Below, piece by piece: positions 1 to 64,000 of a DNA stretch of 64,000 nt; the stretch's first letter is position 1, and each line of letters opens with the position of its first letter. A program made the translations under genes and the position numbers. Below the pieces are notes generated by a model that ran no database searches, had not been told where the DNA came from, and saw only the letters and a list, made by a program, of their open reading frames with translations. Source of the stretch: a virus; IMG/VR virus record IMGVR_UViG_3300032770_000007, positions 1 to 64,000 of that record; one strand, 5' to 3'.

Positions 1-391
1 GGCCATTTAGAGGCTCACTAGTGAATGCTGTAAAGGCTGGTATTGTTAACAATGTGGTTGGATCTGTATTAAGCTTTGTGATTGCCACATTTACCAAAGC
101 CTTGGCTGCTGTCATTGATCTAGGAGTATATCCCATCAATTTGGCATGAGAAATAATATTTGGCAACAATACAGCCGTATCAATAAACATTTCATTAGCA
201 ACCATATTCAAATAGAATGCCAAATAATGTGTATTGTATGCTAATAGATTTACAAGCTGATTTAAAGCAGAACCAGTGAAATCATAATCTTGAAACTGAG
301 ATTGACTTTGAAGATAAGCAAGCAGATTAGTCTTAATGCTATCAAAATCTAGATCACTCACCACCAACTTACTATTATTTGATGCTGCCAT
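1..391 (-). CDS. 6: Baseplate wedge protein, T4 gp6-like (partial)
   Basis: Open frame from the ATG at 391 running off the left edge of the window, so only about 130 N-terminal residues are present. The stretch FQDYDFTGSALNQLVNLLAY closely follows the N-terminal pattern of T4 gp6 (FLDYDFEGSRLNVLCDLLAY), followed by the GYTPRS segment. gp6 forms the inner wedge ring of the baseplate. It lies directly downstream of gp25 in the same direction, as in T4-like baseplate operons, with a homing gene in between. Confidence 0.85.
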   Translation of the reverse strand, partial: MAASNNSKLVVSDLDFDSIKTNLLAYLQSQSQFQDYDFTGSALNQLVNLLAYNTHYLAFYLNMVANEMFIDTAVLLPNIISHAKLMGYTPRSMTAAKALVNVAITKLNTDPTTLLTIPAFTAFTSEPLNG

Positions 392-1048
392 TTATTTCTT
401 ACCTTTGGTATGTAATCTTCCTGGTACCAATTTGTTTTGTAATGCTTTTTCTGGTAGCATTCTATAATCATTATGCTCATCATTATACCATTTCAAACCT
501 TTACTTATTATACTTAAATGTTCACTAATTATTTTTGGATCCATTCTGCGAATGTATTTTGTACCTATAACTGAATTAACTCTTTTTTCAATACCAGATT
601 GAGGCAAAATCTTGCCTTTTGTACCTATACGTTGTTCTTGATGAAGACAAATAGCATTTGATCTTTTTTTATTTCTGGTTTCCTTTGAACATTCTCTACC
701 ACGAGCTATATTGCCTATTTTGATTTTAGTTGTTTCGGAATGATGATAACCAGATGGACCTTCGCCACCATTTGTAAGATTTAGCAACAATCCTTCATTT
801 TTGTCTTTACGTCCAATCAATCTAATCAATCCCATCTCAAGATCAAATGCTGCCTTTTCAGCAGAACATTCTATCTTAGTAATGATTGGTTGAATACCTT
901 CATTCAACATTTTCTGCAAACGTTGAACAAATGGATGTCTATCTTTACGCTTCAAGTGTCTATTGGCACGATTACCCGTACCTTTACCAATATAAAAGAT
1001 TTCGTCATTTTTTGATGGATCGAGATAAAGATATGTATAATAAATCAT
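392..1048 (-). CDS. GIY-YIG homing endonuclease
   Basis: 218 residues. The N-terminus MIYYTYLYLDPSK followed by FYIGKGTG is the GIY-YIG catalytic core, and further on lies the NUMOD3-type repeat GYHHSETTKIKIGNIARG used for DNA binding. It is a free-standing homing gene placed between gp25 and gp6. Its ATG overlaps the TGA of gp25 and its TAA lies next to the gp6 ATG, so the insertion leaves both hosts intact. Such enzymes cut an allele lacking the insertion and spread by repair. The 61746-62327 protein is a close relative. Confidence 0.85.
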   Translation of the reverse strand: MIYYTYLYLDPSKNDEIFYIGKGTGNRANRHLKRKDRHPFVQRLQKMLNEGIQPIITKIECSAEKAAFDLEMGLIRLIGRKDKNEGLLLNLTNGGEGPSGYHHSETTKIKIGNIARGRECSKETRNKKRSNAICLHQEQRIGTKGKILPQSGIEKRVNSVIGTKYIRRMDPKIISEHLSIISKGLKWYNDEHNDYRMLPEKALQNKLVPGRLHTKGKK

Positions 1049-1443
1049 CGAATGCGTTCCAAAAAGAAGGAAATAGATAGTGGACTCGTTGAACCCAATA
1101 CCGTAAAGATTACTGTTACATCAAATCCATTATTGACTTCATCCCAAACCACATCCACATTTGTCAGCTGTGCTCTGGGTTCAAAATTGTTTATAACATC
1201 AGTGATTTCTTGACTTATTAAACCTGCTGTTGTAGGATCAGCCAATTCAAATAATAGTTTTCTTACATTGCCACCTATTTCTGGATGGAATGGTATGTCA
1301 TAGTGGTTCATCTGGACTAAATTAGTCACAGATTGTATAACACTTTGTGAACCTATTACCATAGCAACATCACCTGTAACTGGATGATTCTGAAAACTAT
1401 CAGCAAAATCTGAATATATTATTTGGTTTGTATTAGCAGCCAT
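1045..1443 (-). CDS. 25: Baseplate wedge protein, T4 gp25-like
   Basis: 132 residues, the same size as T4 gp25. The signature is the central FHPEIGGNVRKLLFE (T4: FDPEFGCDLSDQLFE) and INNFEPR (T4: VRNYEPR). gp25 belongs to the lysozyme-like baseplate family conserved in contractile systems and joins wedge to hub and sheath. A TATAAATA element sits at 1448-1455, only 5 bases before the ATG, and no clear Shine-Dalgarno is visible. Confidence 0.85.
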   Translation of the reverse strand: MAANTNQIIYSDFADSFQNHPVTGDVAMVIGSQSVIQSVTNLVQMNHYDIPFHPEIGGNVRKLLFELADPTTAGLISQEITDVINNFEPRAQLTNVDVVWDEVNNGFDVTVIFTVLGSTSPLSISFFLERIR

Positions 1444-1468
1444 TTAGTATTTATAAGAGTTCTCTAGG

Positions 1469-2035
1469 TTAGAAACGAGATTTGGTAGACCAAAATCTTT
1501 CAGATCTAATCCTTTTTATTGTATTCGAAACCTTTATACGATGTTCTATACTTGGCGGAGATCGATTAAGAGCGGCCAATCTCATATTAATGGTAGTAGA
1601 TTTGGGTTTCCTAAGAGTCTTTTTTCTCTCTTCAGAATAAGGTCCAAGTTTTCTACCTTTTAGGGCATTATTTGTATGACGATATCTTTCTTTCAAACCT
1701 CTTCCAATATTTTTATTCCATTGCTTATCTTCTAATCTATTCTTGTTCCATTTTTTCTTTAACCAACCATACAACTTATTACCTCTATATGAATGATCTA
1801 AAGATTCAACCGTCATCATTTTTGCTGCATAAACTAACTTTGGTTCATTAGGATATATTTTTACTAATAGTTGATGAGCTACATAGTGTTCTTCTGGTGT
1901 AAGATAAACAATGTTATTTTTATCTTTACCTCCCATACATTTAGGTAAAATATGATGACGTTCAAAATAACCAATTTTTGGTTTGGTCTTTGATGATCGA
2001 TTTATAAGAACATTATAATGTTTTTGGTAGTTCAT
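1469..2035 (-). CDS. HNH homing endonuclease
   Basis: 188 residues. ERHHILPKCMGG plus TPEEHYVAHQLLVKIYP is the HNH core common in phage homing genes, and the basic C-terminus contains NUMOD-like repeats. The ATG overlaps the end of the gp5-like gene (ATGA). It is a paralogue of 12190-12801, with long identical stretches around the EEHYVAHQLL segment, suggesting duplication and movement within this genome. Confidence 0.85.
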   Translation of the reverse strand: MNYQKHYNVLINRSSKTKPKIGYFERHHILPKCMGGKDKNNIVYLTPEEHYVAHQLLVKIYPNEPKLVYAAKMMTVESLDHSYRGNKLYGWLKKKWNKNRLEDKQWNKNIGRGLKERYRHTNNALKGRKLGPYSEERKKTLRKPKSTTINMRLAALNRSPPSIEHRIKVSNTIKRIRSERFWSTKSRF

Positions 2036-3816
2036 TGTAAAAACTGTGCTTTTTCAGATTGTCTACGTGTTGTTAACCCAGCAACAACTGAACCCTGAGA
2101 GGTATTCCATAATAGCATTGCATTAGCTGCTGAACACCAGTTCTGTTGATTTAAATACTTTAGAACATTTGATGTAGAGAAGTTACCCACACCAATGTTA
2201 TACATCAAGCTCAACAAAGCATCCACCATATTCTGGGTTAGTTGAACAGTAACATACTGTTGAAGTTTTGGTAGAAAGATATTATTAATACTGTCATTAA
2301 TATATTGACTAGCAGTGGCTGGAGTTATAACTGTAGTTGGTGTAAGAGCTGCTGATGGGGGCAATACCACACTAGTTGTTCCATAACCAATGGTAAGAAG
2401 AGCAGGACCTATTACAGGATCTGGATAGGACTGAATATTTCCATTTGCTAGAAGCTTTGCCAATCCTTCTCTCTGTTGTAATAATAAAAGTCCGGCTGAA
2501 CTCATTTGCCAAGGTTGTGACATAAATGTATGAGTATTGATGTCAAAGCTACAGGTTACATTAGGTGCAGCAGCATCTCCACCACCGAACATAGCCTGCT
2601 TGGCTGCTGAGCCAGTGTAAGCATCCAAATATTGAGCATTCTGTGGCCAAGGAGTTGGTGTTGGTTCTTCTCCTGCTACTCCTTGATTTGGTGTGGTTGT
2701 TGCACCAGGTGATTTCAAAGAGTTGCCTGTGCCAGCCTGAGCACCAATCTGTGCATTAATATTCTCAGCAATCATATCTAAAGTTGTTGCAGCTACTAAC
2801 TCAAGTTGATCTGCTGCTGTAAGAAGAATATCTGAACCAGAAACTATAGTTGCTTCTTGTGATACATTCATATTGATAGATTGAGCAACTATATTCAATG
2901 CTCCACCAACAGCCACGCTCATGCTACCATTAGCTGTTACATTTAAATTATTATCACATTCAAGATTAACATCACCCAAAGCCTTAATATACACGCCTTG
3001 GCCCACCGTAACCAATGCTCTGCCCATTACATGGACATAATCATCACCCATAGTAATCGAATATTTGGATTTGGTGATCTTATCTACTCTACTTCCTGAT
3101 GGATATAGATCAATAAAAGAACCTGTCCTGTGAGTGAATGTAATACGTTCTGATCCTGGTGTATCATCAAACTCTATCATATGACCAGATTCAGTTTCTG
3201 TTGCCTTGTTATATGGATAAAGAGGATTATAGGCTGGATAGGGTTCAGACCAGGTTAGACCAGTTGCTGTTACCACACCTTTATCTAGATTATTCTTTCT
3301 TTGTTGAATAACCGTGTTTGCTATATCATATCTTGTAGCACCAGTTAATGTTGGTTTGTTTAGATTTTCTGCCAAAGGATAGAGACTGGCAGAAGTAGGA
3401 TTTGTTACTACTACTCCGGAGCCATCAGTCTTATAGGTAATAGACATTGGCTTTCTTGGAGCATCCTGTAAAGTAGCAGAAGTTCTTAAATCATTAAATC
3501 CTTGTCCCTGATTGGCCAATTGTGTTTGATAACCTGGTAGTTTGAAAAGAACCATGGGAACCTGGGCAGATCGTCCATCAGTCCAAATACCTAATACACA
3601 ATCTCCTTCCTTGATCCAGGGAGAACTATCATCATTAGAAGATTGAGCCACAATGGCCCAAGGTAGATCAGCTGTTGGAACATCCGCCAAGGAAGAAGAA
3701 TGCATAGCAAAGGCTCTAACTTGTACTCTACCTAAAGCTAGAGGATCCTGCCTTGATTCAACTATGCCAACAAACCAGCATAGTCCATCCAAACCCATCC
3801 AATTCTTTTCTATCAT
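2032..3816 (-). CDS. 5: Baseplate central spike, gp5-like, with C-terminal lysozyme
   Basis: 594 residues. Residues about 10-100 form the OB-fold domain (CWFVGIVESRQDPLALGRVQVR, then IKEGDCVLGIWTDG). Residues about 215-360 are beta-helix-like repeats (SGSRVDKITKSKY, VTVGQGVYIKALGDVNL) as in gp5/VgrG spikes. The last 150 residues are a GH24 T4-lysozyme-like domain: REGLAKL carries the likely catalytic Glu, LTIGYGTT the Thr, and MVDALLSLMYNIG is a conserved helix. In T4 gp5 the lysozyme sits between the OB fold and the beta-helix, whereas here it is terminal. The role is cell-wall piercing during DNA injection. Confidence 0.8.
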   Translation of the reverse strand: MIEKNWMGLDGLCWFVGIVESRQDPLALGRVQVRAFAMHSSSLADVPTADLPWAIVAQSSNDDSSPWIKEGDCVLGIWTDGRSAQVPMVLFKLPGYQTQLANQGQGFNDLRTSATLQDAPRKPMSITYKTDGSGVVVTNPTSASLYPLAENLNKPTLTGATRYDIANTVIQQRKNNLDKGVVTATGLTWSEPYPAYNPLYPYNKATETESGHMIEFDDTPGSERITFTHRTGSFIDLYPSGSRVDKITKSKYSITMGDDYVHVMGRALVTVGQGVYIKALGDVNLECDNNLNVTANGSMSVAVGGALNIVAQSINMNVSQEATIVSGSDILLTAADQLELVAATTLDMIAENINAQIGAQAGTGNSLKSPGATTTPNQGVAGEEPTPTPWPQNAQYLDAYTGSAAKQAMFGGGDAAAPNVTCSFDINTHTFMSQPWQMSSAGLLLLQQREGLAKLLANGNIQSYPDPVIGPALLTIGYGTTSVVLPPSAALTPTTVITPATASQYINDSINNIFLPKLQQYVTVQLTQNMVDALLSLMYNIGVGNFSTSNVLKYLNQQNWCSAANAMLLWNTSQGSVVAGLTTRRQSEKAQFLQ

Positions 3817-5129
3817 GACTGCTTTGCCGTCTTCAAACCTTGGCTCTGATTCTGTGCTGCATTCAGAGCCCCACTTACACTATCACTCAATAACTCAACA
3901 ACTGTGCTCATAACATCATTCATAAAGATATGATGAACAGCCGTAACTAGATATTTACTGGTTCTGAGAGTATTGATTTGTCCCTTTTGTGTTTGAGGGA
4001 CAGCCTGTGGTATCTCTACTTCTATAATATTACCCACCTTCATTAAAACATCACCAGGAATAGTTAACACCATTTTAAAACTATGCAACTGAGCCAAACG
4101 AGAAGATTTCTTTGTAAGCCAATTTTCAGGATGCGAATGATTAACTGTTGGATCTGATGTAGTAACTGGATAGAACTTAATAAAATAATCTGGATTGTTT
4201 ATCAAAGCATTACCAAAACGATTGATTGAATCATTAACAGGAATACTGCTATTTAATAATGGAAATTGTCCATATTGAAGATTTGTATTCTTCATAGTAT
4301 GATTGATCATGTCAAATGTTATCAGAGTAGAACTATAGGCACCATATCTACCACTCTCAATCAAATCAAAATCTTGAGGAATCTTAAGATAGTTTAGAGA
4401 GTTGATATTATTAGCAGCTGCTGTATCAGTCTTTGGTCTTTTGTAATAACTTTGATAGACTGGTTGAGCTATCAAAGATTCATAAGCACGAAAGTTATAT
4501 CCATCCCTGTTCTCATAAAATAAGAATAGAGAAGCATTAGCAGAATAGGCTCGAGAAGATAACCATTCAATGGCTTCTAGTGGTTGTAATCTAGGAACAA
4601 TAACATTGAAGACGCCTTGTGTGGTATCTATGGTTCCTACTCTTTTACTATTGGTTCCCAGTTTATTATTCAAAACATCTTTGATCATATCTGAAATAGT
4701 CATTCCACGATAAGACTTAGAAATATATTGCTGTGTTGATAAAATCATTTCTTCTGAACAAAAATGAATAGTATAATTTTGTAGAGCAGAAGATTTGAAC
4801 TCTCGATCACTGATCTTATAAATCCTAAACACCTTATTAATAGGATTATTCAAAGAAGGTTTGTCTATTGTCATAAGCAAATATTCATTACCATGAAACT
4901 TAAAGTTGGTCATTAGATCCATGGCATCACCAATCAGCAAACTACCACTCATACAAGGAGCAAAAATATCCTCATATAGATTTATTTCAACCATGGCAGA
5001 ACGTATATCTACAACTACTCCATCACTTGTTAAAATAGATAGAGTACGGATATGATAATCAGATGAATATATTAGACCTGATTGAGTTTGCGGATTATTT
5101 GATGGAACAACATTATTAGGATTTGTCAT
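3813..5129 (-). CDS. 27: Baseplate hub protein (gp27-like)
   Basis: 438 residues, near the 391 of T4 gp27. The N-terminal half contains LNLYEDIF-type and GSLLIGDAMDLMTNF segments, then SYRGMTISDMIKDVLNNKLG and PLEAIEWLSSRAYS, a pattern seen in gp27/gpD-like hub proteins with the tube fold. It starts overlapping the end of gp53 and stops overlapping the spike ATG, so the three genes are translationally coupled. Assignment rests on pattern and gene order; overall similarity to T4 gp27 is low. Confidence 0.65.
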   Translation of the reverse strand: MTNPNNVVPSNNPQTQSGLIYSSDYHIRTLSILTSDGVVVDIRSAMVEINLYEDIFAPCMSGSLLIGDAMDLMTNFKFHGNEYLLMTIDKPSLNNPINKVFRIYKISDREFKSSALQNYTIHFCSEEMILSTQQYISKSYRGMTISDMIKDVLNNKLGTNSKRVGTIDTTQGVFNVIVPRLQPLEAIEWLSSRAYSANASLFLFYENRDGYNFRAYESLIAQPVYQSYYKRPKTDTAAANNINSLNYLKIPQDFDLIESGRYGAYSSTLITFDMINHTMKNTNLQYGQFPLLNSSIPVNDSINRFGNALINNPDYFIKFYPVTTSDPTVNHSHPENWLTKKSSRLAQLHSFKMVLTIPGDVLMKVGNIIEVEIPQAVPQTQKGQINTLRTSKYLVTAVHHIFMNDVMSTVVELLSDSVSGALNAAQNQSQGLKTAKQS

Positions 5130-5800
5130 TGTGATAGAAGTTGTTGAAGTTCAATATCTATTTCATTAGCAAATTGGTTTTGAACCAATTGGATGTTTCT
5201 ATTTGCCTCATTTTGATTTATATATGCCTGATAGTTTGAGATAGCATACAACTGTACAGAAGTATCAACTATAGAACCATCAGGGAAAGAAACCATTGTA
5301 TTAGACCCAGTTTGTATCACTGGATTATCAATAGTTGGAAGCACCATGCTCCCATCTACTGCAATAACACTAGTATCTATTAAACTAACATATGTATTAA
5401 GAGATACCTGATAGTTCTTTGTTACGATAACATTGGTATGTTTTTCATAATGATGAATGGTTGCCTGAGCAGCAACTACAGAACCAAAATTACTAATTAG
5501 TTGTGCTTCTAGTTCATTCTGATCTATTGGCCAACCATAATATGGATCTATGATTTGATTAGCATACAATACCATCCAATGTCTTGTAGGATCATTATAG
5601 TATTTGGTTGCTATAATCTCAGGTGTATCTGAATTCTTTATATCATAGGTATAGAAGACACTTATATTATTAACAATAGAGTCAAGTAGTTTTGTGCGAG
5701 CAAATATATCTACAACCGTCTTGAAATCATTTTGCGCAATAGCATCAGGATTATCTGGATTGGCATAGAGTATACGGGGAAAATAGTCAAAAAATGGAAT
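5126..5800 (-). CDS. 53: Baseplate wedge protein gp53-like, apparent AUU start
   Basis: The central WMVLYANQIIDPYYGWP matches T4 gp53 (YWVLLMCNDNYDPYYGW). The reading frame stays open well upstream of the only in-frame ATG, giving an N-terminus of PFFDYFPRILYAN type that looks like the true family start. No ATG, GTG or TTG exists upstream in frame before the TAG near 5850. A GGAGGAG Shine-Dalgarno ends 6 bases before an ATT at 5800-5798, so AUU is the best start, giving 224 residues. The ATT lies 1 base after the stop of the upstream homing gene. Confidence 0.75.
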   Translation of the reverse strand: MPFFDYFPRILYANPDNPDAIAQNDFKTVVDIFARTKLLDSIVNNISVFYTYDIKNSDTPEIIATKYYNDPTRHWMVLYANQIIDPYYGWPIDQNELEAQLISNFGSVVAAQATIHHYEKHTNVIVTKNYQVSLNTYVSLIDTSVIAVDGSMVLPTIDNPVIQTGSNTMVSFPDGSIVDTSVQLYAISNYQAYINQNEANRNIQLVQNQFANEIDIELQQLLSQ

Positions 5801-5801
5801 G

Positions 5802-6368
5802 TTAGTCTCCTCCCTGTTTGGAAGAAAATCTTGGTGGTAAAATCTTATTTTCTAAAGCCCATTGTCTCTTCGCTTCTCTTTTTTCTATGGTCCATGCTGC
5901 TCTCATACGTTCTTTTGTTTGTTCTGTCTTTTTTCCTTCTTCTCCCCTTTTATATTTGCGATGTAATCTATTATATTCACTAACCCATGGTTTTTTCATC
6001 CCTTTGTGAGAGTTACTTATTTTTTCTTTATGCATATCTGTTTTAGGTTTTATAGCACCTCTTCTACAAGAATCAAAATCAAATGATTTATTGTTAGTCT
6101 TATTCAACCAAATATCTTTATTTTCTAATACTTTCATCCTTCTAAGAACTTTATTTTCCCAAGAAGCAGCTTGTTTATTTGATTTAAATGTTTTCCTAAT
6201 CTCAAATTCCCAACAATCATCACCAAATAATGTTCTTAATAGTTGAATTGTATTACTTGAAGTATAGTAAGTTTTCCAAAATTCGTCTGGGTAGCATCCT
6301 TTTTTCCAACGAACTCCATAATACCATTGGTTGGTTGGTTTAAAATGTAAAAGATAAGTATAATACAT
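5802..6368 (-). CDS. GIY-YIG homing endonuclease (Seg/Mob type)
   Basis: About 188 residues starting at MYYTYLLHFKPTNQWYYGVR, a GIY-YIG variant with YYGVRWKKGCYPDEFW instead of the usual YIGKG. The C-terminal half has NUMOD3-like repeats (MHKEKISNSHKGMK) and a basic tail. The start was placed at 6368, four bases before the end of the previous gene's stop. It is inserted between the gp48/54-like gene and gp53, and its own 3' end carries the Shine-Dalgarno used by gp53. Confidence 0.75.
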   Translation of the reverse strand: MYYTYLLHFKPTNQWYYGVRWKKGCYPDEFWKTYYTSSNTIQLLRTLFGDDCWEFEIRKTFKSNKQAASWENKVLRRMKVLENKDIWLNKTNNKSFDFDSCRRGAIKPKTDMHKEKISNSHKGMKKPWVSEYNRLHRKYKRGEEGKKTEQTKERMRAAWTIEKREAKRQWALENKILPPRFSSKQGGD

Positions 6369-6369
6369 T

Positions 6370-7602
6370 TTAGAATCCCTGTCCTTGATTCTGACCAGTA
6401 GGATCTGCCATGAGTTCTCTGTAAATGATTTCTGCTTCACGGAAACGTAACTGCATAGATATATCAGCTGGCGCACCATCAGTCATTGTTGTCCATTGTC
6501 CTGAACCTGACCAATTGATATCAATAGCTTCTAATACACAGGTACTAATTTGACTGATAAACTGATTATCAATATTACCAAACTTGAAAGTAATATCAAA
6601 CTGCCCTGGTACAATAAAATATCTACCACGACTGCCTTGTTGAATAGAAGGAGAAGAGAAATACTTAAATGTTTGAATAATATTCTTTATGGTTTGTGCT
6701 TCTTTGGCTGATCTAGGCTGAAATCTAAATTCAAATATGAATGATCTGTTTTGAGTTCCTCTATATAATAATTCAACCTGTGGATTGATAGCCAAACCAC
6801 CACTTCTTAAGGCTAGACCAGTAAAGTCTGAACCAACAAGTCCTGAACTCTCAGCCAAAGTACCTAATAGTTCTCTACCAGCTGGAGAACCAGCAAATCC
6901 TGCACCCATTTGTTGAAATATACCACCAGCTATCTTGGCATCCTTCTTTAGATCAAGACCCCAATCAGCATTCTTGAGCTTACTCCATGTAGAGTTCAAC
7001 GTGTGAGAAACTGCTCCACCAACAGCTGTTGCTAATCCTAACTGGCCCATGGCCTCTGTAGCACTTACAACACCATAGTCATGATTGAAAGAAGTCATGA
7101 CAGTATCAGGCATGTAGATAGCAACACTCTGATTAATCTTTCTAAGCTTTGGTTTTAAGCTAACAAGATCATTTCCAAAAGCAGAAATAGCTGTGGCTGT
7201 TAGACCAGTAGCAGCAGCCTGACCTAATCCTGAACCTGCTCTTTCTAATACACCACCATCAGTCTGAGCAAAACTAGTTAGACCAGCAATACCTGCTATA
7301 GTTGCCACACCTGTTCCAGTAGCACCCAAACTTTGTGGCTTACCAGCATTAGCTTTCAAATAATCACTATTATTTTGAGAACGACTTTGAACTTGCTGAG
7401 AACTTGCAAAATGTTGGACAGCATATTGATCTGTAGTAGGAACATAAATATTGAAAACTACGTAGCTTGGTACATCATTGCTACCAACTTCATTAGGATA
7501 TTTGAGAATATTCAAATCATATCCAGAAGAGTCTAAAGCACTCAATGGAGTAGATTTATTTGGTATTTGTTGAACAAAAGGATTTTGAATGGTGCTTGGC
7601 AT
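6370..7602 (-). CDS. Baseplate-tail tube junction protein (gp48/gp54-like)
   Basis: 410 residues. The C-terminal 150 residues follow the tail-tube fold pattern of gp48/gp54: RSFIFEFRFQPRSAKEAQ, FKYFSSPS, GQFDITFKF, then SGQWTTMTDGAPADISMQLR and FREAEIIYREL. The middle third is rich in Gly and Ala and may form helices. T4 gp48 is 364 residues. These proteins cap the baseplate and nucleate tube polymerisation. Which of gp48 or gp54 it represents cannot be settled by eye. Confidence 0.7.
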   Translation of the reverse strand: MPSTIQNPFVQQIPNKSTPLSALDSSGYDLNILKYPNEVGSNDVPSYVVFNIYVPTTDQYAVQHFASSQQVQSRSQNNSDYLKANAGKPQSLGATGTGVATIAGIAGLTSFAQTDGGVLERAGSGLGQAAATGLTATAISAFGNDLVSLKPKLRKINQSVAIYMPDTVMTSFNHDYGVVSATEAMGQLGLATAVGGAVSHTLNSTWSKLKNADWGLDLKKDAKIAGGIFQQMGAGFAGSPAGRELLGTLAESSGLVGSDFTGLALRSGGLAINPQVELLYRGTQNRSFIFEFRFQPRSAKEAQTIKNIIQTFKYFSSPSIQQGSRGRYFIVPGQFDITFKFGNIDNQFISQISTCVLEAIDINWSGSGQWTTMTDGAPADISMQLRFREAEIIYRELMADPTGQNQGQGF

Positions 7603-7618
7603 TATAATCTCTTGAATA

Positions 7619-8056
7619 TCAACTATTATTTATTCCTATATCTGACTCAGTTATTACCTTGAATACCCAACCCATCTTATTAGCATACTCTGTAGCTGCT
7701 GAAAACTTGGCCTGGTTCTTCCCCCACTCAGCAACCTCTGTAATATACTTCTTGGTTATTCTCTTAGGCTTCTTAGGAGGAGTTAGAAATCTCTTAGGTT
7801 TCACCTCTATTAACATAATCTGGCCATCAGAGTTCTTAACCTTCATATCTACAAAGTATCTATGCACTTTCCCATCAATAGGACTAACATAAGGAATAAC
7901 TGTCTCTTCAGAACTCCATTCAATGATCTTAGGATCACTATCACAACGAATCATTACGCATAATTCATATGATGATCTATACCAAATATTTGATGGATCG
8001 CCTTGATACTTTTGCGGATTTTTTGGACTAAATCGTCCTTGCAGGTACTTTGCCAA
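7619..8056 (-). CDS. 4: Head completion protein, T4 gp4-like
   Basis: 145 residues, matching T4 gp4 (gp50/gp4) from the N-terminus: SPKNPQKYQGDPSNIWYRSS against QPKNPQKYKGNVREIVYRSS, then IEWSSEETVIPY and KVHRYFVDMKV, with IEVKP. The D/E and IEVK residues resemble a TnsA/PD-(D/E)XK fold. The protein acts at the end of head assembly so that tails can join. It is the first gene of the minus operon, divergent from the 8114 plus-strand operon. Confidence 0.85.
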   Translation of the reverse strand: MAKYLQGRFSPKNPQKYQGDPSNIWYRSSYELCVMIRCDSDPKIIEWSSEETVIPYVSPIDGKVHRYFVDMKVKNSDGQIMLIEVKPKRFLTPPKKPKRITKKYITEVAEWGKNQAKFSAATEYANKMGWVFKVITESDIGINNS

Positions 8057-8113
8057 AGAAACTCCAGATACACACTAAATATTGCCACCGATGTCTAATA
8101 TTTAGCAGTATAA

Positions 8114-8554
8114 GTGTCATTTCAATCTCTTCAACAATATGGTTCTTTTGTCACAACTCCTACAGTTGGTAGATTGTATCATTATGTCTATGATGCTAAA
8201 CTAAAGGATGAACTACCCTATTGGGACAAGTTTCCTCTAGCTTTGATTGCAGATCCTTATCCGGATGGCTGGATCGGCTATAATTTTCATTATGTTCCTC
8301 AAAGAACTCGTAAGGTTATCTTGAATGAATTGTATAAGTACATGGAGTTTGATCCAGTGACTAGAGTTAGATCAAGTTATGGATTTTTGAAACAAATATC
8401 TATCTTCCCTGATATCAAACCTTGTATAAAGAGATATCTGACTTCACATATCAAAAGTAGATTATTTGAGATCAATCCAATAGCCTGGGATGAAATCATT
8501 AAGATGCCTACTGCTAGATGGCAGACTGGTGTGCCATATAGAGGCGCGAAGTAA
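8114..8554 (+). CDS. Conserved T4-like phage protein, function unsure
   Basis: 146 residues from a GTG start. The pattern GRLYHYVYDAKLKDELPYWD followed by FPLALIADPYPDGWIGYNFH and a C-terminal CIKRYLTSHIKSRLFEINP is one I recognise from environmental T4-like phages; some annotations call such proteins DNA end protector or structural. I cannot confirm either function. It opens the plus-strand late operon and its stop overlaps the next ATG (TAATG). Confidence 0.55.
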   Translation: MSFQSLQQYGSFVTTPTVGRLYHYVYDAKLKDELPYWDKFPLALIADPYPDGWIGYNFHYVPQRTRKVILNELYKYMEFDPVTRVRSSYGFLKQISIFPDIKPCIKRYLTSHIKSRLFEINPIAWDEIIKMPTARWQTGVPYRGAK

Positions 8555-8817
8555 TGGGAAAATTTCAAGGTAAAAGAGTTGAACTAATCCCACAATCAGG
8601 AGGTTTTCAACTTTTGAAACCCGGTGAATATGGAAAATGGACTGATGGAAAATGGTTTGGATGTACTCCAAATGATCATGGTTGTAATTTATCTGCGCAT
8701 GATATTATTGAACACTCTGATGGCACCATTACCGTTAGTCCTTCAATCCTTGTATCTGATAATCGTGATGCAGTGTGGCATGGATTTTTAGAACAAGGTA
8801 TTTGGCGAGAAGACTAA
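8554..8817 (+). CDS. Small DUF6527-like protein
   Basis: 87 residues, beta-rich. KRVELIPQSGGFQLLKPGEYGK, CTPNDHGCNLSAHDIIEHSDG and TVSPSILV, ending WHGFLEQGIW, resemble the family of small phage and bacterial proteins named DUF6527. Function unknown. It is translationally coupled to the preceding gene. Confidence 0.5.
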   Translation: MGKFQGKRVELIPQSGGFQLLKPGEYGKWTDGKWFGCTPNDHGCNLSAHDIIEHSDGTITVSPSILVSDNRDAVWHGFLEQGIWRED

Positions 8818-8836
8818 TCAAGAGGTATTTGCAACA

Positions 8837-9580
8837 ATTGCTTTCAATATAGATGATTTCAAAACAAACCTTGAGCAATACAATGAAGTAGCCAAGGCTG
8901 ATAAGTTTGATGTTGTTATTGCTTTGCCTGCTCCTCTACAATCAAGTTTTGGAACACAACAACTATCTCTAACCTGTGAAGCTTCTGAGTTGCCTGGTGT
9001 AGATATTACTCCAATAGAATATAGACATCATGCTTTCAAGAAATACATTCCTCATTATCTAAACTATAGTCCACTTGTTCTTACGTTCTATTGTACAGGA
9101 CAAATGATGGAAAAAAGATTCTTTGATTACTGGATCAATCAGTGTATTCCTAAATCGTCTGGTCTGGTGAATTATCGACTTGATAATAATGGTAGTCCTT
9201 TATATGAGGCTCAAATCAATATCAATCAATATGACCAGGCAGGCAATCTAACATATTTCGCTTTGGCTCAGGATGCCTTTCCAATATCCTTAAGCCCATT
9301 GAATCAAAACTGGGGAGATGATAGCATACATCGTCTCACAGTAACTTTTATCTTCACCAAGTGGCTAACTGGTGATGATGGTATTTCTGGTCTTCCAACT
9401 AGAATACCCCAGGTTCAGGCTCCATTTGTAACCAACTTTACAAATATATTGAATAATGCTTTGAATACAATAACTAATCCAGCAGCTCTAATAACTCCTG
9501 GTGGTATTCATTCTGCCATTAATGGTCTACAGGCTCAAGGCAATCAGATAGCTAAAAATCCATTTACATTGATTTACTAA
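8837..9580 (+). CDS. Tail tube/baseplate tube-like protein, apparent AUU start
   Basis: The frame is open from a TAG at 8789 to 9580. From an ATT at 8837 the protein begins (M)AFNIDDFKTNLEQY, the classic start of T4-like gp54/gp19-type tube proteins, and continues DVVIALPAPL, CEASELPGVDITPIEYRHHA and LVLTFYCTGQMMEKRFFDYW, all tube-fold motifs. No ATG or GTG is available, and the in-frame TTG at 8924 would delete the conserved N-terminus. AGAGG lies 11 bases upstream of the ATT. Length 247 residues from AUU. Confidence 0.65.
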   Translation: MAFNIDDFKTNLEQYNEVAKADKFDVVIALPAPLQSSFGTQQLSLTCEASELPGVDITPIEYRHHAFKKYIPHYLNYSPLVLTFYCTGQMMEKRFFDYWINQCIPKSSGLVNYRLDNNGSPLYEAQININQYDQAGNLTYFALAQDAFPISLSPLNQNWGDDSIHRLTVTFIFTKWLTGDDGISGLPTRIPQVQAPFVTNFTNILNNALNTITNPAALITPGGIHSAINGLQAQGNQIAKNPFTLIY

Positions 9581-9595
9581 TACGAGATTTACATT

Positions 9596-10315
9596 ATGAC
9601 ATTTCCCAAAGTAGATTTACCTGTCTATAAGATCAATATTCTGTCTCAAAAAGATCCGGTGGCATTCTTGCCATTTACTGTTAAAGAACAGAAAATCCTA
9701 ATGATGGCAAAGGAAAGCCAGGATACCAAAACTATTATTGATGCTGTTAGACAAATCATCAACAACTGTCTATTAGACAAAAATATTGATGTTGATAAAC
9801 TACCCATGGTTGATCTAGAATGGCTCATGGTCAACATCCAGGCCAGATCGGCTGGTGAAAAAGTTCCTGTCTATTACAAGTGTAACAATATAGTAGAAGG
9901 TAACGTCTGTAATATGATCATGGATCTAGAAGTGGATCTATTGAAAACTGAAGTAGTCAATAAGGATGTAGATTTGAAGATAATGATAACCAGCAATATT
10001 GGTATTGTGATGAAACTGCCTACATTTGAAACTACTCAAAAACTAGTAACAGCCAATACAGAGAAACTTGATATCATCCTATCTTCTTTATGCATTGATT
10101 ATGTGTTTGATGAACAATCAGTAATGCCAGCTAAAGATGCCAAAGAAGAAGAGTTGATTGCCTTCATAGAAGGTCTTCCATCTGCTAAATATGAAGCAAT
10201 AGAACAGTTCTTTGATAACTGTCCTGTTATTAGATTAGATTTGGAGACAGATTGTCCTAAGTGTAAGTTTCATCATAAGATTACTCTGGAGGGACTAGAA
10301 GATTTTTTTACGTAA
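9596..10315 (+). CDS. 26: Baseplate hub assembly/tape-measure chaperone (gp26-like)
   Basis: 239 residues. FPKVDLPVYKINI, FLPFTVKEQKILMMAKES and the C-terminal CPKCKFHHKITLEGLEDFF are hallmarks of the T4-like gp26/hub chaperone family, which helps fold or load the tape-measure protein. The gene ends at a run of seven T that is a canonical -1 slippery site. It sits directly before the tape-measure-like gene, as chaperones do in many tailed phages. Confidence 0.7.
   Translation: MTFPKVDLPVYKINILSQKDPVAFLPFTVKEQKILMMAKESQDTKTIIDAVRQIINNCLLDKNIDVDKLPMVDLEWLMVNIQARSAGEKVPVYYKCNNIVEGNVCNMIMDLEVDLLKTEVVNKDVDLKIMITSNIGIVMKLPTFETTQKLVTANTEKLDIILSSLCIDYVFDEQSVMPAKDAKEEELIAFIEGLPSAKYEAIEQFFDNCPVIRLDLETDCPKCKFHHKITLEGLEDFFT
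10303..10309 (+). promoter_or_regulatory. -1 ribosomal frameshift slippery site
   Basis: Heptamer T_TTT_TTT in the zero frame of the chaperone gene (GAT TTT TTT ACG TAA). A -1 slip after it reads TTT TTT TAC GTA AGC and continues for 77 more codons in an open frame with the typical T-extension motif, whereas zero-frame translation stops 6 bases later. Confidence 0.7.
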
Positions 10316-10542
10316 GCCTTCCAGAAGAAGGCCTGAGACAACATTACCTAACGACATTTGTTCTTCTTTATCATCACAAGATGGATCCAAGGATATTTGA
10401 TGAAATGATACCCTGGGAAAAAGACATTATCTTGAATTTAATGATTAAAGAAGTTGAAGAAGAGAACTTGAAGAAAGAACTAGCGATGGCCAATAAAAGA
10501 GCACAAACTAAGAAAGCACCAATGAGAAAGAAGAATGGCTAA
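10309..10542 (+). CDS. Frameshift extension of the tape-measure chaperone
   Basis: The -1 frame is open from the slippery run to TAA at 10540-10542. It encodes EEGLRQHYLTTFVLLYHHK, then IFDEMIPWEKDIILNLMIKE and a Glu/Lys-rich tail. The YHH...PWEKDI pattern recurs in the second chaperone domain of tailed phages, which in lambda is the T part of gpG-T made by -1 frameshifting. It could also start alone at the ATG at 10381. Its end overlaps the ATG of the tape-measure-like gene. Confidence 0.65.
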   Translation, partial: YVSLPEEGLRQHYLTTFVLLYHHKMDPRIFDEMIPWEKDIILNLMIKEVEEENLKKELAMANKRAQTKKAPMRKKNG

Positions 10543-12211
10543 GACACCAACTGGAGTTAAACTTGATGAACTGGTGAGTAGTTTGAGAACTCAGAATCTT
10601 CAGATTCCTGAAAATATTCAAAATTTGTTAACAGAACAACAAAAGGCCAAAGTAGAAAAACAACAGGCAAAGAAACTCAAGCATCCTGGTTCCATGGAAG
10701 AACAAATCAAACAGGCCATGGAAAAGACTGAAAAGGCTAAAGAAGACGAGACTGAAAAACCTAAAAATGAGACAGTCAAGAAAACTAAATCTAATAGGTT
10801 TGGCGCAGGCACCAGAACCTTTGCTTATCATTTTCTAAAAAATCTTGTTGGTAGAGATATTGCTGGTAAGTTGATCAAAAAAACAGATCAAGAGATTACT
10901 TCAGATACAAAACCAAAATCAAGTAGCACCCAAACTGATCTTAAACACATTAAGTTATTGGTTGAAGAGATCCATGACCATTTGTTGGGTAAAGGAAAAG
11001 GGATTCTTAGAACCAAAGGACCTTCAAGATATAAGACCTTCACTGGTTCATTTAAAAGAAACTTCCTGGGCCATTTTGGAGTAGCAACAAAAACCAAACC
11101 TAATGTTGAAAAGGCATATAAAGAAGTAACCCCAAAGTCTGCTGAAAAACTACCTGTGGCTAATATAAATGAAGACACGTTGGCTGCTGCAGATCAAAGT
11201 CATGCTGCTAAAACTAAGCTTGAAGTATCACAGGCCGCATCTCAAAAAGCCATTCAGGATAAACTAGAAAAAATCAAAGAGGATGTAGAGAAGATAAAAA
11301 AGAAATCTTCCTTGAGTATAGGAGCCATTGGTTTATTGTTAGCTGCTGCTTTGAAGAAACTATGGAGCAAGTTAGATAGTCTTTTACTCAAACCTCTTTG
11401 GAAATTATTGAAGGGTATGAGTTTGACACTAGCAGGATTAGCAACAAAAATCATTAGCAAAATTTGGCAACTAATGAAGAATGCAGCCAAAGGAGTGATT
11501 GGTGGAGCAAAAAATCTAATCAAGAAGGGAGCTGGTGCTGTTGAAAACTTCTTGGTTGATCATCCCATTATAGGAATGGGAGCCAGAGCATTAGGTGCTG
11601 CTGGTGCTACAGCTGCTACTTTCCTAGGAGTTCAGAAAGCAGCAGACTATGAATTGAACCAATCTCTTCAACAAGGTTGGCCAATGCTAAAGAAAGAATA
11701 TGGTCTAGAACCTATTGTAAGCAAACCTGGTCATTTCTTGTTGAAAGGCAAAGAAGTTACTCGTGATAATTTGCCAGATCAATACAAAACTTTGATTGAT
11801 GCTTACACAGGTGATACAAGAGGAGGAACTGCCAAGAAAGCTCAAATGGAAGTGAAACAGCATCAATCTGATTACGATGCTCTTAAGATTACTCCAAAAG
11901 TTGAAAACAAACCACAACCACAAGTTCAGAAACCAATTGCTCAGGTACAAAAACCCATGCCAGCACCTAAACAGGCTCCAGATAGATTGGCTGTTGCTTC
12001 ATCAACCAATGCTGATCTTAAGGATAAACAAAAATCTTCACCAGAAGTGATAGTGATAAAGGGTGGAAATAAAATTACCCAGGCACCAAAACAACAAGAT
12101 CAAACAGCAACAGTTACCGTGATTGCTCCAAGAAATCCTGAATCCTCATTTAGTCGTTTGTCTTCTATCACCTATGATGATCCAGGCTCTTACACTTCTC
12201 TGACCAAATAA
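10535..12211 (+). CDS. Tape-measure-like protein (gp29-like position)
   Basis: 558 residues, close to T4 gp29 (590). Residues 1-100 are charged and helical. Residues about 240-270 are coiled coil (LEKIKEDVEKIKKK). Residues 270-370 hold long hydrophobic helices rich in Ala, Gly and Leu (IGAIGLLLAAALKKLW), as in tape-measure proteins. The C-terminal third is rich in Pro, Gln and Lys. The function is inferred from the chaperone and frameshift just upstream, size and helix content rather than from sequence identity. The last 22 bases overlap the convergent HNH gene. Confidence 0.6.
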   Translation: MAKTPTGVKLDELVSSLRTQNLQIPENIQNLLTEQQKAKVEKQQAKKLKHPGSMEEQIKQAMEKTEKAKEDETEKPKNETVKKTKSNRFGAGTRTFAYHFLKNLVGRDIAGKLIKKTDQEITSDTKPKSSSTQTDLKHIKLLVEEIHDHLLGKGKGILRTKGPSRYKTFTGSFKRNFLGHFGVATKTKPNVEKAYKEVTPKSAEKLPVANINEDTLAAADQSHAAKTKLEVSQAASQKAIQDKLEKIKEDVEKIKKKSSLSIGAIGLLLAAALKKLWSKLDSLLLKPLWKLLKGMSLTLAGLATKIISKIWQLMKNAAKGVIGGAKNLIKKGAGAVENFLVDHPIIGMGARALGAAGATAATFLGVQKAADYELNQSLQQGWPMLKKEYGLEPIVSKPGHFLLKGKEVTRDNLPDQYKTLIDAYTGDTRGGTAKKAQMEVKQHQSDYDALKITPKVENKPQPQVQKPIAQVQKPMPAPKQAPDRLAVASSTNADLKDKQKSSPEVIVIKGGNKITQAPKQQDQTATVTVIAPRNPESSFSRLSSITYDDPGSYTSLTK

Positions 12212-12801
12212 CATTTATGTTTTGCTATATTTGATACATTAGTTTCTTTTTTACAACTAATACAAGAACAACGTCTATAAAGTTGTATTTGACTAAGAGT
12301 TCTCTTAACTTCATCAGAATGATGTCTACCACGTTGATGATTATCTAATCCAGTCAATCCGGTATTCCATGGTTTATAACCTATCTTGGCTATACGCATC
12401 TTTTCGATTGATTCTAATGACATTGATTGTCCTTTATTCCATGGAATCTGCAATCCCTTAGTCCCTTTATTCCAAGGCGATTTCCCTTTCCTACATTTAC
12501 TCATTTCCAGAGAAAGTTTTCTCTTAACCCATCCATAAAGTTTATTATTGATACGTTGACCATTTTTATCAACCGTCATCATATAAGCTGCTCTGATCAA
12601 AGCAGTTTTCTTTGGATATATTTTTACTAATAGTTGATGAGCTACATAATGTTCTTCTGGTGTAAGAAATGCAATATTGTCTTTAGTATATTTGCCTCCC
12701 ATACAACCAGGAACTATTCTGTGTCTCTCTAAATAAAAATCGGGCACCTTTTGCTTCGGTGCCCGATCCATCAACTTCTTATAATGGTACATATAATTCA
12801 T
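12190..12801 (-). CDS. HNH homing endonuclease with C-terminal zinc module
   Basis: 203 residues, paralogous to 1469-2035 (shared TPEEHYVAHQLLVKIYP and NKLYGW). Where the paralogue has RHHILP this protein has RHRIVP, so a possible catalytic His is replaced and activity is doubtful. NUMOD3-like WNKG repeats follow, and the C-terminus has CSCISCKKET...KHKC, the same zinc module found at the N-terminus of 41115-41747. A CTAAATA box (12807-12813) lies 5 bases before the ATG. The 5' coding part contains an intrinsic terminator (12731-12767). Confidence 0.75.
   Translation of the reverse strand: MNYMYHYKKLMDRAPKQKVPDFYLERHRIVPGCMGGKYTKDNIAFLTPEEHYVAHQLLVKIYPKKTALIRAAYMMTVDKNGQRINNKLYGWVKRKLSLEMSKCRKGKSPWNKGTKGLQIPWNKGQSMSLESIEKMRIAKIGYKPWNTGLTGLDNHQRGRHHSDEVKRTLSQIQLYRRCSCISCKKETNVSNIAKHKCYLVREV
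12731..12767 (-). terminator. Intrinsic terminator inside the HNH coding region
   Basis: Perfect 10-bp stem, ATCGGGCACC paired with GGTGCCCGAT, with a 9-base loop and followed on the minus strand by TTTTATTT. It lies 63 bases past the gp32 stop, where a gp32 terminator would be expected, yet it is read as codons of the HNH gene. Confidence 0.8.
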
Positions 12802-12806
12802 GTACC

Positions 12807-12813
12807 TATTTAG
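12807..12813 (-). promoter_or_regulatory. CTAAATA late-promoter-like box
   Basis: CTAAATA on the minus strand 5 bases before the ATG of the HNH gene. The same heptamer recurs before many genes here and resembles the T4 late element TATAAATA. Confidence 0.45.
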
Positions 12814-12829
12814 TAAGTTGCCGCGTTTG

Positions 12830-13777
12830 CTAACCTAGGTCCCTTGCTAACTTCGCGAAAGTTTCGAATTCATCCTCATCAGTAGTTGCAACAGCTTTTG
12901 CTATTTCAGCATCAGCTTCCTGGGCTGTTGGGACATCCTCAGAACTATCCCCCGAAACGTCCTCTGCAGTCCTACGAGCCGCGATTGGACCTGACTCTCC
13001 TACCAACCCAAGCACTCTATCTAACTTCTCTTTAAGTTGTTCATATGTCTTGAATTTCTCAGGAGCCACCTCTGCTTTCAAAGAATAACACTGACGCCAG
13101 ATAGCCTCAATCTTCTTATCATCAGAGAATAGTGGTGATGACTTGTCATCAAAACGTGACTTATCATAGTTACGATAGCCTTCTACCTTACGAATGCTAA
13201 GTTTGAAGTTACCACCTTCCCAAAAGTTGAAAGGATTATAGACCTGATCTTCAGGATCACGATTAACCACATTGCCCTTCTCATCAACTTCCTGATCAAT
13301 AGCAGCCTTGTACTTAATCATGTCCATGATCTTCTTACCATAAGAATAAAGAAAGACCTTCCCTTCATTCTCTGGATGAGCTGCATCCTTCACAACAAGA
13401 ATGTTGCTAATATAACTCAGGCGTCTCTTCTGTTCACGAGCCTTGTCCTGATTGGCCTTGATATTGGTGTTCCATAGCTTGCTATTATACTCACTAACAG
13501 GATCACTCTTACCAAGAGTTGTCAAAGAGTTCTCAATGTAATATTGTCCTGTTGGTCCTTTGAAACCATGATTGAACAACACAACATAAGGTTGCGCATC
13601 ATCACCATCAACAGCAGGAGCATCGAGAAAACGGATAACAGCGAAACCATTACCTGCCTTGTCAACAGTTGGTTGCCAATATCTTTCATCTCTTTGGAAC
13701 TTGGTATTTTGTGCTTCTAGAGTTTTCTGAAGCTTTTCTATGGAAGAATTTTTTCTAAGTTTTGCGAAATCAGTCAT
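12830..13777 (-). CDS. 32: Single-stranded DNA-binding protein, gp32-like
   Basis: 315 residues (T4: 301). The OB-fold core is clear: NGFAVIRFLDAP, FNHGFKGPTGQYYIE, NILVVKDAAHPENEGKVFLYSYGKKI and FNFWEGGNFKLSIR follow T4 gp32 closely. The acidic C-terminal tail is present. The zinc-binding Cys residues of T4 gp32 are absent in the segment after NHGF, so this protein probably has no structural zinc. It coats ssDNA and organises replication and recombination. The stop is UAG, one of few in the window; readthrough would add only 7 residues. Confidence 0.9.
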   Translation of the reverse strand: MTDFAKLRKNSSIEKLQKTLEAQNTKFQRDERYWQPTVDKAGNGFAVIRFLDAPAVDGDDAQPYVVLFNHGFKGPTGQYYIENSLTTLGKSDPVSEYNSKLWNTNIKANQDKAREQKRRLSYISNILVVKDAAHPENEGKVFLYSYGKKIMDMIKYKAAIDQEVDEKGNVVNRDPEDQVYNPFNFWEGGNFKLSIRKVEGYRNYDKSRFDDKSSPLFSDDKKIEAIWRQCYSLKAEVAPEKFKTYEQLKEKLDRVLGLVGESGPIAARRTAEDVSGDSSEDVPTAQEADAEIAKAVATTDEDEFETFAKLARDLG

Positions 13778-13811
13778 TTGTATTACCTCGTATGTCGTAT
13801 GTCATGTATGT

Positions 13812-13982
13812 TTATTCACTTGTTTCATCATATCTTCTATTTAGCCAAAACCAACCCAACATCGCCAGGATTGCCCCAATAATAGAAGCCATTTCCCTAT
13901 GTTCTGTCCAACCAAAAAGTAGTCCAAAAGTGACAGAACCAATCAATGCTGCACAGGTGTATTCATAAAGAGTTCTAATCAT
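13812..13982 (-). CDS. Small two-helix membrane protein
   Basis: 56 residues from ATG overlapping the previous gene's TGA (ATGA). Two hydrophobic segments (ALIGSVTFGLLFGW and IIGAILAMLGWFWL) separated by a short charged turn. No family recognised. It lies between a lipoprotein gene and gp32. Confidence 0.6.
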   Translation of the reverse strand: MIRTLYEYTCAALIGSVTFGLLFGWTEHREMASIIGAILAMLGWFWLNRRYDETSE

Positions 13983-14212
13983 TTTGGATGTGGCTTACTG
14001 ATGGCCATACTGTGGCCATCAAAACAATAAACTGATTCTATGTTTTGCTGATAAAGAAGATAATAATCTACTCCTTCATGATCTTTACATGCATCCTGTG
14101 CTTCTTTATATTCTGTGTCAAAAATATAATGAGGAGAATAAGCAGCCGAACAACCCACCAGGTGTCCCACTATTAAAATCGCTACCAACAACCACAAATA
14201 TTTAATCAACAC
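13979..14212 (-). CDS. Small lipoprotein
   Basis: 77 residues with a signal peptide (LWLLVAILIVGH) and a lipobox LVGC, so the mature protein would begin with a lipid-modified Cys at residue 21. The mature part has two further Cys (DACKDHE and VYCFDG), possibly a disulfide. Role unknown, perhaps envelope modification or superinfection control. It overlaps the AAA ATPase gene end. Confidence 0.65.
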   Translation of the reverse strand: MLIKYLWLLVAILIVGHLVGCSAAYSPHYIFDTEYKEAQDACKDHEGVDYYLLYQQNIESVYCFDGHSMAISKPHPK

Positions 14213-15185
14213 TGAAGCCTACCTTGCGACGCATTTTACCACGAGCATCTTCGCCTGTAGGTCTGTTACCTACCATTGCCTTGATGCGCTCAATGGTCTC
14301 GCTAAAACTTTTGCCAAGACACTCAATAGATACCACAACTTCTTTAAGAGCAGCTATTGAGAAATCCTTGGTGTTGTTTACCCACCTATCTAGTTCTTCC
14401 TGATCAGCTGCCAATCTTGGATTCTTAACCTTGAGATATGCTTCTCTGGCCTGTGGACTTGGCATGTCAATCAAAAGAACTTCATCAAATCTGCTTGGTC
14501 TTCTTACAAATCTATCATCCAATTCATCTGGATAATTTGTAGTGGCGATGTACACCACATTATCAATCTGTAGTTCGCCATCCAGAAGAGCCAAGAGATC
14601 AGGCTCACCAAATCTCTGAATGACTGCATCAATATCCTCAATCAACACAACCACTGGACGATGTTTTTCAATACGTCTAAACACTCTCAAAGCCTCAGCA
14701 GTTACGGCTGGTGAGTTACAATAGACAGAAATACCGTCCTTTTCTATGATCTGCATTGATAGCTGCTGTAGCAAAGAGGTCTTACCAGAGCCAGGAGGAC
14801 CATATAGCAGCATACCTCTTTTCCAAAGAAAGTTGAACTGTCTAAAAAACTTTTCTCTTGACCAAAAATCATTGATAGAATTCAAAACATTCTGGCCTTG
14901 TGAATCAGGTAAAACCAACAACTCATCCAGGTTGACATCCTTCTTTACCAAATATACTCCTCTTTGTTCACTATACATTGGAATATATTGGCCAGCTGGC
15001 ACTCTCTTTTCTGCTTTATCACAAGGGAAATATGAGTCTCCATGAACAGACCACATTTTCTGATCACCAAAAAGTATCTGTTGTTTGATGCTTTCTTCAC
15101 TATCATTATCCATTCCATCACTTAAATCTCTACTGCGGAACAGTGTAGAAGTTGGAACTGCTGAGGTGACACTATTTCTACCCAT
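14202..15185 (-). CDS. AAA+ ATPase, BCS1/CDC48-like
   Basis: 327 residues. Walker A GMLLYGPPGSGKTSLL at about residue 115, Walker B VVLIEDIDAVI, sensor TTNYPDELDDRFVRRPSRFD with the arginine finger. The N-terminal 100 residues are not recognised. Single AAA domains of this kind remodel proteins or complexes. Position next to gp59 suggests a replication or early role, but the substrate is unknown. Confidence 0.75.
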   Translation of the reverse strand: MGRNSVTSAVPTSTLFRSRDLSDGMDNDSEESIKQQILFGDQKMWSVHGDSYFPCDKAEKRVPAGQYIPMYSEQRGVYLVKKDVNLDELLVLPDSQGQNVLNSINDFWSREKFFRQFNFLWKRGMLLYGPPGSGKTSLLQQLSMQIIEKDGISVYCNSPAVTAEALRVFRRIEKHRPVVVLIEDIDAVIQRFGEPDLLALLDGELQIDNVVYIATTNYPDELDDRFVRRPSRFDEVLLIDMPSPQAREAYLKVKNPRLAADQEELDRWVNNTKDFSIAALKEVVVSIECLGKSFSETIERIKAMVGNRPTGEDARGKMRRKVGFSVD

Positions 15186-15835
15186 TATATAACTCCTAAT
15201 ATTTCTTTAATAATTGCTTTGTATTTGTCTATATCAAAATATTTGTATTCATATATGAAAGGTCTAAAATTCAAATATTGTTTATAAAATGTTTGCCATA
15301 TGATGTCATTTTGTAGATTCTTGTTCCAACCTTCTGTTAGGTGCATGAAGTAATCTAAAATAATCAATGTCTCTAGATTAATCTGATTACCTTGTACCAT
15401 TTCAAAAAGTTTTGGATAAGCATTCTCTTCACAGACTATTAATGATTTAAAAGTATCTTTGATGGGTGTTAGTTGATCTGTTAGAAGTTGTTCTCTATTA
15501 TTTTGATCTTCTCTCCAGGCTATAAATCTATCCATTTGTTGTAAATCAAAGACATCATGAACCCAAATTTTAGGATTATGATAAAAACATAATGCAAGAA
15601 AATAAGTAGAATCTTCATTAACTATCATGTTATGCTGATCAAACAATCTACCTAGTTTTACAAAAGAGTACTTATCTGATCTCTTATTAAAAACTGCAAG
15701 AGTGCCTTCTACCTTACCACTATATTTGAAAAAATCATAATCAGTGTTAAAGTGCAACCATGTGGCCTTGAACAGTTTATAAGCAAAAAATCCCTTAAAA
15801 CCACCAATCAATTTTTCTAATCCTCTATCGGCCAT
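15185..15835 (-). CDS. 59: Helicase loader, T4 gp59-like
   Basis: 216 residues against 217 in T4 gp59. YDFFKYSGKVEGTLAVFNKR and SDKYSFVKLGRLF match the T4 pattern (YDVIKYNWCM...RRDKYFFQKLSEKY), and the helical C-terminal half with NLETLIILDYFMHL matches ISFETFILLDSFLN. gp59 binds gp32-coated forks and loads the gp41 helicase. Here it is in one operon with gp32. Confidence 0.8.
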   Translation of the reverse strand: MADRGLEKLIGGFKGFFAYKLFKATWLHFNTDYDFFKYSGKVEGTLAVFNKRSDKYSFVKLGRLFDQHNMIVNEDSTYFLALCFYHNPKIWVHDVFDLQQMDRFIAWREDQNNREQLLTDQLTPIKDTFKSLIVCEENAYPKLFEMVQGNQINLETLIILDYFMHLTEGWNKNLQNDIIWQTFYKQYLNFRPFIYEYKYFDIDKYKAIIKEILGVI

Positions 15836-16158
15836 CTTATGTGCATCAAAAATCCTGTTCTGCCATTTTTGCTGTGCCTAACAATAGCTGTTAGGTAATA
15901 TATTTTACTAACATTCTCTTTAAGAGTATATATCAATATCAATTCAACCTTTTGATTGGTACTAAAAACATAACCATTAGATTGAAGTAAAATCCCTTGC
16001 TGACAAATGTTAATAGATTTAAATTTAACTATCTTCCGTTTGTGCTCTTTATCTTCTATGATTAGAAATACATTATCTACTAAATCAAATCTCTTATAGA
16101 ACCGTTTCTCAACAAACTCATTATCTGTTGTTTGAATAGCCTGTTCTACATTCTCCAT
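15817..16158 (-). CDS. PilZ-like domain protein
   Basis: 113 residues. An RxxxR motif (RFYKR, residues 19-23) is followed about 30 residues later by INICQQGILLQS, matching the PilZ pattern RxxxR...(D/N)xSxxG with Cys in place of Ser, then beta strands ending GRTGFLMHI. PilZ domains bind cyclic-di-GMP. If functional it would sense host c-di-GMP. It lies between gp33 and gp59 and ends in UAG. Family assignment is by motif only. Confidence 0.5.
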   Translation of the reverse strand: MENVEQAIQTTDNEFVEKRFYKRFDLVDNVFLIIEDKEHKRKIVKFKSINICQQGILLQSNGYVFSTNQKVELILIYTLKENVSKIYYLTAIVRHSKNGRTGFLMHIRWPIED

Positions 16159-16164
16159 TCATTT

Positions 16165-16386
16165 TTACAGAGGGAGTTTAGCAGAATGTCCTGGCAACAT
16201 CCGTAATGCTTTAGCCTCTGCCTCTATCTTCTTTTTTAGTTGAGTATTTATCAAAGTCTTTACCATTTCAATCTCTAAACCAGTCTGTTCGCAATGATTA
16301 ATAATTGCCTCCATATGGGAACAGTTATCATCAATAGCCTTGCGTTCTATATACTGAGAAAACTTAGTCTTGTTATCAAGTCGCAT
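16165..16386 (-). CDS. 33: Late transcription coactivator, gp33-like
   Basis: 73 residues. The C-terminal half, EIEMVKTLINTQLKKKIEAE followed by AKALRMLP and KLPL, matches gp33 of T4-like environmental phages, where a short helical protein ends in a hydrophobic clamp-binding motif. gp33 bridges RNA polymerase to the sliding clamp at late promoters. CTAAATA/TATAAATA boxes across the window fit a late system; no gp55 gene is in this window. Confidence 0.6.
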   Translation of the reverse strand: MRLDNKTKFSQYIERKAIDDNCSHMEAIINHCEQTGLEIEMVKTLINTQLKKKIEAEAKALRMLPGHSAKLPL

Positions 16387-17428
16387 TCAGGCTACCATTT
16401 AGTTGATGATTGACTTTGATGAAATGAGGATCCTTCTGAAGTTCAGGAATGGTCCTGGCTCCAACATATAGCATGCCACTACGCAGGCCATTCAAATATC
16501 TTTGAACCGTATTTACTATAGACCCTCTATATCTTATTTTAACTTCTTTACCTTCTGATGATCTATAATCAGCCAGACCGCCATTATGAAGTTCCTGAGC
16601 CTTCTTGCTGGCCATGCCATGGAAAGGCAAACCACCATTAACAATATCCTTCAGTTCTGCTTCAGAATAGCCTTCCTTATGCCCCGCAAACTGTCCACCA
16701 ATCATGACAAAATCAGCACCACCAGCAAAAGCCTTGACCATGTCACCAGGACAGGTGATGCCTCCATCAGCGCAGATTTGGCCTTTTACTTTTCTGGCTG
16801 CTTCTACACATTCTAATAATGCAGAAAACTGAGGATATCCAACTCCTGTTTCTTGTCGAGTTGTACAAACAGAACCAGGACCAATACCAATCTTTACTAT
16901 ATCAACACCAACAGAAAACAACTGACTTACTCTTTGAGGAGTAACAACATTTCCGGCCATCAATACATAATGCCGATATCCTAGTGCCAACTTCTGTGCT
17001 ATTCTCAAAAAACTATCTGTATAAGCATTGGCCACATCCAAACATAAAGCACTTGGACCTTTGATATTTTCCTTGAGCAATGCATTTTCAAATGCCTGTA
17101 GTTTGTCTAAATCTGCCTGACCAGAACCCAAAGAATATATGGTATATCTGGCCACATCCTTATTCTCACGATAAAATCTTAGGAGTTCTTCTAAAGTGTA
17201 ATGCTTATTCAAACAAGTAAGAAGACTATACTTTGACAATACTTTTGCTATCTCAAATGTGCCTATATGATCCATGTTAGCAGCAATAATAGGCACAGTG
17301 TCTGTGAATTTGAAAAGATATTTGGTAAGTAATACTTCTTGTCTAGACTCTGGTCCATTGATTACTTGTTTTGGGACTAGCATGACATCAGCATAATCTA
17401 ACTTCACATCATTATCTATAACCACCAT
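16376..17428 (-). CDS. guaC: GMP reductase (IMPDH/GMPR family)
   Basis: About 350 residues of TIM-barrel fold. LDYADVMLVPK is the family N-terminus, CLDVANAY and IGIGPGSVCTTRQETGVGYPQ hold the catalytic Cys loop, then DGGITCPGDMVKAF, GADFVMIGGQFAG and SSEGKEV. The lack of CBS domains and the CTTR/GVGYPQ loop favour GMP reductase over IMP dehydrogenase. It converts GMP to IMP with NADPH, feeding purines to A nucleotides. The start was set at the ATG giving MVVIDNDVKLDY; it overlaps the gene upstream. Confidence 0.8.
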   Translation of the reverse strand: MVVIDNDVKLDYADVMLVPKQVINGPESRQEVLLTKYLFKFTDTVPIIAANMDHIGTFEIAKVLSKYSLLTCLNKHYTLEELLRFYRENKDVARYTIYSLGSGQADLDKLQAFENALLKENIKGPSALCLDVANAYTDSFLRIAQKLALGYRHYVLMAGNVVTPQRVSQLFSVGVDIVKIGIGPGSVCTTRQETGVGYPQFSALLECVEAARKVKGQICADGGITCPGDMVKAFAGGADFVMIGGQFAGHKEGYSEAELKDIVNGGLPFHGMASKKAQELHNGGLADYRSSEGKEVKIRYRGSIVNTVQRYLNGLRSGMLYVGARTIPELQKDPHFIKVNHQLNGSLNAT

Positions 17429-17652
17429 TTCCACCATCTTTTCTTTATTGGACGAGGAGTATATGTACCCAAATTCACTATACACATCATCCTACAAAAG
17501 GGACAACGAAGAGTCACGTAATCAGGCACAGTTCTAGTAGCATTATGAAACTTGCCTTCAGTTCCATGAAAAGTAAACTCAGTAGCACAACAACGGCATT
17601 TACCACGATATTCGTGTTCCCAGGGCAACTTACCTTGTGTGATGATTTTCAA
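17416..17652 (-). CDS. Small zinc-ribbon protein
   Basis: 78 residues with two CxxC pairs (GKCRCCATEF and LRCPFCRMMC), forming a likely zinc ribbon, and a basic Trp-rich tail (KKRWWKWWL). No known family. Stops at UAG inside the start region of the GMP reductase gene. Confidence 0.55.
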   Translation of the reverse strand: MKIITQGKLPWEHEYRGKCRCCATEFTFHGTEGKFHNATRTVPDYVTLRCPFCRMMCIVNLGTYTPRPIKKRWWKWWL

Positions 17653-17664
17653 AAGAACTCCATA

Positions 17665-17700
17665 ATAAAAGGTGGCGTATGAGTAACAGAGAACACCACC
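17665..17700 (-). terminator. Intrinsic terminator after the tmRNA
   Basis: GGTGGTG pairs with CGCCACC across a 16-base loop and is followed by TTTTATT on the minus strand. It closes the permuted tmRNA transcript. Confidence 0.7.
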
Positions 17701-17940
17701 AGAAACTCTGGATTCAGCTTTAGGCTGCTAGTGCCATTTCTGGCAAATCGAATGCATCATCGTCGTTTGCATTTAACGTTTTGTGCTGCTTAGGGCAGTC
17801 ACCTGTCCGGTAGCCATTGATTTATTCCGCGCCCAATCGAAACCTGGTCATCCCCATATGGTGGAGATGTGGGGAATCGAACCCCAGTCTTGAACGATTT
17901 TAGTCAACAGTTATACTACCATCAGAACTATTTAGTTTAC
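17700..17940 (-). ncRNA. ssrA: Circularly permuted (two-piece type) tmRNA
   Basis: Read on the minus strand, an acceptor piece comes first: T arm TGGGG-TTCGATT-CCCCA, acceptor strand CATCTCC, then A and CCA (17861-17859). Three bases (TAT) later the 5' acceptor strand GGGGATG (17855-17849) begins; the two strands pair over 7 bp including a G3-U70 wobble, the alanine identity element. Then comes a GGTTTCGAT D-loop-like segment and a tag frame starting GCA at 17770: ANDDDAFDLPEMALAA and stop TAA at 17720. The ALAA end is typical of tmRNA degradation tags. Outer limits are approximate. A terminator follows. Permuted tmRNA is known from several bacterial lineages. Confidence 0.93.
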
Positions 17941-17951
17941 TACAAATATCC

Positions 17952-18194
17952 TTAAAAGTCAATCATTTCCATGGTGTTTATCTCTTCCTCTTGTTGTTCG
18001 TACTTTTCATAAAGTTCTGCAAGTTGATTGAATGCCGAAGCCACGCATTTGGCTTGTTGTTCTGCTAATATTTCTTCATTAGATACATAATATCCAACTC
18101 CAGGAGAATAACGAGCAGGATCATATGGTTTCAAATAACCTTTAGCATACTCTCGTAAAACTTCAGAAAACTTGGGTCTCATATTTCTTTTCAT
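17952..18194 (-). CDS. Small hypothetical protein
   Basis: 80 residues, helical and charged, with a C-terminal coiled-coil-like stretch (FNQLAELYEKYEQQEEEIN). ATG lies inside the next upstream small gene, in another frame. No family recognised. Confidence 0.5.
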   Translation of the reverse strand: MKRNMRPKFSEVLREYAKGYLKPYDPARYSPGVGYYVSNEEILAEQQAKCVASAFNQLAELYEKYEQQEEEINTMEMIDF

Positions 18195-18321
18195 CCTCTG
18201 TTGAAGAAATAACTATTCTCAAACCATCAAACTCTTTGTAATATGGTATGAATAGTTCGGTTGTAGAATACCTTTGCAGATTTTCTACAACCTCTGCCAT
18301 TATAGTTTCAAAATTCTTCAT
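18163..18321 (-). CDS. Small hypothetical protein
   Basis: 52 residues starting at an ATG that overlaps the stop of the Pth2-like gene (ATGA). It fills the interval between that gene and 18194 and overlaps the next gene by 32 bases. Its reading frame lacks features beyond a helical N-terminus (MKNFETIMAEVVENLQ). Confidence 0.5.
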   Translation of the reverse strand: MKNFETIMAEVVENLQRYSTTELFIPYYKEFDGLRIVISSTEDEKKYETQVF

Positions 18322-19022
18322 AATGTTAGTAACTTATGCTTCATCAAATCACCACGTTCTCTAGCTGGAATAGGCATTGTGGCTACAGCCGTGACCTGAT
18401 TACCTATATCTGGTTCTAAAAATGACCAATACTTCAAACCACGATAATCCAAATCACCTTTCACAGCATTCAAAGCACTATCATCCCTCACGCCAATCAC
18501 CGTGAAATATAAACCATCAGGAGTAACATTCTTCAACTGCACCACATCATCCTTCTGAATGGTAGCTAGTTGATAGCCTGCTTTCAGAGCCACATGCGCC
18601 GCCTGAACTAACTGATAGGCTGGTGGGAGATCCTGTCTAACAAAAATATAAACATAATGTCTCTTGTAGTATTCCTCTACATCAAAATAACTATACACCA
18701 ACCAATGTACCAGTTCTTTGTATATACTTTGATACTTCTCATCCAATGCCTTGAATGGTGCATCAAGGATAGTGTTGAGTACACTAGTATTACAAATAGC
18801 AATGACCAAAGCACCAAAAGGTTTCAATCCATTATCTAACTTGATTTGTCGTTTGATGGGAGTAAATGCTTTTGCCAGGTACTGAACGATAATCTTCTTT
18901 GATTTCTCAATATCTCCATCAGTTGTTTCTAATGCTCTAAGAATAGCATACTGCACGACATGATGGGACTGGATCTGTTTTGTATTGGCCAGATGACGCC
19001 AAAGTTTTCTATAGTCTAACAT
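18318..19022 (-). CDS. Pth2-like protein with extra N-terminal domain
   Basis: About 234 residues, starting at MLDYRKLW behind a GAGGA Shine-Dalgarno. The C-terminal 110 residues (YVYIFVRQDLPPAYQLVQAA, HVALKAG, FTVIGVRDDSAL, TAVATMPI) resemble the PTH2 peptidyl-tRNA hydrolase fold (R-DL-...AQ-HA). The N-terminal half is helical and unknown. If a true hydrolase it would recycle peptidyl-tRNAs; the tmRNA gene nearby makes this attractive. Catalytic residues cannot be verified by eye. Confidence 0.45.
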   Translation of the reverse strand: MLDYRKLWRHLANTKQIQSHHVVQYAILRALETTDGDIEKSKKIIVQYLAKAFTPIKRQIKLDNGLKPFGALVIAICNTSVLNTILDAPFKALDEKYQSIYKELVHWLVYSYFDVEEYYKRHYVYIFVRQDLPPAYQLVQAAHVALKAGYQLATIQKDDVVQLKNVTPDGLYFTVIGVRDDSALNAVKGDLDYRGLKYWSFLEPDIGNQVTAVATMPIPARERGDLMKHKLLTL

Positions 19023-19138
19023 TTTAGTTCCTCTTCTATATTTTGCTTGAAATACCTTCTGCAACATATGAAGAGGATGGAGGACCACGCGCATCATAAC
19101 AAACCTACGTATCAAGAACCTATAGACACAAACTCATT

Positions 19139-19666
19139 TTATTCTCCAGAATGACTATCATTATTTATATCCTTGTTGGGTAATAGTTCATGAGGATTAA
19201 CTCTTGGTTCTGCAAGAAACTGTTCTTGCGGTACTGATGAATGACCACCATTACCACCATTCAATAATTGACCATGACCAAACTTTCCAAATGTAGGAAT
19301 GCCTTGTTGTCTGGCTGCTTTGGCATCATCCAGTTCTTTGGCTAGTTCTGAAGAAAATGGGACAGAATAAAGTCTTGTTGATTTATCAGAACCTTTACCA
19401 GAAGACTTCATCCACATTTCAATATGCTTTCCTTGACCTTTTATATCAGATATCACGGCATGATCCAAATACTCTACTCTATCCTTGGGCCAATGAGGAT
19501 AGGCTCTACCCATGAGATCAGGGATAGAAAAAGACAAATACAATGCCAATATCAAAGTAAGAGGTATCATGAACCATTTGAGCCAATAACTAACAGGTGT
19601 TCTGATTACGAGATAACCAGCAAACAAAGCAAAACTAGTCAAAAGGATTAGAATAGTATAAATCAT
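19139..19666 (-). CDS. Membrane protein of the envelope module
   Basis: 175 residues with two N-terminal transmembrane helices (TILILLTSFALFAGYLVI and WFMIPLTLILALYLSF) and a polar C-terminal part with Gly-rich HGQLLNGGNGGHSS. No family recognised. One base separates it from the MotB-like gene, so it is probably part of the same complex or pathway. Confidence 0.55.
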   Translation of the reverse strand: MIYTILILLTSFALFAGYLVIRTPVSYWLKWFMIPLTLILALYLSFSIPDLMGRAYPHWPKDRVEYLDHAVISDIKGQGKHIEMWMKSSGKGSDKSTRLYSVPFSSELAKELDDAKAARQQGIPTFGKFGHGQLLNGGNGGHSSVPQEQFLAEPRVNPHELLPNKDINNDSHSGE

Positions 19667-19667
19667 A

Positions 19668-20318
19668 TCAGAAATCTGTTGTTTGACCTGGTGGTGGTGA
19701 ACTATCTATGAATACAAATGGGTGAAAGTCTGTAGTAATGTTATCAATAGAGCCATCTGGTTCTATATCAAACTGAAAAGCAGTTGCTTCATTATTTGGT
19801 TCATTCAAGGTAACTACTCTGCTATAAACTGGTCTATAGTTAGGATCCAAATCGGTTAGTTGGACAGTAACTGGTACCGGATTCCTATCAACCTCATTAG
19901 TCAGAGTATCAGAATGCCTAGCATAAAACTCTACATTGACCACATATCTACCTGGTCTGCGTTGTCTTATTGAAACAACTTCCTGATTGATATAAAGCAC
20001 TCGAGGATTGCCATCAACCATGACGACATCATTTTGCTGTCCCAGATCATCATGGTCTAGAAATACATATCCATTTTCTCTTTTTCTATAACCTATAGCA
20101 TCATGCTCTGGAGTTAAAATCCATAGGTCTATATCATGAGCAGAGTGATCAGGCCAAGACATTATAACCTGTATTTCTGCTTTTGGATCTACTTTATGTT
20201 GATCTTTCTTGGTATTGATTAGAAGAAAACTCATAATAAACAAAACAAAAACAGCTGCTAGCATGGCAAACAGCATGTCAACATAACTCAATAATACAGA
20301 ATACTTTCCATTATTCAT
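19668..20318 (-). CDS. MotB/TolR-like protein with DUF2135-like periplasmic domain
   Basis: 216 residues. A single N-terminal helix YVDMLFAMLAAVFVLFIMSF carries an Asp near its start, like the proton-path Asp of MotB/ExbD/TolR. The rest is periplasmic and resembles DUF2135: DIDLWILTPEHDAIGYRKR, FLDHDDLG, RRPGRYVVNVEFY. Its end overlaps no gene but its start overlaps the MotA-like gene stop. Together they look like an ion-driven stator unit with an unusual sensor or effector domain. Confidence 0.65.
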   Translation of the reverse strand: MNNGKYSVLLSYVDMLFAMLAAVFVLFIMSFLLINTKKDQHKVDPKAEIQVIMSWPDHSAHDIDLWILTPEHDAIGYRKRENGYVFLDHDDLGQQNDVVMVDGNPRVLYINQEVVSIRQRRPGRYVVNVEFYARHSDTLTNEVDRNPVPVTVQLTDLDPNYRPVYSRVVTLNEPNNEATAFQFDIEPDGSIDNITTDFHPFVFIDSSPPPGQTTDF

Positions 20319-20796
20319 TATGTTCTAGGCCATGTTCTAGATTAACTAATTGCAACTTTGTTAATGTTGCTAGACCTATTCCAACCAATGTTGTTACAAT
20401 GCTGGTAGAAAATCCTTTGGTTAACTGAACTACAACAGTCTTAACAGTATCGACGTTCGTAGTATCAATGTGAGACATATTCTCAGAAAATATTAGCATG
20501 AAGCCTACCAGAGTTCCCATCATACCAATGGCCATCATACTATCTGCTGCAAACCAACAAGGTTTCAAGTGAACGAGATACCAAGGACGTTTTTCGACCA
20601 ATAGTTTATAATGAAGCCAACCTATAAAACTCGATACACCAATAAACAATCCTAGGTTAACCAAAGTTAATCTAGAATGATCTACTGTAAGCAAATATGG
20701 AAACAATAATCCGGTAAACTGAAGTAATAAGAACATAATAGCAATAGCATGAACTATTACATACCATCGCAACAGTGCTATTTTTTGAGTTGTCAT
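20311..20796 (-). CDS. MotA/TolQ/ExbB-like channel protein
   Basis: 161 residues with four hydrophobic helices. The conserved MotA/TolQ/ExbB segment is GTLVGFMLIF followed by LTKGFSTSIVTTLVGIGLAT, matching the GL.GTV.Gm...a...TA.GL..AIP pattern. Together with the next gene it would form a pentamer-dimer proton channel. In bacteria such units drive flagella, Ton/Tol systems or Zorya defence. The role in a phage is unknown. Confidence 0.7.
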   Translation of the reverse strand: MTTQKIALLRWYVIVHAIAIMFLLLQFTGLLFPYLLTVDHSRLTLVNLGLFIGVSSFIGWLHYKLLVEKRPWYLVHLKPCWFAADSMMAIGMMGTLVGFMLIFSENMSHIDTTNVDTVKTVVVQLTKGFSTSIVTTLVGIGLATLTKLQLVNLEHGLEHNE

Positions 20797-21320
20797 TAAT
20801 GAAATCTCCAGCCTACCAAAATCACGTCTCGACCATAGTTAGGCAACTTTGAACCAGCATCAGAGAAATGAGTATATGTAAGAGTTATTGGCCATTTTCT
20901 AAATCTATAATCAATCTGAAGGTTGGCATTAATATTTCCGCCATTATAAGGTAGATAGTTGGTCATGTAGGCAATACCTATTCCTACATCAACAGGACCA
21001 AAACCATCACAAAACAAACCACGAAAAACTAAATTATTGTTATAATCTAATCCTTTGAATGTGCTTTCACCAATAGCTGTCATGCCAAACTGCCAGAAAG
21101 AATGAGGGACAATATTAGAAGGTTCCATAAATTGCAAATCTAGGACCTCTGTTGGTCCTCTGACTGCGGCGCCACCCAAAGAAAACTGTGCATATGGAAC
21201 ATCAAAAGGACTGGCAGCATGGCATTTATGAAGTGCCAAACCGGCCACAATGAGACCAATGAATACTAAAACTGCTATGGTGCCACTTAGACTAAGATTG
21301 AAAGGAAACTGTATTTTCAT
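20796..21320 (-). CDS. PagL-like lipid A deacylase (outer-membrane barrel)
   Basis: 174 residues. N-terminal hydrophobic segment (TIAVLVFIGLIVAGLAL) then beta-barrel strands. The C-terminus THFSDAGSKLPNYGRDVILV resembles the PagL active-site block (H-x-S-N...PN-G-...), with His and Ser in place, and ends in an aromatic WRFH-type strand. PagL removes the 3-O acyl chain of lipid A in the outer membrane. A phage copy could change the host surface and block other phages. The N-terminal anchor is unusual for a barrel. Confidence 0.6.
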   Translation of the reverse strand: MKIQFPFNLSLSGTIAVLVFIGLIVAGLALHKCHAASPFDVPYAQFSLGGAAVRGPTEVLDLQFMEPSNIVPHSFWQFGMTAIGESTFKGLDYNNNLVFRGLFCDGFGPVDVGIGIAYMTNYLPYNGGNINANLQIDYRFRKWPITLTYTHFSDAGSKLPNYGRDVILVGWRFH

Positions 21321-21526
21321 TCAAATAGTCTCCAAATAATATTACCTATTCCCAATCCAAGCAATGAAGAAAAACAGAATAGACTTATAACAAATGGACC
21401 ATAATACCAAGCATTAGGATTAGGATTGATTACGTGATATAATCCAAACATTGACCAACACCAAACTATGCAACCAGAAAATACCGCAAAAAGAAACTGA
21501 AGAAAATCTTTGAAATGTTTTTGCAT
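21317..21526 (-). CDS. Small membrane protein
   Basis: 69 residues from an ATG behind GGAGG (spacing 5). Two transmembrane helices (FLFAVFSGCIVWCWSMFGLY and FVISLFCFSSLLGLGIGNII). A CTAAATA box lies 15 bases upstream at 21541-21547. First gene of the envelope module. Confidence 0.6.
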   Translation of the reverse strand: MQKHFKDFLQFLFAVFSGCIVWCWSMFGLYHVINPNPNAWYYGPFVISLFCFSSLLGLGIGNIIWRLFE

Positions 21527-21540
21527 TTGATCCTCCAATA

Positions 21541-21547
21541 TATTTAG
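21541..21547 (-). promoter_or_regulatory. CTAAATA late-promoter-like box
   Basis: Minus-strand CTAAATA just before the envelope module, with a good Shine-Dalgarno between it and the ATG at 21526, the layout expected of a late promoter. Confidence 0.5.
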
Positions 21548-21552
21548 GATAG

Positions 21553-21624
21553 CGCGCGAGGCGGGATTTGAACCCGCAACCGTGATGTTTAGAGCACCCC
21601 GCTCTGACGTTGAGCTACACGCGC
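21553..21624 (-). tRNA. Putative amber suppressor tRNA (anticodon CUA)
   Basis: Anticodon loop CTCTAAA gives CUA, which pairs with UAG. D arm GCTC/GAGC, T arm GCGGG-TTCAAAT-CCCGC and a 7-bp acceptor with a T-T mismatch at 6-67 are visible. Anticodon stem has 4 of 5 pairs. The 3' end reads G-CTA, so CCA is not encoded, unlike most tRNAs in the main array. It stands alone between two protein genes. Confidence 0.7.
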
Positions 21625-21625
21625 A

Positions 21626-22198
21626 TTATTCACCATACAGAAGCATAATAATATCAAAAGCCGCATCATGAACAGGATCATGCTTTATGACCTGATATTC
21701 ATCAAACTCAGGAATAACACAATAACCTCTGGCTGCTGTTTCTTTTGTCAAGGCCAGAGCTGTTCTGAAATCCATCCAATCCCAATAGTTACAAAGTAAA
21801 GGAATATTAAACTGACGACAAAGATTATCAATAATCATTTGATCCAAAGAACCTCTTTGCCAAAAGGTCTTATGACCATTACAATATTGAGTTAGTTGTT
21901 CTAAACCAGTTCTAACTGGCAAATCTGTATCTGTTCTACGAAGGCTTCTCTTGATAGGAATCTCTGCCTGCTTTTTCCACCACTCCAAGGCATCCTTCTC
22001 TACCTTTCTACCAACAGTAACCTGATTATCAGTATTGAATTTTACAAAACAAGAGTTGGTAAGATACTTCTGATATTTTTCATTGACTGTCAAATCAGCA
22101 TCACGTTCTTTATCAGACAAATCAAATGCTATAGCACCAACACTTAGCACCACAGCATTACTTTCTAATCCAAGAGTTTCAACATCAAAACTAATCAT
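21626..22198 (-). CDS. dexA: 3'-5' exonuclease, DexA-like
   Basis: 190 residues of the DEDD exonuclease fold: SFDVETLGL (motif I, DxE), DALEWWKKQ as in T4 DexA, QRGSLDQMIIDNL (motif II), and HDPVHDAAFDIIML (motif III). T4 DexA is 227 residues. It degrades host DNA or processes ends. Overlaps the next gene's stop (ATGA). Confidence 0.8.
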   Translation of the reverse strand: MISFDVETLGLESNAVVLSVGAIAFDLSDKERDADLTVNEKYQKYLTNSCFVKFNTDNQVTVGRKVEKDALEWWKKQAEIPIKRSLRRTDTDLPVRTGLEQLTQYCNGHKTFWQRGSLDQMIIDNLCRQFNIPLLCNYWDWMDFRTALALTKETAARGYCVIPEFDEYQVIKHDPVHDAAFDIIMLLYGE

Positions 22199-22887
22199 TT
22201 TTTCCTGAACTCCAATAATTTATGAGCATACTCTTTCAACATTTGAAAACACTCATCAGAACTCTTTTGAAAGACTTGTGGAATATTACCATTCTCTATG
22301 GCTACTATAATCACACATTTCTGTGGTCGTTGACCAAACAGTTCCTCATACATTACAGAATAAGCACCTGCTTGACAATAATAACCAGTTATCCAATTTT
22401 CTTTCTTAAACTCTGTTGAAGTCTTGAAATCTATAACAGACAAACAATCACTATAATCAGCTATTACATCAGGAGTACCTGCTAATCGCAGTTTATGTGA
22501 ATATAAAGATTTTTCTATCAATCTAACATTATCTATTCCATTTATGGTTGTTAGAACCTGATTGAATAAATGTTTGGTTAGAGCATCCTGTGGTTCTTCT
22601 AGCTGATTCTGTATATAACCCTCAAGAGTAGAATGTAAAGATTTTCCTCTTTTTGTGGTTGCTCTGGATACAGCCTGAACCTTTTCAATGCCCATATTCT
22701 TTTTCCAGGCAGTAAGTGCCTTATTGGGCAATTCATGTAAAAAAGTAGTTACTGAAGAATAGCGTTGTCCTCCAGGAACCTGATATACTCTCTTGCCATC
22801 TGGAGCAGTAATCTGTTCAAGTTTTGGAACTGTAACAAACTGATGATTGAAAGTCTTATAACTCAAAACTCTCTCTTTGGAGACCAT
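22195..22887 (-). CDS. PD-(D/E)XK exonuclease (RecB/Cas4-like)
   Basis: 230 residues. GTPDVIADY and VIDFKTSTEF give the PD...(D/E)xK catalytic set, followed by YYCQAGAYSVMYEE, the QxxxY motif of RecB-family nucleases. RGKSLHSTLEGYI upstream carries the conserved His. Likely involved in recombination or DNA end processing alongside DexA. Starts inside the end of the gene upstream. Confidence 0.75.
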   Translation of the reverse strand: MVSKERVLSYKTFNHQFVTVPKLEQITAPDGKRVYQVPGGQRYSSVTTFLHELPNKALTAWKKNMGIEKVQAVSRATTKRGKSLHSTLEGYIQNQLEEPQDALTKHLFNQVLTTINGIDNVRLIEKSLYSHKLRLAGTPDVIADYSDCLSVIDFKTSTEFKKENWITGYYCQAGAYSVMYEELFGQRPQKCVIIVAIENGNIPQVFQKSSDECFQMLKEYAHKLLEFRKK

Positions 22888-23153
22888 TTAGCATTATCAA
22901 ACATATTCTGAGCACCAGGATAGTTATGCTTGATAGTGTTCAAACGTTCCATGAATCTACCATCAGGAGTTACAGTGCTAACAAACATATGAGCAGGAGC
23001 ATCAACGAAATATCTCTCCAGATAACCTTCATATTTGGCCTTGAACTCATCATAATCTCTAATAGGTAACTCTACCTCTATCACATGACCTTCAGGCCAT
23101 GGCACTGGAAACTCTGGGTGTTGTTTACGAACTATAAAAGTGTATGTAATCAT
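22863..23153 (-). CDS. Small hypothetical protein
   Basis: 96 residues, compact alpha/beta sequence (TYTFIVRKQHPEFPVPWPEG, VIEVELPIRDYDEFKAKYEG). No family recognised. In an overlapping string of small genes, start overlapping the next stop. Confidence 0.5.
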   Translation of the reverse strand: MITYTFIVRKQHPEFPVPWPEGHVIEVELPIRDYDEFKAKYEGYLERYFVDAPAHMFVSTVTPDGRFMERLNTIKHNYPGAQNMFDNAKWSPKREF

Positions 23154-23425
23154 AACTCAACCACTTTCTTTATGGTCAAATTTCCTATCCGTGCTAGATT
23201 GAAATATTTACCAAATGTATGAGGAAATATGTCCTCAACTTCGCATTTCCAATGTCTTGTTGACAATTCATTAGCAATATTGACTATTTCATTGAACTTA
23301 TTACGAAGAAGCATAGCTAAATCTTCATCTGATATTACTGAATATGAAGCCTTTTGACATTCCTTACAAGAGGCTAAATTTCCATGCCGACATACTCCAA
23401 TACCAGCTGCTGAAGCATTGCTCAT
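23150..23425 (-). CDS. Small protein with N-terminal Cys/His cluster
   Basis: 91 residues. CRHGNLASCKECQ near the N-terminus could bind zinc; the rest is helical. Coupled by ATGA overlaps on both sides. Function unknown. Confidence 0.5.
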   Translation of the reverse strand: MSNASAAGIGVCRHGNLASCKECQKASYSVISDEDLAMLLRNKFNEIVNIANELSTRHWKCEVEDIFPHTFGKYFNLARIGNLTIKKVVEL

Positions 23426-23817
23426 TCAAAATCTCTTCTATAGGTATCAAGACCCAGGCTTTCCTTCACATCAGTTAAAGTCTTGTCATCCATTACAACC
23501 AAGTCATTGTCCTTATCCAGAACAGGGACAGCACCATTATCCAAAGACACTGTTGTAGTCTTAGCAACATACTGAGCATTGTTGCTACGATACATTGGTA
23601 CTTTGACCTTTTCACTATTTACTAGCTTATAGGCTGTTACCTTACGACCCGAACGAACAGACTGGACGTCTGCCTTATAGAGTTTCTTCAACTCATGAAT
23701 ATAAACAGGAACTGAATAATACTTGATTCCAAGTGTTTCAGCAATCTTCTGAACTTCTACTGCTTCCCCCGAAGACAACAGGGTCCATAGTTTATAACTT
23801 TGTATCACCTTTGGCAT
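23422..23817 (-). CDS. Winged-helix-like protein
   Basis: 131 residues. Residues 5-60 (LWTLLSSGEAVEVQKIAETL, SVPVYIHELKKLY, GRKVTAYKLV) follow a winged helix-turn-helix pattern with a recognition helix and beta wing. It could be a transcription regulator or structural DNA-binding protein. The C-terminal half has no match I recognise. Confidence 0.5.
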   Translation of the reverse strand: MPKVIQSYKLWTLLSSGEAVEVQKIAETLGIKYYSVPVYIHELKKLYKADVQSVRSGRKVTAYKLVNSEKVKVPMYRSNNAQYVAKTTTVSLDNGAVPVLDKDNDLVVMDDKTLTDVKESLGLDTYRRDFE

Positions 23818-23852
23818 AAATCAAAACTCCTCAAGAACAGTTAATCAATATT

Positions 23853-24164
23853 TCAAATATCATTATTGGCGCACTTTGTGCACTTATTATCTGCCTTAGC
23901 AGATGGAACACCAGGACAACCACATTTGGGGCAAATATAGGCCATATTGGTGGATAATATTGTCTTTGCCCAATCAATATCAAAGTTGGTAACTTTGCCT
24001 GGGGGGCAAAGTTCTTCCATAATAGCAACTTTCACATCATTAGCAAGCAATACATCATATGCTTCCCTTAGTAAGTTATGAGCACGTTCAAGACGTTCCT
24101 CAAGGTTTCTGATTTGTATATCACCCCAGCCGCTCAAATCATTTCTTCGACGCCAACTATTCAT
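23853..24164 (-). CDS. Coiled-coil protein with C-terminal zinc ribbon
   Basis: 103 residues. Helical middle (LEERLERAHNLLREAYDVLL) and C-terminal ribbon YICPKCGCPG...CTKCANN. Overlaps the following gene by 8 bases. Function unknown. Confidence 0.5.
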   Translation of the reverse strand: MNSWRRRNDLSGWGDIQIRNLEERLERAHNLLREAYDVLLANDVKVAIMEELCPPGKVTNFDIDWAKTILSTNMAYICPKCGCPGVPSAKADNKCTKCANNDI

Positions 24165-24369
24165 TCACGATCCTCACATTATTCATATGAATGCTATATT
24201 CCGTCTTGCCTCTAACAAAGAGGTAATAATCATCTAGAGTTCCTCTCAACTCCTTTTCCACAAACACATTGTCTGCTTCAGGAGAAGCAATCCAAGGAGC
24301 AAAAGAGGCTAACTTGGTCAGATCCCTGACCACTCCGGTAGAACCCGGATCTACTTTGAACAACTTCAT
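24157..24369 (-). CDS. Small hypothetical protein
   Basis: 70 residues from the ATG giving MKLFKVDPGS, chosen because GGAGGTATAATA precedes it. Beta-rich (YYLFVRGKTEYSIHMNNVR). No family recognised. Confidence 0.5.
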   Translation of the reverse strand: MKLFKVDPGSTGVVRDLTKLASFAPWIASPEADNVFVEKELRGTLDDYYLFVRGKTEYSIHMNNVRIVNE

Positions 24370-24394
24370 TATTATACCTCCAATATCTGTAAGA

Positions 24395-24913
24395 CTAAAC
24401 ACGAGGATGAACAGGACACTCTAAATCTTCTCTGATCTCCTTACTATTACAAATACAATCAGGATGTTCTGGAACAATTTCTCCAACCGGTTCTTCTGGT
24501 TCTATTACAAATCCTGACACTTCACAATACCTATCCACAATCAAATCAATCAACTTTGGAGCCCTATATGCAAAATTATCTGGAATGTTTAGAACATAGA
24601 TAGGAACTTCTTTACCCTTGAACTCTTTCAATGCTTTCAAATCATAGGCTCTCTCCAAGATTTTCTTATGGGTCTGTTCCATGCATACGATTTCATCACA
24701 CCATTGCATTAAAACTTCATCAGTCCAGATCAATGCATAATCTTCAACAGCACCAGCAGCCCGAGTATTGAAGTTGAAAGGCGCATTACTCAATACCCAG
24801 GCTGCAGTTGGAGAGCGCAAAATACCACCAGAGCACACACAAAGAACTCTTTTATAATCTTCTGGATGTTGGTATTGATTATGACAAGTAGCTATTCTAT
24901 TCATCATTCCCAT
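24395..24913 (-). CDS. Low-molecular-weight phosphatase-like protein
   Basis: 172 residues. VLCVCSGGILRSPTAA contains the Cx5R(S/T) P-loop of low-molecular-weight tyrosine phosphatases, and YVLNIPDNF supplies a candidate Asp general acid. The C-terminus has Cys residues (CICNSKEI...ECPVHP). It could act on phosphoproteins or arsenate-type substrates; target unknown. Neighbour of a metallophosphoesterase and RNA-repair genes. Confidence 0.6.
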   Translation of the reverse strand: MGMMNRIATCHNQYQHPEDYKRVLCVCSGGILRSPTAAWVLSNAPFNFNTRAAGAVEDYALIWTDEVLMQWCDEIVCMEQTHKKILERAYDLKALKEFKGKEVPIYVLNIPDNFAYRAPKLIDLIVDRYCEVSGFVIEPEEPVGEIVPEHPDCICNSKEIREDLECPVHPRV

Positions 24914-25494
24914 TATAAATCTCCCATTTTATCATGATGTGCACGCACTGGTCTCTGACTGAGAATAGCATCAACTTCTTCCCAGGTCCAGAGAGTCATG
25001 TCACTCTTTGGACGACTATCAATACCCACATCCATGCAACGACCTGGTATACCAGGATGCTGCAGATGCCCATATCTAGAATGAATATGACCATAGAGAT
25101 GATATGACCCATGATGGATCTTGTGCCATTCATACATTGGATAATGAAACAGTACAAGTCTCTTTCCATCAATATTGATTTCTCTATAATCAGCAACAGA
25201 CACAAACTTTGATCTGAGTGTGCTATTACTTTGGATTACCTTGTCATGATTTCCATAAACCAAAAACTTCTGGCCTGGCAGTCTATCCATGATGGCAATA
25301 GCTTCCTCTGCTCGGCAAAAGAACACATCACCAAGCATGTAAACAATATCTTCAGGCTCTACCTGAGATTGCCATTTCTGAATCATTAGAGCATTCATTT
25401 CTTCTACCGTTTCCCCTTGTCGAGTAGTTGGGCAGAACTTACGAATATTCTTATGCCAGAAATGGTTATCAGAAGTGAAATAAATCTTGGACAC
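24913..25494 (-). CDS. Metallophosphoesterase
   Basis: 193 residues with the calcineurin-like set: TSDNHFWHKN (D, H), YMLGDVFF (D), VYGNHDKV (NHD), FHYPM and LYGHIHSR (GHxH). Such small phosphoesterases act on nucleotides or RNA 2',3'-cyclic ends. It abuts the RNA ligase gene, which suggests a role in RNA repair or nucleotide turnover. Confidence 0.75.
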   Translation of the reverse strand: MSKIYFTSDNHFWHKNIRKFCPTTRQGETVEEMNALMIQKWQSQVEPEDIVYMLGDVFFCRAEEAIAIMDRLPGQKFLVYGNHDKVIQSNSTLRSKFVSVADYREINIDGKRLVLFHYPMYEWHKIHHGSYHLYGHIHSRYGHLQHPGIPGRCMDVGIDSRPKSDMTLWTWEEVDAILSQRPVRAHHDKMGDL

Positions 25495-26372
25495 TACTTG
25501 TAAAAATCTCTTATATACTGTAAACGATCTTGCTCATTCATACCAATGAAAAAGTCTTGATTAGTTTTGATATGATCTATCAATGGATAAAACTCTTCAT
25601 CAACTGTAGCTTTTGGATTGACACTATTTAACACATCAAAAAGATTAGTCTTGCGTGCCAAAAACTTAGACACTAGGTAAAAAGGAGACTTCATTTTCAA
25701 AGTCACATCATTACCATAAACAACAATGCCTTCCTTTTTATAGCTCTTCATCCTCTCTATCCAAAATCCAAAAGTCTCTGTATCATCCCATTCTGGTCTA
25801 TTAACCAAAAGCTTATCAGCAATATGATCCAAAGCCTCTTCACTCATCATTTGACCACTACTTAGTCTTCTACCACCAATCAAATATGCATCCTGAACTT
25901 CTGGAATAATATGAGGATCAGCGATATCACAAATCTCAAATATGAATGTATATCCTGGTTCTACTACAATATGATCTAAATGGTTTCTGGCCATCCCAAC
26001 ATATTCACTATCCAAAGAACCTGTGGTTGAAATAATCTGACGCCCATCCTCTAACTTTGTTAGACAGGCCATGAAACCATTAATCTTTGAAACAGCTATT
26101 ACCTTTTCCTTTGGATCTATAGTTGTGTTATTTTCCCCATGATTGAAAATCTTTGTAAAAGGCCACACAACAATGTTGTAATCTTTGTCTACAACCATAC
26201 CTCTCATTTCCATGAGCTCAGGACACCAAAGATTATCATAAAATACTTTGCGCTTGTACTTCAAAACATACAAGTCAGGATAAGTGGTAGATTGATGTCG
26301 AGAAACTAACTTTGGATTGGTTTCTACAAACTTTCTAAGCTCATCAGACGTAAACTTCATACTCTTTTGCAT
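25494..26372 (-). CDS. RNA ligase (T4 Rnl1-like)
   Basis: 292 residues. Motif I is VSKINGF (KxxG with the AMP-accepting Lys), preceded by MRGMVV and PFTKIFNHGEN, close to the T4 Rnl1 block FRKFFN. Motif III FIFEIC, motif IV KEGIVVY, motif V TLKMKSP. T4 Rnl1 repairs anticodon-nicked tRNA together with Pnkp. The kinase is encoded next door. The C-terminal domain of T4 Rnl1 (374 residues) is shortened here. Confidence 0.75.
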   Translation of the reverse strand: MQKSMKFTSDELRKFVETNPKLVSRHQSTTYPDLYVLKYKRKVFYDNLWCPELMEMRGMVVDKDYNIVVWPFTKIFNHGENNTTIDPKEKVIAVSKINGFMACLTKLEDGRQIISTTGSLDSEYVGMARNHLDHIVVEPGYTFIFEICDIADPHIIPEVQDAYLIGGRRLSSGQMMSEEALDHIADKLLVNRPEWDDTETFGFWIERMKSYKKEGIVVYGNDVTLKMKSPFYLVSKFLARKTNLFDVLNSVNPKATVDEEFYPLIDHIKTNQDFFIGMNEQDRLQYIRDFYK

Positions 26373-26802
26373 TTCTATAAGTCACAGGACAATCATCAAT
26401 AAAAGCAGAAAGAACTTCATTTGTAGTGAATCTCTTTCTCATATTTTCTAATACTCTTTCTGGGACATTATGAATGTTACCATACTCTTCTAAACATTCA
26501 ATCATGACTACATCAATATTCAATGCAGCGGCCTTGAGCAAATAAGGTTTTAGTTCTGAATATCTAGTAAAGGTATTACTAACGATTACATCACTACCAT
26601 TTTCAAGTTCAGCATAAGTATTCTCTAGACACCAATCATGAGCCTGACCTATGAATTCCCCCACAAAATAATAGTTACCTTCAACATCAGTGAAGAACTG
26701 GTCTGCCTCAAAATGTTTAGCATTATATTCGTGTGCCAATCTTTTTGCTAATGTACTCTTTCCTGATCCTGGTAATCCTCTAACCAAATATAATGTCATC
26801 AC
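26344..26802 (-). CDS. PNK-like polynucleotide kinase (kinase domain only)
   Basis: 152 residues. P-loop LVRGLPGSGKSTLAKRLAHE, then EADQFF (the Asp of PNK kinases), NTFTRYSELKPYL (lid region) as in T4 Pnkp. The phosphatase domain of T4 Pnkp is missing; the nearby phosphatases might replace it. Overlaps the RNA ligase start, so the two are co-expressed. Confidence 0.7.
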   Translation of the reverse strand: MMTLYLVRGLPGSGKSTLAKRLAHEYNAKHFEADQFFTDVEGNYYFVGEFIGQAHDWCLENTYAELENGSDVIVSNTFTRYSELKPYLLKAAALNIDVVMIECLEEYGNIHNVPERVLENMRKRFTTNEVLSAFIDDCPVTYRNAKEYEVYV

Positions 26803-26811
26803 ACCACCATC

Positions 26812-27171
26812 CTAATTCAACTTGATTTTGCTATTTGCCAACTCTTCAATATGCTTACCCACACCAATCGGATCTACCTGATATTGTTTAATCAACAACA
26901 TCAGCTGTTCAATCTGCTTATCTTTCAGTTCTAGGGCACCAGTATAACTAGCAGAAAGTCTGTTGATCTTTTCCGCTAATTCATCTGGATCTACAGCGAA
27001 CTGCTTGAATCTACTCAGTTCATTAGTCATGTGCGCAATGTTTGGTACTGCTGTACGCCATTGCACTAATTCAGCAACCATTTCTACTGGAGAAAGTTTT
27101 GATACTTCTATCTTGATTGCTTCTGGTTCAAATAGATTTTCAATATTTGCCTGTTCAACTTCGGTGGTCAT
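26812..27171 (-). CDS. Helical protein
   Basis: 119 residues, mostly helical with a coiled coil in the middle (LAEKINRLSASYTGALELKD). No recognised motif. Follows the kinase gene by 9 bases. Confidence 0.5.
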   Translation of the reverse strand: MTTEVEQANIENLFEPEAIKIEVSKLSPVEMVAELVQWRTAVPNIAHMTNELSRFKQFAVDPDELAEKINRLSASYTGALELKDKQIEQLMLLIKQYQVDPIGVGKHIEELANSKIKLN

Positions 27172-27389
27172 CGTTCCTCTGAATGACGTATGTCATATAC
27201 GCTAAACTCTAAGATATTAATATTTAGACCTACCAAACCGAGCCTAAATCCAGGAGCATGATCTCCCTTGAGCATTAGCATGAAGTCAATATTGAAAAGA
27301 GTTATGAGACTCCAATCCCCAACAAAGGGATGGAATAGCACCAACTCAACAACCTTAAATGTTTTGGGTATTTTCCAGGACTTGATCAT
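27168..27389 (-). CDS. Small beta-rich protein
   Basis: 73 residues ending HAPGFRLGLVGLNINILEFS, VYDIRH, a beta-strand pattern common in tiny phage proteins. It overlaps genes on both ends by a few bases. Function unknown. Confidence 0.5.
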   Translation of the reverse strand: MIKSWKIPKTFKVVELVLFHPFVGDWSLITLFNIDFMLMLKGDHAPGFRLGLVGLNINILEFSVYDIRHSEER

Positions 27390-27534
27390 CCTTTGCTGCC
27401 TTCAACTTAGCCAAGAGCTTGGCTGTAGTGACCCTGTCTGTCAGTTGTCCAAAGTATCGAACTTGCAACCTGACAGAAATCCTATTTGGATTCCACCAAT
27501 AGGCTTTCAACTGTGGATAGTGTGTGATTGTCAT
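27355..27534 (-). CDS. Small hypothetical protein
   Basis: About 59 residues starting MTITHYPQLKAYWWNPNR, overlapping TGA of the previous gene (ATGACAATC). Basic, with a helical C-terminus (TTAKLLAKLKAAKDDQ). Function unknown. Confidence 0.5.
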   Translation of the reverse strand: MTITHYPQLKAYWWNPNRISVRLQVRYFGQLTDRVTTAKLLAKLKAAKDDQVLENTQNI

Positions 27535-27695
27535 AGTAATGTAATCGCCCAAAATAGCATGAATGCAACCAATACTGTTGTCAGCGAACTTGTGGCATCA
27601 GCCTTTCCTGCACTAATACCAGTAATAATATAACTCAAAAGAGTTGTGCTTGCTAACACAATATAGACCCATAAAAAAGCATGAACTGAGAACAT
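27531..27695 (-). CDS. Small two-helix membrane protein
   Basis: 54 residues. Two transmembrane segments (AFLWVYIVLASTTLLSYII and TTVLVAFMLFWAITLL). ATGA overlap with the following gene supports translation. Confidence 0.6.
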   Translation of the reverse strand: MFSVHAFLWVYIVLASTTLLSYIITGISAGKADATSSLTTVLVAFMLFWAITLL

Positions 27696-27697
27696 CG

Positions 27698-27841
27698 TTA
27701 CCTCTTTCTTGAGCCTGGAAGTTTATAGCCACCCTGCTCCTTGCGTTGTTGAACCTTTGAATCAGAAGCTTTTGCCATGAGGTCACGAAAACCTTTCTGA
27801 CGTGCTTCCAATCGACGTTGAATCTTTTTGCCTGCTTTCAA
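27698..27841 (-). CDS. Small basic protein, UUG start
   Basis: 47 residues starting at TTG (27841) six bases after AGGAGG. Sequence MKAGKKIQRRLEARQKGFRD then KQGGYKLPGSRKR-like end, very rich in Lys and Arg; could bind nucleic acid. No ATG start would keep the conserved-looking N-terminus. Confidence 0.55.
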   Translation of the reverse strand: MKAGKKIQRRLEARQKGFRDLMAKASDSKVQQRKEQGGYKLPGSRKR

Positions 27842-27853
27842 TCCAAACCTCCT

Positions 27854-28033
27854 TCAAGCATTATCAATAACCCACATTAAAAAAGAAACAAACAGAAAAA
27901 TAATCGGCACCGCCAAAACTATAGCAAGAGCATACTTCCAACCCACAATAGGTTCACAGACCAAAAACATGGCTGTCAAAAAAGCGATGCTAAGAAAACT
28001 TAGTGCTGTTCTTGCAATGAACTTTTTAGTCAT
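27854..28033 (-). CDS. Small membrane protein
   Basis: 59 residues with two hydrophobic helices (ALSFLSIAFLTAMFLVC and LAIVLAVPIIFLFVSFLM). Its start overlaps the stop of the next gene. Unknown role. Confidence 0.6.
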   Translation of the reverse strand: MTKKFIARTALSFLSIAFLTAMFLVCEPIVGWKYALAIVLAVPIIFLFVSFLMWVIDNA

Positions 28034-28229
28034 TCTTTACCTTATACAGTTCTAACTCATCATCCGTATGAGGCTCTGGGTGACCTGGGAAATCATCCCA
28101 GGTCACATTATAGCATCCTTCACCACATGGTCCACAACTCACAATCCCCACAATCTTTCCAGGAGAGTTATAAATCCCCTTGTCCACATCATAGGAACTC
28201 AAAACACGATCACCAACCTTGAACTTCAA
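28026..28229 (-). CDS. Small protein, UUG start
   Basis: 67 residues from TTG, seven bases after GGAAGG and overlapping the previous TGA (TTGA). FKVGDRVLSSYDVDKGIYNS and PGKIVGIV are typical of SH3-like YopX/KOW-type barrels, then CGPCGEGCYNVTWDDFPG. Function unknown. Confidence 0.5.
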   Translation of the reverse strand: MKFKVGDRVLSSYDVDKGIYNSPGKIVGIVSCGPCGEGCYNVTWDDFPGHPEPHTDDELELYKVKND

Positions 28230-28996
28230 GGTGCAACCTTCCCATTCAGAACCCAATCACCCTCGGCGGTGAAAGGTGACTTCTCGCCCCAGGGCAGATG
28301 CCAGTGCTCAGCGCAGATCGGACCATAGCCCATGTTGAGGCTGCGTGGGTCACTCAGAGGCAAAGAACAGAAACAGCAGTTTCCGGTCAGCTTGCCATGA
28401 AGGATCGCAGTCTTCTCAGGCTCAGCACAGAACACCTTCAGAAGATCCATGAGCTCCGTCTTCGCATCATTTCCTGCCTGCCTCAGAACCAACTCATGGT
28501 TACCTATGTTGATCCAACCATAAGTCAGCCCATAAGTGTCCCCATTCATGTAGAGACGGCCACGAAACTCATTCAGAGAGAACCGAACCTTGCGAGCATG
28601 CCGGGAAACCGTGCCAGCCGCAAAGCCTGTTGGGTTGTCCAGAAGCAGAGTAATCTTGGGTCTCTTCAGGTGCTGGCGCGCATTAGAGAACATCGCCATC
28701 ACCTTGGTAATATCCACCGTCTCAACAGCCGGAGGGACTGCTACGGCTGCGTTCGTCTTGGCATGGTAGGCATGTGTCTGTGCGATAATCTTCTGCACGC
28801 AGGCCATCTGTTTCGGTGAAGGCTTCTTCACCCGAATCATGTCCTGAGAGAATGCCACCTGCTTAGAGTAGACCTTGGCAGTAAGCACCAACTCATAGAG
28901 TTCTGCCTGTTCTGGAGTAGCCAGGGACACATTCACGTCCTGAGTACCTGTGCTCACAACCACCATGTTACCCATTCTACTCTTGAAAGTCGCCAT
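28226..28996 (-). CDS. DUF6011-like protein of higher GC content
   Basis: 256 residues from MATFKSRMGN behind TAGGAGACAGACA. The C-terminal CCFCSLPLSDPRSLNMGYGP followed by ICAEHWHLPWG is the zinc-like motif of DUF6011-type proteins. The rest is unrecognised. The gene is visibly richer in G and C than its neighbours, a sign of recent transfer. It has its own strong promoter at 29023-29051. Confidence 0.55.
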   Translation of the reverse strand: MATFKSRMGNMVVVSTGTQDVNVSLATPEQAELYELVLTAKVYSKQVAFSQDMIRVKKPSPKQMACVQKIIAQTHAYHAKTNAAVAVPPAVETVDITKVMAMFSNARQHLKRPKITLLLDNPTGFAAGTVSRHARKVRFSLNEFRGRLYMNGDTYGLTYGWINIGNHELVLRQAGNDAKTELMDLLKVFCAEPEKTAILHGKLTGNCCFCSLPLSDPRSLNMGYGPICAEHWHLPWGEKSPFTAEGDWVLNGKVAP

Positions 28997-29022
28997 TGTC
29001 TGTCTCCTATCCAAGTAAAGCC

Positions 29023-29051
29023 ATTATACTCTTACAAGGATCAGAAGTAAA
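29023..29051 (-). promoter_or_regulatory. Sigma70-type promoter, repeated cassette copy 1
   Basis: TTTACT and TATAAT separated by 17 bases, inside a cassette beginning TATAGTGCTTTACTTC and ending in a TAGGAGA Shine-Dalgarno. Near-copies at 29586, 38994 and 53479. Confidence 0.8.
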
Positions 29052-29079
29052 GCACTATAAACTGAATGAATACAACATG

Positions 29080-29382
29080 TTACTTCAGAGGAATTTCGAT
29101 CCCAGCTCTAGCATTGAATACTTCATGCCGACCATCCAATGGCTCCAGGGTCACTTCCTCACCAAGTTCAATGTAGAGTTTTGAACCTGGTCTTTTGGCT
29201 TCCCACTTTGCTAGAACACCCATTCCACTATAGCCATAGTTTGTGGGATGATCTGTGAATGGTTCATGCTGTGTCAGATGGGATGTGTGCTCACCTTCAA
29301 TCTTCAGATAATCTGGTGCGAGCACACATCCACTGAGCGCCAAAAAAGGAACTATAAGTAAAGTCTTAGTCAATGATCTCAT
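29080..29382 (-). CDS. Lipoprotein
   Basis: 100 residues; signal peptide KTLLIVPFLALSGC with lipobox at Cys19. The mature part ends in alternating strands (KLYIELGEEVTLEPLDG, FNARAGIEIPL) that suggest an outer-membrane-associated beta fold. Function unknown. Confidence 0.6.
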   Translation of the reverse strand: MRSLTKTLLIVPFLALSGCVLAPDYLKIEGEHTSHLTQHEPFTDHPTNYGYSGMGVLAKWEAKRPGSKLYIELGEEVTLEPLDGRHEVFNARAGIEIPLK

Positions 29383-29561
29383 CCTTGCTCATAGTCATGT
29401 TTCTCATCCAGACAGCGGAGATCAACAAGATACACATTGGTTGCTGCCTCAACCACCACTGCAAAACCATCCACCTTCTCATAATATGAGAGAGCAGTGA
29501 CAGCCTCTGAGAGCGCTTTCACCACTTCATCATAAGTCGGCTTTTTGTGTAACTTTGCCAT
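29379..29561 (-). CDS. Small hypothetical protein
   Basis: 60 residues from MAKLHKKPTYDEVVKALSEA. Alpha/beta; overlaps the lipoprotein start (ATGA). It carries a promoter copy immediately upstream. Confidence 0.5.
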   Translation of the reverse strand: MAKLHKKPTYDEVVKALSEAVTALSYYEKVDGFAVVVEAATNVYLVDLRCLDEKHDYEQG

Positions 29562-29585
29562 CGTCATTTCCTATCTAGTAGGGCC

Positions 29586-29614
29586 ATTATACTCGGTACT
29601 ATTACAGAAGTAAA
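29586..29614 (-). promoter_or_regulatory. Sigma70-type promoter, repeated cassette copy 2
   Basis: TTTACT, 17-base spacer, TATAAT, the same arrangement as copy 1 but more diverged. It drives the 29379-29561 and 29080-29382 genes. Confidence 0.75.
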
Positions 29615-29634
29615 GGACTATATTAGATGAATAT

Positions 29635-31008
29635 TCAATGACTTGCGGAGGCTCTGGCCTTTATTTCCTCAAAAGTCTGATTGATGAGTAGTTCTCCATT
29701 CAGATAAACAGTTTTCAAGGCTGAATTACCTACACAACCAGCAGGCAAAGTGTAGTATTTTCCATTGTCTTCTATCAAAGTAAACCGTCCCTTTTTGCTC
29801 TTCTTGTAAGGATCCTCAACTGGATCTTTATAGACATCATGCCATTCACCATTTATTCTAATAGCTGAACATTTCATAGCAAACTTCTGCGTATCCCTAT
29901 TCAATTGCTGGAGTAATGCTCCTCCCATTCCAAAGGAAACATTTTCTGTAGAATAGTTATCCAATGCTAGTCTGCCCAAAATCTGTTCAATAGAATCTTT
30001 ATTGACTCCATCACCCTGAATAATCCTAACATTATTCAGAACCTTGAAACCCTTTGAATTGATAGTTGAACCAAACTTCTTATCTAACAAAGCAGCAACA
30101 CGACAAACTACATCAGGAGGATTGCCAGAATCTGGTCTAATGACCACAATGGCACCACTATCAACAACTTTTTGCTTTAGTTGTTCTCCCCAAATGAATT
30201 CTACAGCATTGTAAATATCATAACTATCAGATACCACAGCAACCAAAGCACCTGGTCTGGCATATTTCTCCAACATATTGGCATAGGCTTTGGCCTCATT
30301 ATCTCTACCCCAGGAAGTAATAGTAGAATGTTCTGCTGCTGGAATAGAGAAACCAGGCATTTCAGAACTTCTATAATACTCAGCAACAGCCAAACAGGCT
30401 GGAATATTATCTGTTCCCTGAAAGTTAATCAAATGAGCCATGCCGCCCAACTCACAACTTTCTAGACTTGCTACTCCTCTAGAGCCAAAATCATTCAGTT
30501 TGAAATCAACATTCTCATTATCATCAGTCCTTTTTAGATATTTGAGAATAATCTTCTTGATTTCAGCGCTGATTGTTGCCACTGTGGTAGGATACCAGAT
30601 AGCTCTTAAAATAGAAGTTTCTATATATGAGGTTAGCCAATAACAATTTGGATCTGTGTTCTCTACTGTTACCAAGACATTCTTTGTAGGAATAACTGTT
30701 CCTTCAAGAACAGCATCAATCTTGAGAGGCAATTTGCCTCCATGATGATCTATGATGTACAACCAACCTTCTTCATTGAAAGGAACTCCATGGCGCTTAC
30801 AAAAGTATTTGGCTTCACTAACATCATCTCTAGTAATCCTCTTGACCAAATATTCCTTCAAATATGCCTGTAATCCAAAGAAAACAGTATTCGCATATTC
30901 ACCACCACGAGACTCGATATAAGAATAAACTATTTCTGTCCCTGGTGGATATTGAAGATAATGGGAAGCCTTATAACTATCAACATTCAAAATGATATTA
31001 CGTTTCAT
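29635..31008 (-). CDS. nadV: Nicotinamide phosphoribosyltransferase
   Basis: 457 residues, the usual length of NAMPT. DSYKASHYLQYPPGTEIVYS at the N-terminus, VFFGLQAYLKEYL, FNDFGSRGVASLESCELGG, AAEHSTITSWGRDNE with the catalytic His, VVSDSYDIYNAV and IRPDSGNPPDVV bind PRPP and product. It makes NMN from nicotinamide and PRPP. The next gene upstream makes NAD from NMN, so the two form a complete salvage route, as in vibriophage KVP40. Confidence 0.92.
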   Translation of the reverse strand: MKRNIILNVDSYKASHYLQYPPGTEIVYSYIESRGGEYANTVFFGLQAYLKEYLVKRITRDDVSEAKYFCKRHGVPFNEEGWLYIIDHHGGKLPLKIDAVLEGTVIPTKNVLVTVENTDPNCYWLTSYIETSILRAIWYPTTVATISAEIKKIILKYLKRTDDNENVDFKLNDFGSRGVASLESCELGGMAHLINFQGTDNIPACLAVAEYYRSSEMPGFSIPAAEHSTITSWGRDNEAKAYANMLEKYARPGALVAVVSDSYDIYNAVEFIWGEQLKQKVVDSGAIVVIRPDSGNPPDVVCRVAALLDKKFGSTINSKGFKVLNNVRIIQGDGVNKDSIEQILGRLALDNYSTENVSFGMGGALLQQLNRDTQKFAMKCSAIRINGEWHDVYKDPVEDPYKKSKKGRFTLIEDNGKYYTLPAGCVGNSALKTVYLNGELLINQTFEEIKARASASH

Positions 31009-31010
31009 GG

Positions 31011-32087
31011 CTAACTCCTATTGATCATATACATGCCAATAGAATGATGATCTTCAAATAACTGTTCACTCATATTATAAAAGTCTGAAATAGGTACCCA
31101 TTTGGCAACTTCAGCATCATCAGATCCCTTGATATAAGGTAAATGTCCTGGACTCATTAGAAGAAACAAACCAGCATGAGTGATAGTACGACCACGTAAT
31201 GATCTACCAGGAGCATCAAAAACATGGGTACTCTTGAGACAAGATTCTAAAACTTCTTCTGAAGCAAGTTGAGTTTCTTCAACCAACTCTCGAATCATTG
31301 AATGTTCTATTGTCTCATTCTGTCCTAAGAAACCACCAGGTAGAGCCCAAAGACCTTTGCCTGGGTGAGAACGTCTTTTGACTAAGAGAATATGCCCATC
31401 ACAAATAACAACAGCATCTGTTGTCACAAAAATGGGAGGATATTTCAATGAAGCGAACTGTGATTTATAGTCATTCAGAAACTTCCATTCCTCACATAAT
31501 GACTTATAGATATCTGAAAATCTGTCTTTCCAGTCATTGATATACTGATTGACCAAAGGAGGAACCAGGTCATCAATAGAAGCTTGGCTATAAAACAGCT
31601 GCTGTCTTACTTCTGTTCCAGAGGTAAAATGAGCCTGCTTGATTTCATGGAAGTCATACTGTGGGAACATATTCAGATAATATGAACTTTCATCTTTATA
31701 ATGACCCACAATCACCACTCTGGCTTCTTGCTTAGTTTTAATGAATGGCCAGAGCTCTTTATTTATGGCCTGTTGAACTTCTGCTACCCAGCGCTGATCA
31801 TTGTACAGATCATCCACAATAGGAGCATAATGAAATACCTTATCCAAAGGAGTTACTGCTCGTTCAATCATAGCAACTCTTTCATCATATGAAAAAGGAT
31901 TTTTAATATCTCGAGCAATCCAAGAAGAACCAACTAAAATCAAACGATGTTTGGCTATCTTGCCTGCTGCTGTAAATAGTTTCATATGTCCTAAATGGAC
32001 AGGCTGAAACCGACCAATCACCACAGCAAGGTCTGCTTGTGGCAACTCAATAGTCTTATCTGACCAAGATTTTGATTTAGATTTCAT
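31011..32087 (-). CDS. natV: NMN adenylyltransferase-Nudix fusion
   Basis: 358 residues. N-terminal nucleotidyltransferase domain: VVIGRFQPVHLGHMKLF with the HxGH motif, SSWIARDIKNPFSYDERVAM. C-terminal Nudix domain: GGFLGQNETIEHSMIREL, then VEET, a correct GX5EX7REUXEE box. It makes NAD from NMN and ATP, and the Nudix part may hydrolyse ADP-ribose or oxidised nucleotides. The stop is UAG two bases before the nadV ATG. Confidence 0.9.
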   Translation of the reverse strand: MKSKSKSWSDKTIELPQADLAVVIGRFQPVHLGHMKLFTAAGKIAKHRLILVGSSWIARDIKNPFSYDERVAMIERAVTPLDKVFHYAPIVDDLYNDQRWVAEVQQAINKELWPFIKTKQEARVVIVGHYKDESSYYLNMFPQYDFHEIKQAHFTSGTEVRQQLFYSQASIDDLVPPLVNQYINDWKDRFSDIYKSLCEEWKFLNDYKSQFASLKYPPIFVTTDAVVICDGHILLVKRRSHPGKGLWALPGGFLGQNETIEHSMIRELVEETQLASEEVLESCLKSTHVFDAPGRSLRGRTITHAGLFLLMSPGHLPYIKGSDDAEVAKWVPISDFYNMSEQLFEDHHSIGMYMINRS

Positions 32088-32144
32088 AGAGGTCTATCCT
32101 CCTAAGTTTTCAAGAACAAACAGTCTATCTGTTTCTGGCATTAT

Positions 32145-32390
32145 TTAGTTTGGACGTTTTTTAGAATAATCCCATTCCCACACTTCATCATCACGTACAC
32201 TACTTGAATAAACATTATTACCACGACGATATATCTTTTCTAACCAACGCCAATCACCATATCCTAAATGAACAGGATACCAAGTAAAATATATGTGCCA
32301 TGTCTGAAGATAGATTCTACGGTTAGACTCTCTTTGAGCCGCAAACAATCTTCTTCTATCAGGATCACCAAATAGCCAACCTAGTTTCAT
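32145..32390 (-). CDS. Small aromatic-rich protein
   Basis: 81 residues with many Trp, Tyr and Arg (HIYFTWYPVHLGYGDWRWLE). No family recognised. Adjacent to the next tiny gene with its ATG beside that stop. Confidence 0.5.
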   Translation of the reverse strand: MKLGWLFGDPDRRRLFAAQRESNRRIYLQTWHIYFTWYPVHLGYGDWRWLEKIYRRGNNVYSSSVRDDEVWEWDYSKKRPN

Positions 32391-32531
32391 TTATTGCCAC
32401 CCATTAATACACCACATAACAAAAATGACTAGAAAAAGTGCAATAGCAAAAGCCTGAATGAAACCCAACAAATTCATAAAAAAATGATTAGTGGGTGTTT
32501 CTTGTTCAGGTTGTTTACCAAAGTAAATCAT
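32391..32531 (-). CDS. Small membrane protein
   Basis: 46 residues from the ATG behind GGGAGCAATA. One transmembrane helix (FIQAFAIALFLVIFVMWC) after a polar N-terminus. Role unknown. Confidence 0.55.
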   Translation of the reverse strand: MIYFGKQPEQETPTNHFFMNLLGFIQAFAIALFLVIFVMWCINGWQ

Positions 32532-32542
32532 TATTGCTCCCA

Positions 32543-32677
32543 TTACCCGCGATTCTGGTCTATGCTATCATTTGTCTCAGTTATTTCTAACTGGCTTTTC
32601 AGCTGCCCCAACCCGTAATCTCGCCGAGTAAGGTCATCAATCACTGTTTGGGTTGCTGCCTCGGATGTTGTGGTCAC
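32543..32677 (-). CDS. Small helical protein, GUG start
   Basis: 44 residues from GTG (32677) with GGGAG about 12 bases upstream. Helical and charged (QTVIDDLTRRDYGLGQLKSQ). Weak but the only coding possibility in this 240-base interval. Confidence 0.4.
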   Translation of the reverse strand: MTTTSEAATQTVIDDLTRRDYGLGQLKSQLEITETNDSIDQNRG

Positions 32678-32774
32678 TGACTTTCATCTCCCACAGAGCA
32701 TTTACCGTTACTCTAAGCAGTCGCGAAGTTCCTCGATGAATATTCACCGCGATAGCTCGGAGCAATAATGAATT

Positions 32775-33008
32775 TTAGTGTAACCTCCAATAACTCATTC
32801 CATAATGGTTTTCCATGCGGCCATACATTGAATGGCCATGATACCAATATGTGCCATAATAAGGACCAGGAACCCATACGCCATTATACCAATAGCCATC
32901 CATGCCCATGATAACTCCTGGTGGAAATACAACCTCTGATCTAACCATGGGTGGAGCAACCACACAACCAGATAAAATCAGAACCAATAAACCAAGCAAC
33001 AGTCTCAT
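32775..33008 (-). CDS. Tyr/Gly-rich lipoprotein
   Basis: 77 residues. Lipobox ILSGC at residue 15 after LLLGLLVL. The mature part is rich in Tyr, Gly, Trp and His (GVWVPGPYYGTYWYHGHSMY), like small outer-membrane-associated lipoproteins. Unknown role. Confidence 0.6.
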   Translation of the reverse strand: MRLLLGLLVLILSGCVVAPPMVRSEVVFPPGVIMGMDGYWYNGVWVPGPYYGTYWYHGHSMYGRMENHYGMSYWRLH

Positions 33009-33220
33009 TTGAGCTCCTTAATGTTCATATCTAACATTTCCTTCAAATACTTCATAGCCAAGTCCAAATATCTATGTTGTTCTCTTGTCAGCATTATATT
33101 TGAGGCATCAATTTGTTCAATATAGTTTTGTACATTGCGCAACCTGTCTCTAAACTGTCCAGAATCTTTTATGAGTTCTTCTGCCCAGGCCTGAACTTTT
33201 TTCTTAAAATCATTTTCCAT
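33005..33220 (-). CDS. Helical protein
   Basis: 71 residues starting MENDFKKKVQAWAEELIKDS behind AGGAGACATT. Entirely helical. Ends overlapping the lipoprotein ATG. Confidence 0.55.
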   Translation of the reverse strand: MENDFKKKVQAWAEELIKDSGQFRDRLRNVQNYIEQIDASNIMLTREQHRYLDLAMKYLKEMLDMNIKELK

Positions 33221-33311
33221 AATGTCTCCTGGTGCCAGTACACAGACTTGCACTGTGATTTCTTGCTTACGAAACAAGTGTTCTGCTACTTGAACCATAC
33301 TGGCCAATATT

Positions 33312-33396
33312 TGGTGCTCGTGACAGGATTTGAACCTGCAAGACCGAAGTCAGTGGTTTTTAAGACCACCATGTATACCCATTCCACCACACGAGC
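33312..33396 (-). tRNA. tRNA-Leu(UAA)
   Basis: Acceptor GCTCGTG/CACGAGC, anticodon loop CTTAAAA, long variable arm as in leucine tRNAs, CCA encoded. Confidence 0.9.
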
Positions 33397-33400
33397 ATTG

Positions 33401-33991
33401 TTAATCTAGCTTAATCTTACCATCCACAAACAATCTTGAAGTTTTTGGAATCTTTGACTCCAAAAAGTCCATTTGATCTGCTAAAATATTTCTATTCTTC
33501 AAAACATACTTTTCAGCCAAAGTTGGAACATAAGGAACATACAGCAGCATCATACCTGCTTCTTCAGGAGTTCTATCAGCCTTTTTGTGATTGCATCCCT
33601 TACAAGCAGTGACTGTATTCATCCAAATATTTTTACCACCTCTTGAACGAGGAAGTACATGGTCAATAGTAAGTTTGTGATTATGAAACTTATTCCCACA
33701 AAAGGCGCAAAGATATCTATCACGCGCATAAAGAATGTCCCTTTCAGTGTAGGCAGTTGTCTTTGACAACCACTTTTCACCAACCAATGGACCAGTAACA
33801 CCAATCACTGGATTGATGTTGATGCGTGAGATTTCTCCATCCTTATTCTTACCACCAGTAAATGTCTTAACAGTATCTCCTACTGTCCAGACCACCTTGT
33901 CTCTGGCATAGTAACAACAGGCCACTTCGAATCCCTGCCATTCGCGAGGATTACCCGCCGCATCAGTTATCAATATTTGTACCGGCAACAC
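33401..33991 (-). CDS. HNH endonuclease (non-homing type)
   Basis: 196 residues from GTG behind AGGAG. Core LCAFCGNKFHNHKLTIDHVLPRSRGG then WMNTVTACKGCNHKKADRTP, an HNH domain with two CxxC pairs, in a family widespread in bacteria and phages. It lacks NUMOD repeats, so it may be a cargo-processing or defence nuclease rather than a homing enzyme. The gene starts inside the end of the HNH homing gene. Confidence 0.7.
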   Translation of the reverse strand: MLPVQILITDAAGNPREWQGFEVACCYYARDKVVWTVGDTVKTFTGGKNKDGEISRININPVIGVTGPLVGEKWLSKTTAYTERDILYARDRYLCAFCGNKFHNHKLTIDHVLPRSRGGKNIWMNTVTACKGCNHKKADRTPEEAGMMLLYVPYVPTLAEKYVLKNRNILADQMDFLESKIPKTSRLFVDGKIKLD

Positions 33992-34556
33992 TTTCTTTTC
34001 TCCTTTTCCAAATCTCTTTCATCATTTTGCTTTTGTTTATACGATACTCTTCTGATCTAATACAACCTTTAGCATTCTGATTTCCTAACTTAGTCAAAGA
34101 TAACTTTGCTCTAACCTCTAATCTTTTATTAGGACTATCTTCTCCCCTCAAAATGGGTAATCTATTTCCCCAACCTTCTTCAATAGCCTTTGTTCTTATA
34201 TAGGCTTTATGAGTTTCAGTATGCTTTCTTCCTCTATTCCTTTCACCAACTTTACGTTTCATTATCTCGGTACGTTTTTTGCCTTTATTTCCTTTGCTTA
34301 TCTTCTTTTTACTTTCTTCTGTATGTTTAATCAATTTTCTGGCTTCTTCTAACTGCCTCAAAATAACTTCTTCGTGCCCAATCATGCCAGCTAAACCTTT
34401 CCAAGCTATTTCATCTTGCCATCTTCCATATTTTTCAAATAACACCTTATGAGCATCAGCATGATCTTTTACAGACACTTCTATTAAATTAGAAGTGTCA
34501 TCTGATCCTCCCATATGTTTCGGAACAATATGATGTTTATGTTTGACAGTATTCAT
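33963..34556 (-). CDS. HNH homing endonuclease
   Basis: 197 residues. KHHIVPKHMGGSDDTSNLIE and VKDHADAHKVLFEKYG give the HNH core; NUMOD3-type repeats follow (ESKKKISKGNKGKKRTE, NRGRKHTETHKAYIR). A CTAAATA box lies 4 bases before the ATG and a TATAAT box further upstream (34577-34582). Confidence 0.8.
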   Translation of the reverse strand: MNTVKHKHHIVPKHMGGSDDTSNLIEVSVKDHADAHKVLFEKYGRWQDEIAWKGLAGMIGHEEVILRQLEEARKLIKHTEESKKKISKGNKGKKRTEIMKRKVGERNRGRKHTETHKAYIRTKAIEEGWGNRLPILRGEDSPNKRLEVRAKLSLTKLGNQNAKGCIRSEEYRINKSKMMKEIWKRRKESVAGTNIDN

Positions 34557-34560
34557 AGTT

Positions 34561-34567
34561 TATTTAG
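34561..34567 (-). promoter_or_regulatory. CTAAATA late-promoter-like box
   Basis: Minus-strand CTAAATA 4 bases upstream of a homing endonuclease ATG, as at 12807 and 41755. Confidence 0.45.
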
Positions 34568-34576
34568 CACAAAACC

Positions 34577-34605
34577 ATTATAAACTGAATATCTGTAAGA
34601 GTATT
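34577..34605 (-). promoter_or_regulatory. Probable sigma70-type promoter
   Basis: TATAAT with AATACT 17 bases upstream. The -35 hexamer is weaker than in the other promoters of this window. Confidence 0.4.
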
Positions 34606-34632
34606 ATCTAAATGAGTATGTGGCTGATCTCA

Positions 34633-34902
34633 TTAGATAAAACCCAAGATATTGTTATCTTCAATCATGATTTCATCTGATGCTAAACCTGGCATGCCTG
34701 GATGCAAAGCACCATTCTTCAAATAGGTCACCTTGACACCTTTGGCGAAGTTATGAAATACTTTATCTTCTCTCTTACCTGCTGTAGGACCAACCTCTAC
34801 AACCTCTCCAACTCCATAAACAGGATGCTCACTAATCAATACACGACCTGGAGCCTTCTGTTCAACCACTCTCAAAATCACTCTATTATATGTAGGAAAC
34901 AT
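34633..34902 (-). CDS. GroES-like co-chaperonin
   Basis: 89 residues (GroES 97, T4 gp31 111). The pattern YNRVILRVVEQKAPGRVLIS, GVGEVVEVGPTAGKRE, FAKGVKVTYLKNG and SDEIMIEDNNILGFI follows the GroES beta-barrel, with the ending EDNNILG like the GroES end. The mobile loop region is present but shortened. T4 gp31 adapts GroEL to fold the capsid protein; this may do the same. Confidence 0.65.
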   Translation of the reverse strand: MFPTYNRVILRVVEQKAPGRVLISEHPVYGVGEVVEVGPTAGKREDKVFHNFAKGVKVTYLKNGALHPGMPGLASDEIMIEDNNILGFI

Positions 34903-34916
34903 AATCTAAACTCCCC

Positions 34917-35114
34917 TTATAAAAACCATTCTGTCTCTGTCAAAAGCTGTCTGCCCTCATTCATTGTTTTCTTGCTACGAACCCATGTCTCAAAAGATGG
35001 AGGAGTACCAGCATAGTTCATAAATGCTATACGATATTCTTCAGCATATTTCTCATATTCTTCTGTCGTCAAAACTATGTCAGGTTCTTGTGCTATCTTG
35101 ATTGTCATTTTCAA
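34917..35114 (-). CDS. Small helical protein
   Basis: 65 residues (KMTIKIAQEPDIVLTTEEYE...). Helical; overlaps the MazG-like gene end by about 35 bases. Unknown. Confidence 0.45.
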   Translation of the reverse strand: MKMTIKIAQEPDIVLTTEEYEKYAEEYRIAFMNYAGTPPSFETWVRSKKTMNEGRQLLTETEWFL

Positions 35115-35421
35115 CTCCTGCTTGATCTAAATCAAAATCTGCTAATGAAGGTATGTATTTCTTTAGTTTGGTTATCTTCTTACGGACAGCAGCATCCAAA
35201 ATCTTTTCATTCAAAATTTCTGGATATTTATTACTAATGATTATCACTGTCGCAATGACATCACCAACTTCTTGTTGAAAACTTTCTAACTTTGTTTTGC
35301 CATTGATGTAAATAGTATCCCAACCAAATTGGTCTGCTTTGAAATATGCCTGAATGACTTCAGCACATTCCTCGCAAAGTTTCTTCAACAAAAGTTTCTG
35401 TTCATCATTCATGGGATACAT
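35080..35421 (-). CDS. MazG-like nucleotide pyrophosphohydrolase
   Basis: 113 residues. LCEECAEVIQAYFKADQFG and FQQEVGDVIATVIIISNKY give the ExxE...ExxD metal-binding set of the all-alpha NTP pyrophosphohydrolase family. It may clean modified NTPs or affect ppGpp. Start could be at MNDEQKLLLKK nine bases inside. Confidence 0.65.
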   Translation of the reverse strand: MYPMNDEQKLLLKKLCEECAEVIQAYFKADQFGWDTIYINGKTKLESFQQEVGDVIATVIIISNKYPEILNEKILDAAVRKKITKLKKYIPSLADFDLDQAGVENDNQDSTRT

Positions 35422-35693
35422 GCTCCACCATAACTAAAAAAGGCTGCATAATTTGTGTTAATATTGGCTGTTGTATTTGCTTCTGGTTGTTTTACAAAAC
35501 CAGAATTTTTGTAATGATAATCTGTTAAAAATGTGAGCAAACAATAGTCATGATATACATTCTCACGATAAGTTACTGCAGTGGCTCGGTCATAGTATAA
35601 TGACTTTTTACAAACTGGACAACTTTTCCTAAGAACTTCAAGATTGTTCTCATAATGCCAATAAACTTCTGGCTCACTATTTGTGTTATCCAT
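35409..35693 (-). CDS. Small zinc-finger-like protein
   Basis: 94 residues with CPVCKKSLYYDRATAV and YHDYCLLTFL, a Cys/His set for one zinc. GGGAGG and a CTAAATA box (35709-35715) precede the ATG. Unknown function. Confidence 0.5.
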   Translation of the reverse strand: MDNTNSEPEVYWHYENNLEVLRKSCPVCKKSLYYDRATAVTYRENVYHDYCLLTFLTDYHYKNSGFVKQPEANTTANINTNYAAFFSYGGACIP

Positions 35694-35708
35694 TAAGCCT
35701 CCCTATTA

Positions 35709-35715
35709 TATTTAG
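35709..35715 (-). promoter_or_regulatory. CTAAATA late-promoter-like box
   Basis: Minus-strand CTAAATA 15 bases before the ATG at 35693, with GGGAGG between. Confidence 0.45.
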
Positions 35716-35718
35716 CAA

Positions 35719-36021
35719 CTAGTTTAGCTTTGGATCTCCCACACTTTCATAATAATATTTGCCTTCACATAATGCTACATAAATCTCGCCCAAATCTTCT
35801 TGAGCAGCCTTTATAACTTCATCCTTGTTAAACCCATTGGTCTGAGATAGTTCATGAAGTTGAACACCCAAAGTATTCAACAATGCCCAAACTGTGACCC
35901 CAGCATGCTGTTCTTGATCACAAACAACTTCAATCTTAGATTGAAGTTCATCAGCCTTTTCATAGAACTCCTCAGACTCAGCTTCTGATATTTCCAAATC
36001 TTCCTTACTATATGTATTCAT
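35719..36021 (-). CDS. Helical protein
   Basis: About 100 residues from MNTYSKEDLEISEAESEEFY, acidic and helical. ATG is 2 bases from the previous stop. No family recognised. Confidence 0.5.
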   Translation of the reverse strand: MNTYSKEDLEISEAESEEFYEKADELQSKIEVVCDQEQHAGVTVWALLNTLGVQLHELSQTNGFNKDEVIKAAQEDLGEIYVALCEGKYYYESVGDPKLN

Positions 36022-36022
36022 A

Positions 36023-36187
36023 TTACTCCTCAAATTTATCTGGACCTGTTAAGGTACTTAGCTGTTCTCTTGTAATGTACCAATGCCAATAAAGAGAACC
36101 ACACTTAGGACAACCTGGTCCATAATATTGTCCAAACTGGCCCACACCATCAAACCAGCGATGATAACATTTATAACAAATCATCAT
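36023..36187 (-). CDS. Small zinc-ribbon protein
   Basis: 54 residues. ICYKCYHRWFDGVGQFGQYY then GPGCPKCGSLYWHWYI: two CxxC pairs in a ribbon. It fills exactly the interval between two genes. Confidence 0.6.
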   Translation of the reverse strand: MMICYKCYHRWFDGVGQFGQYYGPGCPKCGSLYWHWYITREQLSTLTGPDKFEE

Positions 36188-36192
36188 ACAAG

Positions 36193-36633
36193 TCATATAA
36201 CAATCAACTTCGTTCTCTTACCTAATGATGCAGCATACTTCATAGTCCAACAACCACCTGACTTAATGTGATCTGAAGTGTGACAATGGTAGCAAGAAGA
36301 AAATCTCATGTCATTGTAACCAGGTGGATATTCTTTCACAGTTATACAAACAACCAAATCAGATGCCTTAGCAATCTGAATATTGCGTTGCTTGTAACCA
36401 CCTTCCCATCTTTCAATCTTTGGTGGAAACTCTCTGGTTGAAATACCAAGACTCTTGGCCTCTTCTATGGCCCAAATATCTATCCCTCCTCTTGGACAAG
36501 CACCAGAAACCACTTCACCCAAAGCATAACTAACCAGTTCCTCGTTACAGATTTGCCGGATTGCTGCTCTGGCCTTTGCTTCTGTTTCTGGAGTAAACTT
36601 TATGGATTCACTGCCAACAATGCCTATGATCAT
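36193..36633 (-). CDS. SLOG-like (YspA/DprA-type Rossmann) protein
   Basis: 146 residues. IIGIVGSESIKFTPETEAKA at the N-terminus, VVSGACPRGGIDIWAIEEAK with the SG..RGxD loop, and NIQIAKASDLVVCITVKE. This is the SLOG fold that binds nucleotide-derived ligands in several anti-phage signalling systems. A phage copy might bind and sequester such signals. Function unproven. Ends with GCWTMKYA instead of the usual G-T...A. Confidence 0.55.
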   Translation of the reverse strand: MIIGIVGSESIKFTPETEAKARAAIRQICNEELVSYALGEVVSGACPRGGIDIWAIEEAKSLGISTREFPPKIERWEGGYKQRNIQIAKASDLVVCITVKEYPPGYNDMRFSSCYHCHTSDHIKSGGCWTMKYAASLGKRTKLIVI

Positions 36634-36974
36634 AATATATCTTTCAAAACTGCAGCTACATGCTCAGCATATAGAATTTTGTTTCTAATCTTGCCTCGAG
36701 CAGCTGGATGAATAATCTTCAAATGAGGTATCTTTGCTCTGGTAAGTCTCTTTGATGCCTTTGCTCCCATGGCTACAATTGGTCCTTTGTGGTTTCTTAT
36801 TCTTGTAATGGCGCCGCGTTCAAAAGCATTATCAAATATCCTTGGTCCTCTGAAGCCAATCATTTCAAATGCATCAAATAACTGTTTGGCTGCTAGTCTG
36901 CCATTTTCCCAACGGACATTCATCCGGATAGCGGTTTTTGATCTCTTTTCGCCTACAAATAAAATAATGTTCAT
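36630..36974 (-). CDS. Uracil-DNA-glycosylase-like protein
   Basis: 114 residues from the ATG overlapping the previous TGA (ATGA). IILFVGEKRSKTAIR resembles the GE.P motif, GRLAAKQLFDAF the next block, and IIHPAARGKIRNK the second HPAARG motif of the UDG superfamily. It is shorter than typical UDGs, so activity is uncertain. Confidence 0.45.
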   Translation of the reverse strand: MNIILFVGEKRSKTAIRMNVRWENGRLAAKQLFDAFEMIGFRGPRIFDNAFERGAITRIRNHKGPIVAMGAKASKRLTRAKIPHLKIIHPAARGKIRNKILYAEHVAAVLKDIL

Positions 36975-37189
36975 TCTAATATCGCAATTCGTTTCCATTC
37001 ACCACAATATTCATCCAATGGTACTGGTGGATGCTCCCATTGAGTATAGGGCGATCCGCTGGCATGTGCATAAATAACAGGTATAAGCGGATAGCGATGA
37101 CATCGTTTTGGAGCATCAGGAAAATCATCTGGAAATATTAATGACTTATCTTTCCTAGCAAAATGACAGTTTCCGCAACACCTAGACAT
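36971..37189 (-). CDS. Small Cys-rich protein
   Basis: 72 residues with CCGNCHFARKDK, KRCHRYP and EYCGEWKR, a four-Cys arrangement common to small phage proteins of this kind. Likely zinc binding. Unknown role. Confidence 0.55.
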   Translation of the reverse strand: MSRCCGNCHFARKDKSLIFPDDFPDAPKRCHRYPLIPVIYAHASGSPYTQWEHPPVPLDEYCGEWKRIAILE

Positions 37190-37218
37190 TAGAATATATC
37201 AATGATAAGAAGAGTGAT

Positions 37219-37410
37219 CTATGAACCTCGAACATTTACTTTATCCATCATATGAACTAAAGCACGAATGGTTTCTTCTGCTGAAAGATCAGTTTGCTTA
37301 ACCTGGTTTTCAACCAAGATAGTATAGACGTCGGGTCCATGCTCTTGTTCAAAATGAGTAGGACTAGAAATCACCCTAATCTTTCGGTCTGATGTTTCGG
37401 CGACTAGCAT
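37219..37410 (-). CDS. Small hypothetical protein
   Basis: 63 residues, alpha/beta (DRKIRVISSPTHFEQEHG...). No motif recognised; directly follows the DNA ligase gene. Confidence 0.45.
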   Translation of the reverse strand: MLVAETSDRKIRVISSPTHFEQEHGPDVYTILVENQVKQTDLSAEETIRALVHMMDKVNVRGS

Positions 37411-37418
37411 TCTTATCC

Positions 37419-38333
37419 TTACATATCAATCTTGTCACGGAATCCCTGAAACACTGGGAACCGAGGCAAATCCTTTACACCAACTTCAAAATAGCGGTAC
37501 TTGATAAACTTGCCATTCAAAGCAGATCGATGACGCCAATATTTCTTTCTCTCATCAGCATCAAAACCAGTGCCAACATTGAACCGGACACCAGTCTTCA
37601 AATCCTCAACAATGAAAGAGCCCAGAGTACCTTTACCAACCATGCCATCCTTTTTGCTGGAACGTTCTGTGTGACCAAAAACATCCAGAGTGGCCTCATT
37701 AGTATTCTCTAACTCCTCCACTGCTCCTACAATCACTGCCTCACTATCCTTAAATCGGCGGACCTTCAGCATGAATCCCTCATTGGCTGTAGAGCGGCCG
37801 AACTTATAGGGTGAATCCAGACTACGCAGAATCAGTCCCTCATAACCAAGCTGAAGGACCTTCTCCTCATAGGCACGCAGAGCAGTATCATCATTGATCT
37901 GAACCTGCTGCAAAATCACTACACGATGTGGTAGTTCTTTACAAGTAGGATAACCAGATCGCCATTTGCCCTGAAGCAATCTCTGATTGCGCTGAACAAA
38001 GGTCTCATTTGGAAAATTTACCATGTCAAAAACATAAAACATAAAGTCTGGCTGTCCTTCAATGGACATCACCGCACTATTGGTGACACGGTAGACATCC
38101 TTAGCATTCGGTGAACCAACAATCAGTTCACCATCCAGACCTTCAAGTTCAGGATACTGAGAAAACCATAGCTCAACAAATTTGTTTGGAAACAGTTTTC
38201 CTGACCTGGAAAAGATTTGGGCGACTCCATTCACCTTTTCTACAATCCCACGGACACCATCCAGTTTGGCACTAGCCATAACTGGATATCTAATAACCTC
38301 TGGAGCCTCAACAGCAAGCATGGGCTTTTTCAT
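37419..38333 (-). CDS. ATP-dependent DNA ligase
   Basis: 304 residues, T7-like size. Motif I ASAKLDGVRG with the nucleophile Lys at 24, then RSGKLFPN (Ia), LDGELIV (III), FYVFDMV (IIIa), EGLILRSLDSPYKFG (IV) and FMLKVRRF (V). C-terminal OB fold with GTLGSFIVEDLKTG. It seals nicks in phage replication. Overlaps the small gene upstream (ATGA). Confidence 0.85.
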   Translation of the reverse strand: MKKPMLAVEAPEVIRYPVMASAKLDGVRGIVEKVNGVAQIFSRSGKLFPNKFVELWFSQYPELEGLDGELIVGSPNAKDVYRVTNSAVMSIEGQPDFMFYVFDMVNFPNETFVQRNQRLLQGKWRSGYPTCKELPHRVVILQQVQINDDTALRAYEEKVLQLGYEGLILRSLDSPYKFGRSTANEGFMLKVRRFKDSEAVIVGAVEELENTNEATLDVFGHTERSSKKDGMVGKGTLGSFIVEDLKTGVRFNVGTGFDADERKKYWRHRSALNGKFIKYRYFEVGVKDLPRFPVFQGFRDKIDM

Positions 38334-38560
38334 GTGTAAATCACCGCGTCATCATTCTCATTAATAAAATCAATACAGGCTCGATTCAGTGCGGCCGCAA
38401 AGCGATCTGCTACTTCCTTTGAAAGGCATGAGCCTATGGTAAAGTCAGTGTTGTGAGTTTTAATCTCCCAAAACTCCTCTGGATTCACATTCGGATTAGC
38501 ATCCGCTAATACTACTCCAGGGACGGGCACTACATGAAAAGGATGCCAGTACTTAGCCAT
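38330..38560 (-). CDS. Small hypothetical protein
   Basis: 76 residues from MAKYWHPFHVVPVPGVVLAD. Alpha/beta with a helical C-terminus. Coupled to the DNA ligase gene. Unknown. Confidence 0.5.
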   Translation of the reverse strand: MAKYWHPFHVVPVPGVVLADANPNVNPEEFWEIKTHNTDFTIGSCLSKEVADRFAAALNRACIDFINENDDAVIYT

Positions 38561-38795
38561 GATGAGACACCTTCGCCAAATATTGGGCAATAGTATTATG
38601 AACTACAGAAGACAAATTACCAAGTGATACATCGCTGAAACTAGGACCATAGTTATTCAAACGACCATGCTTTTCAGCCTCAACGATAGTTTGTAAAAGA
38701 GTCAACAACTCATCTCGTTCCTTACGAGCAACATCACGCTGACGTGTCAGATTTGTTATGATGTGTTGGTAATCTGAAGGAGATACAGTCTTCAT
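38553..38795 (-). CDS. Small helical protein
   Basis: 80 residues; a coiled-coil N-terminus (IITNLTRQRDVARKERDELL). Overlaps neighbours on both sides. Unknown function. Confidence 0.5.
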   Translation of the reverse strand: MKTVSPSDYQHIITNLTRQRDVARKERDELLTLLQTIVEAEKHGRLNNYGPSFSDVSLGNLSSVVHNTIAQYLAKVSHHG

Positions 38796-38968
38796 ATCAC
38801 CAGATCATACACACTTACGTAAAATTCACCAGGTTCGCCATTGAGATGAGTAAGCTGGCCCACTAATACAGTATCACCATCAATTTCGAGGACTTCAACA
38901 TACTCAGCAACTGACCCCAAAACGGCATTAGCCTTTAGGGTAACTATCTGACCAACCTCTAAGCTCAT
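38792..38968 (-). CDS. Small KOW-like barrel protein
   Basis: 58 residues behind TAGGAGACAATA. LEVGQIVTLKANAVLGSVAE then VEVLEIDGDTVLVGQLTH suggests a small beta barrel. Transcribed from the promoter cassette at 38994-39022. Confidence 0.6.
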   Translation of the reverse strand: MSLEVGQIVTLKANAVLGSVAEYVEVLEIDGDTVLVGQLTHLNGEPGEFYVSVYDLVI

Positions 38969-38993
38969 TATTGTCTCCTACCTAATGAAGACC

Positions 38994-39022
38994 ATTATAC
39001 TCTTACAGAGATAGGAAGTAAA
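38994..39022 (-). promoter_or_regulatory. Sigma70-type promoter, repeated cassette copy 3
   Basis: TTTACT-N17-TATAAT. The spacer ends CTCTGTAAGAG, shared with copy 4 at 53479 and nearly with copy 1. Confidence 0.8.
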
Positions 39023-39050
39023 GCACTATAAATGATTGTAAATCAATATG

Positions 39051-39476
39051 TTAGGATGGATTATCTGGAAGAATGGCATCTTTTTGAATTTCTTGCCACA
39101 AATCTTCATCATTTTTGACTTCAACCTTGATGTTTTGAAGTTCTCTTTGGACCTTTTCATCAATAGCAGCCTGCTGTCCGGAACGACGGCGAAACTCCAT
39201 TTGTCTCCAGTCCTCAAACTCTTTAGTCTTAGTCATGCGCACAAAGGCCATTTGTCTGTTCTGTCTTTGAGAACGTGTGTCCTCAGCATAACCACGAGCA
39301 CCTGAAGGAGGATGCTTGCAATGCACTGCTGATGATGTTTTATTTTTCGCCTGACCACCATGGCCAGTCCCTCTTGTATAAGACCACTCACAATCTTTGG
39401 CTGTGACTGAAAACAGAAGTCTACGGGATTCAACTATATTACCTGGCTTTAAATTTTTTATGTTTATTGAGCTCAT
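39051..39476 (-). CDS. RF-1 domain (GGQ) protein
   Basis: 141 residues. SYTRGTGHGGQAKNKTSSAV contains the GGQ tripeptide that triggers peptidyl-tRNA hydrolysis in release factors and rescue factors (bacterial consensus GPGGQ-VNK-SAV), followed by HCKHPPSGARGYA and a basic helical tail. No codon-recognition domain is present, so it resembles ArfB/ICT1-type rescue proteins more than RF1/RF2. With the phage tmRNA it suggests ribosome rescue or release control. Confidence 0.8.
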   Translation of the reverse strand: MSSINIKNLKPGNIVESRRLLFSVTAKDCEWSYTRGTGHGGQAKNKTSSAVHCKHPPSGARGYAEDTRSQRQNRQMAFVRMTKTKEFEDWRQMEFRRRSGQQAAIDEKVQRELQNIKVEVKNDEDLWQEIQKDAILPDNPS

Positions 39477-39675
39477 AGGCTAAACAGATTGTTCGTTTTT
39501 TAGTGAAATAATTTCTGGACCACTTTAACCAAGTCACAGGATATTTAGCATTGAAAGCAGAAGGATGAACTAGTTTGAATCGTATATAAGGCTCATACCA
39601 ACCAGTAAAGGTGTGATCAATCATGAATCTAGAACAGTCAGGAGGATCCCAACGACTATGTCTTCTTTTTTTCAT
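39439..39675 (-). CDS. Small basic protein
   Basis: 78 residues, rich in Trp, Arg and Lys (WLKWSRNYFTKKRTICLAYE). Overlaps the GGQ gene by 38 bases. Unknown; could bind RNA. Confidence 0.45.
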   Translation of the reverse strand: MKKRRHSRWDPPDCSRFMIDHTFTGWYEPYIRFKLVHPSAFNAKYPVTWLKWSRNYFTKKRTICLAYELNKHKKFKAR

Positions 39676-40015
39676 TAACTATTTGCATCAACTGATTGGT
39701 AATAATCGTGGCCTTGACTATTTCTTCTTGTGGCCGTTCATCATATCCATAACAGTTTTCAACCATATATATATGGTTGAATTCAACCATATAACCTGCT
39801 TCTCTAGCAGCAATATGTAATTCATCAATGGTATTGTCCCAAAGACAACGAACTTTTTGATTATTATATGTTAGAGTAACCATAGTATAAACCATAGTAT
39901 ACCAGGTATAGGCGCTGGTGCAATTGACCATCATATCTGTAAAAGTACGATGAGTTATAACCTCTAGTATATCTCTAAGTTCATCCTCATATATTTTGAT
40001 ATTATCATTTGACAT
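39656..40015 (-). CDS. Hypothetical protein
   Basis: About 119 residues from MSNDNIKIYEDELRDILEVI. Helical. Its coding region contains a near-perfect inverted repeat around 39757-39780 (TTCAACCATATATATATGGT type) which is translated as MVEFNHIYMVEN. Confidence 0.5.
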   Translation of the reverse strand: MSNDNIKIYEDELRDILEVITHRTFTDMMVNCTSAYTWYTMVYTMVTLTYNNQKVRCLWDNTIDELHIAAREAGYMVEFNHIYMVENCYGYDERPQEEIVKATIITNQLMQIVNEKKKT

Positions 40016-40045
40016 AATATTTCCTGAAAACAGAAGCATTTATAT

Positions 40046-40121
40046 TGGAACCCCCGACAGGACTCAAACCTGCATTTACCTGGTTCGTAGCCAGGGCCGT
40101 ATTCATTCCGGTCACGAGGGC
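40046..40121 (-). tRNA. tRNA-Arg(ACG)
   Basis: Anticodon loop CTACGAA on stem CCTGG/CCAGG, acceptor GCCCTCG, CCA encoded. Same body as tRNA-Arg(UCU) at 47343. Confidence 0.88.
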
Positions 40122-40126
40122 AAAAC

Positions 40127-40202
40127 TGGATCCATCACTGGGACTCAAACCCAGATTTGTGCCTTACCAAAGCACTGTCCTAATCACTTGGACGATGACG
40201 GA
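40127..40202 (-). tRNA. tRNA-Thr(GGU)
   Basis: Acceptor TCCGTCA/TGATGGA, loop TTGGTAA, T arm CTGGG-TTTGAGT-CCCAG, CCA encoded. Overlaps the end of the JAMM gene by 23 bases. Confidence 0.85.
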
Positions 40203-40704
40203 AAATATTTCCTATGATCCTACCTGAAGGCAAATGAATCCATTGACTAATGCCTTCTATGGTAATAACTCTTATATCTCTACCTGTATCATGAACCTTA
40301 TCTATCTTAGGATCAAACTCATGAACATCGCCGGTGCATTCATCAAGAATGAATGTAGGAACACCAAAGTAATAAGGAGACACCAAATCCTGTTGTGAAA
40401 AATATTGCGAATAGTAATCATTTGAACAAGGATGGGTGTGATATAGACCTTTCAACGTTGCTCCTGGTAAAAGAAGCCTAGTCACATCAACAGTTACTGC
40501 TGCTACATTCTTATTAGTAACAGGAAACATAGAATATTGATATTGACCTTTATAAAGGACAATGATGCCACCATATTCCCACTTCTTGGCATCGTCTATT
40601 TTATTGATATATTTCAAAGCATGAATAGCTGTAGTCTCTAGTTCATTTGACATTGATATCATGGGAACTAATAAAAAGAGACTAAGGAAGATAGCTTTGA
40701 GCAT
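40180..40704 (-). CDS. Secreted JAB/JAMM metalloprotease-like protein
   Basis: 174 residues with a signal peptide (AIFLSLFLLVPMISMS). GLYHTHPCSNDYYSQYFSQQ followed by D gives HxH...SxxD, the zinc-binding JAMM motif, as in DUF4329-like domains. Exported to the periplasm, it may cut a host envelope protein or act in lysis. A CTAAATA box precedes the ATG (40709-40715). Confidence 0.65.
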   Translation of the reverse strand: MLKAIFLSLFLLVPMISMSNELETTAIHALKYINKIDDAKKWEYGGIIVLYKGQYQYSMFPVTNKNVAAVTVDVTRLLLPGATLKGLYHTHPCSNDYYSQYFSQQDLVSPYYFGVPTFILDECTGDVHEFDPKIDKVHDTGRDIRVITIEGISQWIHLPSGRIIGNIFRHRPSD

Positions 40705-40708
40705 TCAA

Positions 40709-40715
40709 TATTTAG
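40709..40715 (-). promoter_or_regulatory. CTAAATA late-promoter-like box
   Basis: Minus-strand CTAAATA 4 bases before the JAMM gene ATG. Confidence 0.4.
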
Positions 40716-40716
40716 G

Positions 40717-40810
40717 GTTTCAAACTACCTCTTGTTCAATGAGGATCGCCTGCCAGCGACTATACAACACATAGGTGGCAGCCAGGATAAGTTGTATTAG
40801 AGTTTGAAAC
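40717..40810. ncRNA. Structured RNA candidate A, possible pseudoknot
   Basis: A perfect 10-bp outer stem (GTTTCAAACT/AGTTTGAAAC) encloses a CCTC/GAGG hairpin and two further pairings CTGCCA (40750)/TGGCAG (40776) and ATACAAC (40762)/GTTGTAT (40791), whose order a-b-a'-b' is that of a pseudoknot. It sits between a protein gene and the tRNA array and matches no tRNA. Confidence 0.6.
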
Positions 40811-40814
40811 ATTC

Positions 40815-40888
40815 TGGTAGTGAAGGATGGTTATGCTCCATCGTCTATGGCTTATGAAACCACCGCTCTCCTATTGAGCTACTTCACC
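40815..40888 (-). tRNA. tRNA-Met(CAU), elongator or Ile2
   Basis: Loop TTCATAA, acceptor GGTGAAG/CTTCACT, D arm GCTC/GAGC, CCA encoded. The T loop AGCATAA lacks the usual TTC. Confidence 0.75.
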
Positions 40889-40893
40889 AAATT

Positions 40894-40970
40894 TGGTGCC
40901 TCCACCAGGATTTGAACCCGGACCCTACCGCTTAAAAGGCGGAGCTCTATCACACTTGAGTTATGGAGGC
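40894..40970 (-). tRNA. tRNA-Lys(UUU)
   Basis: Loop CTTTTAA, acceptor GCCTCCA, T arm with TTCAAAT, CCA encoded. Confidence 0.9.
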
Positions 40971-40976
40971 ATGAAT

Positions 40977-41052
40977 TGGTAGGTCCAGTCGGAACTGCCC
41001 CGACATCCAACACTTTAAGAGAGTGAGCTCTATCTGATTGAGTTATGGACCT
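40977..41052 (-). tRNA. tRNA-Lys(CUU)
   Basis: Loop CTCTTAA on a 4-bp stem, acceptor AGGTCCA/TGGACCT, CCA encoded. T loop GGCAGTT is atypical. Confidence 0.75.
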
Positions 41053-41057
41053 GAAAA

Positions 41058-41136
41058 TGGTGCGCGGATGTGGAATCGAACCACATTCTCAACTTCTTCA
41101 GAGTTGCGCTGATGTCACCAGACTAGCTCTCCACGC
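41058..41136 (-). tRNA. tRNA-Phe(GAA)
   Basis: Loop CTGAAGA on CAACT/AGTTG, acceptor GCGTGGA/TCCGCGC, T loop TTCGATT, CCA encoded. Confidence 0.88.
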
Positions 41137-41747
41137 ATGAATTTTTCATAATCTTCTTTTTCTAAAATGATTAGTTTTCGTTCAGGATAGGTGGCAAGAA
41201 TAATATTCATTTTCTTTCGGTCATTACCCCACCAATAACCTTTTATCTCTAACCAAATATCCAACATCGGAAGATAAAAATCTGGCGCATATGATTTCCA
41301 TTGGCCATCCATTTGATATTTCCAAACATCATTATTTGTTGATGGTTTATTCCATTGAATATTAAGTTCATTTAGTTTAGTAGCTATATCGCGTTCCCAA
41401 GTACCTTGAACTTTTATTCCAGAAACTTCATACCATTTGGATTTACCACCACGATTGTGTAAGGACTGTTCAATACTCAATCGTTGTCTTGCTTCAAGAC
41501 ACATAGGTGGAGGTTTCCAACCCTTATTCACTCTATCTCGAAGTTCTATAGCAACATTTGCCGCATATGCAGCTACTCTGTTATCAGTTTCTTTTGATAG
41601 ACCTCTGTTCCAAGCCTTTCTGGGTTGTTTAGGAAGTATACTAGTGCTAATATTAGCACAACCTTTCTTAGTATGCCAATATAATCCACTAGTAGTTGTT
41701 TCCTTATGACAACTTATACAAGAACACCTAAGTTTATATTTGTCCAT
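41115..41747 (-). CDS. Homing endonuclease of PD-(D/E)XK/Vsr-like fold
   Basis: 210 residues. N-terminal zinc module RCSCISCHKETTTSGLYWHT (also in 12190-12801), a NUMOD-like WNRGLSKETD, and a C-terminal nuclease-like part WERDIATKLNELNIQWNKP, YAPDFYLPMLDIWLEIKGYW with D...ExK. Restriction-like homing enzymes of this kind are known in phages. Its end lies inside tRNA-Phe; a CTAAATA box precedes the ATG (41755-41761). Confidence 0.65.
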   Translation of the reverse strand: MDKYKLRCSCISCHKETTTSGLYWHTKKGCANISTSILPKQPRKAWNRGLSKETDNRVAAYAANVAIELRDRVNKGWKPPPMCLEARQRLSIEQSLHNRGGKSKWYEVSGIKVQGTWERDIATKLNELNIQWNKPSTNNDVWKYQMDGQWKSYAPDFYLPMLDIWLEIKGYWWGNDRKKMNIILATYPERKLIILEKEDYEKFMRGELVW

Positions 41748-41754
41748 ATGAATT

Positions 41755-41761
41755 TATTTAG
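41755..41761 (-). promoter_or_regulatory. CTAAATA late-promoter-like box
   Basis: Minus-strand CTAAATA 7 bases before a homing endonuclease ATG. Confidence 0.45.
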
Positions 41762-41798
41762 TACAGGGACGTGCTAATCTGTCTCAGCTAAGAACGCT

Positions 41799-41875
41799 TG
41801 GTGCCCCCGACAGGAGTCGAACCTGTAAAACCTTGTTTTTGAAACAAGTACGTATACCATTTCCGTCACAAGGGC
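41799..41875 (-). tRNA. tRNA-Leu(CAA) with short variable loop
   Basis: Loop TTCAAAA on CTTGT/ACAAG; acceptor GCCCTTG/CGGGGGC; CCA encoded. The body matches tRNA-Leu(UAG) at 43202 but the variable arm is only 5 bases, unlike normal leucine tRNAs. Confidence 0.75.
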
Positions 41876-41879
41876 ATAT

Positions 41880-41955
41880 TGGACTCCCTGACTGTCAGTT
41901 CAGTCTCAGCTGCAGCTGGCAAACTTCGCGTTCTAGAAAGGCAAAGTGCAGGGAG
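41880..41955 (-). ncRNA. tRNA-sized RNA with CCA end but no normal anticodon arm
   Basis: Exactly 76 bases with a perfect 7-bp acceptor (CTCCCTG/CAGGGAG), T73 and CCA. Inside, a CTTTGC/GCGAAG hairpin replaces the D arm, a palindrome CAGCTGCAGCTG stands where the anticodon arm should be, and the 3' hairpin loop is AACTGA, not a T loop. Confidence 0.6.
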
Positions 41956-41964
41956 ATAAAAAAT

Positions 41965-42029
41965 GGTGGAGTTATAGACCTGTAATAAGGCGTGATAGCT
42001 TTCAAACCCCATGCTATCAACTTATCAGC
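41965..42029 (-). ncRNA. Hairpin RNA with CCA end
   Basis: On the minus strand, directly after the CCA of tRNA-Ser: GATAAGT then a perfect 7-bp hairpin TGATAGC/GCTATCA, nested in CTGATAAG/CTTAT-TA-CAG, and a 3' end CTCCACCA. The GATAAGT plus hairpin is shared with the four tandem RNAs at 46503-46802. Confidence 0.45.
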
Positions 42030-42121
42030 TGGCGGAGCATATAGGATTCGAACCTATGTGATGAGTTTAATCATCAAGTTGTTTAGCAAACAACCGTCAT
42101 CAGCCTCTCGACCAATGCTCC
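42030..42121 (-). tRNA. tRNA-Ser(GCU)
   Basis: Loop TTGCTAA, acceptor GGAGCAT/ATGCTCC, long variable arm, G73, CCA encoded. Confidence 0.92.
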
Positions 42122-42127
42122 TTAGAA

Positions 42128-42218
42128 TGGAGGAAGGCTGAGGTATCGCGCCCCAAGTGATTCTTCACCACTCCCATCGCTTTCAAGGCGAGTTCTATGC
42201 TTCATAGATTAACCTTCC
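42128..42218 (-). tRNA. tRNA-Ser(UGA)
   Basis: Loop CTTGAAA, acceptor GGAAGGT/GCCTTCC, long variable arm GTGGTGAAGAATCAC, CCA encoded; T loop CGCGATA atypical. Confidence 0.8.
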
Positions 42219-42220
42219 AA

Positions 42221-42281
42221 ATATTCCGAAATGCGAGGCTCGGAATAACACCATCACAGGCTATCGCAATATGTCCTGTGT
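42221..42281. other. Two hairpins in a tRNA spacer
   Basis: ATTCCGA/TCGGAAT and CACAGG/CCTGTG form adjacent perfect stems between tRNA-Ser(UGA) and tRNA-Ile. Possibly processing signals or remnants of a lost tRNA. Confidence 0.45.
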
Positions 42282-42286
42282 CTGAT

Positions 42287-42361
42287 TGGTAGGTGACCAC
42301 GGTACTGCCCCGCGTTCTCACAGTAATCGGCTGTGGGTTTTGCTATCTAAACTAGTCACCC
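42287..42361 (-). tRNA. tRNA-Ile(GAU)
   Basis: Loop CCGATTA (C33 instead of U) on CACAG/CTGTG, acceptor GGGTGAC/GTCACCT, CCA encoded. Confidence 0.75.
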
Positions 42362-42367
42362 ATAAAA

Positions 42368-42550
42368 TCATTCAATTGATGCGAAAGCCTTTGCTGCCTG
42401 AAGATCATTTGGATAGTTCTTCATATGACGACGGAGCTTGCGCTTTTTGTTCCTCAATTCAGTGGCCAGAGCCTTGTATGATGTGCAAAAGTTTTGATTG
42501 CGACCATACTTACGGTTTTTCTTTCCACCTTTCTTGTGGGCTGTTTTCAT
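42368..42550 (-). CDS. Small highly basic protein
   Basis: 60 residues: KTAHKKGGKKNRKYGRNQNF and RNKKRKLRRHMKNYPND. A tiny Lys/Arg-rich protein of a type frequent in T4-like phages. Probably binds nucleic acid. Located within the tRNA array. Confidence 0.6.
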   Translation of the reverse strand: MKTAHKKGGKKNRKYGRNQNFCTSYKALATELRNKKRKLRRHMKNYPNDLQAAKAFASIE

Positions 42551-42620
42551 GACACATTACCTCTTCGGTTTAACTACATGTCATAAAAACCTCCTATTAA
42601 GTTGAATGTTACTATTTATT

Positions 42621-42694
42621 TGGATCATCCCCTTGGTTCCGCCCCAAGATTGCCGATTTCAGAGACCGGAGTACTACTATTGTACTAGGGATGA
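42621..42694 (-). tRNA. tRNA-Gln(CUG)
   Basis: Loop CTCTGAA, acceptor TCATCCC/GGGATGA, D arm GTAC/GTAC, CCA encoded; T loop GGCGGAA atypical. Confidence 0.78.
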
Positions 42695-42699
42695 ATAAC

Positions 42700-42773
42700 T
42701 GGATCACCGACTTGGATTCGCACCAAGATTAGATGGGTCAAAGCCACCGGTCCTGCTATTAGACGATCAGTGA
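42700..42773 (-). tRNA. tRNA-Gln(UUG)
   Basis: Loop CTTTGAC on GGTGG/CCATC, acceptor TCACTGA/TCGGTGA, CCA encoded. Confidence 0.82.
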
Positions 42774-42780
42774 ATAAAAA

Positions 42781-42857
42781 TGGTGCTTCCATCCAGTGCT
42801 GCCCTGGATATTCCTGATTGAGAATCAGGTGACATAGCTAACGTTGTCTATGGAAGC
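42781..42857 (-). tRNA. tRNA-Glu(CUC)
   Basis: Loop TTCTCAA on CCTGA/TCAGG, acceptor GCTTCCA, CCA encoded. D arm identical to tRNA-Glu(UUC) at 44584. Confidence 0.85.
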
Positions 42858-42907
42858 AAATTGCTGATATACCCTGGTATAGGAGATTACCAAATAAGCC
42901 AAGTATG

Positions 42908-42982
42908 TTAGTGGTTGTATCGAGCAACCTTCTCCTTGTTCAAAGCAAGGTGATCTGCCATTTAATCTAACTAATTAGTAAA
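42908..42982 (-). pseudogene. Degenerate tRNA-Gln(UUG)-like sequence
   Basis: Anticodon arm CCTTG-CTTTGAA-CAAGG and T-arm-like GGTTG/CAACC are intact, but the acceptor strands pair poorly and no CCA is encoded. Probably a decayed tRNA. Confidence 0.5.
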
Positions 42983-43030
42983 CTTTGCTTACTTTTTATC
43001 CATCACAGGACTGCGATCAGCAAACGCAGA

Positions 43031-43115
43031 AGGAGCGACTGGATGGAATCAAACCACCTACCTTCCAAAGGACTAACTAAAGCCAATGGCTGCTCTATCA
43101 TTGAGCTACAATCGC
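43031..43115 (-). tRNA. tRNA-Pro(UGG)-like with an insert
   Basis: Acceptor GCGATTG/CAGTCGC and D arm GCTC/GAGC are normal and TTTGGAA would be the anticodon loop, but about 17 extra bases including the hairpin AGCCATTGGCT sit between D arm and anticodon arm. 3' end is CCT, not CCA. May be non-functional. Confidence 0.5.
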
Positions 43116-43120
43116 AGAAA

Positions 43121-43195
43121 TGGAGCCTTGTAGGAGATTCTAACTCCTGTCTCTGACTTGGAAGGCCAGGGCCCGAACAACTAGACCAACAAGGC
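43121..43195 (-). tRNA. tRNA-Gly(UCC)
   Basis: Loop CTTCCAA on CTGGC/GTCAG, acceptor GCCTTGT/ACAAGGC, CCA encoded. Confidence 0.85.
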
Positions 43196-43201
43196 ATGAA
43201 A

Positions 43202-43287
43202 TGGTACCCTTGGCAGGACTTGCACCCGCACACCTTTACGGCGACTGGTTCTAAGCCAGTTACGTCTTCTAATTCCGTCACAAGGGC
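43202..43287 (-). tRNA. tRNA-Leu(UAG)
   Basis: Loop CTTAGAA on ACTGG/CCAGT, long variable arm, acceptor GCCCTTG/CAAGGGT, CCA encoded. Confidence 0.88.
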
Positions 43288-43291
43288 AAAA

Positions 43292-43375
43292 GCTGGGTTG
43301 GATTTATCAAATAGCCCTGACATTATCGTGGCCATAGCCCTGATAAATCAGTCTATTTGAAACGAGAGTCCCAGC
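43292..43375. ncRNA. Structured RNA candidate B, possible pseudoknot
   Basis: Outer stem GCTGGG/CCCAGC. Inside, GATTTATC (43301) pairs with GATAAATC (43342) and AAATAG (43309) pairs with CTATTT (43353) in a-b-a'-b' order. Not a tRNA. The layout resembles candidate A. Confidence 0.5.
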
Positions 43376-43529
43376 ACTCCGTATAGGATGCCTCACAAAT
43401 GTAACGTTGAGTATTTTATCGACTTATTACCATGTAGCCTAGTTAGATAAGCTTTGGCAGGTCCACGAACAGGCCGCGCTCTAATCTCGCTTCAACTTCA
43501 GAACTGCACTGACATTTATGAGACATATT
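43376..43529. other. Non-coding interval in the tRNA array
   Basis: No protein or intact tRNA seen. A short hairpin-rich stretch near 43455-43510 has GGTCCAC...TTCG-like loop features but no full cloverleaf. Confidence 0.4.
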
Positions 43530-43775
43530 TTAACTTGAAACTGTTTTTTCTATGGCTATCTTTGCTGCTTCTAATGTTCGGTAGTAACCATACACTTTGT
43601 ACTCTAGACTTGTCTTTACTTCTACTAATGAAGCCACCCATATACTTCCATATGGTTGAACCAACCCAATAAGTTTTTCATTTGAATCAAAATATTCTAA
43701 AGAAACTTCTGATAATAGATTCTTATTACCTTTAGCATCTTTCCAATCAGGCTTTACCCAAACACCACCACTCAT
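43530..43775 (-). CDS. Small hypothetical protein
   Basis: 81 residues, beta-rich (GSIWVASLVEVKTSLEYKVY then a helix LEAAKIAIEKTV). Lies inside the tRNA array. Unknown. Confidence 0.5.
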   Translation of the reverse strand: MSGGVWVKPDWKDAKGNKNLLSEVSLEYFDSNEKLIGLVQPYGSIWVASLVEVKTSLEYKVYGYYRTLEAAKIAIEKTVSS

Positions 43776-43794
43776 ATTATAAACTCCTATGAAT

Positions 43795-43869
43795 TGGAAT
43801 CCCCAGCCAGACTTGCACTGGCAACCTGCTCCTTAGGAGAGAGCCATTCTTTCTATTGAACTATGGGGA
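43795..43869 (-). tRNA. tRNA-Arg(CCU)
   Basis: Loop CTCCTAA on GCTCT/GGAGC, acceptor TCCCCAT/CTGGGGA region, CCA encoded. Confidence 0.82.
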
Positions 43870-43870
43870 C

Positions 43871-44566
43871 TTACTTGACTGATAAATCTTTGACGAGAGC
43901 CTTACGCATTTTCTGCCTAATAGCATCCATGTAACCATTTTTACGAATGTGCTTATAGGCCAGATTGGTTTCATCAAACTCTGAATCACCCTTGGCGCAA
44001 ATCTCTGCTCTCTTATCTTTGATAGAATCTTTCAGTTTATCTAACTGCTGATAGCTTGCTTTGGGATCTCTTACAAGATCAACTATTTTCTTGCGCCATC
44101 TGTCAGCAATCCCAGCTACCTTGTCTTCATCAAAATCTGGTATCTGATATTCTGGTTGAGTAACCCATTTGTTGTCTTTGATAGAATACTCTCCATCAGA
44201 GCCAGCCTTGCTGTCTAGATCACAAATGGTCATTTCCATGGGAATACCATAGATACGAATATCATGATCACGTTTGAATAGTTTCTTCTTTGTTTCAAAG
44301 AAGTTCTCTAAGAGGTCTTTGTTGGCTTTCTTGAAATCAGCCATGTCAACATAGATATTAATGTCTATATCTGACTTGGCTGTCCAAGTATAATTTGCCA
44401 TGGAACCAACTAGTCTGATGTCTTTTGTATCAATAGGAACACCACAAAAATCAATGAAGGTATTCACAATAGCCAGGAGACCCTTACGGACCTCTGGTTT
44501 CATTTCCATGCCATCCCAAATCTTAGGACAGAGGGTTTTGTGATATTCAACTTTGATGTCTGCCAT
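43871..44566 (-). CDS. Nucleotidyltransferase (pol-beta superfamily)
   Basis: 231 residues from MADIKVEYHKTLC, the ATG clear of the tRNA upstream. RLVGSMANYTWTAKSDIDIN is the GS...DxD catalytic motif and MEMTICDLDS could give the third Asp. The C-terminal half is helical. Lying within the tRNA array it could act on tRNA ends, but homologues with many roles exist (CCA addition, antitoxin MntA-like). Substrate unknown. Confidence 0.65.
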   Translation of the reverse strand: MADIKVEYHKTLCPKIWDGMEMKPEVRKGLLAIVNTFIDFCGVPIDTKDIRLVGSMANYTWTAKSDIDINIYVDMADFKKANKDLLENFFETKKKLFKRDHDIRIYGIPMEMTICDLDSKAGSDGEYSIKDNKWVTQPEYQIPDFDEDKVAGIADRWRKKIVDLVRDPKASYQQLDKLKDSIKDKRAEICAKGDSEFDETNLAYKHIRKNGYMDAIRQKMRKALVKDLSVK

Positions 44567-44583
44567 GAGACTATTTATGGATT

Positions 44584-44660
44584 TGGTAGACCATGAGAGT
44601 GCTGCCCTCTCTATTTCGCCTTGAAAGGGCGATGACATAGCTAACGTTGTCTAATGGTCC
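44584..44660 (-). tRNA. tRNA-Glu(UUC)
   Basis: Loop CTTTCAA on TCGCC/GGCGA, acceptor GGACCAT, CCA encoded. Confidence 0.85.
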
Positions 44661-44784
44661 GAATAAGCGTGGGCGTAATAGCCTTTATACGAAAATCGCG
44701 TGCCATAAACACTTGCATTGAATGGGTGGCCAACCTATTCAATGGTCTGCTGGAATCGAACCAGCATTTCCCACTACGAAAAAT
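44661..44784 (-). other. tRNA remnant and long hairpin
   Basis: On the minus strand a lone T arm GCTGG-TTCGATT-CCAGC with no acceptor partner, then an 8-10 bp hairpin CATTGAAT.GG/CC.ATTCAATG. Looks like the leftover of a deleted tRNA plus a structured spacer. Confidence 0.45.
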
Positions 44785-44860
44785 TGGAGTATCAGGTCAG
44801 AATCGAACTGACACATAACAGTTTTGCAGACTGCTCCCTTAGCCATTTGGGTACTGACAC
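44785..44860 (-). tRNA. tRNA-Cys(GCA)
   Basis: Loop CTGCAAA, acceptor GTGTCAG/CTGATAC, CCA encoded. Confidence 0.88.
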
Positions 44861-44866
44861 ATAATA

Positions 44867-44943
44867 TGGAGGGAAGAATGGGATTTGAACCCATACATAC
44901 GACATTCACAGTGTCGGGACTTAGCCAGTTTGTCAATCTTCCC
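44867..44943 (-). tRNA. tRNA-His(GUG)
   Basis: Loop CTGTGAA on CGACA/TGTCG, acceptor GGGAAGA/TCTTCCC, CCA encoded. The -1 base is T, so G-1 would be added enzymatically or absent. Confidence 0.88.
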
Positions 44944-44949
44944 AAAATT

Positions 44950-45023
44950 TGGCGCCTGAGACGGGACTTGAACCCGCATTTACTTGCGTGACAAGCAAGT
45001 GTCCTACATTAAACGACTCAGGC
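44950..45023 (-). tRNA. tRNA-Asp(GUC)
   Basis: Loop TTGTCAC on CTTGC/GCAAG, acceptor GCCTGAG, G73, CCA encoded. Confidence 0.9.
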
Positions 45024-45029
45024 ATGAAA

Positions 45030-45106
45030 TGGTGCGCGTACAGGGATTTTAACCCTGGTCTCAACCTTGGCAAGGTCGCATACTAAACAGGCTGTACTAT
45101 ACACGC
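45030..45106 (-). tRNA. tRNA-Gly(GCC)
   Basis: Loop TTGCCAA on CGACC/GGTTG, acceptor GCGTGTA/TACGCGC, CCA encoded. Confidence 0.85.
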
Positions 45107-45108
45107 AT

Positions 45109-45183
45109 TGGCGACCCCAGATGGATTTGAACCACCACACGCAGTTTTGGAGACTGCAGTCCTGCCAGTTAGACGATGGAGCC
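45109..45183 (-). tRNA. tRNA-Trp(CCA)
   Basis: Loop CTCCAAA on GCAGT/ACTGC, acceptor GGCTCCA/TGGGGTC, G73, CCA encoded. Confidence 0.9.
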
Positions 45184-45262
45184 ATTGAATTGATGTCAGC
45201 CGCAAGACTGACGGGGCAAACTCGGACATTTGAACCCAAACAAGGATTTGCGCCTTGTGATT
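45184..45262 (-). other. tRNA-like remnant
   Basis: Contains GGGTTCAAAT (T-loop-like), a CAAGG/CCTTG hairpin and a GTCAG/CTGAC hairpin but no acceptor stem, so probably a decayed tRNA. Confidence 0.4.
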
Positions 45263-45337
45263 TGGTAGCGGGTCTGTGATTTGCACACAGGATCTTGTGG
45301 TTATGAGCCACACGAGTTGCTACTTCTCCAACCCGCA
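45263..45337 (-). tRNA. Initiator tRNA-fMet(CAU)
   Basis: Loop CTCATAA on TGTGG/CCACA. The acceptor reads T-GCGGGT against ACCCGC-T, leaving a U1-U72 mismatch, and then A73-CCA. An unpaired 1-72 position is the hallmark of bacterial initiator tRNA (C1-A72 in E. coli), and GTTGGAG after it matches the initiator D-arm start. Only two of the three usual G-C pairs at 29-31/39-41 are kept. Confidence 0.75.
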
Positions 45338-45344
45338 ATATCCT

Positions 45345-45409
45345 TACAATCTGGTTGTCAATTCAACCCCAGGATTCTAGACCAGAGCACGGTTGCGGCT
45401 CAGATTGTA
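45345..45409. ncRNA. Structured RNA candidate C
   Basis: Perfect 9-bp outer stem TACAATCTG/CAGATTGTA, 65 bases, with an inner hairpin GGTTG-AATTGA-CAACC on the minus strand next to the stem. That hairpin and the TCTAGAA in the middle recall the CCA-ended RNA at 41880-41955. Confidence 0.5.
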
Positions 45410-45411
45410 TT

Positions 45412-45505
45412 TGGTATCCCTACTAGGACTCGAACCTAGATTGTGCTCTAATCTGGAGCCAAGGACGGTTTATAAGGCCGTTGTTTTGCCATTAAACTAT
45501 AGGGA
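45412..45505 (-). tRNA. tRNA with UAU anticodon and long variable arm
   Basis: Acceptor TCCCTAT/AGTAGGGA-type, loop CTTATAA giving anticodon UAU (AUA, Ile), CCA encoded. A 25-base variable region with hairpin GCTC/GAGC is unusual for isoleucine; amino acid identity is uncertain. Confidence 0.6.
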
Positions 45506-45511
45506 CAAATT

Positions 45512-45587
45512 TGGTCGGAGTGGCAGGACTCGCACCTGCGATAACCGAGTTCCAGGCTCGGGAAGATTGCTGCTACTTTACACTCCG
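45512..45587 (-). tRNA. tRNA-Pro(UGG)
   Basis: Acceptor CGGAGTG/CACTCCG, loop CCTGGAA (C33) on CCGAG/CTCGG, A73, CCA encoded. Confidence 0.78.
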
Positions 45588-46145
45588 AAAATTTATCAAA
45601 TACGTATCTATCCTTGATTGTATTTGATCTCTAAATCTACTATGAATATACTGATGATGAGTTGGGCATAATGGAACCAAATTTTCTGGTCTGTTATCTT
45701 CATGATTTTCATTTACATGGTGAGCGGCAACTATATTTTGCTCGCTACAGATCAAACATTTTTTGCCATGATGCCTAAAACAAATCGTTCGATAGGTCAA
45801 CGATTCTTCATTTTGAGAAGAACCTCTTGGCTTCAAAAGATTAGAACATTTATAAGAACAAGTTACATTTTGTGCATAGTTCTTTATAGGAACATGACAT
45901 ATAGGACATAACTTTGTATTCAATGGATTTAGATAACAAAATGATTTATGTCTCATTATCATGGATCTTGAATATAATTTATTACAATAATCGCAGTTCT
46001 CTTTTATTGTAGTAACATTTACACCATTCTTCATCAAGTTGTTGACATTTACAATCCGTTCTGGATTTTGCTTACAACGAATTTGATGTTGTACTTGCTG
46101 TTTTCTATTCTTATTTGTTCGATTACAAAACTTACATTCTAACAT
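45573..46145 (-). CDS. HNH endonuclease with several zinc knuckles
   Basis: 190 residues. Three Cys/His clusters (ECKFCNRTNKNRKQQVQHQI, CDYCNKLYSRSMIMRH, LCPICHVPIK) precede the HNH core AAHHVNENHEDNRPENLVPL with CPTHHQYIH. Probably a homing endonuclease inserted in the tRNA array; its 3' end overlaps tRNA-Pro by 15 bases. A CTAAATA box lies upstream (46173-46179). Confidence 0.7.
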   Translation of the reverse strand: MLECKFCNRTNKNRKQQVQHQIRCKQNPERIVNVNNLMKNGVNVTTIKENCDYCNKLYSRSMIMRHKSFCYLNPLNTKLCPICHVPIKNYAQNVTCSYKCSNLLKPRGSSQNEESLTYRTICFRHHGKKCLICSEQNIVAAHHVNENHEDNRPENLVPLCPTHHQYIHSRFRDQIQSRIDTYLINFRSVK

Positions 46146-46172
46146 ACATCATCCATTTTAGTCAGGCTGATG

Positions 46173-46179
46173 TATTTAG
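46173..46179 (-). promoter_or_regulatory. CTAAATA late-promoter-like box
   Basis: Minus-strand CTAAATA 27 bases before the HNH gene ATG. Confidence 0.45.
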
Positions 46180-46180
46180 T

Positions 46181-46256
46181 TGGTCAGGATGAGAGGACTC
46201 GAACCTCCGATTACGTGCGCCCAAGGCACGGGCCATAGCCACTAGGCGACATCCTG
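46181..46256 (-). tRNA. tRNA-Pro(UGG), second copy
   Basis: Acceptor CAGGATG/CATCCTG, loop CTTGGGC on CGTGC/GCACG, CCA encoded. Different body from the copy at 45512. Confidence 0.82.
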
Positions 46257-46272
46257 GGCAAAAGATTAAAAT

Positions 46273-46349
46273 TGGTACACGCGACTGGACTTGCGCCAGT
46301 ATATCCCTGCTTGTAGGGCAGGTCCGCACCTATTTCCGGACACGCGTGC
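46273..46349 (-). tRNA. tRNA-Val(UAC)
   Basis: Loop CCTACAA (C33) on CCTGC/GCAGG, acceptor GCACGCG/CGCGTGT, CCA encoded. Confidence 0.78.
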
Positions 46350-46361
46350 GCTGAAAATAAT

Positions 46362-46420
46362 TGGCCCTCTTATCCTAAAGGGCAAAGGTTCAACTGAACT
46401 CTGACATTCTGTTGAATGTA
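46362..46420 (-). ncRNA. Three-hairpin RNA ending in CCA
   Basis: Minus strand: ACATTC-AACA-GAATGT, GTTCA-GT-TGAAC and GCCCT/AGGGC hairpins in series, ending GGGCCA. No cloverleaf. Confidence 0.4.
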
Positions 46421-46422
46421 GT

Positions 46423-46497
46423 TGGTGGACCGTAGCGGTAACGCTCCGCTTTCTCCGCGGTGCAAACGCGGCATAATACCTTCTATACTAACAGCCC
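46423..46497 (-). tRNA. tRNA-Ala(UGC)
   Basis: Loop TTTGCAC on CCGCG/CGCGG; acceptor GGGCTGT/ACGGTCC contains the G3-U70 alanine identity pair; CCA encoded. Confidence 0.85.
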
Positions 46498-46502
46498 AAA
46501 TT

Positions 46503-46573
46503 TGGCGCGGCGGTATTGACTTACATCAATGCACTTATCGTCCAAAGCCTGCTTGTTCAGGCAGGATGGCCGC
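46503..46573 (-). ncRNA. Tandem CCA-ended small RNA, unit 1
   Basis: Minus strand: outer stem GCGGC/GCCGC, hairpin CCTGC/GCAGG, conserved GATAAGTG, hairpin ATTGA/TCAAT, then G-CCA. Not a cloverleaf. Confidence 0.65.
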
Positions 46574-46578
46574 ATATA

Positions 46579-46661
46579 TGGAGCGGCGGCACTGATAAAT
46601 CAGTACACTTACCTTCCTAGAGCACGAAACAAGTTTCGCGCTGTCAGCGTAGGATGGCCGC
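46579..46661 (-). ncRNA. Tandem CCA-ended small RNA, unit 2
   Basis: Outer stem GCGGC/GCCGC, long first hairpin with GCGCGAAAC/GTTTCGTGC, conserved GGTAAGTG, perfect hairpin ACTGAT-TT-ATCAGT, T-CCA. Confidence 0.65.
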
Positions 46662-46666
46662 ATATA

Positions 46667-46725
46667 TGGCGTGGTGTGAGGAGTGTATGCCCCAACTTAC
46701 CAACCATCTCCTGATGGTTGACCAC
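46667..46725 (-). ncRNA. Tandem CCA-ended small RNA, unit 3
   Basis: Outer stem GTGGT/ACCAC, perfect hairpin CAACCATC-AGGA-GATGGTTG, conserved GGTAAGTT, a weaker second hairpin, G-CCA. Confidence 0.65.
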
Positions 46726-46731
46726 ATAAAA

Positions 46732-46802
46732 TGGCGTGGCGTTGCTACTTATTCCTAGCAAACTTACCGACTGAAGGCAACATAAGCTACCTAGTAGGCC
46801 AC
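46732..46802 (-). ncRNA. Tandem CCA-ended small RNA, unit 4
   Basis: Outer stem GTGGC/GCCAC, first hairpin CTAC-TAG-GTAG region, conserved GGTAAGTT, hairpin TTGCTA/TAGCAA, G-CCA. Confidence 0.65.
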
Positions 46803-46810
46803 ATATAAAA

Positions 46811-46897
46811 TGGTGAGTGTCGTAGGAATCGAACCTACTCAGTCATAAGACAGCAAGGTTACAGCTTGCTGCGCCTCTCCAACTGCGCCGGACACTC
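46811..46897 (-). tRNA. tRNA-Tyr(GUA)
   Basis: Loop CTGTAAC on GCAAG/CTTGC, long variable arm, acceptor GAGTGTC/GACACTC, CCA encoded. Confidence 0.92.
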
Positions 46898-47309
46898 GAT
46901 ATTCGTTCCATTTGTTACCAACAACTATTGATGATCTAACACCAATCAAAGCACTTTTTGGTATCAAATATTCTTCCCCAGATTTTGTAATCACATAAAG
47001 AATATCATAATCCAACTCATTAGCATATTTTTGAACTTTATCGCCCAAAGATCCACCAATCAATCTCAGTTCAACTATATAAGTTGATTTTGTTCTACCT
47101 ATCTGTGATGTAGTCTTAACTTGAACCTTTTTCAAGGTTCCATTATCATCAATAATCAAATCATAATCCTGACTATCCGTCAAAGGAATAGCAACTGTAT
47201 AACTACGACGTGTAAAATACGCGATAGCTGACCCTAGACCATAATCACCTTGCTTTTTACTATTTTTGAAATTCAAAATACCTCCCGAAAATGAACGGTC
47301 TTTGAACAC
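46839..47309 (-). CDS. PD-(D/E)XK endonuclease, probably homing
   Basis: About 140-156 residues; start at GTG 47309 or an inner TTG/ATT just after GGGAGG. GLGSAIAYFTRRSYTVAIPL, then TDSQDYDLIIDD and KKVQVKTTSQ match the PD...xVK core of intron-type PDDEXK homing nucleases. Its 3' end runs 59 bases into tRNA-Tyr. A pseudoknot-like fold at 47284-47329 covers the ribosome binding site. Confidence 0.6.
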   Translation of the reverse strand: MFKDRSFSGGILNFKNSKKQGDYGLGSAIAYFTRRSYTVAIPLTDSQDYDLIIDDNGTLKKVQVKTTSQIGRTKSTYIVELRLIGGSLGDKVQKYANELDYDILYVITKSGEEYLIPKSALIGVRSSIVVGNKWNEYRVSGAVGEAQQAVTLLSYD

Positions 47310-47329
47310 CTAAGTTCGGGAAGGACCGT
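47284..47329 (-). promoter_or_regulatory. Pseudoknot over the ribosome binding site of the endonuclease
   Basis: On the minus strand ACGGTC pairs with GACCGT and CCCGAA pairs with TTCGGG in a-b-a'-b' order. The last strand runs into GGGAGG, so folding could hide the Shine-Dalgarno. T4 homing genes are known to be controlled by RBS hairpins. Confidence 0.55.
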
Positions 47330-47342
47330 GAGCCCATGTATT

Positions 47343-47420
47343 TGGAACCCCCGACAGGACTCGAACCTGCATGTATCTGGGTAGAAACCAGAGCCGTTAT
47401 TCCATTCCGGTCACGAGGGC
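47343..47420 (-). tRNA. tRNA-Arg(UCU)
   Basis: Loop TTTCTAC on TCTGG/CCAGA, acceptor GCCCTCG, CCA encoded; same body as tRNA-Arg(ACG) at 40046. Confidence 0.85.
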
Positions 47421-47425
47421 AAATT

Positions 47426-47501
47426 TGGCTGCTTTGGTAGGACTCGCACCCACAACCTCCTGATTAACAGTCAGGGGCATCTACTTTGATACTACAAAGC
47501 A
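47426..47501 (-). tRNA. tRNA-Asn(GUU)
   Basis: Loop CTGTTAA, acceptor TGCTTTG/CAAAGCA, G73, CCA encoded. Confidence 0.88.
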
Positions 47502-47503
47502 AT

Positions 47504-47578
47504 TGGTGCCTCATCTCAGACTTGCGCTGAGTTCTGCGGCTTACAAAACCGCTGCATCGCTATCTATGCTTATGAGGC
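47504..47578 (-). tRNA. tRNA-Thr(UGU)
   Basis: Loop TTTGTAA on GCGGT/GCCGC, acceptor GCCTCAT/ATGAGGC, CCA encoded. Confidence 0.85.
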
Positions 47579-47587
47579 GAAATAGTG

Positions 47588-47639
47588 CGGTAGCAATCCA
47601 TGGGGCACAACCACTTCTAACGCTACCGGAATCTGTGCC
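47588..47639. ncRNA. Structured RNA candidate D, possible pseudoknot
   Basis: CGGTAGC (47588) pairs with GCTACCG (47622) and GGCACA (47604) with TGTGCC (47634), giving a compact H-type pseudoknot of 7 and 6 bp. Confidence 0.6.
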
Positions 47640-47998
47640 ATCTACCATTATAACTAATAATCAACAATGTATAATCATAGACTGTGAGTTTCCTGCCTGA
47701 CTCGGACATTCGGCAAGTCATGGAGTTATTTCCACTTATACACGCGACTATGGGAAAAACATTTTTTTTCAAATCAACTGCTAGGAGATACATTTTTCCA
47801 ATAACCTCGGCAGTCAATGGTCTCCATGAAAAAAGGTAGAGACCAACCCCAAAATGCTTCTGTTTTCAGTGGAGCACTAATAGGCTTACCCACGTGGCTG
47901 GCACAACAGGTTGCTACCTCTGTTGTGAGTTCCATGCTGGCTTCCGGTTTCGGTTGATGTCCCTAGTGCGGTTGAACCAACATCCCAATCAAGAGACC
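47640..47998 (-). ncRNA. Structured leader of the tRNA array
   Basis: No gene seen. Strong stems: GGTCTC/GAGACC (47819-47844), GCACTA/TAGTGC (47874-47969) enclosing CACAACAG/CTGTTGTG (47902-47927). It lies between the array promoters and the first tRNA and may be a processed leader or separate RNA. Confidence 0.45.
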
Positions 47999-47999
47999 T

Positions 48000-48028
48000 A
48001 TTATAGGTCTAATCATTCAAAAAGTAAA
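48000..48028 (-). promoter_or_regulatory. Sigma70-type promoter of the tRNA array
   Basis: TTTACT, 17-base spacer, TATAAT. The -10 lies within a GACCTAT/ATAGGTC inverted repeat. Confidence 0.8.
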
Positions 48029-48063
48029 GTATAATATTGTCTCCTTCAACTTCAAGAAGGCAT

Positions 48064-48091
48064 ATTATACGTCAAAAATCTACTAAGTAAA
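48064..48091 (-). promoter_or_regulatory. Second sigma70-type promoter of the tRNA array
   Basis: TTTACT, 16-base spacer, TATAAT, 60 bases upstream of the other array promoter. GGAGACAAT follows, recalling the Shine-Dalgarno part of the cassette though no gene follows at once. Confidence 0.75.
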
Positions 48092-48109
48092 GCTTATTTA
48101 GCCCAACAA

Positions 48110-48260
48110 TATCAATCAGTTATACAATATCAAAACAAGTTATTGATTTTCAATCAAATATAGTCTGCTGCTGTTTCGGCCATCTGGATTTTATGGCCTT
48201 GCGATAAGTTCAAAGTATCGCAACTCTTGAAAGCGAGAGGCACGCAGCAACTCCTTGGTG
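48110..48260 (-). ncRNA. Multi-hairpin non-coding interval
   Basis: Minus strand: CTCT/AGAG, perfect TTGCGATA/TATCGCAA and perfect GGCCAT/ATGGCC hairpins in series, flanked by GTTGCTGC and GCAGCAG which can pair. Between MazG and the tRNA promoters; no coding frame. Confidence 0.5.
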
Positions 48261-48274
48261 TTTATTTAGCTGGC

Positions 48275-48967
48275 TTAACATGGATTTTTGATAACAACAC
48301 AATCTTTGTAACCAGGAACATGACCAAATCCGCAATCACAACAAAATACTTCTCGAAGACAACCTTCCATTATTTTATTATGACTAAAGCCACACTGTGG
48401 ACAAAAACTTTCTTTCAACTGTTCAGATTTTTCATGAAACGGATTTCTTGCCTTAGATTTCGTAACAGTTTTTCTAGTGCGTCGTTTGATAGACGTGCTG
48501 CGCCTTTTGGACTTACGTGTATTTCGCTCCCTGACTTTGTTAACATAACGTTCCTCAAGTTTCTTGAAATTTGTTTGTATAATCTCTTTGAGAGGGATCT
48601 CATACCTATTAGCAAGCTTGACAATATAGTATAATACATCGCCCATTTCCTCTTTCAACTTTTCTTTGTCTAAAATGTTTTTCTTTGGATCTCTGGCATG
48701 CTTCTTTAGCAATTCAAGAACTTCACCACATTCACCAGCCAGACCCATGGCCATGATATAATCATTTCTCCAGGACTTCCTACTATACTTTCCATATCCC
48801 CAGATATGTTCTACCCAGGCACTGAAAGCCTTTAGAAATGCTTCATCGCTATAGTTCAAATAACTATGAAAGGATACCCTAAGTTTGATATCTTCAATAT
48901 CCTGCATCAGATAACCCTCAATGAAACCAATACTATTGTCAGGAAGCCCATCAATACCAAAATCCAA
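48275..48967 (-). CDS. mazG: MazG-like pyrophosphohydrolase with zinc ribbon tail
   Basis: 230 residues. AMGLAGECGEVLELLKKH and LKEEMGDVLYYIVKLANRYE give the MazG EExxE...ExxD set. A basic linker (RKSKRRSTSIKRRTRK) follows and a C-terminal zinc ribbon CPQCGFSHN...CDCGFGH. Phage MazG has been linked to (p)ppGpp or dNTP pools. The C-terminal ribbon is unusual. Confidence 0.7.
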   Translation of the reverse strand: MDFGIDGLPDNSIGFIEGYLMQDIEDIKLRVSFHSYLNYSDEAFLKAFSAWVEHIWGYGKYSRKSWRNDYIMAMGLAGECGEVLELLKKHARDPKKNILDKEKLKEEMGDVLYYIVKLANRYEIPLKEIIQTNFKKLEERYVNKVRERNTRKSKRRSTSIKRRTRKTVTKSKARNPFHEKSEQLKESFCPQCGFSHNKIMEGCLREVFCCDCGFGHVPGYKDCVVIKNPC

Positions 48968-48986
48968 CCCACTCTTACAAATTTAA

Positions 48987-49256
48987 TCACTTTATTTCCT
49001 TCATTTGTTTAGCAATATCAGCATAGGCTACAGGCATTCTTGGAATGGTATAACCTTCTGTTTCAATCCAAAGTTTGGCACCACAAGAAAGAGGATTGTC
49101 TGGTTGATAGACCAAAGAACAAGGACCAACCATGTCTATGGCCATGCAATAGATTACTTCCTTCGTTTCTGTATCTTCTATACGGATAGGAGGAAGCTTG
49201 TTACCATATTTCTTGTTATGACGGATGACCTGTTGATTAACGTGTATTCTTTTCAT
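48987..49256 (-). CDS. Small hypothetical protein
   Basis: 89 residues, beta-rich middle (KLPPIRIEDTETKEVIYCMA, SLVYQPDNPLSCGAKLWIET). Possibly an immunoglobulin-like or OB-type fold. Unknown. Confidence 0.5.
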   Translation of the reverse strand: MKRIHVNQQVIRHNKKYGNKLPPIRIEDTETKEVIYCMAIDMVGPCSLVYQPDNPLSCGAKLWIETEGYTIPRMPVAYADIAKQMKEIK

Positions 49257-49386
49257 GCTTATAATAGTCTGGTAATATAAGTTGTTTCATTTCATTAGAC
49301 CAGTTCTTGGTCATCATATAATAAGCTTCCATTTCCTTCTTGGAAGGGACTTGGTCTTTCTTCTTGAATGGTATCACATTAGCCAT
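49237..49386 (-). CDS. Small basic protein
   Basis: 49 residues from MANVIPFKKKDQVPSKKEME. Charged, no family recognised. Overlaps the next gene by 20 bases. Confidence 0.45.
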   Translation of the reverse strand: MANVIPFKKKDQVPSKKEMEAYYMMTKNWSNEMKQLILPDYYKHEKNTR

Positions 49387-49573
49387 GATAGTTCTTCCAT
49401 TTTTTTGGAATATCCTCACACATCATATAAATCATACCAACCACCAAAGGTAGAGCCAATAAGGACCAAAGATTGATACGTGCTGCCAAAATCAACAAAC
49501 CTATTGCTGATAAACCCCACCATATAGTGAATATTATATCTAAAAGCCAAAACTCCCAAGCACTCTTTTTCAT
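49379..49573 (-). CDS. Small membrane protein
   Basis: 64 residues with two or three hydrophobic segments (WLLDIIFTIWWGLSAIGLLI and LLALPLVVGMIYMM). Overlaps the next gene's start (ATGGCTAATG region). Confidence 0.55.
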   Translation of the reverse strand: MKKSAWEFWLLDIIFTIWWGLSAIGLLILAARINLWSLLALPLVVGMIYMMCEDIPKKWKNYHG

Positions 49574-49586
49574 AACTATACCTTTT

Positions 49587-49763
49587 CTATAAAACCTTTT
49601 CTATAAACTCTACCTGTGCCCAAGGCACCAAATCTGATTTGTAAACAGTCAATGCACGAAGTTCTACATACCCACCAGTGATGGCCATGATCTTGCGTTC
49701 ACCAGTAATCACTCCCATGCGAACTTTCCAAACCTCTCCAACTTTAATAGATTGATCAGTCAT
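49587..49763 (-). CDS. Small beta-barrel-like protein
   Basis: 58 residues from ATG overlapping the previous TGA. SIKVGEVWKVRMGVITGERK and GYVELRALTV look like a small SH3/KOW barrel. Unknown. Confidence 0.5.
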   Translation of the reverse strand: MTDQSIKVGEVWKVRMGVITGERKIMAITGGYVELRALTVYKSDLVPWAQVEFIEKVL

Positions 49764-50280
49764 TATCTTGCTCCAATTCGCGTGCTTCTGTACGTGCTTC
49801 ATCCCGTTCGCGCTTCTCCGGTCCGGCGAGAGCGGCGCGCGCAATGTCGATAGCGTTCTGGATATTAGCCATCAAACGATCTTTGGTTGCGATACTGCCG
49901 CATTGATTGAGCTTCGCGCCGATCTGCTCCAGCGCTGCGCGCAAGTGCTCATTTTCCTTTGCCAAATCAGCAACGATAGTCATCATTTTGTGTTTTGAAT
50001 CTTTCTTTGTTTCTACCTCGCGTTCCAAGCGGTCTATATCATGACATGCAGCATCCCAATTAGCACGCATATTCTTACAATCTGATTCAAGAGAAGCAAT
50101 CTTCCTATCCTGTATCTCAATTACACTAGCAGCCTGATCAACCTCTTCATCAGTAGTAAAACTACTACAAGGACAAGTAGGACCACACCTACAACCTTCT
50201 GGACGACTACAACCACCAGAATAACAACCACAACGGCATTCACCGCGTAGACGTTCAATCAATTCATCATTTGTACTCAT
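49756..50280 (-). CDS. Protein with Cys-rich metallothionein-like head and coiled coil
   Basis: 174 residues. Residues 13-40 hold eight Cys (CRCGCYSGGC, then GCRCGPTCPC), a metal-cluster-like composition. The rest is a long coiled coil (DRKIASLESDCKNMRANWD, ENEHLRAALEQIG). The 3' part is markedly GC-rich (CGGTCCGGCGAGAGCGGCG region), unlike its surroundings. Function unknown. Confidence 0.55.
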   Translation of the reverse strand: MSTNDELIERLRGECRCGCYSGGCSRPEGCRCGPTCPCSSFTTDEEVDQAASVIEIQDRKIASLESDCKNMRANWDAACHDIDRLEREVETKKDSKHKMMTIVADLAKENEHLRAALEQIGAKLNQCGSIATKDRLMANIQNAIDIARAALAGPEKRERDEARTEARELEQDND

Positions 50281-50378
50281 CGTGTAAACCACCAAATAAG
50301 TAATGCGACTGCTCCTGCACTATAAGCAAGAGCAACACCACGAACATATCCGCGCCAAAAAGGAGTTAGTCGTTTCAC
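50277..50378 (-). CDS. Tiny membrane protein, GUG start
   Basis: 33 residues from GTG, one transmembrane helix (GVALAYSAGAVALLIWWF). ATGA overlap with the next gene supports it. Confidence 0.45.
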   Translation of the reverse strand: MKRLTPFWRGYVRGVALAYSAGAVALLIWWFTR

Positions 50379-50379
50379 T

Positions 50380-50550
50380 TTAAATTCTCTGTATAGAATG
50401 AAAGTAAATAAACAATACCTTCACCAGATACTTTATAAAAGATTTGGAGTCTGCATCCTCATGGATACTTACAACTTTAACTTTCTTTCCATTGACTTTG
50501 CGATCCTTAGACGCAATCTCCAAAACCTGACCAACTGTAAAGGTATTCAT
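50380..50550 (-). CDS. Small hypothetical protein
   Basis: 56 residues starting MNTFTVGQVLEIASKDRKVN, a small beta-barrel-like start. Its ATG overlaps the stop of the next upstream gene. Confidence 0.5.
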   Translation of the reverse strand: MNTFTVGQVLEIASKDRKVNGKKVKVVSIHEDADSKSFIKYLVKVLFIYFHSIQRI

Positions 50551-50816
50551 TAGTCCTCTGGAATCAGTTCAAGCACATCACTACGAACCCAGATTGTTTC
50601 ACCAAGCAAAGAACGACGAACACCCACAAACTTTTCGCCATCAACATATTTAACCTGGTTCTTGGAAATGATATATTCCAAACCATTCAATTTGTTTCGA
50701 TAGCGTCTAATACTAGCAGCTGCTGATTTCATATTTTGTTCTTCCAACCAAAGTATATCTTGATCAGTAAAATCTATAGTAAATTTCTTGAATTTTTTAT
50801 TCATCAAATCCTTCAT
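50550..50816 (-). CDS. Small hypothetical protein
   Basis: 88 residues: helical then beta (SKNQVKYVDGEKFVGVRRSL). No family recognised. Confidence 0.5.
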   Translation of the reverse strand: MKDLMNKKFKKFTIDFTDQDILWLEEQNMKSAAASIRRYRNKLNGLEYIISKNQVKYVDGEKFVGVRRSLLGETIWVRSDVLELIPED

Positions 50817-50988
50817 TTGGATTCCAACGCCATTTTTCCTTCTTGCCTACCTTATGAATCCTCTTTCCACCATCACCAGCATGGCGATCATTCTTTCTTT
50901 TCTTCTTGCGCTTTTCCTTCTGTTCAAAATGATCACTGATAAAACCTTCTGGATCTTTATCTTCTACTTCATCAATCATGGCGTTCAT
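50797..50988 (-). CDS. Small highly charged protein
   Basis: 63 residues; a Lys/Arg run (EQKEKRKKKRKNDRHAGDGG) in the middle and acidic ends. Probably disordered, nucleic acid binding possible. Confidence 0.5.
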   Translation of the reverse strand: MNAMIDEVEDKDPEGFISDHFEQKEKRKKKRKNDRHAGDGGKRIHKVGKKEKWRWNPNEGFDE

Positions 50989-51472
50989 GATCCTTCCAAT
51001 GCTCCTTAAATCGTTCTATTAAATGTTGTTGACGACCAAATGCTTCAATCTCTTCTGGACTTTCATAGTATCCATCAGAGTCCCCAGGTTTGGGTTCTTC
51101 AAATATTTCGCCTTTGTAACAATAACGTGTATCATCAATCTCAACCAACTCACCAGATAAATATTGTTTGACATGGACCAATTCATGAAAAAGATATTCT
51201 AATATAAGTTGCGTTCTTTTTAACTGGTTTTTTACTTCTGGTTTAAAAAATTCTTTGTTCACCCAAATATAGCATCTTTTTCTTTTACCAGTACCATCAT
51301 AATGACATGTTCCAGCATTGTCCTTGTCTTCTTCAGATGGCATGCTAAAATTGATTATAATAGAACAATTTTTCTTATATAGATCATCCAACAGATAATC
51401 TAAAGTGAATTTGGTAGCATAACGTATCAGTGTCCTATCACTTTTAGAGAAGTGCCCACGTATGAGGATCAT
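50972..51472 (-). CDS. HEXXH zinc metalloprotease, SprT-like
   Basis: 166 residues. LFHELVHVKQYLSGEL is a zincin HExxH motif, and SPEEIEAFGRQ offers the third ligand Glu. Two preceding Cys are not in a ribbon. Could cut proteins on DNA (as SprT/Spartan) or in the host. A CTAAATA box lies at 51502-51508. Confidence 0.6.
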   Translation of the reverse strand: MILIRGHFSKSDRTLIRYATKFTLDYLLDDLYKKNCSIIINFSMPSEEDKDNAGTCHYDGTGKRKRCYIWVNKEFFKPEVKNQLKRTQLILEYLFHELVHVKQYLSGELVEIDDTRYCYKGEIFEEPKPGDSDGYYESPEEIEAFGRQQHLIERFKEHWKDHERHD

Positions 51473-51501
51473 GTGCCATAAAGCCTCCTAACTGGATGCA
51501 T

Positions 51502-51508
51502 TATTTAG
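51502..51508 (-). promoter_or_regulatory. CTAAATA late-promoter-like box
   Basis: Minus-strand CTAAATA 29 bases before the metalloprotease gene ATG. Confidence 0.45.
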
Positions 51509-51522
51509 CACAACACCATATT

Positions 51523-51639
51523 TTAGACAGCATTCTCCTCATTCCATGACTTAATAACATCACTCCAAAGCCAACGCATGAAGAGAACTCCAAGACCAAA
51601 TCCACCAAGAAGACCAAGCAAAAACATATTAAACATCAT
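51523..51639 (-). CDS. Tiny membrane protein
   Basis: 38 residues: one Gly-rich transmembrane helix (FLLGLLGGFGLGVLFMRWLW). ATGATG start; 5 bases from the preceding gene. Confidence 0.5.
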   Translation of the reverse strand: MMFNMFLLGLLGGFGLGVLFMRWLWSDVIKSWNEENAV

Positions 51640-51643
51640 AAAG

Positions 51644-52030
51644 TTACCTTGAATTCTCTGTTTTAGGTTGCCAAATCAATTCACCATTCTGATCTTTCAA
51701 CTCATCCCAAGAAGTCTTGTGATTGAGTGGACGATCATTATAGTAGATACTTTGATATGCAAATGGATCATTTTCTTCAGCTGAATAGAAATCTTCATCA
51801 GCTGTTGGTTCTATTTTCTGTAACCAGGCTACAGGACAGGCACCCAATGTTCCATCAATATCAACTTCAACAAAAAGTATATTCTTATGCACACCATGAA
51901 TACCAAAATCTAGCTGGCCTGTTTCAATGCCTGACTTCACTATGGCTATAACACCATACAACTTTTGTGCTGATGTCTTACAATACCACTCAGGTGGCAC
52001 ATAGTAACAAAGGTCTCCTTTCTTTAACAT
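51644..52030 (-). CDS. Hypothetical protein
   Basis: 128 residues. KKGDLCYYVPPEWYCKTSAQ then VIAIVKSG; mixed alpha/beta. No family recognised. Confidence 0.5.
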   Translation of the reverse strand: MLKKGDLCYYVPPEWYCKTSAQKLYGVIAIVKSGIETGQLDFGIHGVHKNILFVEVDIDGTLGACPVAWLQKIEPTADEDFYSAEENDPFAYQSIYYNDRPLNHKTSWDELKDQNGELIWQPKTENSR

Positions 52031-52995
52031 TTGTCTACCTTCAAAAGGATTGTATGTTTATTTATTCTACCACTAGTCTTGGTAGGCTTTGTGCTCAAAG
52101 CATCAACAATCTTTCTGGCCTGACGGGATGTCATGTCCAGGACCTTGGGCAATACTTCCAAAGGTTTCCTGAGCATTTTGGTTGTAGAGGTAGAGGTATC
52201 AAAGTTCTGAATAGTAGTACTCTTGACTGTCAGTCCTTCACCTTCCCTAGCCATATAATGCGTCAGGTATCTGTACTGTGTATTGAATGTCCACAAACTC
52301 TTAGCACCAATCAAGGAAGTAGGATCAATGGACTCAACCTTGAACTGGTCTGACTTCTTCATGTAGTTCAAGGCACCCACAACTTTCTCAGGCTTGAGTA
52401 CCTTTTGCTTCCTGGGTGCACGGATAGCATTCTTGTTTTTACGAATGCGCTCCAGGTCAGTCAGTACCTGTTCATATACCTCTGGCTTTTCCAACTGTGT
52501 TTGGATAAGCTTGATTTCCTCAACCATGTAACCTACATGGAGAGGCTTTACACCAAGACTATTAGCAAACTCATACCAGTTAGCATCACCAGCCGTGTTA
52601 GCATCCATGCGACTTTCAATCGCACCAACATAGTCCAAAGCTTTGGCTTTGGTAGCAGCCTGGATGTCAAACTTTGGCTTCTCTGCTTGCTTTACTTCAA
52701 GCTTGGCTGTATGCTCCTTGAACAGTGACTTCATCTCAAGATAAGTCTTCTGTTCCTTTTCTGGAAATAGGAAGCCTCGACTGAGCAATCGCTCAGCCCA
52801 GGCTAGTGTCTGGAACCGCGTAGCAGTCACGACATCGGTATCCAGATATTCTGATGCCTTCTTGTCTGAAGCATTATCATTGTACCAACGGAAGGCCTGT
52901 ATAAGACCTGCTGTAGTCAAAGTTGTCGGTGTGTTGGCTAGTGGCTCAGATAGAAAAGGAGGTGTGGGTAGTTCCAACGCATATGAACGTGCCAT
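52024..52995 (-). CDS. Helical protein of unknown function
   Basis: 323 residues from MARSYALELPTPPF. Mostly helical with charged segments (QVLTDLERIRKNKNAIRAPRK) and a Ser/Thr patch (STTIQNFDTSTSTTK). No domain recognised. One of the larger unassigned genes here. Confidence 0.55.
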   Translation of the reverse strand: MARSYALELPTPPFLSEPLANTPTTLTTAGLIQAFRWYNDNASDKKASEYLDTDVVTATRFQTLAWAERLLSRGFLFPEKEQKTYLEMKSLFKEHTAKLEVKQAEKPKFDIQAATKAKALDYVGAIESRMDANTAGDANWYEFANSLGVKPLHVGYMVEEIKLIQTQLEKPEVYEQVLTDLERIRKNKNAIRAPRKQKVLKPEKVVGALNYMKKSDQFKVESIDPTSLIGAKSLWTFNTQYRYLTHYMAREGEGLTVKSTTIQNFDTSTSTTKMLRKPLEVLPKVLDMTSRQARKIVDALSTKPTKTSGRINKHTILLKVDKC

Positions 52996-52996
52996 T

Positions 52997-53185
52997 TTAG
53001 ACAATCTCCGTCTCGCGCTCTTCTATGGTGATCGTATCACCCAACTCAAGTTCAATAGTTGACCAAAGTGCTGGCAGGCAATCATGACCAAAGCCTGCTG
53101 GTGACTTCCGTAATGAGATCCGATCTAACTCACAACCAAGGCTATTTCGTAAAACAGCCTCACGGATGGTCCTGAACTCACTCAT
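52997..53185 (-). CDS. Small hypothetical protein
   Basis: 62 residues (FRTIREAVLRNSLGCELDRI...LGDTITIEERETE). Coupled to genes on both sides. Unknown. Confidence 0.45.
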   Translation of the reverse strand: MSEFRTIREAVLRNSLGCELDRISLRKSPAGFGHDCLPALWSTIELELGDTITIEERETEIV

Positions 53186-53454
53186 CGTACTTCTCCTGGC
53201 GGACGAGGAGAGACCAACGCACGCCTATTTCGACACCAGTCGCAACCACCATCACTTTCTGGGTCAGAAGTGTCATCAGAGGTGCAATCCGGACACAGAG
53301 CTTCTTGCAGTGCCGCGCGCAGCTGGTCGCGCTCCTCCCAAAGCTTCTCGATGGCTTCGCGTGCCTCGGTGCTCAATTCATCTGGCGTGTCATCCTCATT
53401 GAAGACTTCGGCCAGTCGGTTACACAACCCATGTAAATCACGTTTAGTGTTCAT
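53182..53454 (-). CDS. Small protein with helical N-terminus and Cys cluster, GC-rich
   Basis: 90 residues; EAIEKLWEERDQLRAALQEA then CPDCTSDDTSDPESDGGCDWCRN. The Cys pairs could bind zinc. The sequence is more GC-rich than its neighbours. Own promoter cassette directly upstream. Confidence 0.5.
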   Translation of the reverse strand: MNTKRDLHGLCNRLAEVFNEDDTPDELSTEAREAIEKLWEERDQLRAALQEALCPDCTSDDTSDPESDGGCDWCRNRRALVSPRPPGEVR

Positions 53455-53478
53455 GGTTATCTCCTACTTGAGGTAATC

Positions 53479-53507
53479 ATTATACTCTTACAGAGACAGG
53501 AAGTAAA
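53479..53507 (-). promoter_or_regulatory. Sigma70-type promoter, repeated cassette copy 4
   Basis: TTTACT-N17-TATAAT within TATAGTGCTTTACTTCC and followed by TAGGAGA before the ATG. Nearly identical to copy 3. Confidence 0.8.
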
Positions 53508-53531
53508 GCACTATAACTTGTGTAATATCAA

Positions 53532-53810
53532 TCAGTTGTGATCTACTTGAATTTCGAGTTCAGTCTTTCTTCTTGGACTGGTATGAATGATAACGTCCTT
53601 GACTCTATCTACCCTGAATGATCTCCAGTCTTCCTTATCCAAATCCCACACACTTATTTTTTCTCTGTTGGTACTGACAATGTCTTCAAACATTTCATAG
53701 AGAGTACAATTCATTACTCTTTCCTCACCATTCATTTTGGTAAAGGTCACGGTAACTTCGGGATAGGCATGAAGAATATTCATCAAACTATCATAATCAA
53801 ACTCACTCAT
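53532..53810 (-). CDS. Small hypothetical protein
   Basis: 92 residues, alpha/beta (AYPEVTVTFTKMNGEERVMN, RVKDVIIHTSP). No family recognised. Overlaps the next gene. Confidence 0.5.
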   Translation of the reverse strand: MSEFDYDSLMNILHAYPEVTVTFTKMNGEERVMNCTLYEMFEDIVSTNREKISVWDLDKEDWRSFRVDRVKDVIIHTSPRRKTELEIQVDHN

Positions 53811-53980
53811 ACCTCTTCAACCTCATCCCAAGATTTGAAAGCACAAGAAAGACGAAAGTCCTCTATATCATCCTTCTCTGGTTGCTCATAAAACTCTAAA
53901 ACTCCGGCATCATTTACTTCCATGTGATTAGCCTTGAGTCTCTTCTTTGTTTTCTTGATAGTAACTTCATATGTTTTCAT
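53807..53980 (-). CDS. Small hypothetical protein
   Basis: 57 residues (KTYEVTIKKTKKRLKANHME then VNDAGVLEFYEQP). Beta-rich N-terminus. ATGA overlap with the following gene. Confidence 0.55.
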   Translation of the reverse strand: MKTYEVTIKKTKKRLKANHMEVNDAGVLEFYEQPEKDDIEDFRLSCAFKSWDEVEEV

Positions 53981-54237
53981 AATGATTCACTCACAATATT
54001 GTTTGCTTTGACTGCACTAAAAATCAAACAACCTGCATTATAACGCATTTCTCGATGCTTTCTATCTGAAATCAACTTATCTTTCTTCTCTTTTAGAAGT
54101 TTGAAATACTCTAATGCTTTATGTGGAAATCTTTCAGCAGTCATGTAATAGATTTCAATATCCTGACACACCAAAGCAGCCACCTGCCTATATTGATCTG
54201 GATCATTATCCTGAATATCATCACTCATGATTTTCAC
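53977..54237 (-). CDS. Small helical protein
   Basis: 86 residues, helical (RQVAALVCQDIEIYYMTAER). No family recognised. Confidence 0.5.
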   Translation of the reverse strand: MKIMSDDIQDNDPDQYRQVAALVCQDIEIYYMTAERFPHKALEYFKLLKEKKDKLISDRKHREMRYNAGCLIFSAVKANNIVSESL

Positions 54238-54469
54238 TAATCCCCTTCAGACCAAATTTAATGATTTCAATAAGTCCCTGACGATTCAACACAACTGGTC
54301 TAGAAGTATCTGTCAGCTGATCTCTGAAGATAAAGGTCAAACCACCACCGGTGTTCAAGTTGATATCTACCAACTCTTCCTTTGGATTATCAAAATACAA
54401 ATTCAAAGCATCCTTGGCTCTTTCATGACCAATGGAACACTGATATACAACTTTCTTTTCTTTAGCCAT
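54221..54469 (-). CDS. Small alpha/beta protein
   Basis: 82 residues (KVVYQCSIGHERAKDALNLY, GGLTFIFRDQLTDTSR). Starts inside the epimerase gene end. Unknown. Confidence 0.5.
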   Translation of the reverse strand: MAKEKKVVYQCSIGHERAKDALNLYFDNPKEELVDINLNTGGGLTFIFRDQLTDTSRPVVLNRQGLIEIIKFGLKGISENHE

Positions 54470-55424
54470 TCAATCTACTCCTAAAATAATGAACTGTCTT
54501 CTCTAAGCCTTCATCCAAAGAAACTTTTGGTGACCAGCCTAACTCATTGATTGCTGATATGTCTGGACGACGACGTTCTGGATCATCTTCAGGCAATGGC
54601 TGATATACTATATTACTGGTAGATTTTGTAATAGTCAATATTTTCTCTGCCAATTCATTCATGGTTATCTCTTGTGGATTACCCAGATTGACTGGCGTCT
54701 TGGTATTACTAATCATCAAAGTCAAAATAGCCTGTATCAAATCATCAATATAACACATAGAACGTGTTTGATTTCCAGAACCACAGATAGTCAATGACTC
54801 TCCTCTAAGTGCCTGTACTATTAGATTACTTACTACCCGACCATCATTTATGGCCATGTTGGGTCCATAGGTATTGAAAATCCTACCTATGCGAATATCA
54901 ACCATGTCCTTGAAAATATAGCAAAGAGTTTCTCCTACTCGTTTACCTTCATCATAACAGGCTCTAGGACCATAGGGATTGACATTGCCCCAATAAGATT
55001 CAGGTTGTGGATGCACACTCGGATTGCCATATACTTCAGAAGTAGATGCCTGAAAATATCTTGCTCTGGTTATAGAGGCTATTTCCAAAGCATTAGTTGT
55101 GCCCTGAGTACAGGTCAATACCGTGCCATAAGGATCACTCTGGTAATGTACCGGAGAGGCTGGACAGGCAAGATTGAACACTACATTGATATGATCTTCT
55201 TTATACTGGCCATATTTCTCAAGAAAATATTGATCTGTAATGTCTATTTTATGAAACTTCAATCTTTCATTATAATGCTGGTCCCAAATATCTTCAATAT
55301 TTGATAGACTGCCTGTCTGGAGATTATCAACTATTTCTATCTCATTATACTGAGAACTATTAATCAAATATTTACTTAGATTAGAACCAATGAAACCACA
55401 TCCACCCAAAATCAAATAACGCAT
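54462..55424 (-). CDS. Nucleotide-sugar epimerase/dehydratase (UXS-like)
   Basis: 320 residues. NAD-binding GGCGFIGSNLSKYL, substrate loop STSEVYGNPSVHPQPESYWG and catalytic Y-x3-K (ACYDEGKR), then RIFNTYGPNMAINDGRVVSN and WSPKVSLDEGL. The pattern is that of UDP-glucuronate decarboxylase/dTDP-glucose dehydratase. It could modify the host surface or a phage glycan. Confidence 0.8.
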   Translation of the reverse strand: MRYLILGGCGFIGSNLSKYLINSSQYNEIEIVDNLQTGSLSNIEDIWDQHYNERLKFHKIDITDQYFLEKYGQYKEDHINVVFNLACPASPVHYQSDPYGTVLTCTQGTTNALEIASITRARYFQASTSEVYGNPSVHPQPESYWGNVNPYGPRACYDEGKRVGETLCYIFKDMVDIRIGRIFNTYGPNMAINDGRVVSNLIVQALRGESLTICGSGNQTRSMCYIDDLIQAILTLMISNTKTPVNLGNPQEITMNELAEKILTITKSTSNIVYQPLPEDDPERRRPDISAINELGWSPKVSLDEGLEKTVHYFRSRLNG

Positions 55425-55433
55425 TATATAACC

Positions 55434-55868
55434 TCAAGTATATTGAAACTCAAATGCTCCCTTATCAAACTTTAGCTGATCATCAATAAGAGTAACCTTC
55501 AAACTCTTCAACATGTCTAGAATGATTTGAAATCCTGAAAGAGATTTCTTAATAACAATGCCTTGACTACCAGAAGAAATTTGATTTTTCACAAAGGTCA
55601 AAGGATCACCAAGGTAAGTCTGAAAATAAACAATGTTCCAAACTTCCTTTTCATTCTCTAACTCACTCTCAAACAATACAACCAACCAGCGATCCATGTC
55701 CAGTTCTTCATTGTGTTCATATTTATGGCCATCCCCGAGATGGATAAAATGATACTTATAGACATTCGTCTCAGGCTTGATATCCTTTTTGAAATAGATA
55801 CCATCAACTGTCTTGCCATTGAAAATGTCTGAAACTTTCACAGAAGTTGCAAATTTAATAGTATCCAT
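55434..55868 (-). CDS. Hypothetical protein
   Basis: 144 residues, beta-rich (VYKYHFIHLGDGHKYEHNEE, WLVVLFESELENEKEVWNIV). No family recognised. Confidence 0.5.
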   Translation of the reverse strand: MDTIKFATSVKVSDIFNGKTVDGIYFKKDIKPETNVYKYHFIHLGDGHKYEHNEELDMDRWLVVLFESELENEKEVWNIVYFQTYLGDPLTFVKNQISSGSQGIVIKKSLSGFQIILDMLKSLKVTLIDDQLKFDKGAFEFQYT

Positions 55869-55939
55869 AGATCCGTGATACCTCTTTCTGCTCTTTGGTA
55901 TTTATGGTCACTGTCATTATAGTTTGCGGATGGAATGGT

Positions 55940-55990
55940 CTGTCTAAGACTGCCCCTCGGTTGTAAATCCGATTATACAGTCTTAGACAG
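55940..55990. ncRNA. Perfect 13-bp inverted repeat hairpin
   Basis: CTGTCTAAGACTG and CAGTCTTAGACAG flank a 25-base loop that itself can form TCGG/CCGA. In a gene-free interval; no U-run follows on either strand. Confidence 0.6.
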
Positions 55991-56021
55991 TATTGCAGTA
56001 TTTGCGGCCGGTGCCATAGAT

Positions 56022-56195
56022 CTGCTATTTGGTTCAGGACAACCTGAGAAATTCATCTCAGGATATTCACTCATTTGCTTCTTGTGGGCATTCAATGAGT
56101 AAATAACTTTCTCACTCGGTTCAGGTTTTATTGTCCTGTCTGCCCCACTTGTAGTGTCCGTGAGGGCTCACTAATGACTACCAACCAAATAGCAG
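56022..56195. ncRNA. Large multi-branched structured RNA
   Basis: A perfect 13-bp outer stem (CTGCTATTTGGTT/AACCAAATAGCAG) encloses CAGGACAA/TTGTCCTG (8 bp), hairpins CCTGAGA/TCTCAGG and ACTCATT/AATGAGT (7 bp each), and a side arm GTAGT/ACTAC with GTGAG/CTCAC. Six or more nested helices in 174 bases without a coding frame. Strand not determined. Confidence 0.7.
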
Positions 56196-56225
56196 TCTTA
56201 GTCTCTGGTTTTTGCAGAGGATCTC

Positions 56226-56405
56226 TTATTCCATGAATATTTCAATGCCAGTAGGCATGTTTTGTAATATTATGTATTCTTGTATGTCGTGTAATAGTTG
56301 TGTGTATAAGTATTCGCATTTGTCACAACATTCCCAGGGAGGGCAATGGCATTCCATGGCTCTCTCGCCAACGGATATGCTCTCTATGAGATTATTGTTT
56401 GTCAT
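56226..56405 (-). CDS. Small Cys-rich protein
   Basis: 59 residues from an ATG overlapping the RuvC-like TGA (ATGA). MECHCPPWECCDKCEYLY carries five Cys and a His, likely zinc. Unknown role. Confidence 0.6.
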   Translation of the reverse strand: MTNNNLIESISVGERAMECHCPPWECCDKCEYLYTQLLHDIQEYIILQNMPTGIEIFME

Positions 56406-56971
56406 ATATGGGATTGTGTATATTGTCCGTATTTTGCTATGAAATAACTGTCTATAATGTCTGAAATAGGACTAGATATTTTGGTTCTCTTAGGGTAGAA
56501 TATTTTATTAATATCTGGATTGTTTTGTTTAAGAAATGCATCATACATCATTTGTTTGTCTGCATTGCCTTTGTCAGTTGCAAACTTTTTGATTACAGTA
56601 GGAGGGATGGTATTCAATAGCCAGCCTTTTTGATGTACCTTATGTTTGAATAGACCAGTGGCCTCTGCGATATTGAAGACTCTACCCTTGGAACCTAAAG
56701 AGTAATCTTCTAGATAGATAGTTGGTTTGGTATTTGGTTCATAATGATAAGAATAATCTGTAATGAATTGTATCAAAGTATTACTAATATTATCATAGCG
56801 TTCTTCTGCAGATTTGTATAAGAGATGCCTTGAAGGTCTTATCCAGGTATCTGACATAAAATCAAATGGAGTTGATGAATCAGCAATAAATTTGAAATGA
56901 GATAGTTTGAAAGTGTCTCTTAGTACACAAATACAAGGACAGGTGATGCTGAAATCAACTCCAATTATCAT
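56402..56971 (-). CDS. RuvC-like Holliday junction resolvase
   Basis: 189 residues from MIIGVDFSITCPCICV. GVDFS (first Asp), IYLEDYSLG (Glu), and ISSPISDIIDSYFIAKYG (C-terminal Asp residues) fit the RNase H-like RuvC fold. Also NIAEATGLFKHKVHQKGWLL. Probably resolves recombination branches. Start at the ATG within the zinc-ribbon gene end. Confidence 0.65.
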   Translation of the reverse strand: MIIGVDFSITCPCICVLRDTFKLSHFKFIADSSTPFDFMSDTWIRPSRHLLYKSAEERYDNISNTLIQFITDYSYHYEPNTKPTIYLEDYSLGSKGRVFNIAEATGLFKHKVHQKGWLLNTIPPTVIKKFATDKGNADKQMMYDAFLKQNNPDINKIFYPKRTKISSPISDIIDSYFIAKYGQYTQSHI

Positions 56972-57146
56972 TAGTTTCACTTGCCTCATCGTCATCACTT
57001 TCTAATAGATCGCCATCATCCTCATCAATAACTTCTCCACAGAAAGGGCAATAGGATGGGGTCATTTTAGTGTTTTCCTCTGAGAACTTGATTGTGAAAT
57101 CTACATCACAAGGAAAACAAAATAATATCACAGATTTCTTACTCAT
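56955..57146 (-). CDS. Small zinc-ribbon acidic protein
   Basis: 63 residues from MSKKSVILFCFPCDVDFTIK; FCFPC and YCPFCGE give two CxxC pairs; the tail is strongly acidic (EDDGDLLESDDDEASE). May mimic nucleic acid or bind polymerase. Confidence 0.55.
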   Translation of the reverse strand: MSKKSVILFCFPCDVDFTIKFSEENTKMTPSYCPFCGEVIDEDDGDLLESDDDEASETNDNWS

Positions 57147-57309
57147 AACTCTTTTTGCCTCTACGTCCAGTTCGTTTAAATGTCCAACCACTTGGTGGTT
57201 TACGATGAAGGTTTTGCCAAGTTGCGGCACAACTTTTATTACAAAATATATTGATACGATTATGTGCGGTATTTGGCTTAATCTCTTCTTTACCACATTG
57301 TTTACATAT
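57139..57309 (-). CDS. Small zinc-finger protein, possible AUA start
   Basis: Open frame between a TGA at 57318 and TAA at 57139 encoding CKQCGKEEIKPNTAHNRINI, then FCNKSCAATWQNL and a basic tail, clearly a zinc-finger protein. No ATG, GTG or TTG occurs; the frame begins ATA ATA TGT beside the end of the nrdJ gene. AUA initiation is the simplest reading but unproven. Confidence 0.45.
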   Translation of the reverse strand: MCKQCGKEEIKPNTAHNRINIFCNKSCAATWQNLHRKPPSGWTFKRTGRRGKKSYE

Positions 57310-59183
57310 TATATCTCACATACCCCAGAAACGCATGCAAGAGTATGACTATTTTTAGTTGTATCAGTTTCCTCTTTGAAGTTGGTCCAATCAATATCAA
57401 CATTCATTTCTTTTACAAAACTTTCATATTCTTCTTTTGTAATCTCTGTATAAGGTGCTTGACGATAAGAGCCATTATCTCTGGGCAAGAAACTAACACC
57501 AGATAGTATCTGAATGTTCTTATAGCACCAGGTTCCCACCTCTAACCATTCATCCTCACCGACGTATATAGTGATACTTGGTTTGTGTTCACACCAATGT
57601 TCTTGATAAACCTTCCAGAGTTCTAGTTGTTGAATGGCAGAACGATCATTTCTTGTGATTGCTCCATTAGGCGCCTTGATTGGAAATGAGAACACCCAAT
57701 TGGTTTTTTGATAGAAATCTTCTTCAGCCTTGAAGCCAGATTTGATCATGTAATCAGCCAAAGGATCCTTCTTATCCATCCTCACTCTGCGTATATAGTA
57801 AGCTGAGTATCTAGGATGGATCCCAGAGGCACTATCTACCAATTGTGATACTGTTCCTGATGGTTTGATGCAGGTAATGGCTGCTGATGGATTGATACCC
57901 ATGTAACCAGCAAATTCTTTATTGGTTGATACTGCTACTTCTCGCATTTCATCTAATATATTTGGATTTACTCCAGAATTCAATAGAGAGTTATCCATGA
58001 TCCCTGTAAGACTAACACCAAGCAATCTTTCTTCTTCAGTATTTGTTTTCCATTTCTTATTGAGATAACGAAAATCTGAAAGAGTTGATTGAAGGGTTCC
58101 TAATATAGAAGCCAATCTAATTTTTTTCTTAATATCATTCAAAGTATCTTCTGCTCTAATGACTACTTCTGAAAGATTACAGAACTGATAAGGACGTAGA
58201 ATGATTTCAGAACAAGGATTGGTACCATATTCTATTTCAACATCACGTCTACCATATTTTGCGGCTTGTTGCTGAGAAGCCTTTCTACTAAAGATCCCTC
58301 TTTCACCAGAATGACTTTCAAACAGACTGAGCCATTCTTTCATAAAGATACCTATTTCGGGTTTCTGTTCATAGACGGCCGAATTATTTGAAAGAGCTCT
58401 GTGAGCATTCTTATTCCACCATTCACCAAACTTAGCCAATCTCATATGATCATCATTCAGATCACTAAGAGATATGAGAGCAGAACGTCTGACTCCTCCA
58501 CTGACAACCACATCAGCAACTTTACAAACCAAATCATGGCATTCTATTGTTGTTAGTTTTCTACCTTTGGCTCTGGCAAATAGATCAATGGTATAATTGA
58601 GTAGATCAACTAGTGGTTCTGGACCTGATGATCTACCACCAAAAGTTTTCAATCTTGCACCAGCTGGTCTAAGTTTTGATACATCCCACTTAGGAACCTT
58701 ACCAGAATACAATAAAGAAAGAAACTCTCTATAACCTGATGCCCAACCAATACGACTATCCTTAAAAATAATAGTGGTATCAGTAGGATGAAACTCATCA
58801 GGAACTTCTGGAAGTTTATTTGTGTATCGACTTTCAATAGAAAATCCTACACCAGTCCCGCACATTAAGATATACATTATTTCATCAAATGCTTTTACAT
58901 TGTCTATTGTTACATAAGAACAATTATATCCAGCGCATTGATCTATATCAAGAGCATCACCAGCAGTCATTAGTGCTCTCATTGAAGGCATGACTTCAAG
59001 ATTCAAAATGGCCGCATGAAGTTCATCCCAAGGGATCTTCCTTGATCCGGCGGAAATTCTATTCTTGAAGTATTTGATATATCTCGTTATTGTTTCTTCC
59101 CAAGTTTCTCTTCTTCCCAAGTCATCATAAAATCGTGCATATTTGGATACATGTATCCAACTTTGATAGGAGGTTGGTAGCAT
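57309..59183 (-). CDS. nrdJ: Ribonucleotide reductase, class II (B12-dependent), monomeric type
   Basis: 624 residues. DIDQCAGYNCSYV with the first redox Cys, GTGVGFSIE, GGRSSGPEPL, GVRRSALISL, EYGTNPCSEIILRPYQFCNL with the NPCSE thiyl-radical Cys and Glu, and C-terminal ACVSGVCEI with the shuttle Cys pair. This is the adenosylcobalamin-dependent RTPR type also seen in cyanophages. It makes deoxynucleotides and needs host cobalamin. Stop overlaps a small zinc-finger gene. Confidence 0.88.
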   Translation of the reverse strand: MLPTSYQSWIHVSKYARFYDDLGRRETWEETITRYIKYFKNRISAGSRKIPWDELHAAILNLEVMPSMRALMTAGDALDIDQCAGYNCSYVTIDNVKAFDEIMYILMCGTGVGFSIESRYTNKLPEVPDEFHPTDTTIIFKDSRIGWASGYREFLSLLYSGKVPKWDVSKLRPAGARLKTFGGRSSGPEPLVDLLNYTIDLFARAKGRKLTTIECHDLVCKVADVVVSGGVRRSALISLSDLNDDHMRLAKFGEWWNKNAHRALSNNSAVYEQKPEIGIFMKEWLSLFESHSGERGIFSRKASQQQAAKYGRRDVEIEYGTNPCSEIILRPYQFCNLSEVVIRAEDTLNDIKKKIRLASILGTLQSTLSDFRYLNKKWKTNTEEERLLGVSLTGIMDNSLLNSGVNPNILDEMREVAVSTNKEFAGYMGINPSAAITCIKPSGTVSQLVDSASGIHPRYSAYYIRRVRMDKKDPLADYMIKSGFKAEEDFYQKTNWVFSFPIKAPNGAITRNDRSAIQQLELWKVYQEHWCEHKPSITIYVGEDEWLEVGTWCYKNIQILSGVSFLPRDNGSYRQAPYTEITKEEYESFVKEMNVDIDWTNFKEETDTTKNSHTLACVSGVCEI

Positions 59184-59184
59184 T

Positions 59185-59242
59185 ATTTGCCTTTTTATTT
59201 CGAAGGGTTTTTGTTATGTGATATACTTAGTAAAACTAAGTC
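59185..59242. other. Intergenic hairpin between thyX and nrdJ
   Basis: ACTTAG-TAAAA-CTAAGT forms a 6-bp stem with no clear T-run afterwards; a weak terminator or attenuator at best. Confidence 0.35.
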
Positions 59243-59923
59243 TTAGTTTTCAATAAAAGCTTTGACTGCTCTAGGCACAATAGGAGTTATCAAATCAATC
59301 ATAGCCTTAGCATAAACTCTTATTTCCATTTGAGCATGCTCATGTAGTCTTAGTTTCAAAAAATGAAATAAATTATGTAGATCAACTGTAGCAAACATTC
59401 TACTATAAGTTGATAATGGTAATACAGTCCTGGCTAGTTCTCTAGGACAATTGGATTCAATCAACCTCTTATAGACTTTGAAAGAATCTTTACAACTAAG
59501 TTCTATTGATTTACCTAGAATCTGAGAAAAAGGATGCTCTTCAGTAGTCCTCATTTGTTTATTTGAAGAACTTTGAGTTGTTATATTCTTGAGATCAGGA
59601 ACATAAAATCCTTCATCAAGTTCAGTATATCTGCCACTGATTTCATTATAGGACCAGGTGCGATGTCTATGCCACTGTCTGAATACAAATATGGGTGCCT
59701 TGACTTCAAAGGTAAATATTACACTTTCAAATGGGGAAGTATGTTTATTCTTCCAAAGATATTGTATTAGTTTTTCATCCTTCTTTTCATCACCTTCTCT
59801 CCAATCAGCATTGTAAGATACTCTTGCTGAACGAACAATACTCAAATCATCTCCCATGCTATCAACTAATCTAACAAAACCAGGCTCACCATCAACACAA
59901 GGCAACACATCAATCTTTTCCAT
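59243..59923 (-). CDS. thyX: Flavin-dependent thymidylate synthase
   Basis: 226 residues. RQWHRHRTWSYNEISGRYTE contains the ThyX motif RHRxxSxNExSxR, and ELARTVLPLSTYSRMFATVD the substrate loop. Converts dUMP to dTMP with FADH2. Pairs with nrdJ for DNA precursor supply. Confidence 0.92.
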   Translation of the reverse strand: MEKIDVLPCVDGEPGFVRLVDSMGDDLSIVRSARVSYNADWREGDEKKDEKLIQYLWKNKHTSPFESVIFTFEVKAPIFVFRQWHRHRTWSYNEISGRYTELDEGFYVPDLKNITTQSSSNKQMRTTEEHPFSQILGKSIELSCKDSFKVYKRLIESNCPRELARTVLPLSTYSRMFATVDLHNLFHFLKLRLHEHAQMEIRVYAKAMIDLITPIVPRAVKAFIEN

Positions 59924-60671
59924 TCATTTTACTCCAAAATATAAGTTCCCATCTACCATCCAGGTGTTCAACTAATGCTGAACAAGATTCAACCCAATCA
60001 CCTGTATTCATATAGGTGAAAGTATCTTCTATGATAATGGGTTTGTGGATATGACCACAAATCACTCCATTGTAATCTCTCTTTTCAGCATAATGGCGCA
60101 GGTGTTCTTCAAATTTATTAATGAATTGAACTGCCTCTTTAACCTTATGCTTTAAAAACAGACTCAATGACCAATAATCTTTTCCTAATAAATTTCTAAA
60201 CCAATTGAACTTGTCATTGATTATAAGTAATATTTCATATGCCCAATCTCCAAGGTGACTCAACCAACCCAACTTCATGAAATGATCAAACAAATCACCA
60301 TGGATAACCAAATACTTTTTACCATTTATTCCTGTATATACAAACTGATTATCAATATGTACATTACCAAAGTTCAAAGAATGTTTGATGAAAGGTCTAA
60401 CAAATTCATCATGGTTTCCAATAGCCCAATAGACTTTGGTTCCTTCTTTGGCTTTTTTCAAAATATGATGTATTACATTTACATGCGTCTGAGGAAAATA
60501 CCAACGACGATGAAGAGCCCATCCATCAATGATATCTCCAATCAGATACAAATTTTCACAATCATGAAAGCTTAAAAAATTATCTAGTAAGGTACTCTTA
60601 CAACCTCTGGTTCCTAAATGGGTATCACTAATAAAGATAGATTTATATTTGATCTTAGCTGGTACCTTCAT
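59910..60671 (-). CDS. LpxH-like metallophosphoesterase
   Basis: 253 residues. FISDTHLGTRGCKST, LIGDIIDGWAL, WAIGNHDEFVR, HGDLFDHFM and VICGHIHKP form the calcineurin-like site; the DxWxxRR-type LHRRWYFP and overall length match UDP-2,3-diacylglucosamine hydrolase (LpxH/LpxH2). It may alter lipid A precursor flow, which fits the PagL-like gene elsewhere. Confidence 0.7.
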   Translation of the reverse strand: MKVPAKIKYKSIFISDTHLGTRGCKSTLLDNFLSFHDCENLYLIGDIIDGWALHRRWYFPQTHVNVIHHILKKAKEGTKVYWAIGNHDEFVRPFIKHSLNFGNVHIDNQFVYTGINGKKYLVIHGDLFDHFMKLGWLSHLGDWAYEILLIINDKFNWFRNLLGKDYWSLSLFLKHKVKEAVQFINKFEEHLRHYAEKRDYNGVICGHIHKPIIIEDTFTYMNTGDWVESCSALVEHLDGRWELIFWSKMNGKD

Positions 60672-60700
60672 TGCATACTCGTTTTGTCCTTGTCATCTAT

Positions 60701-61765
60701 TTACCACCTTTTCCAGCAATCAAAATAGATTTGAGCCATAGTTCCTTGATAAGTATGCGTTTTCATAATAGAATGTATTTCTGGAATAGAAATACCATTA
60801 ATAACCATCTCATTAATATCTTTACCATTAATGTCATCTGGCCAAATAACTACAAAATGACCAGCCGCAATGCTATCTTGAATGTGTCTAACGATTTCCT
60901 TATTCCTGGGTTCATTATCATAAACCAGAATCAAATCACCACAATCAGGATAAGCCTGTTTAAAATCTCTTGCTAACAGATCCAGACTGGCATCACCAGA
61001 AGCAATAGCATTATCTAAAAACATGCTATCTATTTCACCTTCAGTAATATAGATTGGTCCTGGGTGAATATCTTTCAAACCGAACAACTTGCGACTATTC
61101 TCTTCACCAGCAATCCTGGTCTTTATATAGCGCAACTTATTTCCGGCTGCCAGACCTCTACCACAAACATGGGTAATATTACCATTCAAATCAGTTAGGA
61201 ACCAAACTAATCTAGGATCCTTTTCTACTAACTCTTTCTTATGCTGGGGATAAAAGTTATCCATGTATTTCTTGAAGTCATTGGTATAATATAAATCTGG
61301 CCAATGTTCTTTTGGTATCTTACGATTTACCACATACCAACGCGCATAATGTTCTTCTGGTAATTTATCAATAGGTTGAATAGAGTTATCATCGAGTTCT
61401 ATTAGTCGTTGTCTAAGTTTGTCAGGCGTAATATCTTTTTTGATAATAGTATTTTCTGTCTTTTTTGGGTTCCAATCATTTCTTTTTTTTCTATTGACAA
61501 ACTTCTCTAAGACATATTCTCTATGATAAACTGGATCTATATTCTTTAACAAAAAACTGAAAGTGGCTGAAGTACCACAATTGTGGCAATGATATCTAAG
61601 ATTATTATCAGCCTCATAGACATAGCCTCTTGCCTTCAGATTATTAATCTGACTATCCCCACAGATAGGACAAGAAAAGTTGAATAGATTAGTGCGCTTC
61701 TCTTTGAAGTTGCGCAATCTATTAGAAATAAGTAAAAGATATTTTCTATCTATCCAAAGACCCAT
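60701..61765 (-). CDS. 61: DNA primase, T4 gp61-like
   Basis: 354 residues (T4 gp61: 342). N-terminal zinc site FSCPICGDSQ and YHCHNCGTSA, then the TOPRIM core GPIYITEGEIDSMFLDNAIA followed by DLILVYDNEPRNKE. It makes primers for lagging-strand synthesis with the gp41 helicase. It overlaps a homing gene at its start. Confidence 0.8.
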   Translation of the reverse strand: MGLWIDRKYLLLISNRLRNFKEKRTNLFNFSCPICGDSQINNLKARGYVYEADNNLRYHCHNCGTSATFSFLLKNIDPVYHREYVLEKFVNRKKRNDWNPKKTENTIIKKDITPDKLRQRLIELDDNSIQPIDKLPEEHYARWYVVNRKIPKEHWPDLYYTNDFKKYMDNFYPQHKKELVEKDPRLVWFLTDLNGNITHVCGRGLAAGNKLRYIKTRIAGEENSRKLFGLKDIHPGPIYITEGEIDSMFLDNAIASGDASLDLLARDFKQAYPDCGDLILVYDNEPRNKEIVRHIQDSIAAGHFVVIWPDDINGKDINEMVINGISIPEIHSIMKTHTYQGTMAQIYFDCWKRW

Positions 61766-62327
61766 GATATCTTCTCAATGCAGCTATTCGTAACTTTTCT
61801 TTATGTTCTGGAGATTTGGGTTTGCCTTTCAACGCTAAACTATGTTTTTGTTTAGATTCTTCACTAAGTGTCCAAGTTTTTCCAAGACAAGAATGATGAC
61901 CTTTGCCGAACTGATTTCCCATCATTTGAATTCTACGTTTTTCACGTATATCTAATCGTTGATTCATTTTAGCAGTTTGGGGTTTAGGTAATCCTTTATG
62001 ACCCATACCAATTTTACGTTTATGTTCTTCACTTTTAGGACCAGAAGTACCTTCTCCGCCATTAGTATGATTCAACAAAGGCCCTTGATCTAAATCTCTT
62101 CGCCCAAATATTGCTATTAGATCCTGTTCAAACCAAAAAGCATCTGATTCAGAATCTACATAAGCGATTTCTATTAAATGATGTAATCCCATTTCATTTA
62201 GTATTCTAATACGACCTTGAACAAATTTATTATGCGAACCAAGATCATATATCCGTTTACCTTGACCTTTACCAACATAAAAAGGAAGACGTGTTCTTGG
62301 ATCAATGTATAGATACGTATAGAACAT
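61746..62327 (-). CDS. GIY-YIG homing endonuclease
   Basis: 193 residues. MFYTYLYIDPRTRLPFYVGK is the GIY-YIG core, with NUMOD3 repeats (SEEHKRKIGMGHKGLPKPQ). Close relative of 392-1048. Inserted just before the primase gene, overlapping it by 20 bases. TATAAT lies 2 bases after its ATG on the upstream side (62326-62331). Confidence 0.82.
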   Translation of the reverse strand: MFYTYLYIDPRTRLPFYVGKGQGKRIYDLGSHNKFVQGRIRILNEMGLHHLIEIAYVDSESDAFWFEQDLIAIFGRRDLDQGPLLNHTNGGEGTSGPKSEEHKRKIGMGHKGLPKPQTAKMNQRLDIREKRRIQMMGNQFGKGHHSCLGKTWTLSEESKQKHSLALKGKPKSPEHKEKLRIAALRRYHGSLDR

Positions 62328-62351
62328 TATATACTGAATATGTGAAAGAGT

Positions 62352-62729
62352 TTAGGCTTTGAGTTTGCTTTCTGCTTCGAGAGCTCTTTGACGCCAGTAA
62401 TCTCTTCTTCTATAGGCCATTGCTATCATTTGCTCAACACAGCTGGTGCCATCACCAGGCCAAGCAGGCACACTACCTTGATGTAATAAAGCATCTAGAA
62501 TAGCAATCATGCAATCAGCACTATTATATTCTATATCATAATCAGCTACCCAACAATCACCATTCCATCCTCTCCAAAGTGCCTGATACATTCCATGCTT
62601 ATAATCATATTTTTCTTTAAACAACGCATCAAAGTTCTTACTAATTTTTCCCTCAGCCACAGCCTTATCATAGGCTGCTTCAATCTCAGGATTATATGTC
62701 TTTTTATAGTTTTCTAGAGTATCACTCAT
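62352..62729 (-). CDS. Hypothetical protein
   Basis: 125 residues from MSDTLENYKKTYNPEIEAAY, helical with conserved-looking aromatic block (GMYQALWRGWNGDCWVADYD). Overlaps the spanin-like gene (ATGA). No family recognised. Confidence 0.5.
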   Translation of the reverse strand: MSDTLENYKKTYNPEIEAAYDKAVAEGKISKNFDALFKEKYDYKHGMYQALWRGWNGDCWVADYDIEYNSADCMIAILDALLHQGSVPAWPGDGTSCVEQMIAMAYRRRDYWRQRALEAESKLKA

Positions 62730-63001
62730 TTGCCACCCTTGGTAATATTTTTGGCAGTGTTTATTATCCATTGCTGGAGATTGGTAAGTTCTGTAGCATT
62801 TTCCTTGGCTATTTCATTGTTCTTTGTAGCTATAGATAATGCTGTCTTAGCATCAGTTCCAGCATCCCCAGGTATGGTTAATAGAGGCTTAGCAGGAACC
62901 ATTATTTCTGCTGGAGGAGTGGGCATGTATGGAGTTTGTACTTCTACTCTGGTAGTGGTACAGCCAACCAATAATAGAGACAATAATATAAGTAATCTCA
63001 T
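62726..63001 (-). CDS. Rz1-like outer-membrane spanin lipoprotein
   Basis: 91 residues. Lipobox LLVGC at residue 14, then a Pro-rich stretch VQTPYMPTPPAEIMVPAKPL typical of o-spanins. Coupled to the next gene upstream, which encodes a probable i-spanin. Together they fuse inner and outer membranes at lysis. Confidence 0.6.
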   Translation of the reverse strand: MRLLILLSLLLVGCTTTRVEVQTPYMPTPPAEIMVPAKPLLTIPGDAGTDAKTALSIATKNNEIAKENATELTNLQQWIINTAKNITKGGK

Positions 63002-63390
63002 TTGGTTGCTCCTGTTACTGATTGATTATACAAGTCTACCCATTCTTGACTTAGAGCACAAGAAGTAGTTCCATTTTGATTTGTAAGTATAGTCAATGAA
63101 TTTGCTGCTATCTCAGCCAACTTCTTTTGAATAGCAGCATTTGAATCTTGTAAGGTTTTGATTTGACCTTGTAACTGATTCACTGAAGTCGCATCAACGA
63201 CAGTCTGCGTTTTTTGAATATCAATAGTCTTGTTCTGATCTTTGATTATTTGAGCAGCCTGTTTAGCTTCTTCATGCTGTTCACCTTTTATCCAACCACC
63301 ACAAAATGCTCCTCCTACGATCAGGATTATTAGTCCTACTCGTATCAAAAGAGCATAAGGTTCTGGTATTAAACTTTCAATGAGATTCAT
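62998..63390 (-). CDS. Rz-like inner-membrane spanin
   Basis: 130 residues. N-terminal transmembrane helix (LLIRVGLIILIVGGAFCGGW), then a periplasmic coiled coil (AQIIKDQNKTIDIQKTQTVV, LQGQIKTLQDSNAAIQKKLA). Topology and partner fit an i-spanin. Overlaps the o-spanin gene by 4 bases. Confidence 0.6.
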   Translation of the reverse strand: MNLIESLIPEPYALLIRVGLIILIVGGAFCGGWIKGEQHEEAKQAAQIIKDQNKTIDIQKTQTVVDATSVNQLQGQIKTLQDSNAAIQKKLAEIAANSLTILTNQNGTTSCALSQEWVDLYNQSVTGATK

Positions 63391-63405
63391 AATAAAAACT
63401 CCATA

Positions 63406-63693
63406 TTAGCCATTCTGGCTTGATGTATTTTGTCCTGGCTCTGTATCCTGCTTAAGTTTGATAGTTACTCCAGCTGCACCCATGATCGTACCAAAACCAA
63501 TAGACCAATTTATATAGTCAAATGGTAGACCCTTATGAAGGACATTCCAGGCTGTCATTGCTAGGTAAAATATTGAACCAAAGAACCAAGATACTCTGGC
63601 TAGATCATATGTCTGTCCATCAATACCAGTCAAACAATGCTTGATTAAAGTATCAAGCAACTTAGGAAGTTTAGGAAATTTTATTCTTCTCAT
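63406..63693 (-). CDS. Holin-like membrane protein
   Basis: 95 residues with two transmembrane helices (VSWFFGSIFYLAMTAWNVL and YINWSIGFGTIMGAAGVTI). Adjacent to the spanin pair, a layout typical of a lysis cassette. Holin assignment is by position and topology only. Confidence 0.5.
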   Translation of the reverse strand: MRRIKFPKLPKLLDTLIKHCLTGIDGQTYDLARVSWFFGSIFYLAMTAWNVLHKGLPFDYINWSIGFGTIMGAAGVTIKLKQDTEPGQNTSSQNG

Positions 63694-63998
63694 ATAGCCT
63701 GCCCATCAGTTACCCAATATTTGTAGTTGTGAAAAAACTGTCCCTGTGTTGCTGCTCCAAGAGGAGTGTTATAATATTCCTTGTAATAGTTCCAAAGACC
63801 ATTCAAATCAGTGGCAGAAGGTAATGTACCAGGTTTTCTGGCATAATGTACTCTGGCCATTGCGATGGCATATGGATCATTATTTATGAGAACTTCTGCG
63901 GTATTGTTTCCGCCTGCCAAATCTTTGATTTGTCCTGATAGATCATCATGATATTTGAGATAATTTGTCCAGATATCATCATGGTCCTCTTTTTCCAT
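63690..63998 (-). CDS. Hypothetical protein at the window edge
   Basis: 102 residues from ATG at 63998; the frame may extend beyond the window. PYAIAMARVHYARKPGTLPS and NGLWNYYKEYYNTPLGAATQ suggest a virion or lysis-related protein (the YYKEYYNTPLG block recalls internal virion proteins). Not assigned. Confidence 0.45.
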   Translation of the reverse strand: MEKEDHDDIWTNYLKYHDDLSGQIKDLAGGNNTAEVLINNDPYAIAMARVHYARKPGTLPSATDLNGLWNYYKEYYNTPLGAATQGQFFHNYKYWVTDGQAI

Positions 63999-64000
63999 TT

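What the first reader, a model, noticed from the sequence alone, without database searches (positions are those of the whole stretch)
17700..17940. Phage-encoded, circularly permuted tmRNA with a 16-residue tag
On the minus strand the 3' half of the tRNA-like domain (T arm, acceptor strand, A-CCA) precedes the 5' half (GGGGATG), separated by only TAT. The two acceptor strands pair perfectly with the G3-U70 alanine identity wobble, and a reading frame GCA...TAA encodes ANDDDAFDLPEMALAA. tmRNAs with permuted genes are established for some bacterial lineages; one-piece tmRNAs have been reported in a few phages. A permuted copy with a 3-base junction in a T4-like phage seems new. It implies processing of the junction by host or phage enzymes and a phage-specific degradation tag.
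Basis: partly seen in the sequence, partly recalled or inferred. Interest (0 to 1): 0.97.

Follow-up and report, generated by a model that had tools for sequence, protein, structure and literature searches.

The report
Permuted tmRNA gene in T4-like phage
This T4-like phage carries a rearranged gene for tmRNA, the RNA that frees stuck ribosomes and tags unfinished proteins; the gene is real and complete, but many relatives, including published phages and bacteria with almost equally short junctions, are already known, so it is a well-formed new member of a known kind.

Summary
On the minus strand at 17920-17720 lies a circularly permuted tmRNA gene (Rfam RF04321, 142 bits, E 6.6e-28; ARAGORN tmRNA*), with a perfect 7-bp acceptor stem including G3-U70, an encoded ACCA, a 3-base junction (TAT) and the tag ANDDDAFDLPEMALAA. 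The phage is T4-like (gp32, gp33, gp59). The novelty claim fails. A 2022 paper (phage Melnitz) counted 53 unique two-piece tmRNAs in phages. Junctions of 1-6 nt are common in viral contigs and usual in Rhodocyclales bacteria; one bacterial MAG has exactly 3 nt with CCA encoded. Stenotrophomonas phage BUCTxx99 and T4-like contigs L296/L298 have encoded CCA plus 4 nt. The gene also sits in a conserved place: tmRNA, gp33, gp59, gp32 in the same order in 24 other T4-like loci, Melnitz included. A T4-late-promoter-like TAAATA lies in the 54-nt leader of 16 of 24 such genes (0.69 expected). The likeliest mechanism is ordinary: phage transcription (probably late), host RNase P and 3' trimming at the junction, two base-paired pieces, alanine charging, and trans-translation with host SmpB, since none is found in the phage. 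Verdict: new member of a known kind, modest interest.

The parts
17929..17935 (-). CTAAATA, T4-late-promoter-like -10 element immediately upstream of the acceptor piece
   Evidence: Most intergenically enriched 7-mer of the 125.8-kb record (15 of 28 minus-strand copies intergenic; 8.7% of the genome is intergenic); TAAATA in the leader of 16 of 24 homologous tmRNA genes, 0.69 expected
17859..17920 (-). Acceptor piece (T arm, acceptor 3' strand, A73, encoded CCA); 5' end approximate
   Evidence: RF04321 alignment starts at 17920; sequence
17870..17886 (-). T arm TGGGG-TTCGATT-CCCCA
17863..17869 (-). Acceptor stem 3' strand CATCTCC with U70
   Evidence: 7 of 7 pairs with 17849-17855; G3-U70 invariant in 27 distinct relatives
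17856..17858 (-). Junction (intervening sequence) TAT, predicted to be removed
17849..17855 (-). Acceptor stem 5' strand GGGGATG, start of the coding piece
17809..17813 (-). CTACC, pairs with GGTAG (17920-17916) in the helix that joins the two pieces
   Evidence: RF04321 alignment and RNA fold
17793..17808 (-). Hairpin GGACAG/CTGCCC at the PK1 position; pseudoknot not established
   Evidence: RF04321 alignment
17720..17770 (-). Tag reading frame GCA...TAA, ANDDDAFDLPEMALAA, preceded by TTAAAT
17667..17700 (-). 3' hairpin (7-8 pairs) followed by TTTT: probable end of the coding piece and intrinsic terminator
   Evidence: RNA fold; missed by the terminator scan, whose loop limit is 8
16165..16386 (-). 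gp33, late-transcription coactivator
   Evidence: PHROG 254 E 7.1e-17; PF16805 E 1.8e-17
15185..15835 (-). gp59-like helicase loader
   Evidence: PHROG 269 E 2.6e-31; PF08993
12830..13777 (-). gp32 single-stranded DNA-binding protein
   Evidence: PF08804 E 5.7e-39; PHROG 224 E 1.2e-95

Best explanation
It is a complete, probably functional two-piece tmRNA gene of the permuted class; of Rfam's lineage-specific models the betaproteobacterial one is the match. It sits at a conserved position of a T4-like phage clade, upstream of gp33, gp59 and gp32. Transcription probably starts just downstream of a T4-late-type TAAATA element, at or near the 5' end of the acceptor piece, and ends at the hairpin with a U tract. 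The precursor folds the acceptor stem as a 7-bp hairpin closed by the loop ACCAUAU. Host RNase P would cut before G1 and host 3' nucleases would trim UAU back to CCA, leaving an acceptor piece and a coding piece held together by the acceptor stem and the GGUAG/CUACC helix. Host alanyl-tRNA synthetase, EF-Tu and SmpB would then use it for trans-translation, adding ANDDDAFDLPEMALAA, whose ALAA end should direct tagged proteins to ClpXP-type proteases. The likely use is to free ribosomes and clear unfinished proteins while mRNAs are being degraded during infection. Shown: sequence, structure by homology, synteny, promoter-motif enrichment. Inferred: expression time, processing, charging, tagging, benefit to the phage.
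For: ARAGORN and two Rfam models. Acceptor pairs 5-6 and T-stem pairs 1-2 each take 3-4 different standard pair types in 27 distinct T4-like and named-phage relatives, with no broken pair; G3-U70 and encoded ACCA are invariant there. Tags of relatives mostly end in ALAA. The order tmRNA, gp33, gp59, gp32 holds in 24 other loci including Melnitz, wherever each gene was detected. Late-like promoter element in the leader. The two-piece tmRNA of Caulobacter is known to function, and RNase P and tRNase Z are the proposed processing enzymes (review PMC3985003).
Against: No transcript, end-mapping or charging data. No SmpB gene in the phage record, so function would depend on the host. Folding energy is not unusual. 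Pair counts lean towards structure because ARAGORN selects paired forms. The TAAATA element was not tied to late expression by experiment, and the Melnitz authors proposed early expression for theirs. PK1 was not established.
Confidence: 0.85

Rival explanations
1. A phage tmRNA that acts as a decoy: it binds host SmpB or ribosomes and blocks host trans-translation instead of doing it.
For: A form from phage DS6A that is little more than the tRNA-like domain resembles a molecule reported to inhibit tmRNA, perhaps by titrating SmpB (PMC4131195; PMC11915505). No SmpB is found in this phage.
Against: Here and in relatives the tag frame, the sequence before the resume codon and an ALAA-type end are kept, which a decoy would not need.
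Confidence: 0.07
2. A passenger copy picked up from a host, for example by imprecise prophage excision, with no current role.
For: tmRNA genes are common integration sites, and fragments are carried by prophages (discussed in PMC9004378).
Against: The gene is complete, compensatory changes keep the helices in relatives, and the position upstream of gp33-gp59-gp32 is shared by many divergent T4-like loci.
Confidence: 0.05
3. Chance similarity or a tRNA remnant misread as a tmRNA.
For: The phage is rich in tRNA genes.
Against: E 6.6e-28 over the full model length, with all main tmRNA-specific parts present.
Confidence: 0.01

Closest known systems
Two-piece ssrA of Methylophilales phage Melnitz (MZ577097, PMC9004378)
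   Same: Permuted tmRNA in a T4-like phage, upstream of gp33, gp59 and gp32 in the same order, with TATAAATA just upstream and an encoded CCA
   Different: Alphaproteobacterial type by its authors' tree, long intervening sequence, different tag, altered T loop GGCAGTA
T4-like viral contigs L296, L298, L335 (IMG/VR)
   Same: Same locus order, beta-type permuted tmRNA, encoded CCA, 4-nt junction, tag ANDSNYDMALAA
   Different: Junction CTAT instead of TAT, acceptor pair 5 G-C instead of A-U, shorter tag
Stenotrophomonas phages BUCTxx99 (OR529408) and DLP6 (KU682439)
   Same: Permuted tmRNA with encoded CCA and the same acceptor stem GGGGATG/CATCTCC; BUCTxx99 has a 4-nt junction
   Different: Not annotated in the records; tags ANDDVYVVALAA and ANDDSFAPMAIAA; DLP6 has a junction of 31 nt
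Betaproteobacterial two-piece tmRNA (RF01850), in Rhodocyclales such as Accumulibacter and Dechloromonas
   Same: Encoded CCA and junctions of mostly 4 nt; one MAG (L247) has 3 nt, TGC
   Different: Bacterial chromosomal genes with a CATAAT-like box upstream; no TAAATA-type phage element
Cyanophage permuted tmRNAs (S-CAM1, S-CRM01, S-SSM7)
   Same: T4-like phages with only 5-7 nt in all between the acceptor strands
   Different: Cyanobacterial type, CCA not encoded, longer tags

Membership tests
Permuted (two-piece) tmRNA, RF04321 | Matches the covariance model above its gathering score over its full length | tested here: met
   142.1 bits against 47, positions 1-213 of 213
Permuted (two-piece) tmRNA, RF04321 | 3' part of the tRNA-like domain precedes the 5' part, with a junction between | tested here: met
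   Sequence and ARAGORN
Permuted (two-piece) tmRNA, RF04321 | Alanine identity: G3-U70 and A73 | tested here: met
Permuted (two-piece) tmRNA, RF04321 | Tag reading frame with resume codon and hydrophobic AA end | tested here: met
   ANDDDAFDLPEMALAA
Permuted (two-piece) tmRNA, RF04321 | PK1 pseudoknot before the tag | tested here: inconclusive
   A hairpin is present at the PK1 position; the second stem was not established
Permuted (two-piece) tmRNA, RF04321 | Precursor cut at the junction into two mature pieces | not testable with these tools
   Needs RNA end mapping
Permuted (two-piece) tmRNA, RF04321 | Works with SmpB | not testable with these tools
   No SmpB in the phage record nor in four related phage records; host SmpB would have to serve
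T4-like phage | Carries gp32, gp33 and gp59 homologues | tested here: met
T4-type late promoter | Exact TATAAATA at -10 | tested here: not met
   Element is CTAAATA; exact TATAAATA occurs only twice in the window, below chance
T4-type late promoter | Variant of the element enriched between genes on the coding strand of this phage | tested here: met
   CTAAATA ranks first among 7-mers for intergenic enrichment

The most novel reading that the evidence does not exclude
In a broad T4-like clade, tmRNA is a conserved, late-expressed member of the gp33-gp59-gp32 neighbourhood, with a late promoter placed so that transcription starts at or near the mature 5' end of the acceptor piece. The phages would run their own ribosome rescue with their own tags late in infection, using host SmpB. 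The 3-nt junction would be one end of a range in which the precursor is a minimal hairpin cut by host RNase P.
Probability: 0.45. Interest if true: 0.5.

Novelty: new member of a known kind. Interest (0 to 1): 0.3.

Why it matters
The single gene is ordinary for its class. What could matter is the pattern around it: the same gene, in the same place, with a late-type promoter element and changing tags, in many T4-like phages. That suggests ribosome rescue is a regular part of their programme, and it questions the early-expression idea put forward for Melnitz. Several such genes in cultured phages (DLP6, BUCTxx99) are unannotated and could be tested at once.

Tried and rejected
A 3-base junction as a new feature: rejected. 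A recoded genome explaining the CTA-anticodon tRNA: not supported, since TAG ends 18 of 135 long ORFs. SmpB carried by the phage: none found. Exact TATAAATA as the late promoter: not enriched; the CTAAATA variant is. CTAAATA counted over both strands of the window alone is not clearly above chance; the signal is its strand and intergenic position. Unusual folding energy: z -1.13. The first two pattern hits (L001, L002) proved to be standard tmRNAs with CCACCA or a tRNA end upstream by chance. The 2004 paper on the third two-piece lineage is not held, so whether it already describes such short junctions could not be checked.

Full report
Observation. The minus strand at 17920-17720 reads, in order: GGTAG..., T arm TGGGG-TTCGATT-CCCCA, CATCTCC, ACCA, TAT, GGGGATG, D-loop region, CTACC, hairpin, TTAAAT, then GCA...TAA. 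ARAGORN calls a permuted tmRNA with tag ANDDDAFDLPEMALAA. Rfam's permuted model matches over its full length at 142.1 bits (E 6.6e-28), and the betaproteobacterial model at 103.7 bits. It is the only RF04321 match in the 125,827-base virus record that holds the window.

What phage it is. Neighbouring genes on the same strand are gp33 (late-transcription coactivator), gp59 (helicase loader) and gp32. The nearest named gp32 proteins are only about 48-50% identical, in cyanophages, Sinorhizobium phage phiN3 and Stenotrophomonas phage DLP6. 'T4-like' is therefore right, but the phage is distant from cultured ones. The host is unknown.

Novelty of the permuted form. A 2022 paper on phage Melnitz counted 133 unique tmRNA structures in phage genomes, of which ARAGORN called 53 two-piece, 50 of those marine or aquatic (PMC9004378). 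A 2025 database paper lists 79 unique bacteriophage tmRNA sequences and built RF04321 (PMC11915505). GenBank records of Stenotrophomonas phages Marzo and Yut2 annotate theirs, and ARAGORN finds them permuted. The class is known.

Novelty of the 3-base junction. In the loci read, 58 with a fully paired acceptor stem have 1-6 nt after the four letters at the A-CCA position. Many of those are cyanobacterial-type genes without an encoded CCA, so the fair comparison is with CCA-encoding genes: 9 viral contigs and 44 bacterial contigs have 0-6 nt. The bacterial ones are mostly Rhodocyclales with 4 nt, and one MAG (L247) has exactly 3; the viral ones have 4-5. T4-like contigs L296 and L298 have 4 nt, found through their gp32 genes because their D loop lies outside the pattern. 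The cultured Stenotrophomonas phage BUCTxx99 also has 4. Among viral genes with an encoded CCA, 3 nt is the shortest I found, but by only one base, and the tools may leave out records very near the window.

Conserved place. Of the 80 best gp32 relatives in viral contigs, 28 carry an ARAGORN permuted tmRNA in the DNA held around gp32. Of the 36 with at least 5 kb upstream of gp32, 21 do, and two more (L306, L312) show a lower-scoring candidate with tag ANDNAPLVMALAA. In 24 loci, Melnitz among them, the order is tmRNA, gp33, gp59, gp32 wherever each gene was detected; a few of these loci are near-duplicates. The Melnitz record shows this order in its own annotation. This argues for an old, maintained gene rather than a recent passenger.

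Promoter. CTAAATA lies at 17929-17935. On the minus strand of the whole record it occurs 28 times, 15 of them intergenic although only 8.7% of the genome is intergenic, and it is the most enriched 7-mer by that measure. TAAATA is found in the 54-nt leader of 16 of 24 tmRNA genes against 0.69 expected from the same loci; the loci are related, so the printed P value overstates the case. Melnitz has TATAAATA at the same place, whereas its authors proposed early expression. That the element drives late transcription is inference from its likeness to T4 late promoters (own knowledge).

Structure. In 27 distinct relatives acceptor pairs 5 and 6 and T-stem pairs 1 and 2 each vary among 3-4 standard pair types with no broken pair, and G3-U70 never changes. 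The caveat is that ARAGORN prefers paired forms. A pseudoknot at PK1 was not established. A hairpin followed by TTTT at 17700-17667 probably ends the transcript.

Mechanism. From established knowledge of two-piece tmRNAs (review PMC3985003), the precursor is probably cut by RNase P and a 3' nuclease, and the pieces stay paired. Here the junction would be a hairpin with a 7-bp stem and the loop ACCAUAU. The phage record has no SmpB, nor do four related phage records, so host SmpB is needed. The tag should send unfinished proteins to host proteases. None of these steps was tested here.

Verdict. A real, complete, well-supported member of a known class, in a place shared with published phages. 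The broader pattern is more interesting than the single gene.

Noticed in passing
window 21552-21624, minus strand: tRNA with anticodon CTA (ARAGORN tRNA-Pyl; Rfam tRNA 53.9 bits), a possible amber suppressor, followed within a few bases by CTAAATA. TAG is still used as a stop (18 of 135 long ORFs), so genome-wide recoding is not supported.
   Followed up: partly
L370 2879-3222 (KU682439, Stenotrophomonas phage DLP6) and L372 1439-1764 (OR529408, BUCTxx99): Permuted tmRNA genes in two cultured phages that are not annotated in the records.
   Followed up: yes
L266 and L083: Dyella sp. AtDHG13 has a one-piece tmRNA (197 bits) and also a permuted one elsewhere; viral contig L083 matches that region at 99.3% over 3.6 kb, so the second copy may be on a prophage.
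   Followed up: partly
L290, L328, L345, L369, L448: Many T4-like permuted tmRNAs have altered T loops (TGCGATT, GGCAGTA) instead of TTCGATT; the window keeps the usual one.
   Followed up: no
window 33230-47578: About 25 tRNA genes in this stretch; ARAGORN and Rfam disagree at 40770-40888 (plus-strand Phe call against a minus-strand tRNA).
   Followed up: no
window 16376-17485, minus strand: IMP dehydrogenase / GMP reductase family gene just downstream of the tmRNA; L298 has a homologue upstream of its tmRNA.
   Followed up: no
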